The notes below the pieces were generated by a model. It was not told the DNA's origin and did not search any database. It worked only from the letters and a program-made list of their open reading frames with translations. DNA of 64,000 nucleotides from Psilocybe azurescens (lineage: Eukaryota; Basidiomycota; Agaricomycetes; Agaricales; Agrocybaceae): the NCBI GenBank assembly GCA_023853785.1, contig JAJIRX010000080.1, positions 1 through 64,000 on the forward strand, in the 5' to 3' direction. Position numbers and translations under genes: made by a program. Position 1 is the first letter of the stretch, and every line of letters begins with the position of its first letter. Below are positions 1-64,000 of this stretch, one piece after another.

Positions 1-234
1 CTCTCTGCTGCTGCCATATTGAACTACAATATGTGTGATTTGATGTATAAACCAAAACCAAAACACAAACCAGAGGAATGGTCTAGGCTGGATAAGACAA
101 CTCTCTCCTTTTGAGTTAAGTGAGGCTGGCTTAGCCACTAGACATGGTCTGAGAAGTGTGGGATCATTTAAAGGAGAAGAAATAGATGAAGGAGTATAAA
201 TGCCTTTGAGAGTTACTGGAGAAATACCCGACTG

Positions 235-953
235 ATTGGTGTAGAATGAGTGTAAACAAAGTGATGACTGTGGAGAGGAAAATGACTAGATAAATTGGAT
301 GGATGGGTACAGGGGCAGGAGTGAAAATTGTCTTGATCCTAATTTGTTTCAGCCAAATCTACAACTTCAAAGCCAGAGTAGAGTCTGATGAATGAGGGAT
401 GACTAGAGTGATTAAAGGTGACAATCTATGCAATATTCTTGAACCACAAAGTTGAACAGAGCAGTGAGATGGATGAAGGATGACTAGAACAATGGATGAA
501 GATGACAACTAGTGCGATGTTTCTGAATAAAATATTCCAGAACAAAGAAGCTGGGAGCCAGGATTGGAGTGCAGAGAAAGAGTGATGGTTCAGAAATGAT
601 AGAACCAAAATAAACTGGTTAAAATGCTCTGGGATGAGAGAGCATGAATAGAGGATTGTCTGATCTAACCCTTGAAGGACATTTTGAATAACTGGAGTAA
701 CTGCTGAATTTTGTGCTGAATACTGATAGAACTTGACTGAATGCATGCTGGAATACTGAAACTGAGTGCTGATAACTTGGAAACATTTCTGTGAAGAAAG
801 GTGGAGCTTGTAACTTCCTTGTATTCCAAGCAATACTACTACATGGTTTATATACTGGGAGGGATAGAGAATTAATTGAAAGAGGAAAAGCATCTAAACT
901 ATCTTAATCATTCTGAAAATAGACACCCAATATTTCAATCTGCCAACTACATA
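235..953. repeat. Dispersed repeat, copy 1, left part
   Basis: This AT-rich stretch aligns by eye with about 10.52-11.16 kb. Shared landmarks include the 'caaagccaga(a)gtagag' block near 371 and 10660, and the 'caatctgccaa' block near 937 and 11166. The copies are strongly diverged, mainly by G-to-A and C-to-T changes. The repeat is interrupted at 954 by a Tc1-like element and resumes at 2565. I cannot assign a class, and no coding function is visible. The left limit is uncertain. Confidence 0.6.
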
Positions 954-2564
954 CAGTGACTCAAAAAACTGTCCGGATATTTTTGAAATTGAACTTAAAT
1001 TGACTATAATGTCATGTAATCCTTATGAAATTACATGATTTAAAATGTACTGGAGAGCCCTGGATCACAGCTTTCAGGAGATATAGCATATGTTTTTATT
1101 CGTTTGGTTTATCTATTATTATTAAATACTTTATTAAAATAACACATCTGGACAGTTTCTTTGCGGCCCGTTGGAATTAACACAATAAGGTTTTTGTTAT
1201 TGTAAACATGTAAAAAAATATCAAATGAATGAAAACATGTTGGAAGTATATAACAAAGACTGAAACTTTACATTCCCCCAAGTTTATAGCCAATTATTCT
1301 CTACTACACAGTCATGTATTCTCTCTCTTTTAAATTATACTCTAACATCATCTTTATGCCAGAAAATGGTGATTCTATTTGCAAAACTGATGTCAAACTA
1401 GGTGTTTTGAAGTCAAATATTTGGGTGATATGTTTTGGGATAGAGTTATTGATGAAAAACAATCATGAAGACCATTTTTCTAAGCTCACTCCCCATGACT
1501 ACTGCCACCTAGTTTGACTTGTCTCCACTAGAAAGGCTGGTACTTCCACACAACTCTGCTGCCAGCTTCCCACTATCACTAACACATCTATCTCCATCTA
1601 AACCATTCCAAATTCCCTCAAAAAAGGATCTTGTAGCACAAGTCAAGATCAAAAAGCCATTCCTCCCTAAGAACAATACCGAAGCTTGCTTGAAATTTGT
1701 CTAGAAGTATGAAAACTGAACATAAAAAGTCTGAAAACATGTTATGTTTGCAGATAAGACCAACATCAATAGAATTGGGTCAGTTGTAAGGCAGTAGGTG
1801 AGGAAAAAGGCTGGTTCTCCTCTCCAAACTCAGCATGTAGAAAACCATCAAATTTGGAGAAGGACATATGATGATTTGGAGTTGTATAACAACAAGTGGT
1901 GTTGGCTACATGTGCAGGATAGAAGGCAAGATGTATGGAGAACTCTATGTAAGCATTTTGGATGACTATGTCTTCCAAACTCTGAGTATTACAACCTTAA
2001 TCAGGATAATTTCATCTTTTAACAAGATATTGACCTCAAGCACACATCCAAAAGGCTCAGAAATGGCTTAAAGACCATAAAATAGAGCTTGTGGACTGAC
2101 CAGCAGAATAACTAGATCTCAATTCAATCAAAAATTTGTGGCATATTCTCAAAATGTGCTTTGCAGAATACAAAAATGCTCCAAAGGGTATCCAGGAGTT
2201 GTAGGGCAGAATACTGGAGAAATGAGAGGAAATACCCAAGGATGACTATGTGAAATCAATCAATAGTATGTCTAGAAGAGTTTTAGATGTTTTGAAAGCA
2301 AAGTGGGGTCACACAAAGTGCTAGTTTATATAGATACCCATATTCCAACAGGCCGCAAAGAAACTGTCCGGATGTGTTATTTTTATAAAGTATTTAATAA
2401 TAATATATGAACCAAACAAATACAAACATATGTTATATCTCCTGAAAGCTGTGATCCAAGGCTTTCTAGTACATTTTAAATCATATAATTTCATTAAGAT
2501 TACATGTCATTATAGTAAGTTTAAGTTCAATTTCAAAAACATCCAGACAGTTTTTGAGTCACTG
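954..2564 (+). mobile_element. Tc1-like DNA transposon A with long TIRs
   Basis: The element is 1,611 bp and begins CAGTGACTCAAAAAACTGTC. Its inverted repeat arms are about 214 bp (954-1170 and 2351-2564). It is flanked by TA on both sides (952-953 and 2565-2566), the target duplication expected of Tc1/mariner elements. Each arm carries an outer motif with AAAACTGTCCGGAT and an inverted inner copy (1142-1163; 2355-2376), an IR/DR-like arrangement. The interior holds a decayed plus-strand transposase. The related repeat at about 11.17 kb shows the locus without the insertion. Internal stops make the element inactive. Confidence 0.9.
1519..2330 (+). pseudogene. Decayed Tc1-family transposase (element A)
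   Basis: Plus-strand fragments within transposon A read like a Tc1 transposase with stops and frame breaks. A first block (about 1640-1700) contains KKPFLPKNN, matching the end of the DNA-binding region. A second (1868-1965) contains MMIWSCITTSGVGYMCRIEG and MYGELYVSILDD, the stretch before the second catalytic Asp. A third (about 2100-2320) contains LDLNSIKNLWHIL, equivalent to the conserved DLNPIEHLW block with the final catalytic Glu position altered. The residues around the second catalytic Asp are not readable. No continuous ORF remains, so this is a fossil. Confidence 0.8.
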
Positions 2565-2566
2565 TA

Positions 2567-3150
2567 CAATAGAATGAAGGCTGATGGAGTTTAGGATTGA
2601 AAAATGGAAGGATGTGTAAGTAAATAATATAGGATGAGTAAGAAGTATAAGCAGGATTATGAAAAGCAAAGTGAGATGAGTAGAAAAGAAGCAAAGCTGA
2701 GTAAGTACAATAAACAGAAATGACAAAAGAAGAAAGGATCAATCATATAAAAGTGTTAGACAATAGAAAAGCAAAAATAGCAAACAACTACCATGCTAAT
2801 GAATAGATCCAGTCTATTTATAGCACAGCTCAGTCATCCATTACCAAGACTGCTGGGTGAGACATAGATTTTCTGCATATGTGGAATCCAGTTAGGGACC
2901 AAATAGTTGTATATATATAGATGACCAAATGCTGATGACAATAGTGATATATAGCGCTGTGCATACTAGGATGGATAGGAATAATAAGCTGCATATAATC
3001 TTGAGGTTTGAAATAGAAAGACAATTGAATCATTAATAGAGAATGTAGCTGATCAAATTGTTGAAGTGGAGATTGAAAGTTGGAATGGAGATTGAAGTGA
3101 ACTATAAATGGACTTCAACATTGAATATTGAGGGATGCACTGAAATGTTA
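2567..3150. repeat. Dispersed repeat, copy 1, right part
   Basis: This is the continuation of the repeat broken by Tc1 element A. It matches about 11.18-11.79 kb, with shared blocks such as 'gattatgaaaagcaaagt' (2653 and 11272), 'cagctcagtcatccattacca' and 'gtagctgat...attgttgaagtg' (about 3047 and 11688). No coding function is visible. From 3151 to 3420 the sequence is AT-rich and I see nothing recognisable. Confidence 0.6.
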
Positions 3151-3420
3151 AGTGCAAAGTGTCTGTGCAATTGCCCAATACACAGCACATGATCAAATAT
3201 TTATTGATCAGTTCAATCTGGGAGGGTAAGTTGCAACTTATTACATACAATAACTAGACTTTTGTAAATACTGCTAGAGCAATCTCTATGTGAGAACAGG
3301 AGATTGCTGTGGAGTATATCAACAATATCAGACTAAATATCACATACATAAAAATAGGAAAGAGACATACCCAGTGAGCCAGGCAGAAAGGGACTAATGT
3401 TGCACCTATGCAATTAATAT

Positions 3421-3856
3421 TGTTACGACTTCAAGCTTATATTCACGTGCGTGGATAAAGCCGACAGTCAAGTAGTCAAGAACAGTGAGTTTGAGTGGTA
3501 TCAAGTAAGAGAAGATTAGATTCTCAAGAACTAGCTAAGGAACAATAGCAGTGTCTACTGGCTATTTAAGTGTTTTGAGTATCTACAAAGATAGTACAAA
3601 ATGAGTCCAAGTATGAGTCAAGCATAGGATGAGTCAAGCATAGGATGAGTCACAATGGTGCCATCGAGCGTGAGTCAGAATGTGAGTCAAGAAGTGAGTC
3701 AGAGCGGGCGAGTCATAACAGTGTCAACGATGTGAGTCAGGATGGAATGAGTCAAATATACAATCATATGATGTTGTCCATCATGTGATAAGAGGTTTTA
3801 TATAAGAAAATGAAAATAAAAACAAAAAACGAAAAGAAAATAAAGTGTTCATAACA
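3421..3856 (+). mobile_element. Solo LTR with TGAGTCA array
   Basis: This 436 bp unit starts TGTTACGACT and ends CATAACA, the TG...CA termini of LTR retrotransposons. It is flanked on both sides by the perfect 5 bp duplication AATAT (3416-3420 and 3857-3861). There is no internal coding region, so it is a solo LTR left by LTR-LTR recombination. The upstream part holds eight exact TGAGTCA sites between 3614 and 3754. A TATA-like sequence (ttttatataag, about 3794) follows, consistent with a U3 promoter reading in the plus direction. It retains about ten CpG dinucleotides, many more than its surroundings, suggesting a younger insertion. Confidence 0.85.
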
Positions 3857-3861
3857 AATAT

Positions 3862-5382
3862 GCCTTGATCTGGCCATCTGAATAATTACCCAGAAAAGAA
3901 ATAATGAGTTATCAGTAAAGCACATGGATTATTGTTAAGCACATGGAAAATCAATAAGTGCCTGTGCTTTAACCTTCAAGAAAAATTAACAAATATAGAT
4001 AGGACCTAAATACAGATACATTGGTCTGTACACACAGTAGAAAAAGTATATAAACCCTAGAATAAGTAGCTCTAGCTTCTCAGTTGAATCTAGTAGAAAA
4101 TGTGAAAATAATAATAAACATATAATGTTGATAAGGCTATTGAATAAAACATTGTTTATGCTAGAATATGAGAGATTGGTTGAGATGGTAATTGTCATTG
4201 ACTCAACTTGCATTACAACTTTTTGTTTTGGAGGCTTTGATTGGTCTTCATCTCAAGCAGCAAAATGAATTTTGAATGTTATAGCTTTTCAATTTTATTG
4301 TCCTTATTACAGAACTAATGTGACTGCAAGAGTAGCTGTCTCACTCTTGTCTTTAATCATCACCTTATAAATATTGAAACAAGATCACAAACTCAAACAC
4401 ACTGATCTTCAGGGTTCAATTGTTGATCTCTCACAGATGAAGATGGTGCTAAAGCATCTCAAAGCTTTTAAAAAAGAATTAGATGGGATTCAAAAGACAG
4501 TGACGGAATTGGATAGCATCTTGAAGCATATCCTAGCACCAGAGGACATCTTAAAGAGTGCCAAGAAACCAGTATGTCTCATATCCATTATATTCTATAT
4601 CATTGTTAATGATATCACAAAGAATGAGTTTTTTGACTGTGAAATCAGAAAACCTTAAAAGAGCTGGTGTTGTCAGGAAACGTCTCACTTTGCATCTGCA
4701 AAAGTAACTGAGTTAGTGGAGACACTGGTGCTCACAGTGCATGCTGAGGCAGAAATTTTAGATTGCCACTTCTGGATCATGCAAGCCAGCAGCTATGACT
4801 GACAAGTCTGAAAAGTTTGAAAGAAATCCAATAGTTACTTCTATCACTCTGTACTTTAATATAGCAAACACTATCCTCTTTGTGTATCATCTAAATTTTA
4901 TGAGTGTCTTTGATCCACCAAAATGACAAGGTCTTGTCCTGATTGAAATTTTTGAAGATAGCCTCAAAGATGTCACAAAGAGATTAATAAAATTATTCTC
5001 AACTATCTTGAGTGCTTTCACTTAACTTCTTGAGTAATGTTCTTTAGGGCTGTCCATTCACAAAATTCATTGCATAAGTTACAACTTTTAGAAACTCATT
5101 GACAGATGTATAGTAGATATTGCCTATTGATATTTTATATAGCAGAATACTGCCTACAAACTTAGATTCAAATGTGCACTACATCTTCAGAATGATAGTA
5201 GAAAGTTAATAAAAGTGTGAGAAAGCTTTCAAAGAAGCGTTGATAGTAAAAAATTGGCATAAGCAAGGTATTGTGATTTTGCACCAGCAACTATACCTAT
5301 ATAAAAGATATTTTTGTAAATACTGTCAGTCTTTTCTATTTAGCACAAACATGCTGTATCTCAAAGATATAAACTAGGCTAG
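3862..5382. other. AT-rich, CpG-depleted non-genic stretch
   Basis: There is no recognisable gene or element here. Between 4261 and 5220 I count only two CpG dinucleotides. A 94-codon plus-strand ORF at 4374-4658 has a Lys/Leu-rich, coiled-coil-like start but no family I recognise, and it sits in mutated repeat DNA. I read the stretch as decayed transposon sequence. Confidence 0.5.
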
Positions 5383-5686
5383 TGTCAAGGCAACACTAAA
5401 ATCAGCATGACAAGGCCATAAACAAAGACAAGTAAGAGGATAAAAGCAGAGAATGAAGTGAGAGCAGAAGATAGACTTATGAGAAATCAATGATTTAAAG
5501 ATTTACACTAATTATAATGCAAATTCTAATAGACAGAAGCTGGAAATCTATTTACAAAAGTATAATGAAGAAAAGTGACAGTAAAAACTTCTAGAATGAT
5601 TAAGATATCAAGGGAAAAAATAATAAAATAAACAATAAATGATAATCATGTGAAGAAAATAGAAATAAATGAGAAAAATCCTGATA
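5383..5686 (-). mobile_element. Gypsy-type LTR remnant 1
   Basis: This copy is homologous to the LTRs at 5697-6082 and 7115-7566. On the plus strand it begins tgtcaaggcaacac and ends cctgata, a mutated form of CCTGACA. It has the same orientation as the gypsy 3' LTR that starts 10 bp away. Flanks gctag and gcaag differ by one base and may be a mutated 5 bp target duplication. It is shorter than its relatives (304 bp), apparently by internal deletion. Confidence 0.65.
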
Positions 5687-5696
5687 GCAAGATGAA

Positions 5697-6082
5697 TGTT
5701 AGAGCAACACTAAAATTAGTGTGATAAGGCCACTAATAAAGACAAGCAAGAAATCAAAGCAGAAAATGAAGCAAAGGAAAAAATAGACTTATAAAGGTTC
5801 AATAATCTAAAGGTTCACATAAAAATTCTAACAGTTTGAAGCTGAGAATCTATTTACAAAACATCCAGTATTTATATTACTCCAGGAGATGACATCAAAA
5901 TGATGTCATAATGATATCACTACTATTCTATAGTATTCTATAATGTTCCATAGTGAGTAGTAAAGATGAATGATAGTGGTAACTTCTGGAATGAATAAGA
6001 TATTAAAAAAAATAAAAAATAAAAAACAAAGTAAATGATAATTATGTGAAGAAAATAGAGCTAAATAAGGAAAACCCTGACA
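5697..6082 (-). mobile_element. 3' LTR of a minus-strand Ty3/gypsy element
   Basis: Read on the minus strand this LTR starts TGTCAGGGTTTTCC and ends near GTTGCTCTAACA. Directly before it on that strand lies a purine tract (about AAAAAGGAGGTGA, 6083-6095), the expected polypurine tract position. Integrase sequence follows upstream (6.1-7.1 kb). It is therefore most simply the 3' LTR of the decayed gypsy element that extends to about 8.4 kb. A matching 5' LTR was not found by eye. Confidence 0.7.
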
Positions 6083-6089
6083 TCACCTC

Positions 6090-8402
6090 CTTTTTAAGAC
6101 ATATTTTCCACAATGTGCTTGACTATAGTCTAATTTAGAAAGTTTTAAAGGTAAAGTAAAAATAGTAAAATTTTCAAAGAAACAAAAAATGTTTATTAAA
6201 AGTAAAAGCAGAAATCCTTTTAAGTATGGCTGGATATTTTGTGCAATTTTTTAATCAGTTTAAAGGCCTCTTTGAGATTATCTACAGGCTTCTAAGTACT
6301 TCATTTAAATAAATTTTCTATTTGACAAAACATTGTAGCTTGTCTCTATAAAGTCTATTGTCTTTGATGATTTTAATTTTCTATTTTGAATTATCTCTAG
6401 CAACAATAGAAGATCCAGAAGGAGGTTTTTTCCAGAAATAATATCAGGATAATAAGATAGAAGTTTCACAGTGTTAAATACTGGATAGATTTTTATACTA
6501 CAAAGTAGCTTAAGTTTATAAACATTTAGACCAATGATCCTAGTGACTTCATGAGGCCCATATCTCCTATTATCTAGCTTTTTAAAAAGCCTCTCAGTCT
6601 TGAGATTTTTGCTATCAAGCTGAACTAAATCTTCAACCTTGTATTTAACAGCTGTTTCTCTGTTTCTTTTCTGGCTTTTGCTATGTTTTTGACAAAAATA
6701 TTAATTGCCTCTATCTTACCATTTCTGAGTTATTCTATGCCTATTCTTAGATATCTACCATTGTTCAGCATGAATGCAGTTTGCCTAGTAAAAGCCTGAA
6801 CTCTGTTATTGTAAAAAATTCTGCTAAAGACAATCATTTCATCCAATTATCTTGTTTATGATTTATAAAAAGTCTAAAATATTGTTCAATTTCTGGATTG
6901 ATTTTTGAGTATGACCATCAGTTTGAGAATGATAGGCTGTGGATGATACAGTCTGAATGCTGAAAATTGGTTTAAGCTTTTCACAGATTTGTAAACAAAC
7001 TGTGGATCTCTATTATAAGTGATTTTGATAAGTATCCTATAGAGCATACATCTTAGCAGTGTCTGATAAAATCCACTGAAATGTATTACCACACATCAGC
7101 AGAAATTTAGATAGTGTCAGGGTTTTTCTTATTTATTCCTATTTTCATCACATAATTATGCTTTATCTTTTATCTCATCATTCACCATTCATCTTATCTT
7201 TTATTGTTCTTGATATCTTAATTATTCTAGAAGTTCCCACTGTCACTCTTCTTTATTACTCATCATGGTCTTGTTCATTACTGATTATTACTTATTATTG
7301 TCTTGTTCATTATTCATCATGGTCTTTTTATTACTCATCATAGAACCTTGCTTAGTCAGTCACCTCTAGTGTAGTATAAGTACTGCATGTTTTATAGATA
7401 GATCTCCAGCTTCAATCTCTTAAGATTTCCATCATTATTGGTGTGAACTTTTAGATCATTGATTCTTTATAAGTCTATCTTCTGCTTTTTCTTTATCCTC
7501 TGCTCTTACTCTCTTGTTTGTTTTTGTTAGTGGCCTTGTCACACTGATATTAGTGTTGTCCTGACAGATAGAAATAAGCTAGCCAATAGATTTTGCAGAA
7601 AATGTTTTGGTTTTGTTACATCTATCACAACTTCTGGTGTATGCTGCAATATAATAAAACATTCCTAGCCATTAATAATTTATAGATACCAGCTTTATAG
7701 TTTTCTATTTTTCCGAGTGTCTAGCAATATAGATAGAGCCAGGTATATCCAATAATTGCAGTTTTATTTCTTAAATCACAAACAGCAAAAATAGCTTTTT
7801 TATTTGATTCTTATATATCATATATGTACTATAATTAAATCCACTTCTTTATAGATAGAGTTACTTTTTTGAGAGTACTATCAACATTGTAGACTGAAAT
7901 AGCTGTGGAAAGTTTTTTGTATTGAGATTATGGTATTTAATAAACCTGGTGTTTTTTTAAAAAATATGTAGTTCTAAAGTCTAGTAAAGCATTTATACTA
8001 AGCTTTTTCTATATCCATTGTTTTTAAGATAACTAACATGGGTAGAGGTTTTAGGTCTGTGATTTAAAATATAAATCATATCAAGAATTGAGAAAGAAAA
8101 AGATTTAAGATATTTTCAGAGAATATGAATTCACTCTCAGTATCAGAATTGAATGTGTTGAGATTATCAATTTATTTTTCTATTAGGACATGTTTCTCAC
8201 TAATGGAGCCTTTAAAAATCTTTCTGTGGCTTATTTTTGCTTTTTTGCTTTTTTTTTCTTCTTTTAAGATATTCTCTCCATAGAAAGCATGCAAAGCTTT
8301 GTAGTCTATTGAGTTTATATTGACTGTGGACCTACAGTTAGCCAACTTATGACTAGGCTTTCTGCATTTTAAACACATTACAGGTCTAACAGACTGAACC
8401 AA
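6090..8402 (-). pseudogene. Decayed Ty3/gypsy gag-pol (RT largely missing)
   Basis: Minus-strand fragments appear in the expected order. A gag zinc knuckle at about 8375-8330 reads CLKCRKPSHKLANC (CX2CX4HX4C). A protease-end motif near 7.75 kb resembles AIIGYTWL. Integrase core at 7092-6886 shows NRDPQFVYKSVKSL and YHPQ, degenerate forms of the SDRDPQF...YHPQTDGQ motifs. A C-terminal block at about 6.66-6.46 kb includes RLFKKLDNRRYGPHEV and HPVF-like residues typical of chromovirus integrase tails. Only about 1 kb separates gag from integrase, so most reverse transcriptase and RNase H is deleted. A foreign LTR (7115-7566) interrupts the integrase. It is a dead relic with many stops. Confidence 0.75.
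7115..7566 (+). mobile_element. Solo LTR nested in gypsy integrase
   Basis: This 452 bp LTR begins TGTCAGGGTTTTTC and ends GTCCTGACA. A perfect 5 bp target duplication GATAG flanks it (7110-7114 and 7567-7571). It belongs to the same LTR family as 5383-6082 but lies in the opposite orientation, inside the integrase of the older minus-strand element. The nesting shows that at least two rounds of insertion of one family occurred here. Confidence 0.85.
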
Positions 8403-10519
8403 CTTCTATAAAGACTATATCTGATTGTCTTGCATGAATTGGCAGATTGCCTAAAATGTCTTGAGCAAAAGTGAAGGAAGAATTAAATGGCCTGGCTTGG
8501 AAGAGCTTGGATATTAGTTTAGATATAGGTGTTTGTGATTGATTAACTGATCTAGAGAATAAGGTGTATGATTTTTAATGACTTTTTCTGTCTCCATTGT
8601 CTACTCAGTTTAGCAGCTCAAGAAATAGGCATCTGTGGCAGATAATAAATTTTATCCACTAGAGATGAGTCAAGTCACAAGCTGTGAACTGGTTTGATTA
8701 AAAATTGTCATTATAGGCATTAAATGCCTCCATCTGACTTTCATTTTTCTATACTCTTCCAATATAGCATTTCTGTTTATGTTCTGATTTTTTTCTATTA
8801 CATAGACCATCCACTGGATATGGTTGGGAAAGACATGTCATGGAATTTTTATTAACAATCACAGCACTTAACACTGGAATAGATCAACAAGATATATTTC
8901 TTGACAAGCATCAATGTGCAATATGTAAGAAGGATGAGAATGTCATGCTTTAGTATTGTTATATTTTCAGAGATACAAAGTCAAAATTGTAAGTTGAATA
9001 TCTCTGTGATATATCTGTAGCTAAAGTAAGAGACAGAAGTGGTCTGATCTCAAGGCCCAAAAGTGAATCCTAATGCAAGCCAAAGTGTGCTCTCAGATAT
9101 GAACTACACAATAGCCTCCTTATGTGTTTAATCGTCATTTCTTTTTTGATGCATATGCTTTCTTCATATGTTTTGTTCCCAATATGAGTTTAATTCAGCT
9201 TTTATTTTGTCAAGCATTCACAGAAAACAGATGCAAAAGTTTTTTTGTCAATTACTCCAATTGCTTTATTCTTGTAGAGTTCTATGACAAAGCTATTGCA
9301 CTTGATATTAAGAATCACCATACACTACTTTCTTTCTTATTTATTCTTCATAAAGGTGTGTCTGTGAATTTTACCCATACCAACTCATTAATCCTGAAGT
9401 TGGTGATGACAACTGATGAGATAGGATTTATTCTGATAGTGTATTTGATGACCTGTAAACTCATTCAAACATAATTCACTGTTGTGAAAGGCTTGTCAGA
9501 TGAAAGGTACAAGCTGGACTGGTATAGCAGATGAAATATACAAAATTACTGCTGAATATCAGAGTTTTGGCTGATTAGCACTATTATTTATAAAAATAAA
9601 TAGAGAAATTCTTGAGCAGTGTAGAATCATATTATGGACAGAATTATGATAGATTAATCAAATTTATTGTATTTACAGTCTTTTAATCTTGGTTGATGAA
9701 TGCACTAGAGTGCCCATATCTACTAACTATTAATGTCCAATTAAAAGATGGTATGCATTTTATTATGATTTATTTCTTACCTATTTCATATCAACTCTTG
9801 AGTAGAAATGTGTATAACTATAGTCTACTATAGTTGTGGGTCACTCATTAATTTAGTGCCACAATCAATAAATACAGCTATGCTTGAACAAATTAACTGA
9901 GACAAAACCTCAATTAAACTGCATTAATCTTGCAAATGCTATGCATATCTTTTCTAATATTGATCTTCATTAGCAAATCTTAGTTTTTGGCTATAATCAG
10001 CTATAGCATCATATTTAAATTGTTTAGCATCAAACTATCAAAAGTGTTATATAGCCCATCACCAATCAATACATATATAGTACTTTCTAGTACTCTATAG
10101 CATCAGTTTTGCTGGATAACAATCCATAGAGATGCCACTAAGCTATATAAATAGTGACCAATAACAAATCATATTATTTTTAGCATTATATTAGCCTTTA
10201 TTAGCATTTAAACACTGGGTTAGTGACAGTATTGTCTGCTGCAGCTATCTGAGCATCATCATTTGCTATGAGTTATATAAAGGCATGACTAATATTAGAT
10301 TATGTTCTGTACACTTTGATATAAAAATAACAATACTAAAAGAAATAGTATAGACCAAATAAAATAATTCTCTTCTGTTGAACATGTAAAAGTTGACATT
10401 GTCACTAGGTTATAAAAAATAGATGATGGGTAGAGTATAGAATTGAATAAAACAAAAATAAGTATATAGAGCACTATAAAAATAGCTCAGAGAATTTACT
10501 GAGATCATATAAACAAGTG
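8403..10519. other. AT-rich repeat-derived stretch, no gene
   Basis: The first few hundred bases probably continue the decayed gag of the gypsy relic. Beyond about 9 kb I recognise nothing. A 116-codon plus ORF at 9124-9474 is Phe/Leu-rich and matches no family I know; its composition follows the AT-rich background. CpG is almost absent. Confidence 0.4.
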
Positions 10520-11790
10520 AAGTTAGGATAGAATAGTGTGGATGAAGAGCATGAACTATTAAAGAGAAAGATGGCTAGATAAAAAAATAGATACATATAG
10601 GTTCAGAAGTGACAGTGTATTTTTGCTCCTGCTTTTTTTAAACAAATTCTTGAGCTTCTACAAAGCCAGAAGTAGAGTTTGATAATAATAATAAATAAAA
10701 TAGGTAGAGTGATCACAGATGTGAAATTTGAAGATATTCTTTGAACCAAGAAGTCTCAGGATAATGAAAGTAATAAAAAATAGATGAAAAGAATGAATAA
10801 GAAACAATAGATAGATGAAGGGTTTTGAAAAGGGTTGAAAAATACAATTGGAAATTGAATAAAAGTGATGGGACTGTGTGAATGATGGCTTGGTTTGATT
10901 TAAGCCCTGAATTTGTTTCATATGAATAAAATAAATGCTAAATTTTGTGCTAAATACTGATAATATGTAACTGCTTGAATATATGTTAAAGTACTGCTGA
11001 TGGCTAATAATATTGCTGTAAGAAAGTTAGGCCTTATAACTTTTTGCATTTCAAGCTATACTACTACATATATGGCTTATATATTATGGAGTTCAAGAAA
11101 AATATTTAAAAGAGAAAAAGTGTCCAAACTATATTGATTATTTTGAAGTTTGATGTTTAATAAACCAATCTGCCAAATATAGATAATAGAATAATAACTA
11201 ACAGAGTTTTGAAGTGAAAAATAAAGTATAAGTAAGTAAGTAAGATAGGATGAATAAAAAGTATGAGCAAGATTATGAAAAGCAAAGTAAGATGAGTAAG
11301 AAAAAAGTAAAGCTGTGTAAATACAATAAGTTGAGATGACAAAAAGAAGAATAAGTAAATTATATGAAAGTGTCAAACAACAGAAAAAGAGCAAAAATAG
11401 CAAACTAGTATAATGCTAATCAATAAAGCCAGTTTAATTATGGCATAGCTCAGTCATCCATTACCAAGATTGCTAAATGAGACAAAGATTTTCTATATGT
11501 GTAGATTTTACTAAAGAATCAAGTGATTGTAAACAATCAAATGCTGATGGTGGTGGTGTTATATGGTACTATATAATGCTGTGTGTACAAAAATAGACAA
11601 GAATAATATTCAAAAATAAGTTGTATATAGTCTTGAAGTTTGAAATAGATAGTTGATTGAATTATTGGTAGAAAATGTAATGTAGCTGATTACATTGTTG
11701 AAGTGAAGACTGAATGCTGTAATGAAGATTCAAGTTGAGTGTGAATAGATATTAATATTAAATATTAAAATATGTGTTTTAGATAAAAAT
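10520..11790. repeat. Dispersed repeat, copy 2 (uninterrupted)
   Basis: This is the second copy of the repeat at 235-953 and 2567-3150. It reads through 'ctgccaaatatagataatagaat' near 11170, where copy 1 has Tc1 element A. It therefore serves as an empty-site paralogue. ORFs of 87-108 codons on the minus strand are Phe/Leu/Tyr-rich shadows of AT-rich DNA. No function can be assigned. Confidence 0.6.
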
Positions 11791-12139
11791 GCAAAATAAT
11801 AATTATAGCCTCTGCATATGATGAGGATCTGGGACACATATTCTATGCTTGCAGATAAATCTCATATACAATCAAAATTGATATATAACAACATATCAGT
11901 GCATTGTCAACTTCAACTCTCCAAAGTTCTTTCTTTTAGTCTTATCCACTATGTTCTGATATTATGATACTAGATGTTATCTCTCAGCAAACACAGAGAT
12001 CAGAGCTGAGAATAAACACTATCAGCTAAAGCATTGCTTTCAAAACATCTTTGACACTGTCAGGATTGGATTGGATAGTCTAATGCTAGGAGAAAAGATG
12101 AGTTCACTATTTTCAAGGCAATGCTCACTGCTTACTCCC

Positions 12140-12460
12140 AAATGATGAACAAAATATTTGCTTTATCTTGCATGACTGCTAATACCCCCTTCTGCCACAT
12201 AGTTATATTTGCTTTATCTTGTATGACTGCTAATATTATTTTTTTCATGATCATACTTGTTTTGATTATTAATACTCTCTTACTTTGCATGATTGTACTT
12301 GCTTTTACCTCACATTACTGCTAATATCTCTTTTCCTTGCACATTTATTTTTATTTTATCTCACATGACTGTGCATTTTCTTTTCTTACATGATCATACT
12401 CACTTTATCTTATACAACTGCTAATATCTTTTTTCTTACACATTTATACTTTCTGAGTGT
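12140..12460. repeat. Degenerate ~50 bp tandem repeat
   Basis: About six imperfect units of roughly 50 bp occur, each with a variant of 'tttgctttatcttgcatgactgctaatat' split by a T-rich linker (for example at 12149, 12207, 12300 and 12409). Units are strongly diverged. It may be an old minisatellite or part of a retroelement terminal repeat. The rest of 11.8-12.87 kb shows no gene. Confidence 0.55.
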
Positions 12461-12869
12461 GTATAACTCTATTAAAAGTCTGGATTCTGGAATTGAATTT
12501 TTAGGTAATAAAATATATTGGGGTCTCAAAATATGTATAAGATTATGTAGATAGTGTGCTATAAATTAAGTTTCAAAGTTTACTGAAGAGAAAATGTGTG
12601 CTTTTCCCTTTCAAAAATTGATATTTTGATTTCTAAGAATTGTAAAATTGACTCTTTGTGTAGCTTGCATGAATTGTCTATATTGGCAAACTGCTAAAAA
12701 TATTTTCAAGTCTTTTGCTATTGAAGAGACCATTGCATGACTAGCTGTGTAAAAGAATGAATAGCCAAAAGTAGCTGAATTTTTGGCATCCAGATGTATA
12801 TATATGAGCTGTAATATGTTCATGAAGGACAAGGTAAACTATGAAATACACAATATTGGCTCACAGCTA

Positions 12870-14452
12870 CAGTGAGGGACAAAACTGTACCAATATTTCA
12901 GATATTTCTAATAAATTATGAATAACTTAGAAACTAAGAAAGCTAGAGTCTTGAAATTTTAAATGTAGGTAGCCTTGGATATTATCTATCTAACCATATG
13001 ACAAAAATTATGTAATCATTTTTCTTCCCACACTATAAATTTTTTAATAAAACAAGTACATTGGTATAGTTTTATCCCTCTTGAAAATTATATACTATAT
13101 TACAATAATCAGTACTTAGTGTATCTTCCTTGGGCTTTTACAACAGCTGCTACCCTTCCAGCCATACTCTCTATCAAATTCTGACACACAGAAGCTGGAA
13201 TTTCATTTCAAACCTTCTGAACCCTTTCCCAAAGTTCTGCTATACTAGATAGATGGTTTTCATAGTCTCCAAGTCTTGATTTGAGATGAACCCAAAGGTG
13301 TTCAATTGGGTTAAGGTCTGCTGATTGTGGGGTCATACCATAATCTCCATACCATTGTTTTCTAGCCACTTCATAGCCTTTTTTGCTCTTGTGCTTTGGG
13401 TCATTGTCTTGTTGAAAAATAACATTTTCAGGATTTTTGTTGTAATATGCAAGGCTTTGTTGGAGTTCATCTTCCAGAATGGAGACATAAAGGTCAGCAT
13501 CCATCCTCCCATCAATCTTGGTCCTATATCCAACTCCTTCCCAAACATACAGTCCCAAAACATCAAAGATCCTCCTCCAAACTTGACTGTGCCTTTTACC
13601 TGCCTATCAGAAAGTGCTTCTCCTGGCATTTTCCACACCCAATTCCTCCCATCTGACCCCATACAATTGACTTTAGTCTCAATTGTAAAGCCAACCTTCT
13701 TCCAGTCATCAATGGTCCAGTGTAGGTGAGCCATTGCAAAGTCCATATGTTCTCTCTTATAGCATTTGGAGAGTAGAGGTTGTTTTTTGACTACAGCCTT
13801 TAGACTAATGTTCTAAAGGGCCCGGCAAACTGTTTTTGGTGTGAGGGACTGATTGGTGACTTCTTTTAAGGTTTTGGTAATCTCAACAGCATTTTCAGCC
13901 TTGTAAGAAGTGATAAGATGGAGTGCATACTGCACATTGGAGGGTGAAAGTTTCTGAGGACAGCCACCAGTGGACTTGACAAGATCAGGACAGTGTTTGT
14001 TGCAGATACAAAATATAGAGGACATGGAAACACCAGTAGTTGCTTCAATTTGATGAGCAGAATCTTTTTATTAAGAAGAAAGACAATGTGAGTGCGTTGG
14101 GCAATAGTAAGTTGGTGCATGGTGAAATGATAAGTTGGGGGATGTTGTAATCAATGTACAAGAGTATATATACCGTTGCACTTGAATCATGTTATTTTAT
14201 TTGTATATATTTGGTTGTAATCAACAAAGTCAGGTGAATTGACTGAGGGACAAAACTGTATCAATGTACTTATTTTATTAAACAATTTATAGTGTGGGAA
14301 AAATGATTACATAATTGTTGTCATATGGTTAGATAGATAATATCCAAGGCTACCTATCTTTAAAATTTCAAGACTCTAGCTTTCTTAGTTCCCAAGTTAT
14401 TCATGATTTATTGGAAATACTTAAAACATTGGTACAGTTTTGTCCCTTACTG
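12870..14452 (-). mobile_element. Tc1-like DNA transposon B with long TIRs
   Basis: The element is 1,583 bp, bounded by CAGTGAGGGACAAAACTGTA on the left and its inverted form CAGTAAGGGACAAAACTGTA on the right. TA duplications lie at 12868-12869 and 14453-14454. TIR arms of about 210 bp (12870-13081; 14242-14452) each end internally with an inverted copy of the terminal motif, giving four putative transposase-binding sites. The minus-strand transposase inside is frameshifted. Arms are about 90% alike by eye, so this copy may be younger than element A. Confidence 0.92.
13208..14120 (-). pseudogene. Frameshifted Tc1 (DD34E) transposase
   Basis: Minus-strand reading starts MHQLTIAQRTHIVFLL (14120) and runs through an HTH region (CPQKLSPSNVQYALHL...LTPKTVCRAL, about 13965-13813). 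It then enters the catalytic domain. The second Asp is in FQQDNDPKHKSK and the final Glu in DLNPIEHLW, with 34 residues between them, the DD34E spacing of Tc1. The first catalytic Asp, normally in FSDE, reads FTIET at about 13685, so it is lost. Frame changes occur near 14.02, 13.8 and 13.55 kb. The enzyme is therefore dead. Normal length for the family is about 340 residues. Confidence 0.85.
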
Positions 14453-14454
14453 TA

Positions 14455-15076
14455 TTTCTCTAAAAGAATATATAAGTTTTAAATTTCCATGTTTCATCAG
14501 CTTTTGCCCCATTTTGGCCATTTTTTTGGTTGCAAAACTATCGAAAACCAAATTTAGCAGTTTACTGATGTACATATTGGCTAGACTTTTTTACTTTCTG
14601 TTTCTCCAGAATTGTGCTAACTAAATTATTGCTGAAATGAAGCTCATGTAACATGCAAAACATGAAGGAAAAAATTGTTGAAAGAGTTAATTTAATGGAC
14701 TTTCATGGTACTTACATGCTGTATAATGCCTGAAAAAAAATTATATAGCGTTCTTTTGAAAATCAACATGAGTATAGAATGTAGGTTTATTCATTTCCTT
14801 GTCTTTCACATTCACTCAACTTTCTTTTTTGGTTTTAATTTATTTAATATTGGGCCAGAATGGAGACCTGCACATATAGTAAGGGGCCTAATATAAGCCT
14901 ATAGGCAGTTTGTGACAGAACACGCCACGTCACATCACATGTCCATAATTAAGCCGTGTGTTGAAAGCCAGCTGGTGTTCGATATCAGCCTCAAACCTTG
15001 ATACCATTATTTCTGCCTAAGAGCAGGAGCAGGAGTATATCTCCCATAGAGACGGACAGATACTCACGACTTCGTC
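14455..15076. other. Transition from repeat DNA to genic DNA
   Basis: The AT-rich, CpG-poor sequence ends abruptly at about 14.9 kb, where CpG becomes common ('cacgccacgtcacatcacatg', 14921-14941). No gene is seen before 15077. The last ~150 bp probably hold the promoter and 5' leader of the HIRIP3-like gene. Confidence 0.5.
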
Positions 15077-17420
15077 ATGGCTCCCCGCCGCCTATCCCCG
15101 AGCTCCAGAGAGCCACGACGAGACTGGTCCGGAATGCGACCAAGCAGGGTACCCTCGGGTGAGTTTTTTCTTTTCTGGTGTCCTGAATACATGTATACTA
15201 TGCTACGCTATATTATTTCTCGTATTCTCTCTCTCTCTCACTGACACAACCCTTAAACTTGAACGTGCACAGACAGCTCACCCGGCGCATCATCCGCCAG
15301 ATGCTCGAGCAGCAGATGGGGCTCGAGGAAGGTGTGCTCGACGCTCCGAAGTTCAGGGTGCCGATCAAGGAAGCGACGCTGGGTGCTATTAAGGTGGGTC
15401 TCAATTTGTGCCGTGTACCAAGTGTTCAATAATAATTGGCTGTTTACTTTAGCCGGACCAAGATGCAAAGGAGCAAGAAGAGGATGAGGAGGTAGAGGGC
15501 ACCTCGAAAACGAAAGGAAAAGGAAAAGGAAAGCCGAAGGGAAAGGAGATGGGCAAGATTGATACCTCGGCCCTCAACAAAAGAAGAGAGCGTCGAATGG
15601 AAAGCCTAAATCGGCCGTGGTCGGTGATGGCGATGACGAAGACGAAGCGGAGTATAATGAAGACGAGGAGAAGGAAGAAGAAGAGGGCGTTCCCGATTCC
15701 AGTCCCAGAAAACCCAAACGCGCGGTTAAAGATGAGGATGGAAATGGAGAGGACAGTCTTTCGGGGAGTCCTGTAAAGAAACGGAGGGTCGACGACTCGA
15801 AGGCGAAGGCGAAACCTACGTCAAAATCCAATTCCACCCCGAAGACCACACCTAAATCCAAACCCGAATCCACAGCCAAATCAAAGCCCAAGCCGAAATC
15901 AAACACGGTCGTGTCAGAATCTGAAGAGGAGGAAGATGTAGTCGAGTCGGAGCAGGATCAAGATAAAGATGACTACGAGGAAGAAGAGCCACAACCGAAA
16001 CAAAAACAAAAACAAAGAAGGTTGAAACTCCCAAGCCGCCCATCAGCAAAGCTAAAGGTACAGCCAATGGCAATGGCAAAGGGAAGCAGAAGGATAACAA
16101 CAGCAACAAATTCAAATCGCTCGTGCGTCCCCCAAATATATTTCCAAGATGTCTTGGTGCAGATGCTGATGATGATGATATCTTCATTATATAGGAACAC
16201 GTCCCGACTTCGGATATGGAGCAAGACGAACCTGACGATGCTTCAGGTCCTTCGAGCTCGAAGAATCAGAAACCTGCCGCACCTCAGACAAAGAAACCAG
16301 TAAACAAGACGCCGGACACCACACCTCGAAAAGCGGCAGCACCTGCTAAACCAAGTTCAAGTTCGAAGCCAAAGCCAAAGCCGGATGTTATCGAGGCGGA
16401 AGATGAGGTATGTATCGAATCATCTCGAGTCTTTCTTTCTCACTATCCATTTTCATCTGCTGGACCTGACCTATCCATTTTTATCGTAGTCGGGAAACAA
16501 GAGCGACACCGGCTCCGAGCTCTCCGTTCTCATCGACGAGCCGCCCAAGAAAAAAGCGGAAATCGACGTCAGGAGCGGCGGAGAAGGTGCGTCTAACTCT
16601 TCAGTTGGTTCTAGTCGAACAATTCTCTGATACACCTTCCTTCCCTCCTTACTTTCTTCCTACGAAAAAGAAAACGACCAAATCAAACTCGAAGAAAACC
16701 TCCTCCAAGGCAACAACGACATCGACATTGACAAAAGACGAAGACACTATCAAGCGCCTCAAGGTACGTAACACACGCACAAACCTCTGATTGATCTCTG
16801 TTTCTCGCTTATTAACTACATACACCCCATTCATCTCCACAGGCGCTAGTTGTAGCCTGCGGCACGCGGAAGGTCTGGTCGAGGTTCCTCCAAGGGTGCG
16901 ACACGCCCCAGCAGCAGGTTCGGAAACTGAAGGAGACGCTCGGCGAGCTGGGCATGACGGGCCGGTTCAGCATGGACCAGGCGAAGGCTATCAAGGCGAA
17001 GCGGGAGTTTGAACAGGAGCTAGGTTAGCTTGGGATTTTTGTGCTTTTTCCCGTCTCTCTCTCTCTCTCTCTCTTCAACAAGTAATTGACTTTGTGTTGT
17101 GGTTATTGCAGAGGATGTGCAGGAATTCGAGCAGAAGGTCCTTGGTCGGACTTCAAGAAGCCGGAGCGGCGCTGCTACTAAGGGGGCATCGTCAAAATCG
17201 GATGATGAAGATGAAGAGTCGGCTAAAGAAAAGGACAAGGACGAAGATGATGACGAAGATGATGACGAAGAGGCTGCGCCACCTAGGAGGAAGGTGAGTA
17301 ATTCTCGCATCGCTGTACATGAGTGTGTTGCTATCAGAAGGTTCTCATTGTGGATGTCGGATGCAGAACGCTCGGGCGAGTATCATGGCTTTCTTGCAGG
17401 ACCAAAGCGACGAGGAATGA
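15077..17420 (+). CDS. HIRIP3-like histone chaperone, with apparent frame breaks
   Basis: Nine exons by my reading. The N-terminal domain (ELQRATTRLVRNATKQGTL, then LTRRIIRQMLEQQMG) matches the start of HIRIP3/DEK-C-like proteins. A long acidic and Lys-rich region follows, then the SELSVLIDEPPKKK motif in exon 5. The C-terminal domain (16843-17190: ALVVACGTRKVWSRF, LKETLGELGMTGRFS) matches the conserved HIRIP3 fold. The protein ends with an Asp/Glu-rich tail and NARASIMAFLQDQSDEE. Family members bind H2A-H2B through an acidic CHZ-type segment and act in the nucleus. Introns: 15159-15272, 15394-15452, 16123-16194, 16408-16489, 16604-16670, 16764-16842, 17024-17111 and 17294-17367. Frame breaks of one base appear near 15083-15100, 15560-15600 and 15995-16020. 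These are assembly errors or recent loss. Confidence 0.75.
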
Positions 17421-17642
17421 GTGCGATATACTGTAATGTTGAACACGGAAACCCCACACCAAATCGCTGTATCAACATCATGATTTCCAATTCACGCGTT
17501 ATCATTTCATTTTACTTATACTCGTACATTGTCTTGCTTTCCCTAATCCCTTCCTTCCTTCTTTGTGGGATATCCCATATCCCTACGCCCATCCCCCGCT
17601 CCAGCAAACCGAACCCGTTGTATCACTTCCCTTCTTCATGGC

Positions 17643-20600
17643 TCACATCGGCGCGCTGAACGTAGCAACAGGGCGCAAATGCGCCTGATCGGCATAATCT
17701 GGCGTCACATAATCGTTGAACATGAACGACGTCCCGAACGTCCCGTCAGATACGAGACTCAGCCCTGCGAGACTGGCGCCCCCTCCGTCGAGTGACCAGA
17801 GGGATAGGGCTAGTGTGTTTGTTGAGTTGCGGCGTAGGATTCTAGTATATAACATTGTTTTTTTCAGTGATTTTTCAGAACGCAGGATATGGACTTGTTT
17901 GAAAAAATAAGAAACGTACCCTGCTGGAAGGACGAATAGTGTTTGAGGACTATGATTCACAATAATTATAAGTTGGATTATTTCATTGGCAAATGAAACG
18001 GAATCAAATAATACCCAATGTTGTTGATATATTTCCCTATTTGCCAGCCGTTGAGATAGATCTGGGCTCGGAAGTTGGATGTTATCGCGCTGGGTGTAAT
18101 GGACAGCCGGACGGGCATATCGATCCCAGCAGGAACCCTCTACAGAATAAAGCATCAATGACCATGATCATCAACGTGCGCCCACGAAGAACACGAAGGC
18201 AATTCTATCACTATCAGCTGTAAAACGTACGTACCAGGTCAAACGTGGTTCTGAAGAAGTTGACTCCTGCCCCTTTGACGCCTCCCCCGGCGAGCGGTGT
18301 ACCGTCCGCCCAAGACGAATCCGGGAAGTCAGGAAGATGCGCGCCGATTCTCTCAGCATACAGGCCGCCTTCGTTTAGGTATCCGCGGAAGGTGTCCGGT
18401 GTGTTCGCTGCGCCGCCCTGGAGTGGCAAAGGAACCGGCCAGTGTTTAGTTGCGATTCTTGACTTCTTAAGTGGGAGAGAGGATACTCGCCTGGTTCCCT
18501 TGCAGCTTCCATAGAGTGAACTTCGCAGTTCCTCCTACGATTGCGAAGCCCCGAATTCCACGAGGTTCTTTACCACCGTTTGCTGGATAGATACGTAATT
18601 AGTAGAACGAAGGATGTAATAGTCCAGAATGGCTTACTGCTGGTTTCGACAATACTGGTTCAATGACGAGCCTGTCATCAGCCCTGTATATGATTTCATT
18701 CAATCAAAAAACATCTCACCCCATGTGGTCTACATCCATCACACATTAACGCTGCGAATACATACATAAAGCTCCATATGTGAAATGCTTACCTTGCAGA
18801 ACAACAAAGACATTATCGCGCCCTACCCGAAGCATAGAGGATGTAACTTTCCACGTATCCGTCGTCACACTAACGCTCGAGTTGCCTTGGCTAGATCCCA
18901 GGAATACCCCGTTCAGCCATGCAGAATATCCACCGGTAAATCCTGATTGCACTGTAGTCTGAATTGCGGTTTCTTGACCGGTCGCGTTGAAATGACCTCG
19001 GAAGATGAGATTTCCTCCGTAGAAGCTAATACAAGGATCAGATTACTATGAGTTCAAAAGGCTTGTTTGTAGGCTATAAAACACGAAAAGGCGTACCCAT
19101 ACTGCTGTGAGTATAAAACTTTATCTCCAGCCAAGACCGGCAGGTTGGTATACTGGTGCCCAACCATGTTAGTTTATACAGTCGAATTAAAGATGTTTCA
19201 CTGACATTGGTCGTCGTTTGAGAAGCAGTAACAAATCCAGTGTCATCAAAGTCGGGACTAATCTCCGGAAGACTGACGACAAATGCACAATTAATATCCC
19301 AAACCAACCCGATAACGTGCAGTGGAAATCTGGAATAAGTCCGCGTACCTTCCGGCGACTTTCCATTTGGTGAGAGCAGGCGGCGGAGGGATGCCTGGAG
19401 ATGGGATGCTGCTTAGGGCAGTAGCGCTTATTATGCCCGAGCCGTTCTTTGACGCTACTAAGGCTTGAGAGTTCCATGTAATTTTCTGCACATTGGATGG
19501 AACAATAGCTTGGATACTTGTCGTACCGTTCAAATCACCTGTCTATACAGCGCATGAGTCGGGTGAAATAGGTCATGATCAATTTGATCTCACCAAGGCC
19601 AATGTGTCATTCAGGACAGCCGCTGTCCGGACGAGGTATGGGCCTCCAACAAGGACGCTAAAAACGTGTCTGCATAAGCCCCAAATATGCGGGGTTCAAT
19701 TATTCAAATCAAAGCTCACGTATCATTCGTCCCAACCGAGAAGAAGTTTCCAAAGGCGCCGCTTTGACTGAGCACAGGCGCGTGCCATGTATTCGCAGTC
19801 GCCTTGTCCATAATAAACACCGCCAGATTGGTATTCCCGTTCTGAATCTGCACCAGTTGGCTGCCTCCCGTTACGTAGTGCAGCGTTAACAGGCCGTTGG
19901 AAAATTTGGACGATATGTTCGGGAAGGCGGAGAGGTTTAGCACGGGGTTTGAGAGTTGGATGGCGGTCTCTCCCGTTTGTCCGGAGGGGGCGTAGAGAAT
20001 GATGTAGTCGGTCGAGCCGATTCTTTATTTCGTGGCCGGGTCAATTTAAACTGACGTCTAGAAGAAGGAAATATCTGGCGGACTTACGTCGTCCATGTCA
20101 TGATCCTGGAACGCAGGAATTAGTGGTGGCATAACAAGTAAAATAACACAACGCACTCTGCCGTGGAATACAGGATCTTGTTCTTGTTCAAACCAAACAC
20201 ATAATCCGTAATAATAATCTTGCTCTCTCGTCCATTAAACGTCAAACTTCCCGTCGTAGGGACAAGTATATTCCCAGCAGACGTCTTCACGGTCAACTGT
20301 GTCGTCGTCAGAGCCGTCGAAGTGGACGTATCATGGCGCGAGAAATAGAACGCGGAGCCGGTGTTCAAGTTCCTGAGCTCTGCGGTGTGGATGAGGGCAG
20401 ATGTTGTGTAGTTCGTGCCGTTGGCGATGAGTGTGGAGGCGAGAAGGTCGCGGGATACTCGCAAGAATAGACCTGGCATGCAGTAAATCAGAAAGATAAA
20501 GGTGTGTAGAGAAGACCGAAAGGTAACCTTGAAGTCGCATTTCGTTCATTTTGGGTCCAGCTACACGGCTTTCGCTGATACCTAATAGGTATAGGCCATT

Positions 20601-22614
20601 CAGAGGTTTAAGGGTCATAGAGGTCATATAGTCTTCGCACCTCCTCCATATTCATATGAGGTATATCTATTCGGGAATATACTTTGAGACTACGAAAGAG
20701 TCAGAGGTTTCAAAAACAACGTACACAGTAGGCTCCATGGTTTGCCCCCAGTTGGTACCTCCGAAAAGCACTAAAATCGTGATATAAGATTCGAGTACAA
20801 TGTAATTTGCCCGGTAATTTGCCCGGTAATTGACGCACTGTAGATGTCTATCGAAAATATGTCAGAAATTAGGCTCAAGAAACTTGATACTTAACAGAAG
20901 ACTGACTTAAGATGGTTGCAGTTTGGGCGCTTCACCACCGGAGATCAACAAATGGGGAATTCGCTGAGCTAACAAAATCAAACGCACTAATTCTCTTTGT
21001 AGAACACGTTTTCTGGAAGTGGCATTTCAGTTAAAACTTGGCTTTGGGGAGCACTGCAAAATCCCGAGCGATCTCACCAAAATCCGCATTTGTTAAGCCA
21101 TTTACCGGATTCGCTAAAAGAGAACGCATCAATGAGATACATGTATGTATTACTTGAAGAAGAAGAAAAGAAAATGCTGTTACTCACAATATTTCTCGTA
21201 CCCCGTCCCTCCCTCGCGCAGCAGCGCCCCAACCAAGTAAAAATCCGCCTCCGAACTAAGTAGTCAAACGGAATGTCACGTCGAAGTACTTTATTTAATT
21301 TAGCACTACGCTGTGCGTACCTCAGCGAGACAAAGAGGGTTGCTAGGCGCATTTGCAACATGATTCGAATAGTACACGGCCTGGACTTGAGCCCAACTAT
21401 TCGCGCCTTGTGGGTAGGAGTCGCCACTGGTAGATAACGCTCAGTCTCAGGACAACCCTGCGTACTACAAAGGTTAAGGGCCTACCAGTAGATGTCAACA
21501 TGCGTGCCTGGCCTATCAGGCGAGAAATTTCCAGTTGACCCTGCGTGTTGGTCATTGTGCGTGATAGCTAGCATCATATTATTGTATGGCATTCAATGGA
21601 TCGTGAGATGGATGCAAGTGCTTGAACACCAAGACTCACGTATGACTATGCCGTTGGCGCGATACAGGTCGATGATCGCTTGCATGTATATGTTATTGCT
21701 AGCACTAGCACTGAACTCGTTTTCCGCCTGAACGAGAATGACTATAGGTTGACATCGAAGAAGTTGAAGGCACGATCATGAAAATGTGGGATGCAGTGGT
21801 ATTTGACAAATCACACGCACTCGGTCCTCCGTTCGTGATCTGATTTCTGGCTATGATTTTCGATATAGCGGTCATATATGGGGTCCAGGCTTGGGCAGGA
21901 CTTGCTGGTAAGCTATGCCAGGTATGAAGATAATAGTATGGGCTAGTTACCTTGAGCATAGTTGGCATTATTGGTGCGTAACGATCCGGCAATATTACCG
22001 ACCCAACCAGGGAATCCCCCACCCGTTGTCTCTGCGTCTGCAATGAAAAAATCATGAGGATGGACTTATAACACTTCATTCCGGAATAGTACTTATGTAG
22101 GGCCCAGGCCTGTAAAAAGTAGAAGTTGTGGTAAGCAGAGTCGGCTTTACACTGCTAATTAAACCTCTGGGGGATATAAAGCTCACCTAGCGATCATCCA
22201 CAGCCCCGCATTCTTCGCCTCATCAATGAACCTCTGTATATCCCGATACGTGCCCGTCTGGAAATCACCCAGCGTCCCATTCGTCCCCGGCGTCGGGAAG
22301 TGCGTCGCCCAATTCACGTAGAACGAGACGGTGTTAAACCCGTTCGCTTTCACCTTCTGGAAGATGTCGCCCCAGAGGTCTGGGTTCCCGGGCAGCCGCC
22401 AGGGGTGGATCTCGGCGGAGAGGATGAACACCCGCTGGCCTTGGATGAAGAGCGAGTGCGGGTCCCAGGTTACGGCGTTCGTGAGCCCGGTGGAGTTGCG
22501 TCTGTTGAGTGTGAGTGCGGGTGCAGGTGCGCGCGGGGCGTGCAGAAACGAGGAAGAGGAAGAGGAGGCCGACACAACGCAGAAACACAGAAGCCCGAGA
22601 AAACGCCAAAGCAT
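17643..22614 (-). CDS. Secreted GH35 beta-galactosidase
   Basis: A large gene with more than 20 short introns. Exon 1 (from 22614) encodes a signal peptide (MLWRFLGLLCFCVVSA) and then the GH35 catalytic start (SAEIHPWRLPGNPDLWGDIF; KANGFNTVSFYVNW). Next come PGPYINAETTGGGFPGW (about 22110-21985) and QAENEF with the general acid Glu (about 21733-21716). LAE ending an exon (about 21320) is followed by FGGGFLLGWGAAARE and holds the likely nucleophile. FGGTNWGQTMEP lies at about 20775-20735. Downstream exons match the beta-galactosidase accessory domains of fungal enzymes, ending in a jelly-roll (GGYSAWLNGVFLGS, about 18935; LFVLPAG; SLWSLDGGGASL). The fungal enzymes are about 1,000 residues and hydrolyse terminal beta-galactosides outside the cell. 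Frames at the splice sites I checked are consistent. Divergent from VPS25, with about 600 bp between. Confidence 0.9.
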
Positions 22615-23214
22615 TGCGTTGAAGTCTGGCTACACTCCCTGCATGTTGCTTGCAGTCCCATTATATATACTACGTGAAGACTGACTATGTTTCCTTCTTT
22701 GGGTGGATGATTGGATGACGGAGAGCCAGCACCTCTGAGAAGCCCTACCTACCACGCAGACATGGGCAGGTGACATAGGGACGAGAACCCAGCAGACTTC
22801 GCGCAATACTCGCATACATCCGGGAAGTGGAGAGGGAGAGACTGAGAAACAGCGGCCCGTGGATTCATTTCGAAGCATCTTCTGAAGACAGAGGTGCTTT
22901 TTATGTCAGGCATCTTTTGAGTGAGCTGTAGCAGAATTTATCCGCAATTAAGTAGTACTCTGGGAGGAGGTCGCGGGAAGCCGGAGGCTGTTTTCGAACA
23001 CCTTGCGCTTGGCATGTGACGATAGCATCCTGCAGTGCTATTGAAACGAGTAAAATAGTTAACATGCAAGCTTCGAGAGTCTAGTGCAAAGAAAAACATT
23101 TTGAAGTCGACCATCCCTGTAGTGGTCATGACCAAAGGAACGCGGCCATCATTTGTTTGGATCAGACTCGGCGTCGGATGTGCTCACTAATGAGCGGAGT
23201 TTGTCTGCGGCAAT

Positions 23215-24064
23215 ATGTCTCTCTCGACCCACGCAACACCAAGCGGTTCGTTATTTTCTCCTCCTTCTCCTTCAACTACCTCTTTACCTTAACTCATCTT
23301 ACACTCGCTCTACCAGGATACTTGCTCCCCTCAATACACTCCGCACCGCCTTTCTTCACGTCAGAAACCCTTCCCCACATTTCTGAGCAGACCACAGGGC
23401 TCACTGTATATATACGTCATTTAGCGAGCAACCGAACCCCACGACCCAGTCAACCGCGACCGAACAATGGATACGCTTGATCATAAGCTACGCTCGCCAT
23501 AGAAAGCTCTTCGTGCTGCGTGTCGAAGATGCCGAGACACCCGGAAGCGAGTGGGATGAGATATTGCGCAACGAGCGCATCAACCGTACGTCGACCCTCG
23601 GTTTATTTATCATCATATCCTCAGGTTTCGAACTTAACGTTCGGGTAACTTGAAATAAACAGGAAGAATTCTGCCTGATCACTTGTCAAATGTAATGGCA
23701 ACTATGGTCAGCAAAAATCTGGCCGGCTACGAACCCGCGAAACAAACGCGATCGGCACTGATTTATTGGCGATTGCCCGAAGAATGGGCAGAGGTGCTAT
23801 ATGACTGGGTGAGCATTTCCTTTCCGCTCCCAATGCAGGCGCACCGCTGACCATGCCGGTGTCCTCCAGGTCGTCTCCGTCGGCCAGCTAAACAGCATCC
23901 TAACATTCTACGACATCACCGACCCGCCGTTAGAATCAGCGCTGACGAACATTCCTGTTCCACTACTCCGCAAGGCCATTGCAATCCTCGGGAAGACAGG
24001 GCGATCGCAAATGATCGCCATCTCGGATGGAGAGGGTGTCCGTTTCTTAGCAAGATCTAAATGA
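23215..24064 (+). CDS. VPS25: ESCRT-II subunit VPS25
   Basis: Five exons (23215-23245, 23317-23359, 23425-23585, 23663-23808, 23870-24064) join in frame to a 191-residue protein, the normal length for the family. The first winged helix includes PSIHSAPPFFTEQPNPTT, WIRLIISYARHRKLF and NERINRRILPDHLS. The second includes SALIYWRLPEEWAEVLYDW, GQLNSILTFYDI and SDGEGVRFL. VPS25 binds VPS22/VPS36 and recruits VPS20 of ESCRT-III on endosomes during multivesicular body sorting. The start is the first ATG that joins the conserved block. Exon 1 is only 31 nt. No anomalies were seen. Confidence 0.92.
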
Positions 24065-24981
24065 TGACGATGATTGTACGCTGCGCTTGTGCAAGATTTG
24101 ATTTTGATGTTTTTTTTTGCTTGCCATCCAGTCTAGATGCATGCAAAAACCCAGTCTGATTCAGGTTGAGACTCCATCTATGGATGCTTGATCAACACAT
24201 GTTTATCCCTTGATTCAAGACATATATGATATCAAGTCTCCGCGCTTCATATTCCGAACAATTCGTATTCGCGAGTATTTCTGTTTTGTTACATCTTGCA
24301 TGCGTCTATCCAACACACCTCGCATACATCATGGATATAACCCGCAACTCCATCGTCCATCATTGATTAAGTATAAAACCCGTGTCGCTTCCGTTTCAGA
24401 ATACTAATTTGTGCAACAACATGAGGCGATTCATTTCAGTGATGTGCCGCTATGTTTGTGTAAACATAGAATAACTGCCCGTGGCCTGACAGTGAACACT
24501 ATTGAAACGTTGGCTTACAAGTTACGGCTCCCAACTAGAAATCCTAATCAATTGATGCCCAATTATCATTGATGTCAGAGCACCGGAGGGTGTGACGCGT
24601 ACTAAGCTCAAAATGGAACGCGCCGGAATTGCTCGCGGCACAACCGTTGGACTATCCCTCCTAGAATGAGCACCAAGGTTACTTTCATAGGTTCTAACCC
24701 CATGTACGCCGATTTCAAATGTACCAGTGGACCAGGCTGCTACCTGCCGCTACACGAAGACGCGTCTAGCACGTGTAAACGGAAATACCAATTAAGAACA
24801 AATATCGCGTGCATGGCAAACGCGTCTCGAACTCGTGTTAGAGTAAAACGTTGCTGAGCGCTTGAGCTCACGAGAGACATCCTCCATCCTCCATCGAGGA
24901 GCCTGGCTTCGTTAGATATCCCATATAAACCGACCAACCACCCTATCGCTTCAGATTCGGACATAATCTCGAATAGAGCAA
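24065..24981. other. Intergenic, no gene seen
   Basis: This is the 3' flank of VPS25 and the promoter of the following RING gene. Short ORFs here have no coding character. Nothing further is recognisable. Confidence 0.5.
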
Positions 24982-26511
24982 ATGCCTGCCGCACACTGTT
25001 CAATCTGCCTCACCTACATCCACATCGACTCGGAAAAACTAGACTTCGTCGTATTTCCGTGCGGTATGTAAACTAAACACTAAAGCACCCAGAGCTAACT
25101 AAAAGCTTACACATATCTCGATTCTCTACACCCCACTTCACTTCTCATTATCACGAACACCATAAATCCAAACCTCCATCCCCCTCACCACCTCCAGGCC
25201 ACGGATGGTGCACCAACTGCACCGAGACGCTCTTCAACAGCGGCCCCCGCCATTCTCGGCGCTGCCCGAACTGCCGCATGAACATTGATAGGGACGACGG
25301 CCACCCGCTCTTCATCCCGCTGGTCGACTCGGCCGTGGCACACAACGAGGCCCTCATTGATGGACTGGACCAGATGAAAGCTGACACCCCACTCGTCAGT
25401 GTTAAGAGGGCTAGAAGGAAGCTGGAGGAGCACGCGCAACGGCAGCAGCAGCGGCAGCAGGGAGAGAGCTCGAATGGCGTTGGAGATGGAGATGGGAATG
25501 AGACAGGCGCTGAGATGGTAAGTATGCGAATTAGCTTCTTCATTCCTTCGCAGTACATAATGACCAATAAAATACATCGTTCTTCTGTTCTTTTTCTATT
25601 CTATTGCAAACCATCATATCATATCAAGACCCCACTCCTCCAAGCAATCGAAGACTTCCGCACGCGCATAATCCCGCTCTACTCCAAATCCGAAGCCCAA
25701 CAAACCCAGCTCAACCTCCTCCTCGCCGAAAAACAGGCCCACCTCTGGAAGACCGACCACCTCACCGCCCAAATCCAGAAACTCGAGCCGCTACACGCCG
25801 AGGTCGCCAAGATGAAGCGGGCGGTGCAGGACTCGGACCGCCTGAAGTCCGACGCGCTGCAGCTGGCCGAGACGGCGAATGCGAAGCTGGGCAAGGCGCA
25901 CGAGTCTTTGGATAGCTGGAAAAAGAACGCGGAGGAGCGGGAGCTGGAGATCCAGCGGCTCAAGGCTTTACTGGAACGCCAAAATACTGGTGTAAGTTAC
26001 ATTCTTTGAGAATGCGCGTCGAAGACACAGACTGACCCGTGTTGCAGGCCCAATTGCAGAAAACCAAAAATCACAAACTCAAAGAACAGCTCGCCTCATT
26101 GAAACAAAAGCTAGAAGCAGCGGAACGAGAGCCTGCGTCCGATGTTACTCATGTAAGCCCTTCCAGCAACTGTCCCTGCTGGACGATCCTAACTCATAAC
26201 AGGGATACGACGGCGATTTCTCCAGCTACGAACACTCAAAAACCCAGTACAGCCACGCCATGTCATCGCAAAATCGCTCTCTCCACCAAAACGAAAACCA
26301 GGCGTCCGTAAAACTGGACTTTGTAGGCATGCCACCACCCAAATTTCCATCCGAGTGGCAGATACAGAGAGAGCAGAAAGGCGGAGCGTCGAAGAAACCA
26401 TATAGTCGGCCAGAATCCCGCTTGCCATTAGAACTGGATAACAAGAACAGGCCGACGAAAGCTGTCGCGCTGGGGCCTAAGCGTATTGTGCATGTGCATG
26501 TGAGCCGATGA
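24982..26511 (+). CDS. RING-finger protein with coiled coil
   Basis: Five exons (24982-25063, 25198-25517, 25629-25991, 26048-26152, 26203-26511) give 392 residues. A C3HC4 RING lies at residues 6 to about 55: CSICLTYI, FPCGHGWCTNC and CPNCRMN. A Gln/Arg-rich linker follows (HAQRQQQRQQGE), then a long Leu/Glu/Lys heptad region in exons 3-4 (QLNLLLAEKQ, SWKKNAEERELEIQRLKALL, AQLQKTKNHKLKEQLASL) predicted as a coiled coil. The tail is polar and basic and ends PKRIVHVHVSR. The RING indicates ubiquitin E3 ligase activity; the substrate is unknown. TRAIP-like proteins have the same RING-plus-coiled-coil layout, so that is one possible relation. Frames join cleanly. Confidence 0.8.
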
Positions 26512-26780
26512 TGTGCGGAGAGTATCGGTCTCGATCGCATGGAGGTGTAAATCGTATTTATCGTCCCTTATCATTATTTTCTCTGGGGGATTGTGAATTT
26601 GGACTTCAAGCTCAGGGTGTGTAACGACTCAAGACCACACAGCAAGGTAAATCAGAATCCTGGTATCAGTTGCTCAAGAGAAAAAAACGGGAGGATTCAT
26701 GCAAGCGTATACATGCCACATAGGATAACAACTAACATAGAAGGCATGGATGACGGGACGAATGAAATGGGGTTGATGAT

Positions 26781-27511
26781 TTATTTCTGTTGTACCAAAC
26801 ATAATTAGCTACACATCCCACATAATCAACACCGCATATACGCACAAGGATAATACCATCGAAGCGCTGCTTGAACCAAGCCTGAGTATCCTCCTTCCTA
26901 ATACGGTGCGAAAAGCCGATTCTGGCCTTCGCCTGCCTCCTCCTCGCCACCCGTGCACCGGGGCGGCCCATCACGACGTAGAAGTCCATTCCGAAGATAC
27001 CAATGCCGGGGTCGTATCGCGCGCCCAAGTCGATGTGCTCCTGGATGCCGAACCCAAAGTTGCCGGTCTCCGAGAAGTTCTTGCGCCTCAGCTCGTACTC
27101 CTTGACCTTCAGCCCGCGCTCCAGGATCTCCTCGGCCTTGGGCCCGCGGATGGTGACGTGCACGGCGATCTTCTCGTTACGGCGGATGCCAAAGGTGCGG
27201 ACGGTGTAGCGGGCTTTCGAGGTCACGGGCGTTTGGCCGGTAAGCTGCTCGAGAACCTTGGAGGCACGGGTGAGACGATCTCCAGATTCACCAACGGAGA
27301 TGTCTAGCAATACAAAAGAACGACGACGACGACGAAAGAGACGTTTAGCTTTTCGTTTGAATTCAAACAAGTCTTATAAAACGCACTGATCACGAGCTTC
27401 TCGATACGAGGCTCCTTCATGATATTGGTGGGAGTCGTTTTTGGTCGGCCTGCACATCACACGGTCAGCATCGCCCCAGACGGGCAGCAAGGGTGTCTCG
27501 TCACTGACCAT
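26781..27511 (-). CDS. RPL11: 60S ribosomal protein uL5 (RPL11)
   Basis: Four exons (27511-27505, 27449-27387, 27303-26846, 26786-26781) give 177 residues, the family's usual size. Diagnostic blocks are [66 protein letters not shown] and [18 protein letters not shown]. The protein sits in the central protuberance with 5S rRNA and uL18. Exon 1 encodes only ATG GTC A, and the last exon only Lys plus stop. If the last intron (26787-26845) is retained, the ORF would instead run on by about 25 unrelated residues, so I prefer splicing to FDGIILK. There are no frame breaks. Confidence 0.93.
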
Positions 27512-29585
27512 TTTGTTGAGGGGTGGTGGTTAGTCGCTGTTTCCTACCTTGCCAGAGTCGAGTCTTGTTTGGGGACCGTCGGCACCGCGGTGGCTTAAAC
27601 CTTATTTTTGCCATCTGTATAGATCTCGCAAAATCCCATGCGGAGTTTAAACCTGCCGCTTTTCCGCTTTCCGCGTCGACACGAGTCGCGGAGAACCCAC
27701 ATACATGCTTATTTTATTTTCACACTGACGTTGAACTCTGGACTGTTGCGTTGCGCTGGACGTAAATACATGGAACACCACATCTGTTCGCACTTATCCT
27801 CACCTCGCATGGTGGACAAAATGTCATTCCCATTCCTCAAATCTTTATCAGGGTTCTTTCCGTCCGGGTTTGGCTGACAATCACACAATTTCGCAGATGA
27901 TTCATGAAATCATGTTCGAATGTGCTCTCACCTCAGTCCGGGCGTACTTTCTCCGGTTGCACACCCCTGCTCAGTAATCTCAGGACTAATACAAATGCGC
28001 CATTGTCCTTATACTTTTTCCCAATTGCCATGCTTGTGGCAAAAGCAAATTCCCTAGGCTTGTGCACTATTTGAATGGTTAGTGTACCTTGACTACAATG
28101 ATTCATGATTCATGAAACATCTTGATTCTCGATCGCACCTACTTCTGATCATGATGATTCCGAATTCTACTCAGCTACGCTTTCCCTGCTCTCTGATCGT
28201 GATTCATGATGATCAAACACAGACACCCGGCGTCTTGAATCGCGAGTCTTCTGCCCACTCTGTGGCCTAGGAGCCACTGTGCAGAAGGTCTTCCACCAGC
28301 AATGCATTTTGTTCATCACGAGTACGCCCTTCCTTTGGCCGAACTTCTATATCATCATCAAGAGTCTTGGCATGGATCGTGCTCATTTATCTCTCTAAAA
28401 TTACCAGGCACTCGCTATAATTGGCACATTACTTTGGCTGACATACGCAAAGACTTCAAACTTGAAGCCGTTCACGATTCGGGTCGGCTCCGCCGTACCA
28501 ACTACCAACGGACCACAGATCCGTTTAATAGCTGTCAAAGGCAAGTTTTCTGGAACTAACGAAAAATTTCCGATTTCAATGACACTTTGTGGCGGGACGG
28601 CTATGGACGGCGAGTGGCAAGCCAACGAACCCACCCTGATTTTTTTTGTTCTTCAAGTTTGAACCGTCTTCTGCAAGTTTCAGCGCTTGAAGCTCCTAAA
28701 TTTATTCATTGAACAATGCACGTTATTAGAATCAGGCGGGAACGAACCCATAACTACTGCGGCCGGCCTGTCTATTTCCTATTGGACCAATCCCCTCTGA
28801 TTTATAGAGTGGCGATTGCTGAGTCAGGACTGAGCCTGCAGACTGCATGTGAGAGAAACCAGGGGAAACCGCTACCGCAGGTCGGTGGTGAATGTCCTCC
28901 GTTAATTTTATCCGAATTAAGGTTGTAACGTGAGGAGCAAATCGAGTTGTCATATGATGGGGTATGTCTGAAACGTTATTCTTTCTCGCACACCGCAGCC
29001 AGAATACGGTCCAAAGCGCTCTCCAGAATACACACTAGAGAGAGAGGAAAGCGACCAATAAAGAGATTGACAGGGAGCAAGCAAGTTATGATCGTTCTAA
29101 AAATGTCTTCGCCCATGGGACGATCAAACTCGAGGTTTCCCTGATCTGGAATGGCCGAACGCGGTCCTTCTGAGCCTCCGACAAACCTCGACCAATTCAT
29201 TCATCTGCACTGCTGACTTCCTTGCTGATTGGGGAAAGGGGCTCATGTGTGAGCAGTCGAACGCGCGTCGATTTGTTTTCATTCTTGACGAGCCAGTCCG
29301 GACGCCACTCGACCGAAATACATGACAGAACTCGGCGTGGCCAAGATCATATCCAGCTCCATCTCCTATATGAGCCGCCTTTAGAACGATAGTAGACTTG
29401 CCCTTTTGTCATATCTCCTAGACATTTCTGGCATTCCTTCTAGATCATATAAAGCGCATCGCACCATCGCTTTCGTCTGTCTCACTTGCTTCAATCCTTT
29501 CTCTTTCAACAGCTCTGTAAAACTGACTTGCGACAATTTACAAACTGCGTTCATTTCCCGAAAATTTCGGGATTTGGTTCATAGT
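27512..29585. other. Long intergenic region, no gene supported
   Basis: About 2 kb without a convincing gene. Short ORFs (for example 28302-28559 and 28462-28662) overlap on several frames and match nothing I know. Between about 27895 and 28215 the motif TGATTCATGA and close variants recur. The last few hundred bases probably carry the promoter of the RING gene at 29586. Confidence 0.4.
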
Positions 29586-30697
29586 ATGCCTTCTTGTCGA
29601 ATTTGCCTAGAGGCGCTGAAGAAGCCAGTGTCTTTGCCCTGTGGTAAAGTCCCTCTGTACATAAAAAATTGAAGAAAGCGACTAACGGCGTACAAAGGCC
29701 ATATTTTCTGCAGTGACTGTATCGTTAAAACCGTACAGGCGGTAAAACCTTACACACATCTGCATCCATGTCCAATCTGTCGATCTTTCTATAACATTGG
29801 TTAGTAAACTTAGGAAAATAAAGGTATTCATGGACCTTTAATCTAACGACATATTCTAGCTCCTCTCAACTTTAACACTGTCCCACCTAACCTGCGCCCA
29901 TTCGTGACACCCAGCGTGCGCAGGCTCTACATTGACAATCCCCCTCAGGAATCAGCGGGCGGCAAAGATAACTCTGATAAGCCCGACATCAAGGAGTCCC
30001 CTCAGTCCGATGTTAAAGAAACCTCTCAACCCGTGGTCAAAGAACCACCAGCGATGTCGGTATCGTCTTCAGAGCTTTCTCGGCTCCGCGCAGAGAATCA
30101 GGCACTGCGGAACAATTGTTCCATGTGGCGAAAGCGCGCAGAGATGCACGGAACCGCGAACCTAGGCTTACTCAACTTTGCACGGATGGTCCGCGATCAG
30201 GCCTCCATGCTCGTCCGCGAACGCGACGAGCTCCAGAGGCACTGCCATGCTCTGAAGCGCAAGATCCAAGATGTCGAGTACGTCATATTTGCTTTGCACT
30301 GCTTTTGCGTTATCTGTTCCCCTGACCCATGTCATCACTTAGATTGAGCCAGTACCCAGAATTGGCCCCTATAGGACCGTTCCTGCAGCTGGGCTCGGAC
30401 GCCCGTGAGCATCAGAGCCGCTCTGGGTCTCCAGATCCAGACTCCGTGCTCTTTTCTCCACACCCGATCCAAGTGTTCGACGATCACCCTGAGGTCATGT
30501 CTAGACAACAATTCGCTCGCCATCGCGAAGCACTCACGGGCCCTTCATCTTCTACGGATCCGGATATCGCGCGGCCGAGGAAGAGGATGAAAACCGACAC
30601 CCCTTCCCCCTCTTTCGACGAAATGGCTCTGTCTGAGGTCGGAGACGTGCTTTCACGAATCGCCGCGCTGACATCGACATCGAGCCAACGTTCATAA
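29586..30697 (+). CDS. RING-finger protein with coiled coil (second)
   Basis: Four exons (29586-29643, 29698-29799, 29860-30277, 30343-30697) give 310 residues. The N-terminal C3HC4 RING is CRICLEALKKPVSLPCGHIF, then CSDCI and CPICRSFY (residues 4-50). A charged linker rich in Lys, Asp, Glu and Pro follows, then a short coiled coil (LSRLRAENQALRN; ERDELQRHCHALKRKIQDVE). The C-terminal half is disordered and Ser/Pro-rich, with a basic cluster RPRKRMK that could be a nuclear signal. It is a probable E3 ubiquitin ligase with unknown substrate. It shares layout with the RING gene at 24982, on the other side of RPL11, and the two could be old relatives. Frames join cleanly. Confidence 0.8.
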
Positions 30698-31288
30698 TGC
30701 ATTGCGTATGTGCGCGGTGCTGCTGCTGCTGCGGTGGCGGCGGCTCATCCATAGCGGACTAAATTTTCATTCTATATACGTACACACCCTTTCTCTCATG
30801 TTCTTTTCTTTTCTTTTTCGTCCGATGGGGTGCACCGCGGAGGTGCTGTGGTTATCTTATTTTTATCATCTCTCTGTTCTACAACGGCACTAGGCCTTCA
30901 CATTGATATCAACGTCATCAAGCATTTGTATTATACTTATTGCAATTCATTACATTTTGTAAATTTTTTTAGTTTCGTGTCGGGCAAGTTCTGTTAGACG
31001 TTGACGGCTGGCGATAAGACATCTCAGATCATTGTGCAAATTTATCTGGACATAGAATAGGCGCGTTCAAATGAATTGAGTACTTTCGGGGAAGAGTCTG
31101 GACCCGATCACGTGAGCGGCATCTGCAGTAGTGCGAGGGCGTGGGCGTCTCGCTGTATTATTATCTCACGGAAAGGCATCATCGATCGTACGTCCTCTTC
31201 ATGACTGACAAAATATCTTAGCAGACATACCGTCGGCCATCGGTCTGCTCATTCTTCCGTACATAATTGCGCTCTGTCTAAAATCAAA
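30698..31288. other. Intergenic
   Basis: This is the 3' flank of the RING gene and the upstream region of the BTB gene. A T-rich tract lies at about 30958-30972. No gene is seen. Confidence 0.5.
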
Positions 31289-32330
31289 ATGATGACCAGG
31301 CCTCTTCCTGGACCACCACCATTTGACCACCCAGACGCGGACGTTATTTTGCGATCATCCGACCTGGAGCCTGTTGACTTCCGAGTCTTCAAGTTGCTGC
31401 TTTCCCTTTCTTCTCCGTTCTTCTCAGAGATTTTTACGCTTCCCCAACCATCAACGTCATCATCTTTCTACTCTGATGAACACCTGGAAAGCAGCAGAGG
31501 ATTACCCGTTGTGCAGATGGCAGAAGATAAGGAGACATTGCAGCTGTTACTTGGGCTCTGCTTCCCCATCAGCGCCCATGAGACACCTAGAATTTCCTCT
31601 TTACAGGAGATGCAGAAGGTCATAGAAGCTGCCATGAAATTTGAGATGGAAGGTATCCTGAAGTACTTACGGCACGAGCTGGTCGCCCCGCGGTTTATCG
31701 AATCTCAGCCGGTGCGTGTGTTCGCGATAGCATATCGCAATGGGTGGGATGCAGAGGCGAAAAAGGCAGCGAAGTACACGCTCCGGCAGCCCGTGGACAC
31801 ACCGTACGTCGCTGAGCTCGAGCTGATCTCGGGGGCGACCTTGTACCGGCTGCGGGAGTACCACCGCATCTGCGGCGAAGTCGCCAGTTCGCGTGCACGA
31901 TTGCAGCCAGCTCTGGCCGAATATGACGATACCTGGACCTGGATAGCATGTAAACGGTGTCCCGCCGGGTGGAGCACTCGGAGTGTTAATTTCCCAGATG
32001 CAAGGAAGTGGTGGGTGGATTGGATAGAGGATGTTGCTGATGCTCTGAGGGTGAAGCCCTGGGGGGAGACAGCGAGGAAATTGGACCTCCGCAATAAAGC
32101 TCTCGACCGCGCAGCTGCTTGTCCGCAGTGTAGCTTACACGCTCATGAGGATCTCGAAGCATTTGCGCAGATTCTTTCTGTGGAGATTGAGAGAGACATA
32201 TCATCGGTTAGTTGTCATTTGCTGCTAAGAGCTTTGCTATGAGTAATTCTGATCAACCAAATGACGAAAGGTGGACATCGATGACTGCCATGATGATTGG
32301 AGTCAATGTTCGACAGCGTCAATGCAGTAG
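31289..32330 (+). CDS. BTB/POZ domain protein
   Basis: The main exon (31289-32206) encodes 306 residues. Residues about 12-110 form a BTB fold: DADVILRSSDLEPVDFRVFK, then LLLSLSSPFFSEIF and LPVVQMAEDKETLQLLLGLC. A helical region follows (AMKFEMEGILKYLRHELV; RVFAIAYRNGWDAEAKKAAK). This layout is very common in agaricomycetes, where such single-domain BTB proteins are expanded; BTB domains mediate dimerisation and cullin-3 binding. The last exon is uncertain. A GT-AG intron at 32207-32270 gives a short tail ending at 32330, while reading through stops at 32242. The start is one of two adjacent ATG codons. Confidence 0.8.
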
Positions 32331-32803
32331 CAGTTCGTATGTGGCTGTATATGCTGCATTTGTTTCCAGCTGAGTGCCCACTTCGTAGTATTATCACGTC
32401 TCGTTATAGTGGCAGGTTCGACTTTGAAGTTTCGTGAGCCGGTCTTTGCGCAAAATATGAAAGGTTTGTATATTAGGCTGAGGTATGACTCTGCGACCAA
32501 AAACCCTCGATATTAGAAACATGAGAATAGATCAAGAGAGCATGAATACAGACTGCGGCGCAACTCGAAGGCCCCTATAGTCCGTGTGCCTGAAATAGTG
32601 TGGGAATATTTAGTCGTGTCGCTGCCGTCGACCCCGCAGACACAAATGGCTTGTTCAAATACGAACCACTCCCTGTACTCTAGTCTATCCACTTCATCTT
32701 CCCTCTGGAGTACTTTAAAGATAATAGGGTCGTGTGAGTTTGTTTATGAAGTATTCACATAAGTCATTATCTAAACCATCCTCCCACATACAGAACTAAT
32801 ACC
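32331..32803. other. Intergenic
   Basis: Spacer between the BTB gene and the first F-box gene. No gene is seen. Confidence 0.5.
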
Positions 32804-34480
32804 ATGGAATGGAAGACAGAGCACGATGGGGCCACAGATCATGTCTTTTGCAACTACCTTTCTATAGAACAGCTACCGGATGAATTGCTTGAACTCATTT
32901 TTCTCTATAATACCTTCAAGGAGTTGAAAGGAGACGGAAAACCTGTTCACGATCCCTACAGGACTACGATATCGACTATCCTTGTATGCAAACGATGGAA
33001 CAATGTTGCTCTCGAATACCCTGCATTATGGAGCCGTATCATCAACTACCAACGACATTCTCCGCAGTGGATTGCGAAACTACTATCTCGGTCTAAATGT
33101 TCGTTGATAGATGTTGGGCAAGACTCAGCATTCGATCACATCCGCCTTCGAGACGCCCGGGGCAAGACGATTCTTGGGCACATCTTTCAGCACTCTTCGA
33201 CGCTGCGGACCCTCAGCTTGGAGATCACGTTTGCGCCTTGGGAATTTATCTGCAAGAACTTCTTTCATCGTCCCGCCCCCTGCCTGGAATACCTGAATGT
33301 CATCACTTCTTGCCCCTTTCCGGATTGTCTATACCCAGGACCTCTGTTTGCAGATCAGGCACCTCGGCTGCGACGATTCCATTTACAAAGATGTCTTATC
33401 GATTTCACGTCTCCGACACTCTACAATCTGACCGAATTGTCAGTGATGGATATTCTATCCCCCTTTATTGGGATGATGCAGAAACCAGACCATCCATTGA
33501 AAGTAGCCCCCACTACCGAAGGATGGCTTCGCATCCTCAAAAATATCCCTTCCTTAAAATATCTCACCTTGAACAACGCCATCTCTCATCCTACAAATAA
33601 CGAAGAGTCCATGCCAGATGTAGACCTTCCCAATCTTCTTTTCCTGACAGTTGGTGCTAAATTCCACGATGGTGCCGCCTTTCTTCGCCATTTATCTTTA
33701 CCCCCTTCTTGCGGAATCAGACTGAGGTTTAGTCACGATAAAACCAGCACCGCTGTAGATGGAACCAAGCTGCTTTCTTTCCTCAGTACTCGTCTCTCTT
33801 ATTGGCCAGAGGGCACACCGGATCGCTACCTCCAGGCGAAAATTCTTAGCGGCGACAGGATTCATTTCGGAAATTCCAGACGAGTCGGGCATATCTGGAA
33901 TATGACAGAGTCGGATGTGATCGAAGAGCACGCACTAAACTGTGTTGATCCACTTATCTGGCTTGTTCTCTCCTTCGATACCTCGGACGACACCCTTCAT
34001 TTCTTTAACGGTCTTCTATATCTGTATGAACCGACGTATGCGACCACTACAACGCTTGATTTGTGGCTTGACGAAGAGTTCATGATGATCAACACGACCG
34101 GCACGAACGGCTTGCCCCCTTTCCTATCGCTCAACATCCTCCACTCATTTTCGGCAGTAAGAGTTCTCAATCTTTTAGAACGATCACCCCTCTACCTGCT
34201 TCCGCATTTACAGACAGCATCTCTTCCTGATCGTACCCTGTTCCCGTCATTGCGGTCGCTGAGGCTGACGCGAACAAACTTCGAAGGAGAACAACGCACT
34301 GCATATTTCACGATAATAGCGTTCTTAATCTGGCGTACCCAAGTACATAAGCCGCTTGTGGATTTACAGATCATTGAAAGTAAGATCAGTAAGGAGACTG
34401 AGGAGGCGCTGGCGCGTACTGGCAACGTTCGAATCATCACTGGGACATTAGGTTCGATGAAAGACGAAACTGTTGAATAG
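32804..34480 (+). CDS. F-box protein
   Basis: A single exon of 558 residues. The F-box is at residues about 19-75: LSIEQLPDELLELIFLYNTF, then STILVCKRWNNVALEYPALW. The rest has weak leucine-rich-repeat-like spacing (LRTLSLEITF; LRRFHLQRCLIDF; LKYLTLNNAI; LRSLRLTRTNF), as in many agaricomycete F-box proteins that recognise substrates for SCF ubiquitin ligases. No stops or frame breaks. The ATG has a good context (taccATGG). Confidence 0.85.
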   Translation: MEWKTEHDGATDHVFCNYLSIEQLPDELLELIFLYNTFKELKGDGKPVHDPYRTTISTILVCKRWNNVALEYPALWSRIINYQRHSPQWIAKLLSRSKCSLIDVGQDSAFDHIRLRDARGKTILGHIFQHSSTLRTLSLEITFAPWEFICKNFFHRPAPCLEYLNVITSCPFPDCLYPGPLFADQAPRLRRFHLQRCLIDFTSPTLYNLTELSVMDILSPFIGMMQKPDHPLKVAPTTEGWLRILKNIPSLKYLTLNNAISHPTNNEESMPDVDLPNLLFLTVGAKFHDGAAFLRHLSLPPSCGIRLRFSHDKTSTAVDGTKLLSFLSTRLSYWPEGTPDRYLQAKILSGDRIHFGNSRRVGHIWNMTESDVIEEHALNCVDPLIWLVLSFDTSDDTLHFFNGLLYLYEPTYATTTTLDLWLDEEFMMINTTGTNGLPPFLSLNILHSFSAVRVLNLLERSPLYLLPHLQTASLPDRTLFPSLRSLRLTRTNFEGEQRTAYFTIIAFLIWRTQVHKPLVDLQIIESKISKETEEALARTGNVRIITGTLGSMKDETVE

Positions 34481-35162
34481 AATATCAGTAACTAGATGGT
34501 TGGATATTGACAGTGCGGATAACTTTGCAAGCTAGCCTGCGTTGTAGGCAGCGCAATTTCGATCGATGATCACGCATCATACAAATGATGTGGACGTTTT
34601 AGTGGGTATAATTAGATGTAGACATGTGTATTGGATATCTATTTTCTCGTTATACCTTCATCCTAACTTACTCCTTGACAACATTGGGAAAATACACCGC
34701 TCAAGACTGCTCGTTAATATCTCGTCTTACGGGGATTGGAACAAAATTCTGGAATACAGGGTTGCACATTGTGACAAATATCAATTCACTGGCAAGTGTA
34801 ATAACTCAACTCGTATCTTTCTTTGGGTGCGCTTCCTGTTAAACAAAGAGAAAAAAGCAAGAATTTCTCCCGGAACCGCTGCAAATTTGGAGTTTGTATA
34901 CAAATCATGCTGTGCAGGATAAAGAGCAACCGAAATCGCTCATCAGTCAAAACCTGCTTAATAAGTGATGCAAATCTCCCAAACGACCAATACCCCTTAA
35001 ACGGGCTTCAGGGCCAAATGCGGCTGGCGATTAAGATCACGTACTGCATACATAACAAACTTAGTGTCGCTTTAAGCTCGCCAGTTTGGTTTTTACTAAC
35101 CACATCCTCTTCGAGAGTTGTTTTTCTTTCCGGGCCAGTCATATTAGGCTGCACTGCAAGTG
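34481..35162. other. Intergenic
   Basis: Non-coding spacer between the F-box and membrane-protein genes. Short ORFs have no family match. The 3' half probably contains the promoter of the gene at 35163. Confidence 0.5.
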
Positions 35163-36768
35163 ATGTCAGCTGAACCGCGACAGATTATCATCGATGACAA
35201 CGACAGTAGCATTGTGTACTCACCCAACTGGACTTTGGAATCCGACGGAGAAAAAGACTCGGCCGGAAATTTTGGACCCACACTGAGGTCGACGCTTCAT
35301 GGCACAAGTAGCAATGGGACGTTTAGGTATCAGTTCTCAGGTAAGCGTATTCAGTGAGCACTTTAAATCTGTCCTCCCTCTAAGATATTCCAACGCGTTC
35401 GTTTTGCCAGGGACGCAGATATCAGTATTTGGCACAACAAACGTTAAAAACTCCTCTTCCGGGATTGTGGATCCCTCATGGGAGTGTCTAATTGATAACA
35501 ACAGTATTGGGTCCACTCCTCCTTTTTTGTTTATAGAGAATAACTGGAATCTATGCTCTGCGGATAATCTGCCCAGCGGCACCCACACCTTAACCGTAAA
35601 CACGTTTAGCCACGGTCGACATTTCTGGTTTGACTATCTCCAATATACTCCTTCAAATGTAGACGACCTCAACAATGCCCTGGTCAAGGTTCCGCGTACA
35701 GATCCTGATATTGTATACGACGGCACCTGGCAGAATCTCGGGAACATCGCAACTATGACGAGAGCCAGTGGCTCTTCAGCAACATTGAGTTTCACAGGTA
35801 GATCTTGGAGACCTTCTTTAACTGTGTACCATATGTATTGAGTTTTCTATCCATTTAAATCAATAGGCATCGGCGTTACATGGTACGGGATGGTACCTTC
35901 AGAGCTTCCTGGTGCATCATCAAGATGCAGCTACTCTATCGACGGCGGCGCTCCTCAGCAGTTCTTTCTTCCAAGCTTGCAGCCAAAGCAAGCGACGCAA
36001 TTCAATCAAATATTTTTTCAGACGCCCACTCTTTCGTTCGGCCCTCATAATATGACTGTGGTTTTTAATGGGGACCAGAGTTCAACGCCGCTCAGTCTGT
36101 TATCCCTAACCGTCCAAAATTCAAGTCAGGATTCCTCGCCTTCAGTAACGTCCGCGTCAAGTCCAACTGGTCCAACTGGAAGCGCTATCATCAGTACGCT
36201 TTCAGTGAAAGTCAAATCGACAAACGTTCCCGCCATCGTCTGTGGTGTACTAGCGGCTATCTCTATCCTCTGCCTCACCGCATTTGTGTATCTCAAATAC
36301 GTAAGAAGACGAAAACGGACTACGCGCTGGGAGGACATCATCAAGCCCTTCTCTATCTCCCGTCCTCCACCCCGTGTAGTTGAATCGGCAAGCCTATCGA
36401 CACTTGGGCTGTTTGGGTCACCAGACGATACTCCGAGTCAGCCGCGACCGCTAGGCTATTCGGTACCCCCTAAGCCACGAAGACGAAGTATCAGACAGTC
36501 GGATCAATACTCAATGCCGAGTGTACCACAGCTACAACCTGCGCCTCAGCCATTGAAACCCACTCATCGAAAACCTGATAATCGAGAACAGCCTCAGGCA
36601 AGTGGGTCACGGCCAGCGAGAAAATCGAAAAAGAATCAGCCCCAGCTGGTAGTGGCGGTCAAGGATCTGGATGAAAACGCGTCGTACTACGGAGGGTATC
36701 AAACGTGGGGTCAAACGAAAGCACTCGAGGCTGCATCTGGTGCGCGCGCACGCGACTCCTATATTTAG
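35163..36768 (+). CDS. Single-pass membrane protein with sensor-like ectodomain
   Basis: Three exons (35163-35340, 35411-35797, 35867-36768) join to 488 residues. Two similar beta-rich modules come first: IDDNDSSIVYSPNW...FSGTQISVFGT, and PDIVYDGTWQNLG...FTGIGVTWYG. A Ser/Thr-rich stalk follows (SSPSVTSASSPTGPTGS). One transmembrane helix is at about residues 310-332 (VPAIVCGVLAAISILCLTAF), with a stop-transfer KYVRRRKR. The cytoplasmic tail is Pro- and Arg-rich. This layout is frequent in agaricomycetes and has no established function. No classical signal peptide is seen upstream of the first module, a common feature of this group. Topology is inferred from the positive cluster after the helix. 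Confidence 0.75.
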
Positions 36769-38315
36769 TGTTTTGTTCTTCTGATCCTACTAGTCATCCT
36801 TTCGCATTCTATACCCGAGATTCCCTTCATCTGTACGCATTACAACTCAAAATCGAACTATTCATCGAGTTCAAGTAATTAGATTTTTGTATACTACGAT
36901 ATCATTCTAGATACTCGAATCAGTTGGACGCCGAATCAGTTAGACTTGATTCAAGCAACTAATAATGTATTCTTGCTTTAAATTTTGAAATTGCTTTGAA
37001 ACACCGAGGGCGTCGTGGGTGTTCGAGGAGCGTGAGGAGATCGTAGAGCAAGCCGAAGTCACCGATTCAGCGTGGTGGCAGTGCTATGGACGTGTTTCAT
37101 ACGTAAGGATTTTAAGCGCCGGCGTTGAAGCATCAGGAAAGCTGAAGAAGCGTAGTATGACGAATGTCATGCCAAAACGATATCAGAAAGTCCAGTGCCT
37201 ACGTGACGAAACTCTCGGGCATGATCATTTTTAGATTTGGACGATTTTTAGCATGCAACATGAGCTGTGTGTGAGATGGGAGAAAATATTCTTGATAGCG
37301 TTAGATTAAATTAATTTCTATCGATAGTGGCAAACATAACATCAAGCCACACCCTCATATGATCCCCATATCTAATGACACAACAAAAGAGTCTGTAGGG
37401 ACAGGCAATAGTGTTGAATGCGATGCTGTAACGCCGAAAGAAAAGAGATTACACTTACCCAAATGTGAACCACGTAAGCAGAGTAAATATGGCGTTTACA
37501 ATCACAATACCAAAGAAATTTATCATGAGAGGGGCAATTTCAGTGCCTGTGGAAACTATAAGAGATCGTAGATCACTTGAAATCTTAAGAATCGGTCAAA
37601 GTCTTTGGTAATGTGGGTTGAATAGATAGGGCACCTGTTGACGTCCAAAGCTTCCGCACCCCTAGATTGCATGATTCTGCGTGACAGTGCCACACCATAT
37701 TAGGTGCGGGTCGGAGACTTACACCGAATCCGTTTACGTAGCCCTATCAAAGCTTCATTCGCTATGCTGTAGCGTTCACCCTATATCAAAATGTCTACTA
37801 GAGACGCACTTTACGACATGTCAGGACTTGCGATGGTGTACACCAGGGGGTACCAGTATTGCTTCATGCCAGTGAGTTTCTCATTCTTTAAACCATTACA
37901 AGATTACATACAAAATAAATGAGGGAGACGAAGATCATCCAATTATTCAGATACTTACGATTGACAGTAGAGTTGGACTGCGAACTGAGGGTGTTAGTCG
38001 CAAAGGATTGATGAACACTAATCTGATAACACTAATTTGATCTTTTCTCTTGAGAATAAGCTCCATGTTGAGCTCGCGCCTTGTCAATTCCCCGAGTACC
38101 AGGCTGACTTGTTTCGGGAAATAAAATAAATATGTGGCAATACGAGATGATTGTAACTACCCAGAGGGAGGCCTGCATAACTCTCTACGAGTAATAAAAA
38201 GTGAGCCAACTTACATCGTTTGAAACCGAGTTGTTAGAGAAGTGTCAAGGAGAGTCGGAAGCAATCAGCCAAGATAGGACAGAATGCTTTACACGGAACA
38301 AGGGGTTTACGGAGG
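36769..38315. other. Intergenic, no gene supported
   Basis: Short plus-strand ORFs (37019-37234, 37359-37571) match no family. On the minus strand, splice-like signals downstream of the duplicated block at 38.3-38.5 kb suggest a transcription unit. I could not build a convincing protein from it. Confidence 0.4.
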
Positions 38316-39060
38316 TGTCATTCAAGCACACACACGACAATGAGATGGCCGTGAGAGTGGAAAACGCGTAAACTTGCCTATGAGTATGTCGGACATGCGT
38401 TTCTCAGATCCAAGGCTGGATTCTCGCTTTCGTTGGTTTGATGAAATATATAAATTCCGAAACAAAGGGTAAGCGAAAGGAGAATAGTTGGGAGGTTTTT
38501 CGAGGACCATCGCTCGCGTACATCTCAGCGACTCGAATGTTATGGTATGAAAGACCGGATTATGGGCTTCTGTTTGTTGGTGGAAATAGCTAAGTCAGCG
38601 AAAGGATTAAGAGTTCAAGGACCAATTGTGACACTAGCGTTCCGAATAGGGGAGGTGTAGAGGCACAATGATAACACAAAAACAGTTAGGAAGTTATCGT
38701 TTTCTTAAAAACTGGGCTTTCTAGTACATGTTTTTGTAGTTTATATAGTATTTAGTGGTGGTCCGTGCAACTTAGAAATTTGCACGATTCGCAATCTAGT
38801 CAGTCGTAAATAAAAGATGACGCTATTTTTGCAGGTAGGCTGAGCGATGCAAGAGTGTAGCGTGCATGACGAGCATGGCGGTCAAGGTCGGCGCGTCCAT
38901 TACACCAATGCATACCACAAATAATCTGATTATTCGTGAGCTGAAATCGACGCGTTTGTTGCACATTTGTGGTGTAGACAGGCTGGGTGTTTGCGATGCT
39001 TCTACACGGCGTGGCACTACGAGTGAACATCATTAATACGGCGAACGTAATCATCGCGCG
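38316..39060 (-). repeat. Diverged duplicated promoter-like block, copy 1
   Basis: Minus-strand sequence from about 38520 to 38270 matches 44255-44010. Shared landmarks in the same order are 'cga(c)ggtcctc', 'tttcgctta', a TATA element (tttatata), 'ttggatctg', 'gtccgac' and 'ttacgcgttttcc', then 'cgtgtaaagca' and 'cctatctt'. The block looks like a promoter, leader and first splice donor of a small gene family. A 84-codon minus ORF at 39054-38800 begins with hydrophobic residues (MITFAVLMMF), and a similar hydrophobic start exists upstream of copy 2. Confidence 0.5.
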
Positions 39061-39106
39061 TCAAAATACAGGACTAAGCCTACTACTCCGAAGCATGAAG
39101 CTACTA

Positions 39107-40666
39107 CTAGGGTAACTGAAAAAGTGGATCGGCATCTTTCAGTAACAGGTTATCGAGTACTGAAATTGGTTTCAAATCGACCATGTTGCTTAACCACTGT
39201 TCAACATCTCGGGTAACGCCTTCTTCTGAATCGTCGAAATCGAATCCAGATTTACGAATCGAAATTCTAGGAGGGATTGTTATGATGGCGTCGCCTTTTC
39301 TTTTTAAGAAAGCCAAATGTCGCATAGCCAACGTTGACAGCTCAATGGTATGAACGTCTTTGTGACATTGTATGAAGGCGATTAAGGACACTATGTCTTC
39401 CGCAATGGCTGTGTCGAGAAGAATTGAACGGATTCCTGGCCATGTCGTGGCCATTGACGGCCCGTTCGTCGAACCTTCGATACGAGTTGCACGACGAATA
39501 ACTCCCATCCGGGAACCTATTGAGCGCTGCCGAGTCACCTCGCGACTCGGACGTATGCTAGCGGGCTTATCTAGTAGCAGTTTTGCAGATACTCGCGTGA
39601 GTTCTAAGTGACGCAGGTTGGAGAATGATTGGATAGTTTGAATATCATCGTTGCTTTCGGCTGAGTGAGAAGGAAATGATATGGGTAGGCGATTGGCAAT
39701 TTTGAGGGTGTCAATTTTCGCAGCAGAGAGCGACTTTCCAAACATCACAGAAAACCCTACGTCACAATCCAGCTCCAAGTACGTTACATTCGGCATATCG
39801 AGGAGAGGAAAAAGATACCCGGCCTGCCTTGCCCCAGTATGAGCTCTATCGCTACTGATTGCAATAGAACACAAGGAATCCACCCGCATTGGTGAGTGCT
39901 GAGCTGGGATTATAGAAAGGGTAATAGGGTATAAATTATGGAGTACCAGGTGTTTTAGACAACAGTTGGCTCCAAATAATGCTTGCACGTCGGAATAAGT
40001 GAGCTGGAGGTCATGTACGTCCAAAGACGTCAGATGGGTAGTGTAGGGGAGAGATAAGCCTTGAAATCTCAGTCGTATTAGGCTGGGCTTCTGCTCCAGC
40101 CAGGAAAAGCTGTTGCCTTGAGAAGGTCCATTGAACCAAGTCCGCTCACCGGACCACTGACAAAGAGAAAGCTGCTGAAGTTGAGTAGCTTTTGATAGAA
40201 TCTGAGACGTTGGTTCGTAGGGGATGAATCGTACGCGAATATCGAGTCGATGTAAACGGTGCATGCAGTCCTCCAATAGACCGAGGATCTCTTTCATCAT
40301 ATCTAAGGTGATGTTTCCCGACACTCTCGGATTTGATTTGAGCGCCCACGTCCTGTCGTCCAATAAAATGGTAACAGGCATTACTTTTGATCGTTCGAGC
40401 CACCTTGACATCCACATGAGACAAACATTGGCGGACGGAGGACATATGAAGGTCCATAGATCGGGTGTACCGTGCGAGAGTACTTTCCAGTGATTGCAGA
40501 CCCCTGAAACGAGATTTGGAAATGGCAATCCTGGCGGAGAATTACCGTCCGTCCATATGCCATACTTCCATATCTCGGTGCCTGCAAGAAATATCTTTGC
40601 AAGAATCTCGTTTGGTACCTTAGAGAAATAACTGTGTGTCGAAGAAAGGGCCAAGGGTTCTACCAT
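39107..40666 (-). CDS. F-box protein (second)
   Basis: A single exon. I use the ATG at 40666 (MVEPLALSSTH), since the longer reading begins with GTG, giving 519 residues. The F-box is near the N-terminus (FSKVPNEILAKIFLAGTEIW; SGVCNHWKVLSHGTPDLWTF). Leucine-rich stretches follow (LDIRVRF, LQQLSLCQW, LIRLRFQGL, LTSLDVHDLQL, LKHLVLHNLYPI) and suggest an LRR-like substrate-binding region. It is the probable substrate receptor of an SCF ubiquitin ligase. The ORF is intact. Confidence 0.82.
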   Translation of the reverse strand: MVEPLALSSTHSYFSKVPNEILAKIFLAGTEIWKYGIWTDGNSPPGLPFPNLVSGVCNHWKVLSHGTPDLWTFICPPSANVCLMWMSRWLERSKVMPVTILLDDRTWALKSNPRVSGNITLDMMKEILGLLEDCMHRLHRLDIRVRFIPYEPTSQILSKATQLQQLSLCQWSGERTWFNGPSQGNSFSWLEQKPSLIRLRFQGLSLPYTTHLTSLDVHDLQLTYSDVQALFGANCCLKHLVLHNLYPITLSIIPAQHSPMRVDSLCSIAISSDRAHTGARQAGYLFPLLDMPNVTYLELDCDVGFSVMFGKSLSAAKIDTLKIANRLPISFPSHSAESNDDIQTIQSFSNLRHLELTRVSAKLLLDKPASIRPSREVTRQRSIGSRMGVIRRATRIEGSTNGPSMATTWPGIRSILLDTAIAEDIVSLIAFIQCHKDVHTIELSTLAMRHLAFLKRKGDAIITIPPRISIRKSGFDFDDSEEGVTRDVEQWLSNMVDLKPISVLDNLLLKDADPLFQLP

Positions 40667-42169
40667 CTGATGAACAATATGTGTAAGAGGACGGCTGTCG
40701 GCGAAACAACTGGCAAACAAGCTAGAATATCTTACCACAATACAAGATATTCTTGTAATTCCAGTCCCGTTTAATAAATGCACCCTGATAGGGCTTGATA
40801 GAGGATGGAAGTTAACTGAAAGGTCGTTGTCCCTGCCCGAAGTTCGAACTTGATCACCAGTTTACTTTATATTGATGCTATATATAAATATAAGGGTTGA
40901 GGGTTTGATTGGAACCAAACTCATAGCACCGATGAAGCCCTTTAACTTACTCAGCGCTTACAGCTGTATGAGCAGCTGCGGCTACTGCATTGGCAGAATT
41001 AAATCTTCAGGTCTTCAGACTTGGATTTGACTTGGAATTCTGGAAGCCGCCAAAAGTAACTGTTACTATCACTAACCCCGTTTGTGGAAGGGGGCCCAGT
41101 GTTTGTAAATCGACATTTTTTTCATTTATAACTTCACAACAGCAGGTCCGTTATTTAAATCTGGTGCTTGGAATTCTCATGGAGACAGCTAATACGCACA
41201 CTATGTTGAATTATAAATATGTGTGTGTCTAATGAGAGGTCAAAATATCATGATGAATGTGTCAAAATGTGCAAAATCCGGTTCTGACATCGTAAAATGG
41301 CTCCTTTTTCTTCATTTGTTTTTACACTGTTCATAATGAATTATTAAATATTTAACTTATAATTTTTCGAAGTCAAAAAGTAAGAGCAAGGATGGTAAAA
41401 GTACAGGACATTAAAATAGTCAATAAAGGTTTTAAACTCCGACACAGGTATACGTTAGGCTTGTCTCGGAGTTTAAATATTCGTCACGATTAATGTTGAC
41501 AGCTGTTGACAGCCTCATCCGTGCACTGAGAAGGCCAAGGCGGTTCCCACTAAAAACTCGACACTCACTGATACTAAAAGTCACCTTTGCTGTACAATTC
41601 AAATTCACACCCGATTCCGAGCAGTAATACGTCTGTCTAGGAATTATAGGCAAGCTGTAACATCACAAACGTTTGATTGGTTAGCATTTCAGGCGCGAAC
41701 GTAGCACTAATAGCCTGTCACTTCTTCAATGGTGGCAGGCCTTATTTTGGTACGGTTGGTTGAGCACCTTTGGGAAGTTGCAGTGCCTTTTGGGAATTAC
41801 CGATTAGCAGTAGCTTAGTACTACGCTCTACAGACAAATAGTAGGTACTGATTGTGCGCTTCTGGTCCCTACTCACAGAAGTATCTCAAATACTAGACCG
41901 ATAGAAGTCCCACAATGGAATCGAGTGTCATATGTAGTAGTCACTTCGCTTGTCCAATTTACCTATATAATCACAGGTGTTTCGGCTTGAACACCAGTGA
42001 ACTCCTCAAAGCTTCATTTACAATCGAGTGAGCCATCTCTACCTCAGCCTTCAGTCGCATTCCTAACATGTTCCCAGGTATCGTCAATCGCTACATATCA
42101 CTTAAATCAGTACGTGTTTGACCCCCCAACACCGCATATCGTCTTTGTTGACGCTTTCAACAGTCAAAA
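40667..42169. other. Intergenic, no gene supported
   Basis: Small ORFs (40990-41232, 41432-41653, 41997-42185) have no recognisable domains. The segment before 42170 probably holds the promoter of the secreted repeat protein; a 'ctatataat' TATA-like element lies near 41963. Confidence 0.45.
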
Positions 42170-42889
42170 ATGTTTCCTTCTTTGACACTTACCGCCTTGG
42201 TCACTTGTGCGCTCATCTCTCAGACTGCTGCACTACCTCAGTTCAGTGGACATGGTAATAATGGGAACACCAACTCTGGAAATGGAGGTAGCGGTAGCGG
42301 AAATGGTGGAGGAGGTACCAACAACGGCAACAATAACGGTGGTGTGAGTCCAGCAGTGTATGGAGGCTACAGTTATGGCCCCCAGCGGCTTTGGTACCGT
42401 GAACCGGAGCCACAATTCACTGGACATGGTAATAACGGAAACACGAACTCTGGAAATGGAGGTCATCATAGCGGAAATGGCGACGGAGGCATCAACAATG
42501 GAAACTCGAACGGCGGTAAAAACATTGGCGCCCAGGGGTTGTGGTACCGCGAGCCAGAGCCAGAGCCACAATTCAGTGGACATGGCAATAACGGGAACAC
42601 CAACTCTGGAAATGGAGGTGATGGCAGCGGAAACGGCAACGGCGGCACCACTAATGGAAACGCAAATGGTGGTTTGAGTGGGGCAGCGTACGGAGGTTAC
42701 AATTATGGGCCTCAGCGCCTGTGGTACCGTGAACCCGAGCCGCAATTCGCTGGACACGGTAATAACGGGAACACGAACTCTGGAAATGGAGGACACTATA
42801 GCGGAAACGGCTACGGAGGCACCAGCAATGGAAATAACAACGGTGGTTCGCGTGGGGTACAATATGGACCTTATGGGCCCCTCTACTAG
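42170..42889 (+). CDS. Secreted Gly/Asn-rich four-repeat protein
   Basis: A single exon of 239 residues. A signal peptide is clear (MFPSLTLTALVTCALISQTA, cleavage near AALP). The mature part is four tandem units starting at nucleotides 42248, 42422, 42578 and 42752, with spacing 174, 156 and 174. Each unit begins with GHGNNGNTNSGNGG, continues with Gly/Asn/Ser-rich sequence, and (units 1-3) ends LWYREPEPQF. There are no cysteines. I do not recognise the family. A cell-wall or extracellular-matrix role would fit the composition. The EPEP spacer after a single Arg resembles protease-processed precursors, but the usual dibasic Kex2 site is absent. Confidence 0.75.
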   Translation: MFPSLTLTALVTCALISQTAALPQFSGHGNNGNTNSGNGGSGSGNGGGGTNNGNNNGGVSPAVYGGYSYGPQRLWYREPEPQFTGHGNNGNTNSGNGGHHSGNGDGGINNGNSNGGKNIGAQGLWYREPEPEPQFSGHGNNGNTNSGNGGDGSGNGNGGTTNGNANGGLSGAAYGGYNYGPQRLWYREPEPQFAGHGNNGNTNSGNGGHYSGNGYGGTSNGNNNGGSRGVQYGPYGPLY

Positions 42890-43999
42890 CCGTCTGATCA
42901 ATAGGGAAAAGTAAAAATCAGGTGTATCTGATCTGATGCTTGCCTTGTACTCCCAATACCATTGATTTCTGGCGATATTGCTATACCAATTACCGAGAGC
43001 ACCAATTTCGAAGAGTTGTAATGATTGAAGTTTGGGGACGAAACATCTGACAGGCAGAGCTATGGTTCGACGTCGAGTCCTGATCATTTAATCTATGTAT
43101 GGCGGTTTATTAGCTTTTATGCGAGATCATGTCCCGCCGAAGCTGGTAATATCCTTGAGGATAAGGTTGGCGTGTAATTAGTCAGCTGGGTTTGATGTTT
43201 GCTCAACGCGTGGCTGTGGATCCACTGGGTTTGGCGGTTATACAACCCCGTTTGCTTTGAATTCGCACAAGAATTGTATTGAGTCTTCCCTTCCGGTACT
43301 CAACCTGGACTCAACTAATCCATCAGAATAGTAAGAGCCCATTTTGCTTCTTGATATAAATGCCTTAACTTCATGTTCCTGTGAAAGATCACAGCGCCGG
43401 ATTCGAGCGAACAACTCGCATCCACGCGATTGCCGGGGGAGTCAAAAGGATGAGGGAGCACCGATGTAACATCTTATCAGATAATCATCTAAAATCAATG
43501 TTGTTGTTTGATCTACATAATCAGATAAAACGACACACCTCCCTCGGATCCCCAGGGGTCGCATGGGCTGAAATGCTTTTCATGAATATATTCCAAGGAT
43601 CGTTAGTCAATATTCAACACTTGTATCAGATTCCTACTTGATCCGACTTCGACAAATATAAGCAATAAGCAGTATTTATTTTCATCGCCCATAATTCGCG
43701 TTCAGTCAAAGAAAGGAAAGCGGTAGGGGCAGCGCCTGGTCCGCTCGTCAATTGCATGATTCATCTGGGGTCGATAAATTTCCAAAAACTTTGCGCCGTG
43801 ATCTGACATGTTCGCCCAGAGCAAGGCACAGAGTTGGAATTGAGCGCCCATATGCTATTGTATACGGCGGAACCGTACCGCAGACCGACTTGCAAATGCG
43901 GGTGCACACAAGTTTAAAGTAGCCCTCGCACAGATCGAGTGGTAAACGCGATCTAGCAAATGAGAAGAGACGCGACGAGATCCGACACTGAGAATCTGG
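42890..43999. other. Intergenic, no gene supported
   Basis: No recognisable gene. A long minus-strand ORF overlapping the repeat gene (43087-42233) is a by-product of the 3-divisible repeat. The ORF at 43381-43641 has no family match. Confidence 0.45.
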
Positions 44000-44440
44000 G
44001 AGTCGAACCGCTAAGATAGGGTTCCTTGCTTTACACGAACGAAGGTATATGAATGGAGTATATGACGGTGCGATAGAAGTGGTTTGTTGCGACTCAGGGA
44101 AAACGCGTAAGCTCACCTACGTCGGACCTACAGATGATGGGTTATGCAGATCCAATATTCGGACTTCAGTTTTGTCTGTTGGTGGGAATTTATATCGTCC
44201 TGAACAAAAGATAAGCGAAAGAAGTAATGCTTAGAGGACCGTCGCATGCATCGCGTAAGGGAAGATACCCTCTCACAAACGATCCAATAATGCGTAGATA
44301 GGTTGGTGAGGCAAATAGACTTGGTTTTGCATTACACGGCTTCTACGCTTAGAAGATCTGTACACGACATAGCACTGGGGGCGGACATGATCAGCACGAG
44401 ACACACCGCGATGCCAAAAGAAATGCCCACACCGTAACAT
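44000..44440 (-). repeat. Diverged duplicated promoter-like block, copy 2
   Basis: This is the counterpart of 38.27-38.52 kb. On the minus strand it has a TATA element (gatataaattccc, about 44195), 'ttggatctg', 'gtccgac', a GTGAGC splice donor and 'ttacgcgttttcc'. A hydrophobic minus-strand stretch (LVLIMSAPSAMS, about 44400-44365) resembles a signal-peptide start. No complete protein could be assembled from either copy. Confidence 0.5.
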
Positions 44441-46349
44441 TCACAGCTCGGCATCCTCAACCCCGCCCTTCTTCCTCCTATTGATCTTGCCTGCCTCTCT
44501 GCACCTCCTCTTCCAATCTCGCGTCAAATCGCCTTTGCTGTCTTCCCATCGTTTCTTGATGTCCTCGTCAGTGCCAGTGCGATAGAATCCCACAGCTGGA
44601 TCACGCCAGTTCCACCCATTGTCTTTCGCGAGATCGTACACGTCTCTCTGACGCGCTCTGACGCCCGCAGGCTCTGAAAGCGACAAAGGGAAAAAGAGGG
44701 CCTGTCTTGGGTTTAATGAAAGAGGAGCTTGGATGTTTTGACTCTGTTGGAACGAGGGTGTCGGTAGGGAGGTGGGTAGTGATGGGGCATAAGATTCGTA
44801 TGACTGCTGTTGCTGGATCATTGGTTGTTCAGCCAGGAAAGGAGTATCTTCGTCAAGCTCGATATCGAGATCCAGGTGTCCAAGTAACGAAAATCCACCT
44901 GAAGAGTATTTATCAGTACAGTGCCTACCAGGTTGGATTTTATAAGTACCTTCATCCTCCCGAGGAGCGAAAAGAGCCTTTAAAGTCGTTTGTTGTGCGG
45001 ATTTTGGCTTCTGGGCCTGAGTTGGAGGTTCCTGCTGATCCGTGTCCATTTTGTCGTCGTCTTCAGAGTCTATCTCGTCACCGTTGTCGTCCTCTTCCTC
45101 TTCGCTCTCGCCTGCACCGACTGGTTTAGTGATCTTCACAGGCGCATTTTTTGGCACAATTTCGAAGTCGACCCCGCCATCATCGTCAATGAGCATTTTA
45201 TCGCCTTTCACCAATTTATCAACGTCAATATCTGAGCCGACACTCTCCTCTCCGACCCAATCGTCATCGTCTTGGCCAAACAAGGAATTGAGAAGATCGA
45301 GCGTTTGAGTCTTTTCTTTTGAAATGTCTATAGTCTCTTCGATGTTTTGAGGGTGGAATTGAGGCGGCTGGAACAGGTTGTAGTGTCGGTGCTTTTGTGG
45401 GAGGCGAAGAAATGAAAATGGGTTGAATTTTCGATGGCCCTGCTACAACCTCGGTGATGGGAGGTGGGGTTGGATTCTGAACAGTACTATCTGCCTCATT
45501 TTCGCTTTCACTGCTGCTGTCGTCGTCTTGAAGCATCTCAACATCTCTCGGAGGTGATTTTCTGCTGGAACCTGACACTTCCAAATCGAGCCACATGCCC
45601 TTCAAATGCGTACTTCCGTATTTCGTCATGTCGATAGCCTTTCTTCTTGCCCGGGTGTCAGGATCTTTGACGCGCTTCTTTTTCTTCTTTTCGCCCGCAG
45701 GCACCTTGTCGTCCATCTTATTTTTCTTGGGTTTCTTTACATCAAGAGGTTCGATGAGTGGGTGCGCAGGGCGCATCTTCACTGGTACTGTTATCCGGCC
45801 GAGAGACGAAACCTTCCAGCCTGGTTTCTGTGCAGCATTCTCGGGCGTTACGAGAGACATGTCATCTGCGTATACTCCCATATGTCGTTTAACTTTTTTC
45901 TTGGGTGGTTCTTCTGCTGCCTTTTGATTCTCAAGAGCAATCCTACGACAGAACGGTCAGTTCACATTGGTATAGATATGTTCCGACTTGTACTGTACCT
46001 CTCTGCAAAGTCGGGTTTTGCCTCACCAAATCGAAGCTTTGCACCTTTCCACGTTGAACCGCTCAGAAGGTTCATGCCTAACATATATCATAAGAGATCC
46101 TTCAATCCAGTTCACAGCTGTTCCGGGAAGAAAATACAATCAAAGAAACGCACATTTTGACAGTTTTCCGACAGTAGTTTCCAGAGTTACATAGCCAAAC
46201 TTTCTGGTGTGCCCAACACCATCTTGTAGACCAAAACCGTCGGCAGCTTTGACAATTCCAAAAGATGCCAAACGACGCGATATATCCTCCGCTGAAATGG
46301 CTGGTGTGAGGCCCGAGATGATGAGCCGCTTCGTTACGGGTTCATCCAT
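44441..46349 (-). CDS. NOP8: NOP8-like nucleolar protein, with one frame break
   Basis: The N-terminal RRM is in exon 1 (46349-46154): KRLIISGLTPAISAEDISRR...GYVTLETT. The next exons carry the family signature STWKGAKLRFGEAKPDFAER and KKKVKRHMGVYADDMS. The middle region is Lys-rich and acidic (DDKVPAGEKKKKKRVKDP; EEEEDDNGDEIDSEDDD). C-terminal conserved blocks are LDLLNSLFGQDDDDW, LKALFAPREDE joined to GGFSLLGHLDLDIELDED across a 51 nt in-frame intron (44899-44949), and a tail ending KINRRKKGGVEDAEL. Yeast Nop8 works with the Npa1/Dbp6 complex in early 60S assembly in the nucleolus. A one-base frame break lies at about 45330-45400, with no plausible intron there. Confidence 0.8.
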
Positions 46350-46587
46350 GATTGTAAGCTGTTTGAATACTGTCAATATTATCACGAGTAATAATAAAAC
46401 ACTTGAAGTAGTACCTTCCAAAAAATATGATCCTGTCTGGTGTTGGTTTTCGTGCTTTGGACGGCTCTTTTTCGAGTTGTGGCTGAGTCCTTTGTTTGGC
46501 AAGAATAGGGAGAATCAAATAGTTGGCCTTTTCTTGTTCTTAGGTTCCGCCAGTTGAACACTTGTTCTCCAGCCTCTTTCTGTGACA
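46350..46587. promoter_or_regulatory. Bidirectional promoter NOP8 / NUP53
   Basis: Only 238 bp separate the divergent start codons of the NOP8-like and NUP53-like genes, so both promoters and leaders must overlap here. No clear TATA box is seen. The pairing puts a ribosome-assembly gene and a nuclear-pore gene under one shared region. Confidence 0.6.
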
Positions 46588-48002
46588 ATGCCAACCTCTC
46601 CTTCGTTCTCAGTTGCTGGAATGTCGGCCTCGACATCTTCACACCATACACCAAATCTCAATACATGGGGAAGCTCAAGTACAGGAAGTGCTCTATCTCC
46701 AGCTTTCGGTGACTCGTTATCACAATCGAGGAGCCACTACCAATCTGGATATCTTATGGTGAATTTCAAGTTCCAAAAGCATAGTTTAATGTTAATGCTT
46801 TTTGAATAGTCTGCTTCCCAAAGTAATGTACGCATCTTTAATGCCACTCGTGATAACAAGACATCTAACGCGGGTTGATGTTTCGAAGAATGCACCACAA
46901 GGAAACCAGCGCGTCGACGAAGTTCCAGTCGTTCAGACCAAAGCCAAGATGAACCACATACTCTCCAGGGGATCTGCATCAGATTTTGGAATGGACTCCA
47001 TGTTTCAAAGCTCCAGGTAAGCTCAAAATGCGACGCGTGTCACGACCCAATTGCCCACCTCGAATTGCACAACCATAGACAGAGGCAGCCACTTGCAGAC
47101 GAAGACGCCCCACCTACGAGTTCAATTAACGACATTCCTAACGAAATCAATCTCGACTCTAGCCCCGGTCGTTTCCAGACAAGGGTACGGAAACATGCTA
47201 CTCTTCCAAGCACGCAGTTGATTGACTGACTATTATTAATTAGCAAACTGGCAATGAAAGACCCAACTTCTCTTCCTCTCGCCGTCACAATATAGCCCCT
47301 CCACCAAGCATGAACCAAGCAGTTCAGCCTCTATTTGTCATTGTCTTTGGATATCCCGCAGACAAGTACAGTCTTACAGTGGAATACTTCAAATCACTGG
47401 GCGAAACAATTGACGTGGACACAAGCAAAGATATAACCAACTGCTTTAAGATTGGATATGCTGATCCAGGAGATGCGGTGCGGGCCGTACGAAAGAATGG
47501 AGAGGTGCTCAATGGCACCTGGATGGTCGGCGCCAAGTGGGCCGTGCGTAAAGCGTCCATTTTTCATCAACGTCTTCTTTATGCTAACTTCTTCCTTCTA
47601 GGATCCTACGCAAGCAGAGGCCGTTCTCGGCCAACCCATCCTTCGATCGCCCTTTTCATCGTCCGTTTCTTATAACCAAAACCAGACCGCCGAATCTTCT
47701 TCCAGCAATTCAAACAACGCGATGGTCGTTGACGAACCCTACTCTCCATCCCACAATGCTAACACTAGCACGCCTGCAGTCGGAACTCCGATTAAGCTTG
47801 CACCTTCGATGGCGGCGTTCCGGAAAACGCCAGGCGTGTCGGGGTCCTCTTCTAAACCTGCAACCCCCAACACGCGACATGGGGATCGGGTCTGCTCTCG
47901 ACGTCTGTTAGCACACCTGGACAAAATACCACGGGCGGCGTTCAGCCTTCGCCGAGTAAAGGTGTGATTGGCCAGATGTCGGACTTGATATTTGGCTGGT
48001 AA
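46588..48002 (+). CDS. NUP53: Nucleoporin NUP53/NUP35, with one frame break
   Basis: Exons: 46588-46758, 46810-46827 (18 nt, SASQSN), 46889-47016, 47079-47184, 47244-47543, then from 47602. The N-terminus is Ser/Gly-rich (FSVAGMSASTSS). A conserved VVQTKAKMNHILSRG follows. The Nup35-type RRM lies in exon 5: QPLFVIVFGYPADKYSLTVE, then INDxFKIGYADPGDAVRAV-like residues (as ITNCFKIGYADPGDAVRAV) and NGTWMVGAKWA. The C-terminus is SKGVIGQMSDLIFGW, the amphipathic membrane-binding tail ending in FGW typical of the family. The protein anchors inner-ring nucleoporins to the pore membrane. A one-base frame break occurs near 47860-47895, before WGSGLLSTSVSTPGQ. Confidence 0.85.
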
Positions 48003-49033
48003 CAGGATCTTTTGGTTTGTTTCTCTCTGAGTCGCTATTGAGCATTTGCTATATTTTCGAATAGATAAATGATGATAACGGATTTCAAGGGATCACAACA
48101 AATCAAAGAAAACTTCTGTCTTACCTATTCGACTCTCAATTCGAGTTGTCCGCTTTTTCCGTGCATGTCCACGCATACCCCGCGTTTTGTCCGCCTCTGT
48201 CGTGCGTTTCCCTGAAGGTGGTAAAAAATAAACATGACATTTGCCATTTCCGCGACTTCTACAGATCATCTTATCAGCAGATCTCTTCTTTGGATTCGTC
48301 CAGTGGAAACAGCATAACGAAATGTCAATGTGTCGCTCTTTTTCTTCGACACATGTTGGCTTTGGTCAACTAAAAGGAGATGAATCAGAAAGTTGGAGAG
48401 CTTTGTGAACATGTGATCTCCAAAGTCTTTCTCGGATCCTTTCAATCGTGTGCGCCACATTAATGGGGCGGTACGCCGCTGCCTCGGGCGGGGGATGGGC
48501 GTTGATTTTTGTGGTGCAAAGAAAATGCACGATTTATACGGAAATTCTGGGCTTCGGAATATCGACTTGCGCTTTATTTGCAACTGCTAAGGCACCAAAC
48601 TTCGTAAAGGATGCAGTTAGTGAGTTGCGTTTGAGGGGCGATAAAATTATAAGTAGACTTGCTTGTTCATACCCTATCGAAGTTAATCGTGGACGGTCAC
48701 AGAGAGTTGCGAAAATGTCGTGGGTCAATCTGATCTCTCAAGCTTAGGATTTATCAGTGGTTATTTTGAGCTCGAAAGAGTCCTGGGTCTCTATATATAA
48801 AGTTTTATTGGATCCAGGCTTCGGCTTTGGTGTATTGTTCACACTCGTTCAGTAGGATTTACAGACTCAGCATTCAGCAAAGCATGGCGAAGGTCCGTCC
48901 TGGACATCAACAACAATGGGGTTGATTAATATCTTCTTCAACTCCATTCAGCTAGGGCGTACATGGCAGGGACTTGGCTTGTCTACGGTGATAGTGGTAA
49001 ATACAAAGCTGAATAAGCTATGGAATTGTAGTC
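48003..49033. other. Intergenic, TATA-like element on plus strand
   Basis: A 'ctatatataaag' element at about 48791-48802 is followed by a leader-like stretch and an ATG near 48883. The ORF it opens is only about 13 codons. No gene is supported. Confidence 0.4.
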
Positions 49034-50899
49034 CTAGCGCAATGCAGAGTGTAAATTCGATTGTAGCTGGGAATGAGGTGATTGACATGATAGGGCTTTA
49101 GGGAACATGTGGGAATTTGAGGACTGTTTTGAAAAATCCGTTGTCGAGTACGCATCGGAGAGCTTACGGCTGTCTCGTATGATGACTGCCTTCATAGTGA
49201 TAGACGTCGAAAGTTGTGAACTGGTAGAAGACCGCTCCATAGGTGCTAGTGAGCCCGACGCACTATGGTTGATATGGCCGATGTCTAATGACATGGGGTC
49301 ACTCCCGACGAATAAACAGGTGGTAAGCTGGGGAGACGAGCCCGACCGTCTTCCTGGACCCGGTGATTGATTAGAGTTATCTGCTAACTTCTGCATGCTG
49401 ATCACCACTCTGCATCCCTGTCAACAGACGCCGGTATGAGACGAGCCGCGGCAGAGAGAAGGTTGGGCTGGGCTGGGCCTCCTGGGAAAGAAAACACTCA
49501 CCACGGACGGGATTAAAGATAGCAACCAACTGCGACCACCATCGTAATATGAAATGCGTAGAAAAGTCAGATAGAAGAGAAGTAGGGTAGTGAGATCGAC
49601 GGCATGAGAAAGAGAGAAAAGAACGGAATCGCACGTACGAGTATCCGATGTAGCCATACATCGTGTTGATGCTCGTCAGGGCTGCCGAGATTACGACCCA
49701 CACCACTGATTTGCAATGGTAAAGGAATGTAGTAATAGTTGACAACCAGGTGACACATGAGTGTATGAAACGAAATAAATAGAGTTGAGTTTCATTTGCG
49801 TAAGAGCATTAGAGCAACAGAGGATGAAGTGAAGGCAAATGAAAGGCAGACGCTCTGCATGTCCAGCCCGTTTAAACCGGCTTCAAAGAAAATAACTCAC
49901 CAATAACAGCTACCAAAATGATATCATCACGGACGAGTCGCGAGACGATAGGGATTGCACCCCATCCATCGCGAAGTCCCGAGAAAAACTTGACAATCGT
50001 CAAACCGAGGACCAAAAGTTGAGGAAGTATGGCCGAGACTCTGAATATAGCATTCGGGTGCATTAAAAGGAGATAGCATCGATTTCAACACCAATCATCG
50101 TGAGTACTGGAGCGAGAAGTAATCGGAAAAAACTGACCCAAAGAGAGCGATGTCGCGAACTGTGATTGGCTTCATGCACATGTTCCCAGTATTGGTGGGC
50201 ATAGTCAGCTGTATAACTCCTGGCATCGACCCTATTTCTGCAACTAGCAGTGTGATCATTGCAACAGCAATCCGTCGATCCTGGCTGTAGAGTGCGTATA
50301 CTGTCCATTGGAAAGATATCAGATCGGGAACAACCAGTGTTGGACAATGAACCGCGGACAATTACTGACCTCTAAGCATAAGAATCGCCTGGATGCAAGC
50401 CATCAAGATCCCTCCACATACAACTTGGGTTGCATAAATCATACGGCATTCTTCGATCGAGAACTGGCTGTCGATTACGGTGAGGCATATGCTCACCAGA
50501 CGTCTAGTAGAGGAAGATGCAGATGTGAAAACATTGGTCAGTTTTGAGCTATATAAAGTACAGTTGGGAATTTACTGACGCCTGGGCCAAAAGTCCAAAG
50601 TACCTCGTAAGCAGAAAAACCCACTTTGTAGGTGACCTTTGACTTTGTCTAGATTGACTTGTGCGTCCGGAAAGTTAGGAAAAGAACGAATAAATGACGT
50701 ACGGCCAAATATAATGCACCTCGTCTGGAAATGTTATAATAATGTCCCAAATCAGCAAAGCAAGCGCCCCGACTGCGACAATCCGGTAAACCGAAAGGCT
50801 ATAAGAAAGTAAGGACTGGTTCTTACCTCCATTATATCTTAACTGTTGTATCTCCCATGTAATCCAGACCATGTCGCCTGGTAGAGGTTGCGGCGTCAT
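49034..50899 (-). CDS. Multi-pass membrane protein, DUF6533-like
   Basis: Several exons on the minus strand, from the ATG at 50899 (MTPQPLPGDMVWITWEIQQL). Characteristic pieces are LSVYRIVAVGALALLIWDII with TFPDEVHYIW (about 50800-50700), KVGFSAYEVLWTFGPG (about 50620), VVCGGILMACIQAILMLR, VYALYSQDRRIAVAMITLL (about 50300), ILPQLLVLGLTIVKFF (about 50030) and a helix VVWVVISAALTSINTMYG (about 49700). The EVxYIW motif after helix 2 and the VYALYxxxRR motif recall the agaricomycete DUF6533 family, whose function is unknown. The last exon (about 49410-49034) would be a Ser-rich cytoplasmic tail. Exon limits in the 3' half are uncertain. Confidence 0.65.
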
Positions 50900-53209
50900 G
50901 TCGTTTGTACCGACTTCTGATGGGCGCAGGATTCAAATACACAGAAGCAATCTTCAACTGTATATCAACACATGGAAGTCGTTAGTGAAGAGTGGAGAAT
51001 AAGAAGGAAAAGGTCGTCAGGATAAAGGAGCTCCCAATATCTGTCGGTTCCGGCTGCAAGGATCGCATAGAGCATACATTAGCCGTGGAGCTGAAGCGGG
51101 TAGCCTCCCATGTCTTGCTAAATTGGAACGCAAGGCTCTAAGAGTAGAAGCAATTTCCGTCATTTTCCCGTACCTCAACAAAAAAAACTGGAAGTGATTG
51201 TCGAGGTTTTGTCCGCATCGGCTTGAAAGGTCGCACAAGCACCCATCCTGAAAGGCCGTGAGCGCGTCATGCGACAGTGAACGGGGCCCGTGGCGTGAAC
51301 TGTGGGATACTGAGAAACCCCAAGGCCACGGTGGGATACGTGCCGTTTTTAATTAGCAATACGATCCTATTTGTACCAAGACGTGTTTTGTGACTAGATA
51401 AAGAGAGAAAACTCTCAAAGATATTGGTATTCAGGAAATCCTCTGCATCCGATGGAATTGAAAAGGTCCCAAGAAGTGGGACTCACCCAGTCCATTGGAA
51501 TCAGTCCGGTGATGCAATATTCTGAAATCATCCGAACCTGTGTATATTTTTCCATTGACTTCCACGCCGCCAATCATTAGTTCGAATAAGTCTACAGTGC
51601 AGCACACACTGTTGGTGCAGCTGGGAGATTGACGAGCATAAATAGCGTATGAATTTAGTGTCCCATTTTAGGGCAAGGTAGTCGTAAGTTACGGATTGCG
51701 GCTCCGAGTTGTGCACTGAGTTTTTTGTAACACCGCAAAGACCCGATGGATGACTAGGCGAACACGTTTTTAGTCAATTTGTTGCCAAGATTACCTGGCG
51801 GCTTGTGGTCTTGTCCTCATCCTTTTCTTTCTTTTCCCACAGTCAGTGCGTCATCTGCACAACATCTATATCGCCTTTGGTATGTGCTCGGATGGAAGCT
51901 CCTAAGCACAGCATGTTCTCTCTTGCAAATTTATGATACGGAGATATTCTAATAGGGCATTTTGAGAACTGGTCAGTTGGCACATAACACTTAGGAGGAC
52001 CTTGCTCATTTCTGGCAACCCAACCTCGGCATTAGACGTGCTCTCCGAGCTTGAATGCCAGGTGTCTCCTATATTTTCTGTCCTTCGATCGCGATCGACC
52101 AACCCACTTAATATTAATCCGACCCTAAGAATTTCCGTCATCGCAACTTAAAGTCACGCATGAACCTGTCAACTGTTTTGCGACTTTCGCTGGACTTTCT
52201 CGTTTCTTGCACGTGCAGTTTACTTACTCGCTTTATAACGAGCTCACTCTCGGTGTCCTTGTCAACCATCTACTTAAAAATAACTGCGTAGAAGACATAT
52301 TCGACATCGTTTGACAATCTAAAAATGGCTTCAACAAGGTCAGGACAGCATACACAAGCTCCGGCTATCACTTTGCTACGTAGTCGGACAGATATTGGTG
52401 GATGCCTCGAGGTTGTAAATTGTGCAAACTGTTGCTTCATGGTGCAAAGCGGATCGACCAGACATCTAGAACGCCAGGAAATTGCCTAGAAAAATTGTCT
52501 CCGTATGTCTTCTTCAGAAAAATCGCAAGGAATACCCAGAGCCTCGAGGCCGTCACGTAACACAGGAAGGGGGTATTGATTGCCTTCACAATTCGAAAAC
52601 TGCTTTCTTAACACTCCGCAATTTGCGCAGATGGGGTATAGATCACTTCAAGGAAAGATTGGCCGCAATGCCTATTCATATCCTTGTACATACCTCGGTA
52701 AACCTGACCTACGGATCGCTTGTGGTCACTTACGCATCCGCGTGCCTCGTCTTTTCTTCTCTTCTCGACTGCTGTTTCTCCGATGGCATTGTGGTCAATC
52801 GTAAGTGGGAAGTAGAGCATGATTTTGCATTTTTCCAAGCAGCTACCATGATCACTTGACCCCTGAGACGCTAATGGACCTTCGTCCATCGACCTCGATT
52901 CTGTCCTCCAGCTTTAAATTTGGCTTGGAGCGCGCGACGGAATCGTGGGACAATGATTGCAGCGGCTTATCTGACAGAAGCCATCTGGCTTCATCTCCTC
53001 GCATAGATCTCGCATGTCATAGATTCTCGGTCGGATGTTCCTCTATAGCACGCAGTCCGGTTCAATCGTGTGTTTCCAACTTTATGATTTGTTCAAAATG
53101 GCCGCGCTTTTGATATCCTCCCTCTCCATATAAGACGACTTGTCTGCTCTGGCATTCGTACCATCTAGTTCCTGTCTTCTTACACGTCGTACAGATTTAC
53201 ATTTCCACT
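50900..53209. other. Long intergenic region, fragments only
   Basis: About 2.3 kb with no convincing gene. A plus-strand ATG near 52325 opens a 54-codon ORF (MASTRSGQHTQAPAI) that then hits a stop. Further short ORFs at 52482-52859 and a minus ORF at 51902-52141 have no recognised domains. It could contain a decayed gene. The last 100 bp should hold the promoter of the monooxygenase. Confidence 0.35.
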
Positions 53210-55116
53210 ATGTCATCGAGAATAAAGTTTAGGGTTGCGATATGGTCAGTCTTTTCAATAATCATGTTCCTGGGATGATAATTAATATGTCGTCTACAGT
53301 GGAGCAGGTATTGGTGGACTGACTACTGCAGGTATTGGTCAATATATTTAATATTTTACTGCATCTCTGAGTGCATGTATTATTTTTGCAGTCGCATTAT
53401 CTCGATATCCAGACATAGAAGTTCAAATATATGAAGCTGCTGAGAAACTCGCTGAAATAGGCGCTGGTATTGGACTTTGGGGACGTACGTGCCACGACCA
53501 CAGGGGGTTGAATACCGAAGCTTATCTTCACTTTACAGGGTCTTGGGAGATTATCAGGAAACTTGGTCTTGAGGAGGATTTACTCTCTTTCACTGACACG
53601 AAACCCTCACAGGATCCAGGTAGTGTAAAAAATGACATGTCGTTTTTTAGAACTAATCTATCCACACAAGCACCCTCTTTCAGATATCGGAAGAGCGACG
53701 GGCCAGAAGGTCTCGAATTTTATACACTTCTCACTAAAGGTAGTACATTTATTGTTGCAATCTTAATTTGGCATATCTTTCCTAACATGGCCACTGCAAG
53801 GAAAACTTATGACTTTCCACCGACCCGATTTTCAGAATGTACTTTTGCGAAAAATACCACCAACTTATCGCATCCATTGCAGCAAACGCCTCCGGTCATA
53901 CACTCAGCGGCAAGGGGGCCTATCAATCTTCTTTTTGAAGACGGAACACGGGCCTCTTGCGACGTACTCCTGGGTGCTGACGGACTAAAATCCGCGGTAA
54001 GGAGGTCACTGTTAGGGGAGAAGGCCCAGTGGGCCCAATCACAAAATAGATGGTCCGAGGCCGCCGATATAACGGCTCTGATTGAGCCTGCCTGGAGCGG
54101 TACAAATGCGTATCGCGCACTCATCCCTGCTGATCGATTGAGGTCGAGGAAGCCTGACCATCGAGTCTTCACCCAGCCCACACAGGTACATTTCTGTGAT
54201 CTCTATCACGTTTCGCGGCGTGTTGACATTTGGGCATTGTATGACAGTATTTGGGAAGGAACGGAGTAAGCATGGCCATACCCCTCAATTCGATGGTGAC
54301 TGACACTATGATTAGTACATAATAGCGTACCCCATATCTCATGGAAAGATGATAAATTTTGTCGCATTTAAGTCGCAACATGACATGGAGGGCACGAAGT
54401 TCAATGGACCCTGGGTTTGCGTTACCGACAAGGCAGAGTTCTCCTCTTGGTTCAGAGATTGGGAGCCGGAGGTTCAGGCGCTAGTGGATGTGAGTGCACG
54501 AAAATACCTCGCTCTCGCTTATACTTATGTAAATCAAAACTCTCCCAAGTGCGTCGACAAACCCCTACGCTGGGCTATACACACCGTAAAGCCTCTTGGT
54601 TCATACGTATCTGGAAACGCGGCAATTCTTGGCGATGCTGTAAGGAATCATTAGAACTTTCACGGTGGAGTGATCGTGTTGCTAATGAAAAATTGTCGAC
54701 TAGGCTCACGCCATGACTCCCCATCAAGGGTCTGGTGCAGGGCAAGCTATTGAGGTTCGTGTTCTATTTTTAGTCTCGGGAGTCAGGTACTGAAAATCAT
54801 CCTACAGGACGCGTTTGTGATTGCGACACTCTTAGGTCACCCACTCACGACCCGAGAGACTCTATCAAGGGCTCTCGGAATATATGATCACATTCGCAGG
54901 CCGTTTTCACATACAGTGCATCAAAGATCAAGGCTCAATGGCCAATACTTCACCCTGAATACGCCAGAAATCGACTTCGAATTGGTTCCCGATCATGAAA
55001 TGCTATCTAAACTCAGGATTCTTGGACACGTTTTTACGAAAAATTGGGAGTGGGCATGGACTACATCTTTGGGTGGCTCTGTGCAAGAGGCTATACGCCT
55101 GTTGGAATCTTCATGA
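53210..55116 (+). CDS. FAD-dependent monooxygenase (salicylate hydroxylase-like)
   Basis: A multi-exon group A flavoprotein hydroxylase. Exon 1 (53210-53244) and exon 2 join to give VAICGAGIGGLTTAVALSRY, the Rossmann GxGxxG for FAD, then VQIYEAAEKLAEIGAGIGLW. The DG motif is VLLGADGLKSAVRRSL (about 53970-54010). The GD motif is AAILGDAAHAMTPHQGSGAG (54621-54745, split by an intron), followed by QAIEDAFVIATLLGHP. The C-terminus is helical. Enzymes of this kind use NAD(P)H and O2 to hydroxylate aromatic acids or secondary-metabolite intermediates; the substrate is not inferable. Short introns interrupt it throughout (for example after GIGLWG and at about 54187-54316). No cluster partners are seen nearby. 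Confidence 0.85.
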
Positions 55117-56522
55117 TAATTGAATGCTAGCCACTGCTTCTAGTTTTCTGACCTGGAGGCATACCGTTTCTGACCGTATGCATGTCTAGTAGAAGTTCGT
55201 AGTTACCTGGTTATATTATGATTTATGTAGTACATATAAGTGTAGACTTTCTCCTCGCATTAAAAATGTATACCCTTCCGAGCATTCACTACATAGTACG
55301 GCTTTATTGCGTAAAGCCGCAGAATCATAACGGACCAACTTAGTGAAATGTCTCCGATTGGGCCAGTAAAAGGCACTGCATAGCCGCATCACAGGCGTCG
55401 GAGCTGGTTTACGGAAGGTTGCTGCATTTATTTGTACGTTCCGATTCCTCAGGCTTTCGTCATGATCACCATTACTGATCGAGACCTCACAATCTTTGTT
55501 TGGTTTGTGGTAAAGAATTTCAGTCAAGCTAGTCTCCTTCCTTCAATTGCTTTCTACCAATAATAGTTATAATAATTAGACGCTCGCAGTCTCACATGAC
55601 CCTTAATCAATCGCTGGCACTTCCTAAGGAAAAAAAGCAGAATCGTGAATTCTCAGTGATAATGCAAGATAAAACTTGTAGGATTACATCATACGACACG
55701 AAAGAGCGTTATATGGCTTGATTAATTTCAAGCTCCCTGTGACACCTTGATTCTTTATCTGCGGCACATAAACGGTAATGTAACTGGAAGGCATAAATGT
55801 CGTCGCATCGCTTTGCGATTTCAACGGAAGCGTTATTACCGTAAAGACTATCACCACACTATCAAGCACTCTATAGTTACAGTTACTCCTTGGAGTAGAC
55901 AGGAGCCGCCAACTAAGAAGTGCCGATCCACTCTCCCTTACTACAGTCGTGGACAATCAAACTTGACTAATTGATGATCTCGGCAGCCAAGCAATCTTTC
56001 GGAAACCTGATTTCAGATTCTCGTTCAACTTGTCGAAATAGGTCAAAAACACACCTCCGAAGTTTTTCCCACAAGCCGTTTAGATCGGCCAAATTTTTGA
56101 CCAAAATCAATGACATTTTATGTACCTAAGTTGGGTTGATACATCCTTCATCGTTATCTAATTGCTCATTACACATAGGGCAGCTACATTGTAGCGAGTG
56201 ACATGGGCCGTAGAACGCACACAATGTATACGTGTGACACGGGGCCATAGAATTCTATGGAAACCACGTACATTTTAGTGTGGTGGGAATTACTTACAAA
56301 TGAATGACTCAGAGCCGACTGATACTTTACTTCACCTGTGGCTGTTCAAATTGTGAGGTCGGCTACGAAAATATCGGCCACATGCCGACCTAGATGAAAT
56401 AAATTATTGTATTACTTCAGCTACAGAATTGGGGGCTTCAGTTACGTATGTGGAGGCCAGCGAGTATCTTCTAAGCGTTGAGGCTGCAACTCAGTCCCGA
56501 CATTTCTCGGCCAGCATTCAGA
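55117..56522. other. Intergenic; start of TCGGNNCCGA-type motif DNA
   Basis: No gene is seen. From about 56.34 kb, fragments such as 'gaggtcggctac', 'atatcggccacatgccgacc' appear, marking the transition to the motif-rich region. I could not identify a terminal inverted repeat or target duplication by eye. Confidence 0.45.
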
Positions 56523-57617
56523 TTAACTATCATCCGATAGTGCCATTAACTCTTTATCAAACTTCCCAATTGCATCGATAGTTCGATCATTGAAATTCTT
56601 GAAGGCTTTTTGAGCTCCGTCACTTGCTCTAAGCTTCTCCCATTCTGCCATGTAAAGCCGATGGCTAGCGTCTTTGTAGGATATACCAAGGGTTTCACGA
56701 AGATAATTGACCTCAGTATGTATTTGTAGTAGCTCACGCTCGGTCAAATGCTATTATCCATAAATTAAATAGTGTTCAACATAAATAAAGTCATGCTTAC
56801 AGGATCGGCAGGGACCAAAACTGTGTCACCGAGAATAACAAAATCCCGTCCAGTACTGTTTCCTGACTGAGGATTGAGTGAGTTTGGATTCTAAAGCGAG
56901 ACAATGAAAACGAATGATAAATGGTATGTAGGCAGCACAGAAGGGCGGCAGATTAAATCGGCCCCGATAACTGCAGCCGCCACACGATACCGAGTCAAAT
57001 CAGCCTCAAATTATGTAGGTCAATATATAGCTATCACATCATATTGATCTCTACAAGCTTTCAGAGACCTGATATTCAAACATAAAAAGAGCAGGAACAG
57101 ATATCTGGGAAATCGGGGCCGATATGTTTACACGGCCACCGACTTCGGAGATAAATCGGGCCCGAAGCTGTGTGGCAGCGTCAGCGGGGCCGACGATATG
57201 TCGGCACCGATGCAATCAGCTAGTCAGCCGTTCACAGCTGGAAGAATAGTTATGAGTGCAACGAAAGGTATTTACCCCACCAGGTTGAGTCTCCAGCCGT
57301 AGATGATCTTGTTGGTGCGCATTAATGAATTCTTTTCTGGTGGCAGAAACCAGGAATTCGGGTACGTAAATCTTCTCATTATCGGGCCCGATCAACTGCA
57401 TGAACCCTGCAGGAATGCTGCCATACTCCTGAGAAGAAACAGCGTCCGGAGTAGCGATTGGCTCGGCATCAATGTGTAAAGTTGGCTGAATATCTGGTCG
57501 GTGCCGATCATTAAATACCGACGATGTATGATGGTCGATGCGAGATGACGGCGTACCTACGGATCTGAACATATCATGAGAGTCTGTCTGAATGTCATGT
57601 ACATGGCTTTCTTGCAT
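56523..57617 (-). CDS. Agaricomycete ORF A next to KDZ transposase
   Basis: Three pieces on the minus strand look like exons of one gene. The first is 57617 to about 57280 (MQESHVHDIQ...; FMQLIGPDNEKIYVPEFLVS; KEFINAHQQDHLRLETQPGG). The second is about 56890-56810 (NSTGRDFVILGDTVLVPADP). The last is about 56752-56523 (HLTERELLQIHTEVNYLRET, SYKDASHRLYMAEWEKL, ending MALSDDS). The last part is helical, Glu/Lys-rich. I recall similar ORFs as repetitive in agaricomycete genomes, but know no function. The gene is divergent from ORF B, 214 bp away. Exon limits are approximate. Confidence 0.5.
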
Positions 57618-57831
57618 CGTTGATAGTGATATAATATGTTGGAGGAGATCAGAATAGAGATTGCAACTGGATTAGGGAGTTATTTGTCACTGTTTATATC
57701 ACATGACTGTTGATTTTGCCAGCACCTTACATTCTGGCAGCTTTACCGTCTGCTACAATCTTCATCTGCCGACTCGGCGCCCGAGAAACAATACACACTC
57801 AAAAATTTCAACTACATTCGAGTTCATCATT

Positions 57832-60450
57832 ATGTCTAATACTATCCATATTCCGTCTGCAACCGACCTCATCAAAGCCCTTCGTGATGTCGATGATAGT
57901 ATCCGCCGTGGATTGGCCGATGGCAAAGTTGCGAGTGTAATAAAGGAGAAGAAACATGAATTGGTGAGAAATCATACGCTGTTACAAGTAAAATTCACTG
58001 AAGCGACCACTCAGCGAGCGATATTTGAACTTAATTGTAAAACCGGTCCCGAAGTGGGCGCGATTTGCAGGAAGTCTTCGACCAGCCGATATTTTTCTGG
58101 AGCTTTTTGAAAGTGTGGAAAGAGGTAAAGCAAGCTGGACGCACTCCCGAATTTCTGAGACAGCACATACAAAACATGGAGGCTTTTGACAAGATGGTAA
58201 CGGGGCCGATGAGCTGCATAGCCACTGCAGTAGCAACGCCGGGCACGATATCGCAACCGGCCACACACTCAGTCGTTCAAGACGTGCCTTTGAGAGCTGG
58301 TAACACATCAAACAGCGACGCAATGCGTAGAATACCATCAGCCCAGGATCCACAACAACCAATGGATGAGCAGATTACCAGACGCGTCCGTCGTCGGCCG
58401 TCACGGGTTCGAACTGAATCGCCCGAATACGAAGTGAGCATCGCGCATGATGCTCAACGCCCACAAATTGAGGCCACCACGCGAACTATATGGATGGCCG
58501 AAAGGATTGTTGCCGAAGAAGAGGATGCCACGGACGCCCGAACACCAGCGCCGAAGAGCATCGGGCCGCGTAGTCGGGACCGATCGGGCGCCCGTCGTCG
58601 ACAACGCAACTCAAGTTCAGAATACAGCGAGCATCGTGAAGCACCACGCGAAGATTCTTCCGAAATAGACGAGCTTGTTGAAATCCAACCAAAGCCGCTT
58701 ACAGGGCAAGCTGAACCCGATACCGTGCGATCGGTGCCGACGAGCAAACGCCGACTGCTACGATCGGGTTCAAGGACGTGGAGCATGTTTTCGGTGCAAT
58801 CGACAAAAGGTGAAATGTAGTCTCGGAATTAGAGCAATTAGCCACCGCGAATAGACGAAAGTCGTCGACATCGAGGGAAGCTGAAATCTCGGCGCATCAT
58901 TGAAGTATCGGATGAACCATCGGCTGAGGAGGAAGAGTACGATGAAGAAGACGAAGATGTGCAGATGGATATTTTGGAAATCCCTGCTACTGCAGTCGTG
59001 GCAGAATCATCGAGGTCAAGCGCGGACACGGGCAGGGACGTCGGCTCGGCATATTCGGGAGGTATCGGCACCGTCTGACGAACATTATACGGGCCGCTTT
59101 TCAGCTATTGAAAAGGGGAAAAATCGTGGTACGTGTCCTGTTTATCTTTTGATTTTTCATATTTTACAATAACCAATAGACCTGCCCGAAGCCACCGACA
59201 ATGAAGAGCTGGCGGCTCGTGTGGACATATTGTCGACAAAGTTAGACTCGGTCACTGCAGATGCCGCCTCAGCGTTATCAATGGCATACGATTGCAATCT
59301 AGCTTGTGTCGAGTTGGAGAAGTCGGCAGCGCACAGACCGAATGCCGGTCTCGGTCACCGTGTCACTCAGCTGGAGGGCAAAATGAACGACATTTTGGGG
59401 AAATTGGATATGTTTGAAACACAATTTTCAGACATTTCCACTATTCTCCGCAAGTTAAGTGCAAATGGTATGCTCATTCTGAATCAAGGTGCATCGGGGC
59501 CGATCCAGTCGGTAGAGGACGACCTCATCGGCAACGATATGGAAGTGGAAAAGGACGTAGAATTGGTATCCGATGGTCCATGTGAAGCAAAGAATGTCGA
59601 TGCCAATTCCATCACGCAGACGGTGGAATTAAGTGCCAACATCGGGAGCGTAGCAGGCGGTGAATCGGTACCGACAATAGTGCCGATAGTTGAACCCAGC
59701 GCCCGACAAGACGATTCGGATTCCGGCCCCTATGTTCCGATATCACCGCCGATGGTAGAACAGCGCGGGAGGATGATTCCGTTTCCGGCCCCGATCCCTC
59801 AAACTTCGATGATACGGCGTTAACGACGCACAGGAAGAACAACGAGAACTTATCTCGTCGGTTCGTAAAGATTTTCCTTCCGTGCAATTGATTCCGCCAA
59901 CACCCAATAACTTCGCAGGAGCAGGCCACATACAGTGCCCACATTATTGTAGCCGGTACTCATCAAGCTGCTTCAACGGTGCCAGGAAACGCCACTTCAG
60001 CTGAGTTGGCTTCATATACCACACACACTTCTCCCACCTTGCAAGCACTCGAAAGTCTGCTGAACTTGGTTGAAACATCAACGCATTTGGGACCGATTAC
60101 TTTCGGTCCCGATGATGTCAATGTCGGGTCCGAGGTCGGTAATGGCGTTGAATTGTCGGTTGCCGGCGGCTCCGAGTCGGTCGATATCGGTAGAGAGTCG
60201 GCAGATATCGGTCCCGAACCAACTTTGTCGGCTGCGCCTCCCCTTACTCTTGTTGCAACGCAGTCTCTTCTTACTCCGCCTCTACTATCACAGAATGATA
60301 CAAATGACTGTCGCCCGTTCACCACGTCTCGCATCACCCCGCCCTTCGCCAATGGTGTCCCGTAGTCCAACACCTGGACGACCAGGGAAGCGTCCACGTA
60401 CTGACATTTCGCCTGCTACAGAGAAAAGCAAAAGACCTCGTCAGGGATAG
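57832..60450 (+). pseudogene. Agaricomycete ORF B, hydrophilic, frame-broken
   Basis: It starts MSNTIHIPSATDLIKALRDV (57832). Exon 1 ends at 57987 and joins at 58071 to EVFDQPIFFWSFLKVWKEVK. A long Arg/Ser/Glu-rich region follows (RRVRRRPSRVRTESPEYE; EEEYDEEDEDVQMDILEIP). After an intron and a one-base frame break near 59060-59075 comes a coiled-coil segment (59170-59470: DNEELAARVDILSTKLDSV; LEGKMNDILGKLDMFETQF). The C-terminal part (59480-60450) is Gly/Ser/Val-rich and broken again at about 59820 and 59930-59980, ending SRSPTPGRPGKRPRTD. The residues IGP, SGP and FGP recur where the DNA motif TCGGNNCCGA falls. No known domain; probably decayed. Confidence 0.5.
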
Positions 60451-60689
60451 TTCCAGATCTCAGTACATATCATTGTTGGGTCAGATGTAGATTTTTTGTA
60501 ATGCCTTTCACTGCTCTTATGTTCAATAAATTTGATTCTATTTTGTTCATGATAATATAAGGAAGTGCAGTTTATCTGTGCCTTGTACTGCGTCTAACTG
60601 GTATCCCAGCCGTTAATGTGGCTGATGTTGATCCTACATCGCCGGCCGCTTTCTTTGTTTTCCTTTCTTTTTATGTGATGTAATAGGAA

Positions 60690-63046
60690 CAATATGGTAA
60701 CTTTGTGGTTCTGTTTCCGACTTCTATCGGGACCGATTTCGGGCCGCCCTGAGTAGAGATCGGTGTCGGCATGCGCGTCGGGACCGGTGTAGGGCTCTGC
60801 ATCCGCACCGATCTAGTGATCTGCGTCGGGGCCGATGTGTGGATCTGCGTCGGGACCGTGTAGGGCTCTGCATCCGCACCGATGTAGTGATCTGCGTCGG
60901 GACCGATGTAGGGATCTGCGTCGGGACCGATGTAGGGATCTGCGTCGGGACCGGTGTAGGGATCTGCTTCGGCACCGATGTAGGGATCTGCGTCGGGACC
61001 GGTGTAAGGATTGGGATCCGGACCGCTGTTGGGATCTTCGGCACCGGTGTAGAGACTGGTGTCGGTGTTGCCCTTGAGTGGGCATAGTTGTACCAAGTAG
61101 CCTTGGATCAATATTACTGTTGTTAATGACGTTGGTTGCTCCTCGTGTGGATAAACTTGAATCCAATAGGTACATAGGTATACCATCTGTGGGACCATTC
61201 ACTGGGAATTGGTGTTCAACTCCAGATGGAAAAATTGACATTACTTCTTGCTGAGTGGCATAGACATCCTCTCTGAAGATTAAATTTGGGATGTCTTGCT
61301 GGATGCTTTCCATATCTTCATGAATTGCATCCTAATTATTATAAGATTGTAAGATAGTGGTTCGGTATCAGCAATAATCGGGACCGATACACTTACAATC
61401 TGCCGGACATCATGTCTCGTGCCCGATATCAATGTCAAAGTTGGTTGATATTCTTCAATGTTTGGCGTGATGTGCATATTGGTCAGTGCTAAAGTATTTT
61501 CCACTTGATCCGACTCAATTTGGCATCGACTTGTTGTTTTATTTCGACGTTTATTTCTTGCTTGACGTCGGCCCCGATCGGCATCGGCAACGGTGTCGGG
61601 ATATTCTGAGGGAGCGGGACCGTCTTTATGTTTAATAGACCGAAAACGAAAAGTGTCTTGTGGTTGATATAATTGCTGTCTTTTGATCAAGTGCCCAAAA
61701 AGCATTGTATGCTGTCTTTATGGAGATTCCGGGGTTTGTAAATATCATGTTGGGAGGTAAATATTTCGATTCGATAAAGGTCGCCTGAGCGTAGGATATT
61801 TGAGTGTATGGAACTTTCTCTGTTTTACCACCAGTGGCAAGGTCTATCTATAATTCAGGCAAATTGGACTCGAGGCATGCCTGAACTAAACTCACAGTAA
61901 TGATTATTCACGTACAGACTGAAAGCTTCTTCCCAGTCACTTTTTGTCCACTCTTTATCTGGCAAAGGGATAGGTATGATTGGGAAACCATTACTAGTTT
62001 TTCCCAATGTAAATATTGGCTTCTTTGCTGTTGCTCGGTTAACCGTGAATGCTAAGTGAGGGTTTTGCTTGAGATTTTGCAAGCCCGTCATATAATCCAA
62101 TATGTTTTGTTTCATTCGGTCGACGTCAGCCCGATATGTACTCATGAATGAAGGGGCGGGAACACCCATCAAGCTGGCAATTTGTTCGTATCTAAAGCAT
62201 AATCAGCTGTGTTTTTCAATGAGTTGCTGGAATATGCCGATCCAACAATTATGTCGGCCCCGAGAAAACTCGGCTGTTATCTGCAATCACGTACCCATCG
62301 ACTGCGACCTTGCCATCTGCTAATGGGAAGCAAACAAAAACCACACTGGTCATCCCCATCTCTTTATATTGGTCATTCATTGTTTGATCAATCCGCCTGA
62401 CATGATATTTTTTGGCCAAACTGTGATATAATTGTTAGGTCGGTTCGGACACGGGGCCGTATGACCGACCTTGCTTGTGTGTGCTCGTCATACCCCGCAT
62501 TGAACACCTTTCTACTTCATCGTCAATGTCCTTACGTTCATTCTCAGTCATCTTGTCCCAGATATTCTTCATGGCGACTGTCCTGTGGCCAAACCAACCC
62601 GAGGTCTCTGCTGAAGCCTCTTCAAGACCCATAATATTTGCGATTTCCGCCCAAATTTTTGATTGATGATTGTACCAGAGTACATCTGATCTTTTGGGCG
62701 AAAGTGGTTGGATTTGCGAGCCATTCCTCGTTCAATTCGCCAATTGTTTGAGCACCAGGTGATGATCTCCTGAATTATCTTCAGATACACGCTCTTCGAA
62801 GTTGGCTACATATCACCTTACCTTTGTCCAAAGGCGACTTTCGGTGTCATCCTTAGCCCTTTTCCCTCGACTGGCCCAGTAATTGAATATTGCGACCAGT
62901 ATGTGGTTTGTTAAGATGAATAGACGTTCTTTGACTGTCCTTGCTTTCACAAAAGTTTCTTTGAAAGGCAGAATTTGCTGTAGTTCTTCGACACTGAACA
63001 TCTTCGCTTTCCGTTTCTTGTTTTGTAATACTATGGTTGTGGTCAT
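60690..63046 (-). pseudogene. Agaricomycete ORF C with C-terminal 8-residue repeats, frame-broken
   Basis: It begins at ATG 63046 (MTTTIVLQNKKRKAKMFSVE). Recognisable blocks in order: FNYWASRGKRAKDDTESRLW, CSNNWRIERG, KIWAEIANIMG, WFGHRTVAMKNIWDKMTENE, MNDQYKEMGMTSVVFVCFPL, MGVPAPSFMSTYRADVDRMK, FPIIPIPLPDKEWTKSDWEE, FIESKYLPPNM and a polar tail (SEYPDTVADADRG). The order resembles a large agaricomycete protein family that I recall as repetitive and of unknown function. The tail runs into a 24 bp tandem repeat. Frame breaks appear near 62660-62700 and 61640-61690. It is divergent from the KDZ gene and convergent with ORF B. Confidence 0.5.
60727..61050 (-). repeat. 24 bp tandem repeat carrying TCGGGACCGA
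   Basis: The unit is about GGGATCTGCGTCGGGACCGA plus TGTA, repeated roughly a dozen times with variation between 60727 and 61050. Each unit includes one copy of the TCGGNNCCGA palindrome or a near match. Because 24 is divisible by three, all frames stay open. On the minus strand they encode PDADPYIG, PTQIPTSV or RRRSLHRS units depending on frame. It forms the 3' end of ORF C. Confidence 0.85.
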
Positions 63047-63194
63047 ATTGTTCAGTGAAAATACCTGTAAAAATGGCACAATGCAAGATAAAGAAATGTG
63101 GATGTGATTAGGAATGGACCTGAAACATTCACAGACTGTGAGTTGCTACAACATGCCTCATGGAAGCCTCATGTTCATTTAGTGCCCAGCCCCG

Positions 63195-64000
63195 TGATGA
63201 CCACATACATCTCGCCGCCTTCAACCATGAACTCTTCCAGTGGACCAGCTAACAAAAGACAAAGAAAGTCAAAACACTTGGTTCAAGGAAGTGTGGAAGC
63301 CTCTCAGGCGGTTACCCACCTCTCCGATGTCTTCAGCGGTCCCAAATCACAGCGAAGAGTGTTAGTGCCGCTTGTGACAACTATCGCAGAAGATCCAACG
63401 TTGAGTGACCAAACTAATCCAAGAGAACATATGGTTAACCACAATATGTTAAACGATGATGGAGTGTCAACGGAGCCCTTGAATACGACCCGTCAAAAGA
63501 AAAGCAAGGTAACCGTTTATTAAATGAAGTACAACATTTTTCAAACAGTACTATGCAGACGCAGCAAGAATATATGAGAGAATGGGTAGATAGAATAGAA
63601 GACTTACTTCAAGCATCACTTGCTCGAGAGACCTGGCCAGCCGACAAGCAGCACTGCCAATCTTGTCCAGCTGGCTCCTGGGCCATATGGAGATGTATAG
63701 ATTGCACACTTGCAGAGCCACTTTGTCGCGAAATGTATGTGAAATTCACATCGGTTGCACCTTTCCATCGAATTGAATGCTGGGCACAAACGCACTTCCG
63801 CAGAGCCGAGTTATGGGAAGTCGGTTGTTACATTCTTGTCCCACATTGTGCAGGGATTGCTATATGTGAATCACTACTGTTCCAGATTAAATATTTGGAA
63901 ACTTTACAAGAATATCCAGACCGGCTAGAACAGGAAAAATTAGATACATTGTATGGCCCGGCCGGTTCGGGGCCGACTTTCACTAGTTCGGGGCCGAGAT
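63195..64000 (+). CDS. KDZ-family transposase, N-terminal part, cut by window end
   Basis: Exon 1 runs from an ATG at about 63195 or 63227 to 63508 (NKRQRKSKHLVQGSVEAS; RQKKSK). An intron (63509-63558) joins to TQQEYMREWVDRIEDLL. The next residues form the cysteine cluster found at the N-terminus of Kyakuja-Dileera-Zisupton transposases: CQSCPAGSWAIWRCIDC, then PLCREMYVKF, VAPFHRIECW and ELWEVGCYILVPHCAG. The usual form has further Cys/His residues between PLC and PFHRI; here M and F/T stand where ligands are expected, so the cluster may be damaged. The KDZ catalytic domain would lie beyond the window. The frame is open to base 64000. Confidence 0.7.

Follow-up and report, generated by a model that had tools for sequence, protein, structure and literature searches.

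The 64-kb window analysed here (the first 64,000 nucleotides of contig C79 of Psilocybe azurescens) raises the question of why a short palindrome, TCGGNNCCGA, should recur throughout its right-hand end, in genes and between them. The results below establish that the palindrome is a feature of a KDZ transposon and of its diverged relatives, and point to a protein encoded by the transposon itself as the likeliest binder.

A dispersed CGG-pair site in a KDZ transposon

An exact motif count finds 23 TCGGNNCCGA sites in the window, all at or after position 56,958 (range 56,958-63,997, where 0.1 are expected by chance), and none in positions 1-56,171. The sites start at 56958, 57113, 57156, 57201, 57382, and 57498 (56958..57507), at 58574, 58731, 59494, and 59665 (58574..59674), at 60103, 60124, 60208, 60727, 60826, 60897, 60921, and 60969 (60103..60978), and at 61378, 61568, 62254, 63967, and 63988 (61378..63997). 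A first-pass annotation had listed 22 starts, of which 21 are exact; its 57381 is really 57382, and the site at 60124 had been missed. Its chance expectation of ~0.1 agrees with first-order Markov shuffles of 56,172-64,000 only (0.106, largest 2, n=1000); when the entire window is shuffled with dinucleotides kept, the mean is 0.49 and the largest count 3. The annotation had also seen no copies between 15 and 56 kb, as the exact count bears out, and had described a variable centre between fixed half-sites; we find nine kinds of centre dinucleotide, the eight it named plus GT. Four exact sites lie in a tandem array with the 24-bp unit GCGTCGGGACCGATGTAGGGATCT (60775..61037), and the other 19 of the 23 lie outside it.

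Positions 56172..64000 (+ strand) are the left part of a KDZ transposon copy, 97.6-98.6% identical to a complete 13,879-bp copy on contig C33 (C33:160520-174398); the window copy runs on along C79 to ~66,114, beyond which it no longer matches the complete one. The complete copy has inverted repeats of ~131 bp, a 7-bp target duplication, AGCTATA, on both sides, and the ends CACATAG..CTATGTG, that is, CA..TG, in this one complete copy. The left terminal inverted repeat of the window copy starts CACATAGGG (56172..56302, + strand), and over 131 bp it is 100% identical, in reverse, to the C33 right end. A KDZ transposase domain (PF18758) is present in C33 (E=1.1e-15, 58.4 bits vs. a cut-off of 26.6), and that of the window element lies just beyond the window, at C79:65432-65791 (E=2.9e-21, C79 copy, L005). 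Within the window the element carries ORF 'a' (57216..57671, - strand; its C33 counterpart has no Pfam match), gene 'b' (57832..60448, + strand), gene 'c' (60671..63061, - strand; probably several exons, with no Pfam match over cut-off), and the 5' part of the KDZ transposase gene (63092..64000, + strand), the KDZ domain being downstream. Across the 20 C33 ORF stretches scanned, KDZ alone passes its Pfam cut-off; the transposase N-terminal ORF of C33 gives matches to CxC2 (E=0.005) and to a B-box type (E=0.008), both weak and below cut-off.

The sites stop where the transposon stops. The complete copy holds 31 TCGGNNCCGA sites, at C33:160843-173016 (324-12,497 of 13,879), there are none within its ~131-bp inverted repeats, and there are none in the 26 kb flanking it. 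The suggestion that the sites belong to one large mobile element is thus upheld, and a density like that of ordinary genes is not seen: no site occurs in 42 kb of the window or in the 26-kb flank. Marked ORFs (11 stretches) contain 18 of the 31 sites, which lie on either strand and in every reading frame (8, 6, and 4 sites in frames 0, 1, and 2, respectively). The other 13 lie outside marked ORFs, 7 of them in the unmarked 3' part. These distributions confirm that the sites occur in coding sequence of both strands and, as had been argued from the window, that protein selection is insufficient to explain them.

The core of TCGGNNCCGA is CGG-N2-CCG, and its T/A flanks give a sharper form of the site. 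In the C33 copy, inverted CGG pairs are strictly spaced: 55 occur at spacing 2 vs. 2.1 expected, and the other spacings give 1-10 vs. 1.9-3.1. Direct CGG repeats are likewise raised in this copy (28 vs. 4.9 at gap 3 and 25 vs. 6.0 at gap 9). Genome-wide, TCGGNNCCGA occurs 1296 times in 70.4 Mb and a reversed control pattern 654 times; pairs of TCGGNNCCGA sites no more than 30 bp apart number 43, vs. 3 for the control pattern, and are spread over 19 contigs, although many belong to near-identical copies and cannot count as independent. All 43 close pairs are inside KDZ elements; 18 of the 19 contigs have gene-b elements, and C135 has a KDZ match only. A control KDZ stretch of 4 kb (C568) has no enriched CGG pair.

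A separate palindrome, TCGA-N2-TCGA, occurs 8 times in the rest of the window vs. 0.57 expected, dispersed and with varied flanks.

Persistence of the site across diverged families

TCGG-N2-CCGA is the top palindrome, or in C440 second to its own core CGG-N2-CCG, in six elements with low CpG decay, with counts of 31 (C33), 12 (C454), 10 (C154), 10 (C714), 9 (C311), and 6 (C440) vs. 0.03-0.27 expected in each. The six elements form three families (C33; C454/C154/C440; C714/C311), which hold TCGGNNCCGA at ~40-300 times expectation. Because silent sites have diverged between the families to saturation or close to it (dS from 1.37 to beyond correction, over 40 and 65 codons of gene b), neutral sites inherited from a common ancestor should be gone. 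In stretches alignable between families, 12 of 41 site instances are at shared positions (pairs overlap), and the density is therefore kept partly by turnover. At corresponding positions in different families, the core is kept only slightly more often than controls are (22/67 vs. 20/103, p=0.068). Diverged families keep the density of the motif more than its positions, and conservation between copies, the check proposed in the first-pass annotation, is not the informative test.

Near copies are too young to decide the matter, and we dropped them as the main test of conservation. Among 11 copies that are 97-99% alike, with columns 4550-4900 (the tandem array) left out, changed positions amount to 17/1485 (1.14%) in the motif vs. 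448/57453 (0.78%) in all others; the 10-bp flanks of the motif changed more than the motif (64/3633, 1.76%), and the free centre NN was the least changed (1/374). Only when CpGs are compared with CpGs does the motif come out as better kept: in living near copies, 12/739 motif CpGs changed vs. 248/6727 other CpGs (p=0.002).

Old copies lose the site. In dead copies, TCGGNNCCGA is lost through CpG decay, with motif CpGs mutated at 28-35% vs. 21-33% for others, by context (two motif contexts, of 1 and 5 cells, left out). CpG observed/expected ratios are 0.07-0.64 in 13 small loci of relatives plus C802, flanks included, and 0.10 in a nested mariner; the decay has no clear context preference of the kind that TCG-context hypermutation would give. 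The element on C802 is a CpG-decayed relative (ratio 0.53) with 17 sites at no more than one mismatch to TCGGNNCCGA vs. 0.8 expected, and 13 of its 16 mismatches are CpG transitions. A switch of C802 to a replacement motif, TCCA-N-TGGA (16 copies), was considered and rejected, those copies being confined to two local stretches.

Because TCGGNNCCGA is dense in diverged families, lies in all frames and on both strands, is removed by CpG decay, and forms close pairs in KDZ elements alone, we conclude that its density is probably maintained and is not a residue.

A candidate binder and competing explanations

Gene b of the window copy is broken, with matches in several frames (P0002 matches C79:57832-60295). 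It contains a Zn2Cys6-type cluster, CX2CX6CX9CX2CX6C (58714..58860, + strand), and a probable coiled coil (59173..59820, + strand), judged by eye and similar in L042, L043, and P0003; the TCGGNNCCGA site at 58731 sits within codons of the cluster. The Zn2Cys6 pattern is CX2CX6CX5-12CX2CX6-8C. The six-Cys pattern is present in C33, C154, C714, C440, C19, and the window copy, is damaged in C802, and is found in pieces only in C454 and C311. Between C33 and C154, conservation of gene b is 59% in the cluster and 35% in the preceding part. Scored as a segment, the cluster exceeds the Zn_clus cut-off of 21 bits in C33 (21.9), C714 (24.0), and C154 (25), the best stretch of these passing segments being the second half of the cluster aligned to the first half of the profile, so that the fold may be non-canonical; the whole 406-aa gene b ORF scores 15.8 vs. 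the same cut-off. Scanning the genome with PF00172 lists no more than two gene-b clusters, neither of which reaches the cut-off, and no PDB chain matched gene b by sequence search. In Gal4, a Lys in the first half of the cluster reads CGG, and the first half of the gene b cluster is without this Lys. Pho7 is also without the CGG-reading Lys, as described in parts of PMC5559640. We conclude that the gene b product is probably a divergent Zn2Cys6 (Gal4-type) protein with a probable coiled coil and, because members of the Zn2Cys6 class typically recognise pairs of CGG triplets as homodimers joined by a coiled coil (parts of PMC5559640), that it is the likeliest binder of TCGGNNCCGA.

A second KDZ clade (C438), with its own KDZ transposase, has a different spacing: in one 5.5-kb stretch of one copy, CGG-N3-CCG occurs 11 times vs. 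0.31 expected, and spacing 2 does not occur. A weak Zn2Cys6-like match lies 0.94-0.96 kb away in 4 of 14 copies, and the PF00172 genome scan lists no match in this clade.

According to the explanation that we prefer, and to which we give roughly even chances from sequence, TCGGNNCCGA would be the dyad site of a dimer, likeliest of the gene-b protein, spread and kept through the element, with anti-silencing as the likeliest result. One zinc cluster would contact each CGG half-site; copies of the element would be the dimer's main targets and would become coated by it; and the coated DNA would stay open and expressed against host CpG silencing, in the way that VANC proteins act on the VANDAL transposons of Arabidopsis. 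Gene b might instead serve as a simple activator or as a cofactor of transposition. More tentatively, and with the balance against it, each KDZ clade may encode its own Zn2Cys6 dimer and fill its own DNA with CGG pairs at that dimer's spacing (2 in gene-b elements, 3 in C438), recognising and protecting its own family alone, as an independently evolved fungal counterpart of VANC whose sites extend even into coding sequence.

The first-pass annotation had proposed a dyad site, perhaps for the element's transposase. The dyad form stands, but the separate Zn2Cys6-type protein is the better candidate binder, and we consider it unlikely that the KDZ transposase, or gene c, binds the sites for transposition. 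Both genes co-occur with TCGGNNCCGA as gene b does, the clade with the other spacing has its own transposase, and the N-terminal ORF has the weak zinc-module matches given above. However, transposition sites are expected to be subterminal, as are the subterminal repeats of En/Spm and Ac, whereas the sites here extend through most of the element and spare its inverted repeats; moreover, the sole recognised CGG-reading family in the 20 C33 ORF stretches is Zn_clus, in gene b. Somewhat less likely still is a host Zn2Cys6 regulator for which the element gathered sites, gaining induction under certain conditions. Zn_clus matches are numerous in the host, 40 of 55 exceeding the cut-off, and CGG pairs are the usual Zn2Cys6 target (parts of PMC5559640), but the confinement of all 43 close pairs to KDZ elements and the spread of sites through coding regions, not promoters alone, argue against it.

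That the motif is a target of DNA methylation or of a RIP-like process, or a chemical by-product of CpG mutation, appears improbable: both halves contain a CpG and old repeats are CpG-poor, but decay removes the site and does not create it, and other CpG palindromes and spacings are less enriched. The earlier suggestion of a pure methylation signal is not favoured, given the strict spacing and the fact that CpGs of the motif decay in dead copies as other CpGs do. Spread by tandem duplication or by protein repeats (Gly-Pro peptides), with no function at the DNA level, is the least probable explanation; two arrays do carry sites, the 24-bp array and one of sites ~21 bp apart in the N-terminal region of the transposase, but most window sites lie outside the 24-bp array, and sites occur in three frames, on both strands, beyond marked ORFs, and in separate families.

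Implications and comparison with known systems

TET/JBP genes have been proposed as one means by which large DNA transposons remain active in mushrooms with CpG-poor old repeats. If our preferred explanation is true, a transposon whose sequence, down to its genes, is shaped around the binding site of a regulator that it encodes would supply another answer, this one sequence-specific, and such elements would offer a small set of CGG-pair readers without cross-reaction. Candidate protein and site are both named, and the C438 clade provides a built-in specificity swap (spacing 2 vs. 3).

Gal4, Put3, and Ppr1 bind CGG triplets at spacings greater than 2, and the spacing of 2 here is shorter than theirs. 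Gene b also differs from the Gal4 class in being transposon-borne and in a whole-ORF score below the Pfam cut-off. It resembles that class in its six-Cys pattern, in a probable coiled coil after the cluster, and in a putative paired CGG target (parts of PMC5559640).

With Kyakuja elements of Agaricomycetes that carry TET/JBP (Kojima 2025, PMC12730594, in part), the element shares a KDZ transposase, a 7-bp target duplication, and 5'-CA..TG-3' ends. We call it only Kyakuja-like because it has ~131-bp inverted repeats, which are absent in two Laccaria Kyakuja families (parts of PMC12730594). The 20 C33 ORF stretches scanned contain no TET/JBP match. Sections 19 and 26 of PMC12730594, and the passages matched there, describe neither a motif scattered through an element nor a zinc-cluster protein that an element encodes, and none of the literature matches listed reports CGG-pair motifs dispersed in KDZ elements or a zinc-cluster gene carried by them.

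The closest precedent, by analogy, is VANC anti-silencing of VANDAL transposons in Arabidopsis, in which the element itself encodes the binder, and only motif-bearing copies are affected (parts of PMC5735166, PMC10398659). In both systems a short motif has accumulated in large numbers within a transposon. Related VANDAL elements use different motifs, and KDZ clades may do likewise, with N2 in gene-b elements and N3 in one C438 stretch. They differ in that the host here is a fungus, the element KDZ, and the binder probably of Zn2Cys6 type; in that the motif here is a CGG inverted repeat of strict spacing rather than the YAGTATTAY of VANDALs; and in that VANC sites lie in noncoding tandem repeats, whereas the sites here are mostly dispersed and lie in coding DNA too.

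Distribution and form of the site

The window contains 23 exact copies of the dyad TCGGNNCCGA (core CGG-N2-CCG), every one within 56,958-63,997, against a shuffled expectation of 0.49 for the whole window and 0.106 for 56,172-64,000 alone; a scan of the 64-kb window finds none in bases 1-56,171, and 19 sites are left after removal of a single tandem array. The first-pass annotation had listed 22 site starts, of which 21 are exact and one is off by one, and had overlooked the site at 60,124; its chance estimate of about 0.1 per about 7 kb agrees with the shuffled value for 56,172-64,000, and its report of no sites at 15-56 kb holds. It had also proposed a genome-wide count, which gives 1296 sites in total in the 70.4-Mb assembly vs. 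654 for the reversed control pattern, with single sites also occurring outside KDZ elements. Elsewhere in the window, bases 1-14000 are AT-rich (28-37% GC) with ORF remains labelled by eye as retroelement pol-like (6305-6700) and mariner transposase-like (13208-13812), and bases 14000-56171 contain 8 dispersed copies of TCGA-N2-TCGA vs. 0.57 expected.

With 56,950-60,450 as DNA query, the assembly yields at least 46 matches; among the matches listed, 11 are full-length at 97-100% (the window itself counted), five contigs share six partial matches at 97-98%, and all others fall at 66-92%. The data are from one genome, in which near-identical copies are not independent, with gene models at ORF level. 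Contig C33 carries the element whole (160,520-174,398; 13,879 bp): its inverted repeats are ~131 bp long, its termini read CA..TG, a 7-bp duplication, AGCTATA, borders it, and it encodes a KDZ transposase (E = 1.1e-15). The window copy has the same left end, at 56,172, and its match to C33 runs to 66,114, past the window edge. The C33 copy contains 31 sites and the 26 kb flanking it contain 0. We conclude that the motif domain is the element, in keeping with the earlier view of the site as a feature of a large mobile element.

Site pairs no more than 30 bp apart number 43 genome-wide vs. 3 for the reversed control, many of the 43 coming from near-identical copies; they lie on 19 contigs. As matched by eye, 18 of these carry elements with gene b (the candidate site reader) there, and one, C135, has a KDZ match alone, near the contig start. 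The motif is absent from two other KDZ stretches used as controls (5.5 and 4 kb).

Counts of CGG-Nx-CCG for x = 0-12 show that in C33 x = 2 alone stands out (55 vs. 2.1 expected; other spacings, 1-10 copies) and that in the relative on contig C454 x = 2 likewise stands out (24 vs. 1.4), with x = 0 as runner-up (9 vs. 1.4). Direct CGG repeats in C33 are also raised (gap 3, 28 vs. 4.9; gap 9, 25 vs. 6.0), perhaps as a product of tandem arrays. In all six elements examined, T directly precedes CGG in 61-78%, the position one further out is A in 38-47%, and the first spacer base is seldom A (3-9%). ORFs of either strand contain sites, which take up every one of the three frames, and 18 of the 31 C33 sites lie in marked ORF stretches, as the first-pass placement of copies in coding sequence of both strands had anticipated. 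In the transposase N-terminal region of the C33 copy (L007, 7712-8992), sites spaced by 21 bp encode Ser-Gly-Pro repeats.

Persistence and decay of the site

Seven diverged relatives were compared, five without strong CpG decay (C454, C154, C714, C311, and C440) and two decayed (C802 and C19). In the five, no palindrome other than its own core outranks TCGG-N2-CCGA, which has 12, 10, 10, 9, and 6 exact sites, respectively (0.03-0.27 expected for each); C802 has 1 (CpG o/e 0.53) and C19 has 2 (CpG o/e 0.50). Near-sites in C802 are CpG-decayed versions of the site, 17 having at most one mismatch vs. 0.8 expected. The C802 sequence (L041, reverse complement 4607-4910 and 5921-5954), a CpG-decayed KDZ relative, also has a 10-bp unit, centred on TCCASTGGA, repeated in local arrays.

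By identity there are three families: C33; C454/C154/C440 (80-94%); and C714/C311 (97%). Silent sites of gene b have reached or nearly reached saturation between families (dS from 1.37 to beyond correction, over 40 and 65 codons). The majority of sites lie in stretches whose divergence precludes alignment; where families do align, 12 of the 41 site instances share a position (pairs overlap), for example C33 vs. C714, 4 and 4 sites, 2 shared; C454 vs. C714, 1 and 3, 0 shared; C33 vs. C454, 3 and 1, 1 shared. Retention of the six-base core is slightly higher than that of other CpG-containing patterns (22/67 vs. 20/103; p = 0.068). Site density is thus kept where unselected sites should be gone, at least partly via turnover.

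In dead copies at 86-92% (C280, C136, and C532; locus CpG o/e 0.47-0.54), 1 of 24 aligned sites is kept, in a tally in which two loci overlap on C532; the losses are mostly CpG transitions, at a rate equal to that of other CpGs. As to the conservation between copies that the first-pass annotation had proposed to check, in 11 living copies motif CpGs are steadier than other CpGs (altered, 12/739 vs. 248/6727; p = 0.002), but motif positions overall are less steady than average (1.14% vs. 0.78%) and the site centre is steadiest (1/374), because CpGs are mutable.

A candidate second spacing in another KDZ clade

In a stretch from another KDZ clade (C438:674500-680000; L047 reverse complement 59-5494), 11 dispersed CGG-N3-CCG occur vs. 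0.31 expected, outside a nested mariner that has 0; CGG-N2-CCG is absent, and no further spacing among 0 to 8 is enriched. Seven of the 11 are in the part matched to the clade's other copies (at least 14, at 93-100%), and four are in an 816-bp part outside that search. A gene-b cluster query gives a weak Zn2Cys6-like match (37%, E = 0.03) 0.94-0.96 kb past the stretch in 4 of 14 copies (C546, C547, C689, and C810), matches that a Pfam Zn_clus genome scan does not list. Of all the results, the second spacing is at once the most exciting and the least secure, coming from a single stretch of 5.5 kb plus a weak match. The nested element, Tc1/mariner-type by eye (L047 reverse complement 817-2419), has ~217-bp inverted repeats.

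Candidate binder and proposed mechanism

Within the window, gene b spans about 57,832-60,448; its product has the pattern CX2CX6CX9CX2CX6C and, after it, an apparent coiled coil. C33, C154, C714, C440, C19, and the window copy have the cluster intact; that of C802 is damaged, and C454 and C311 show it in pieces. Cluster segments from C33, C714, and C154 pass the Zn_clus cut-off of 21 (21.9, 24.0, and 25 bits), the best stretch being the cluster's second half aligned to the profile's first half; the whole C33 ORF is under it (15.8), and the genome scan lists just two gene-b clusters, both under cut-off. A word-based search of limited reach among 5.77 billion proteins finds three relatives only, all Psilocybe cyanescens 'hypothetical protein', which points to a Psilocybe as the probable host. 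At window 58731-58740, a site lies inside zinc-cluster codons (TGC GAT CGG TGC CGA), so the gene of the presumed reader itself carries a copy of the site that its product would read.

CpG o/e is 0.77-1.04 in six elements with little decay, 0.07-0.64 at loci of dead or distant relatives (flanks included), and 0.10 in the nested mariner, inside a KDZ element at 0.68; the mariner value indicates that repeats in this fungus are strongly depleted of CpG. On the basis of these differences, the most likely mechanism is that a gene-b dimer would coat the element through its sites, holding it active against CpG silencing. It is possible instead that the protein is a plain activator, or that the binder serves as a transposition cofactor or is a host factor.

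In Kojima 2025 (PMC12730594), Kyakuja has a 7-bp target duplication and CA..TG ends; the element here agrees in both, but its inverted repeats do not agree with that description. Zn2Cys6 proteins typically bind, as coiled-coil homodimers, to two CGG triplets in inverted, direct, or everted orientation (PMC5559640); CGG-N2-CCG fits such a target, and we infer that the gene-b protein binds it. Gene b would act similarly to VANC, the anti-silencing proteins of Arabidopsis VANDAL transposons (PMC5735166, PMC10398659), a likeness of mode and not a claim of membership.
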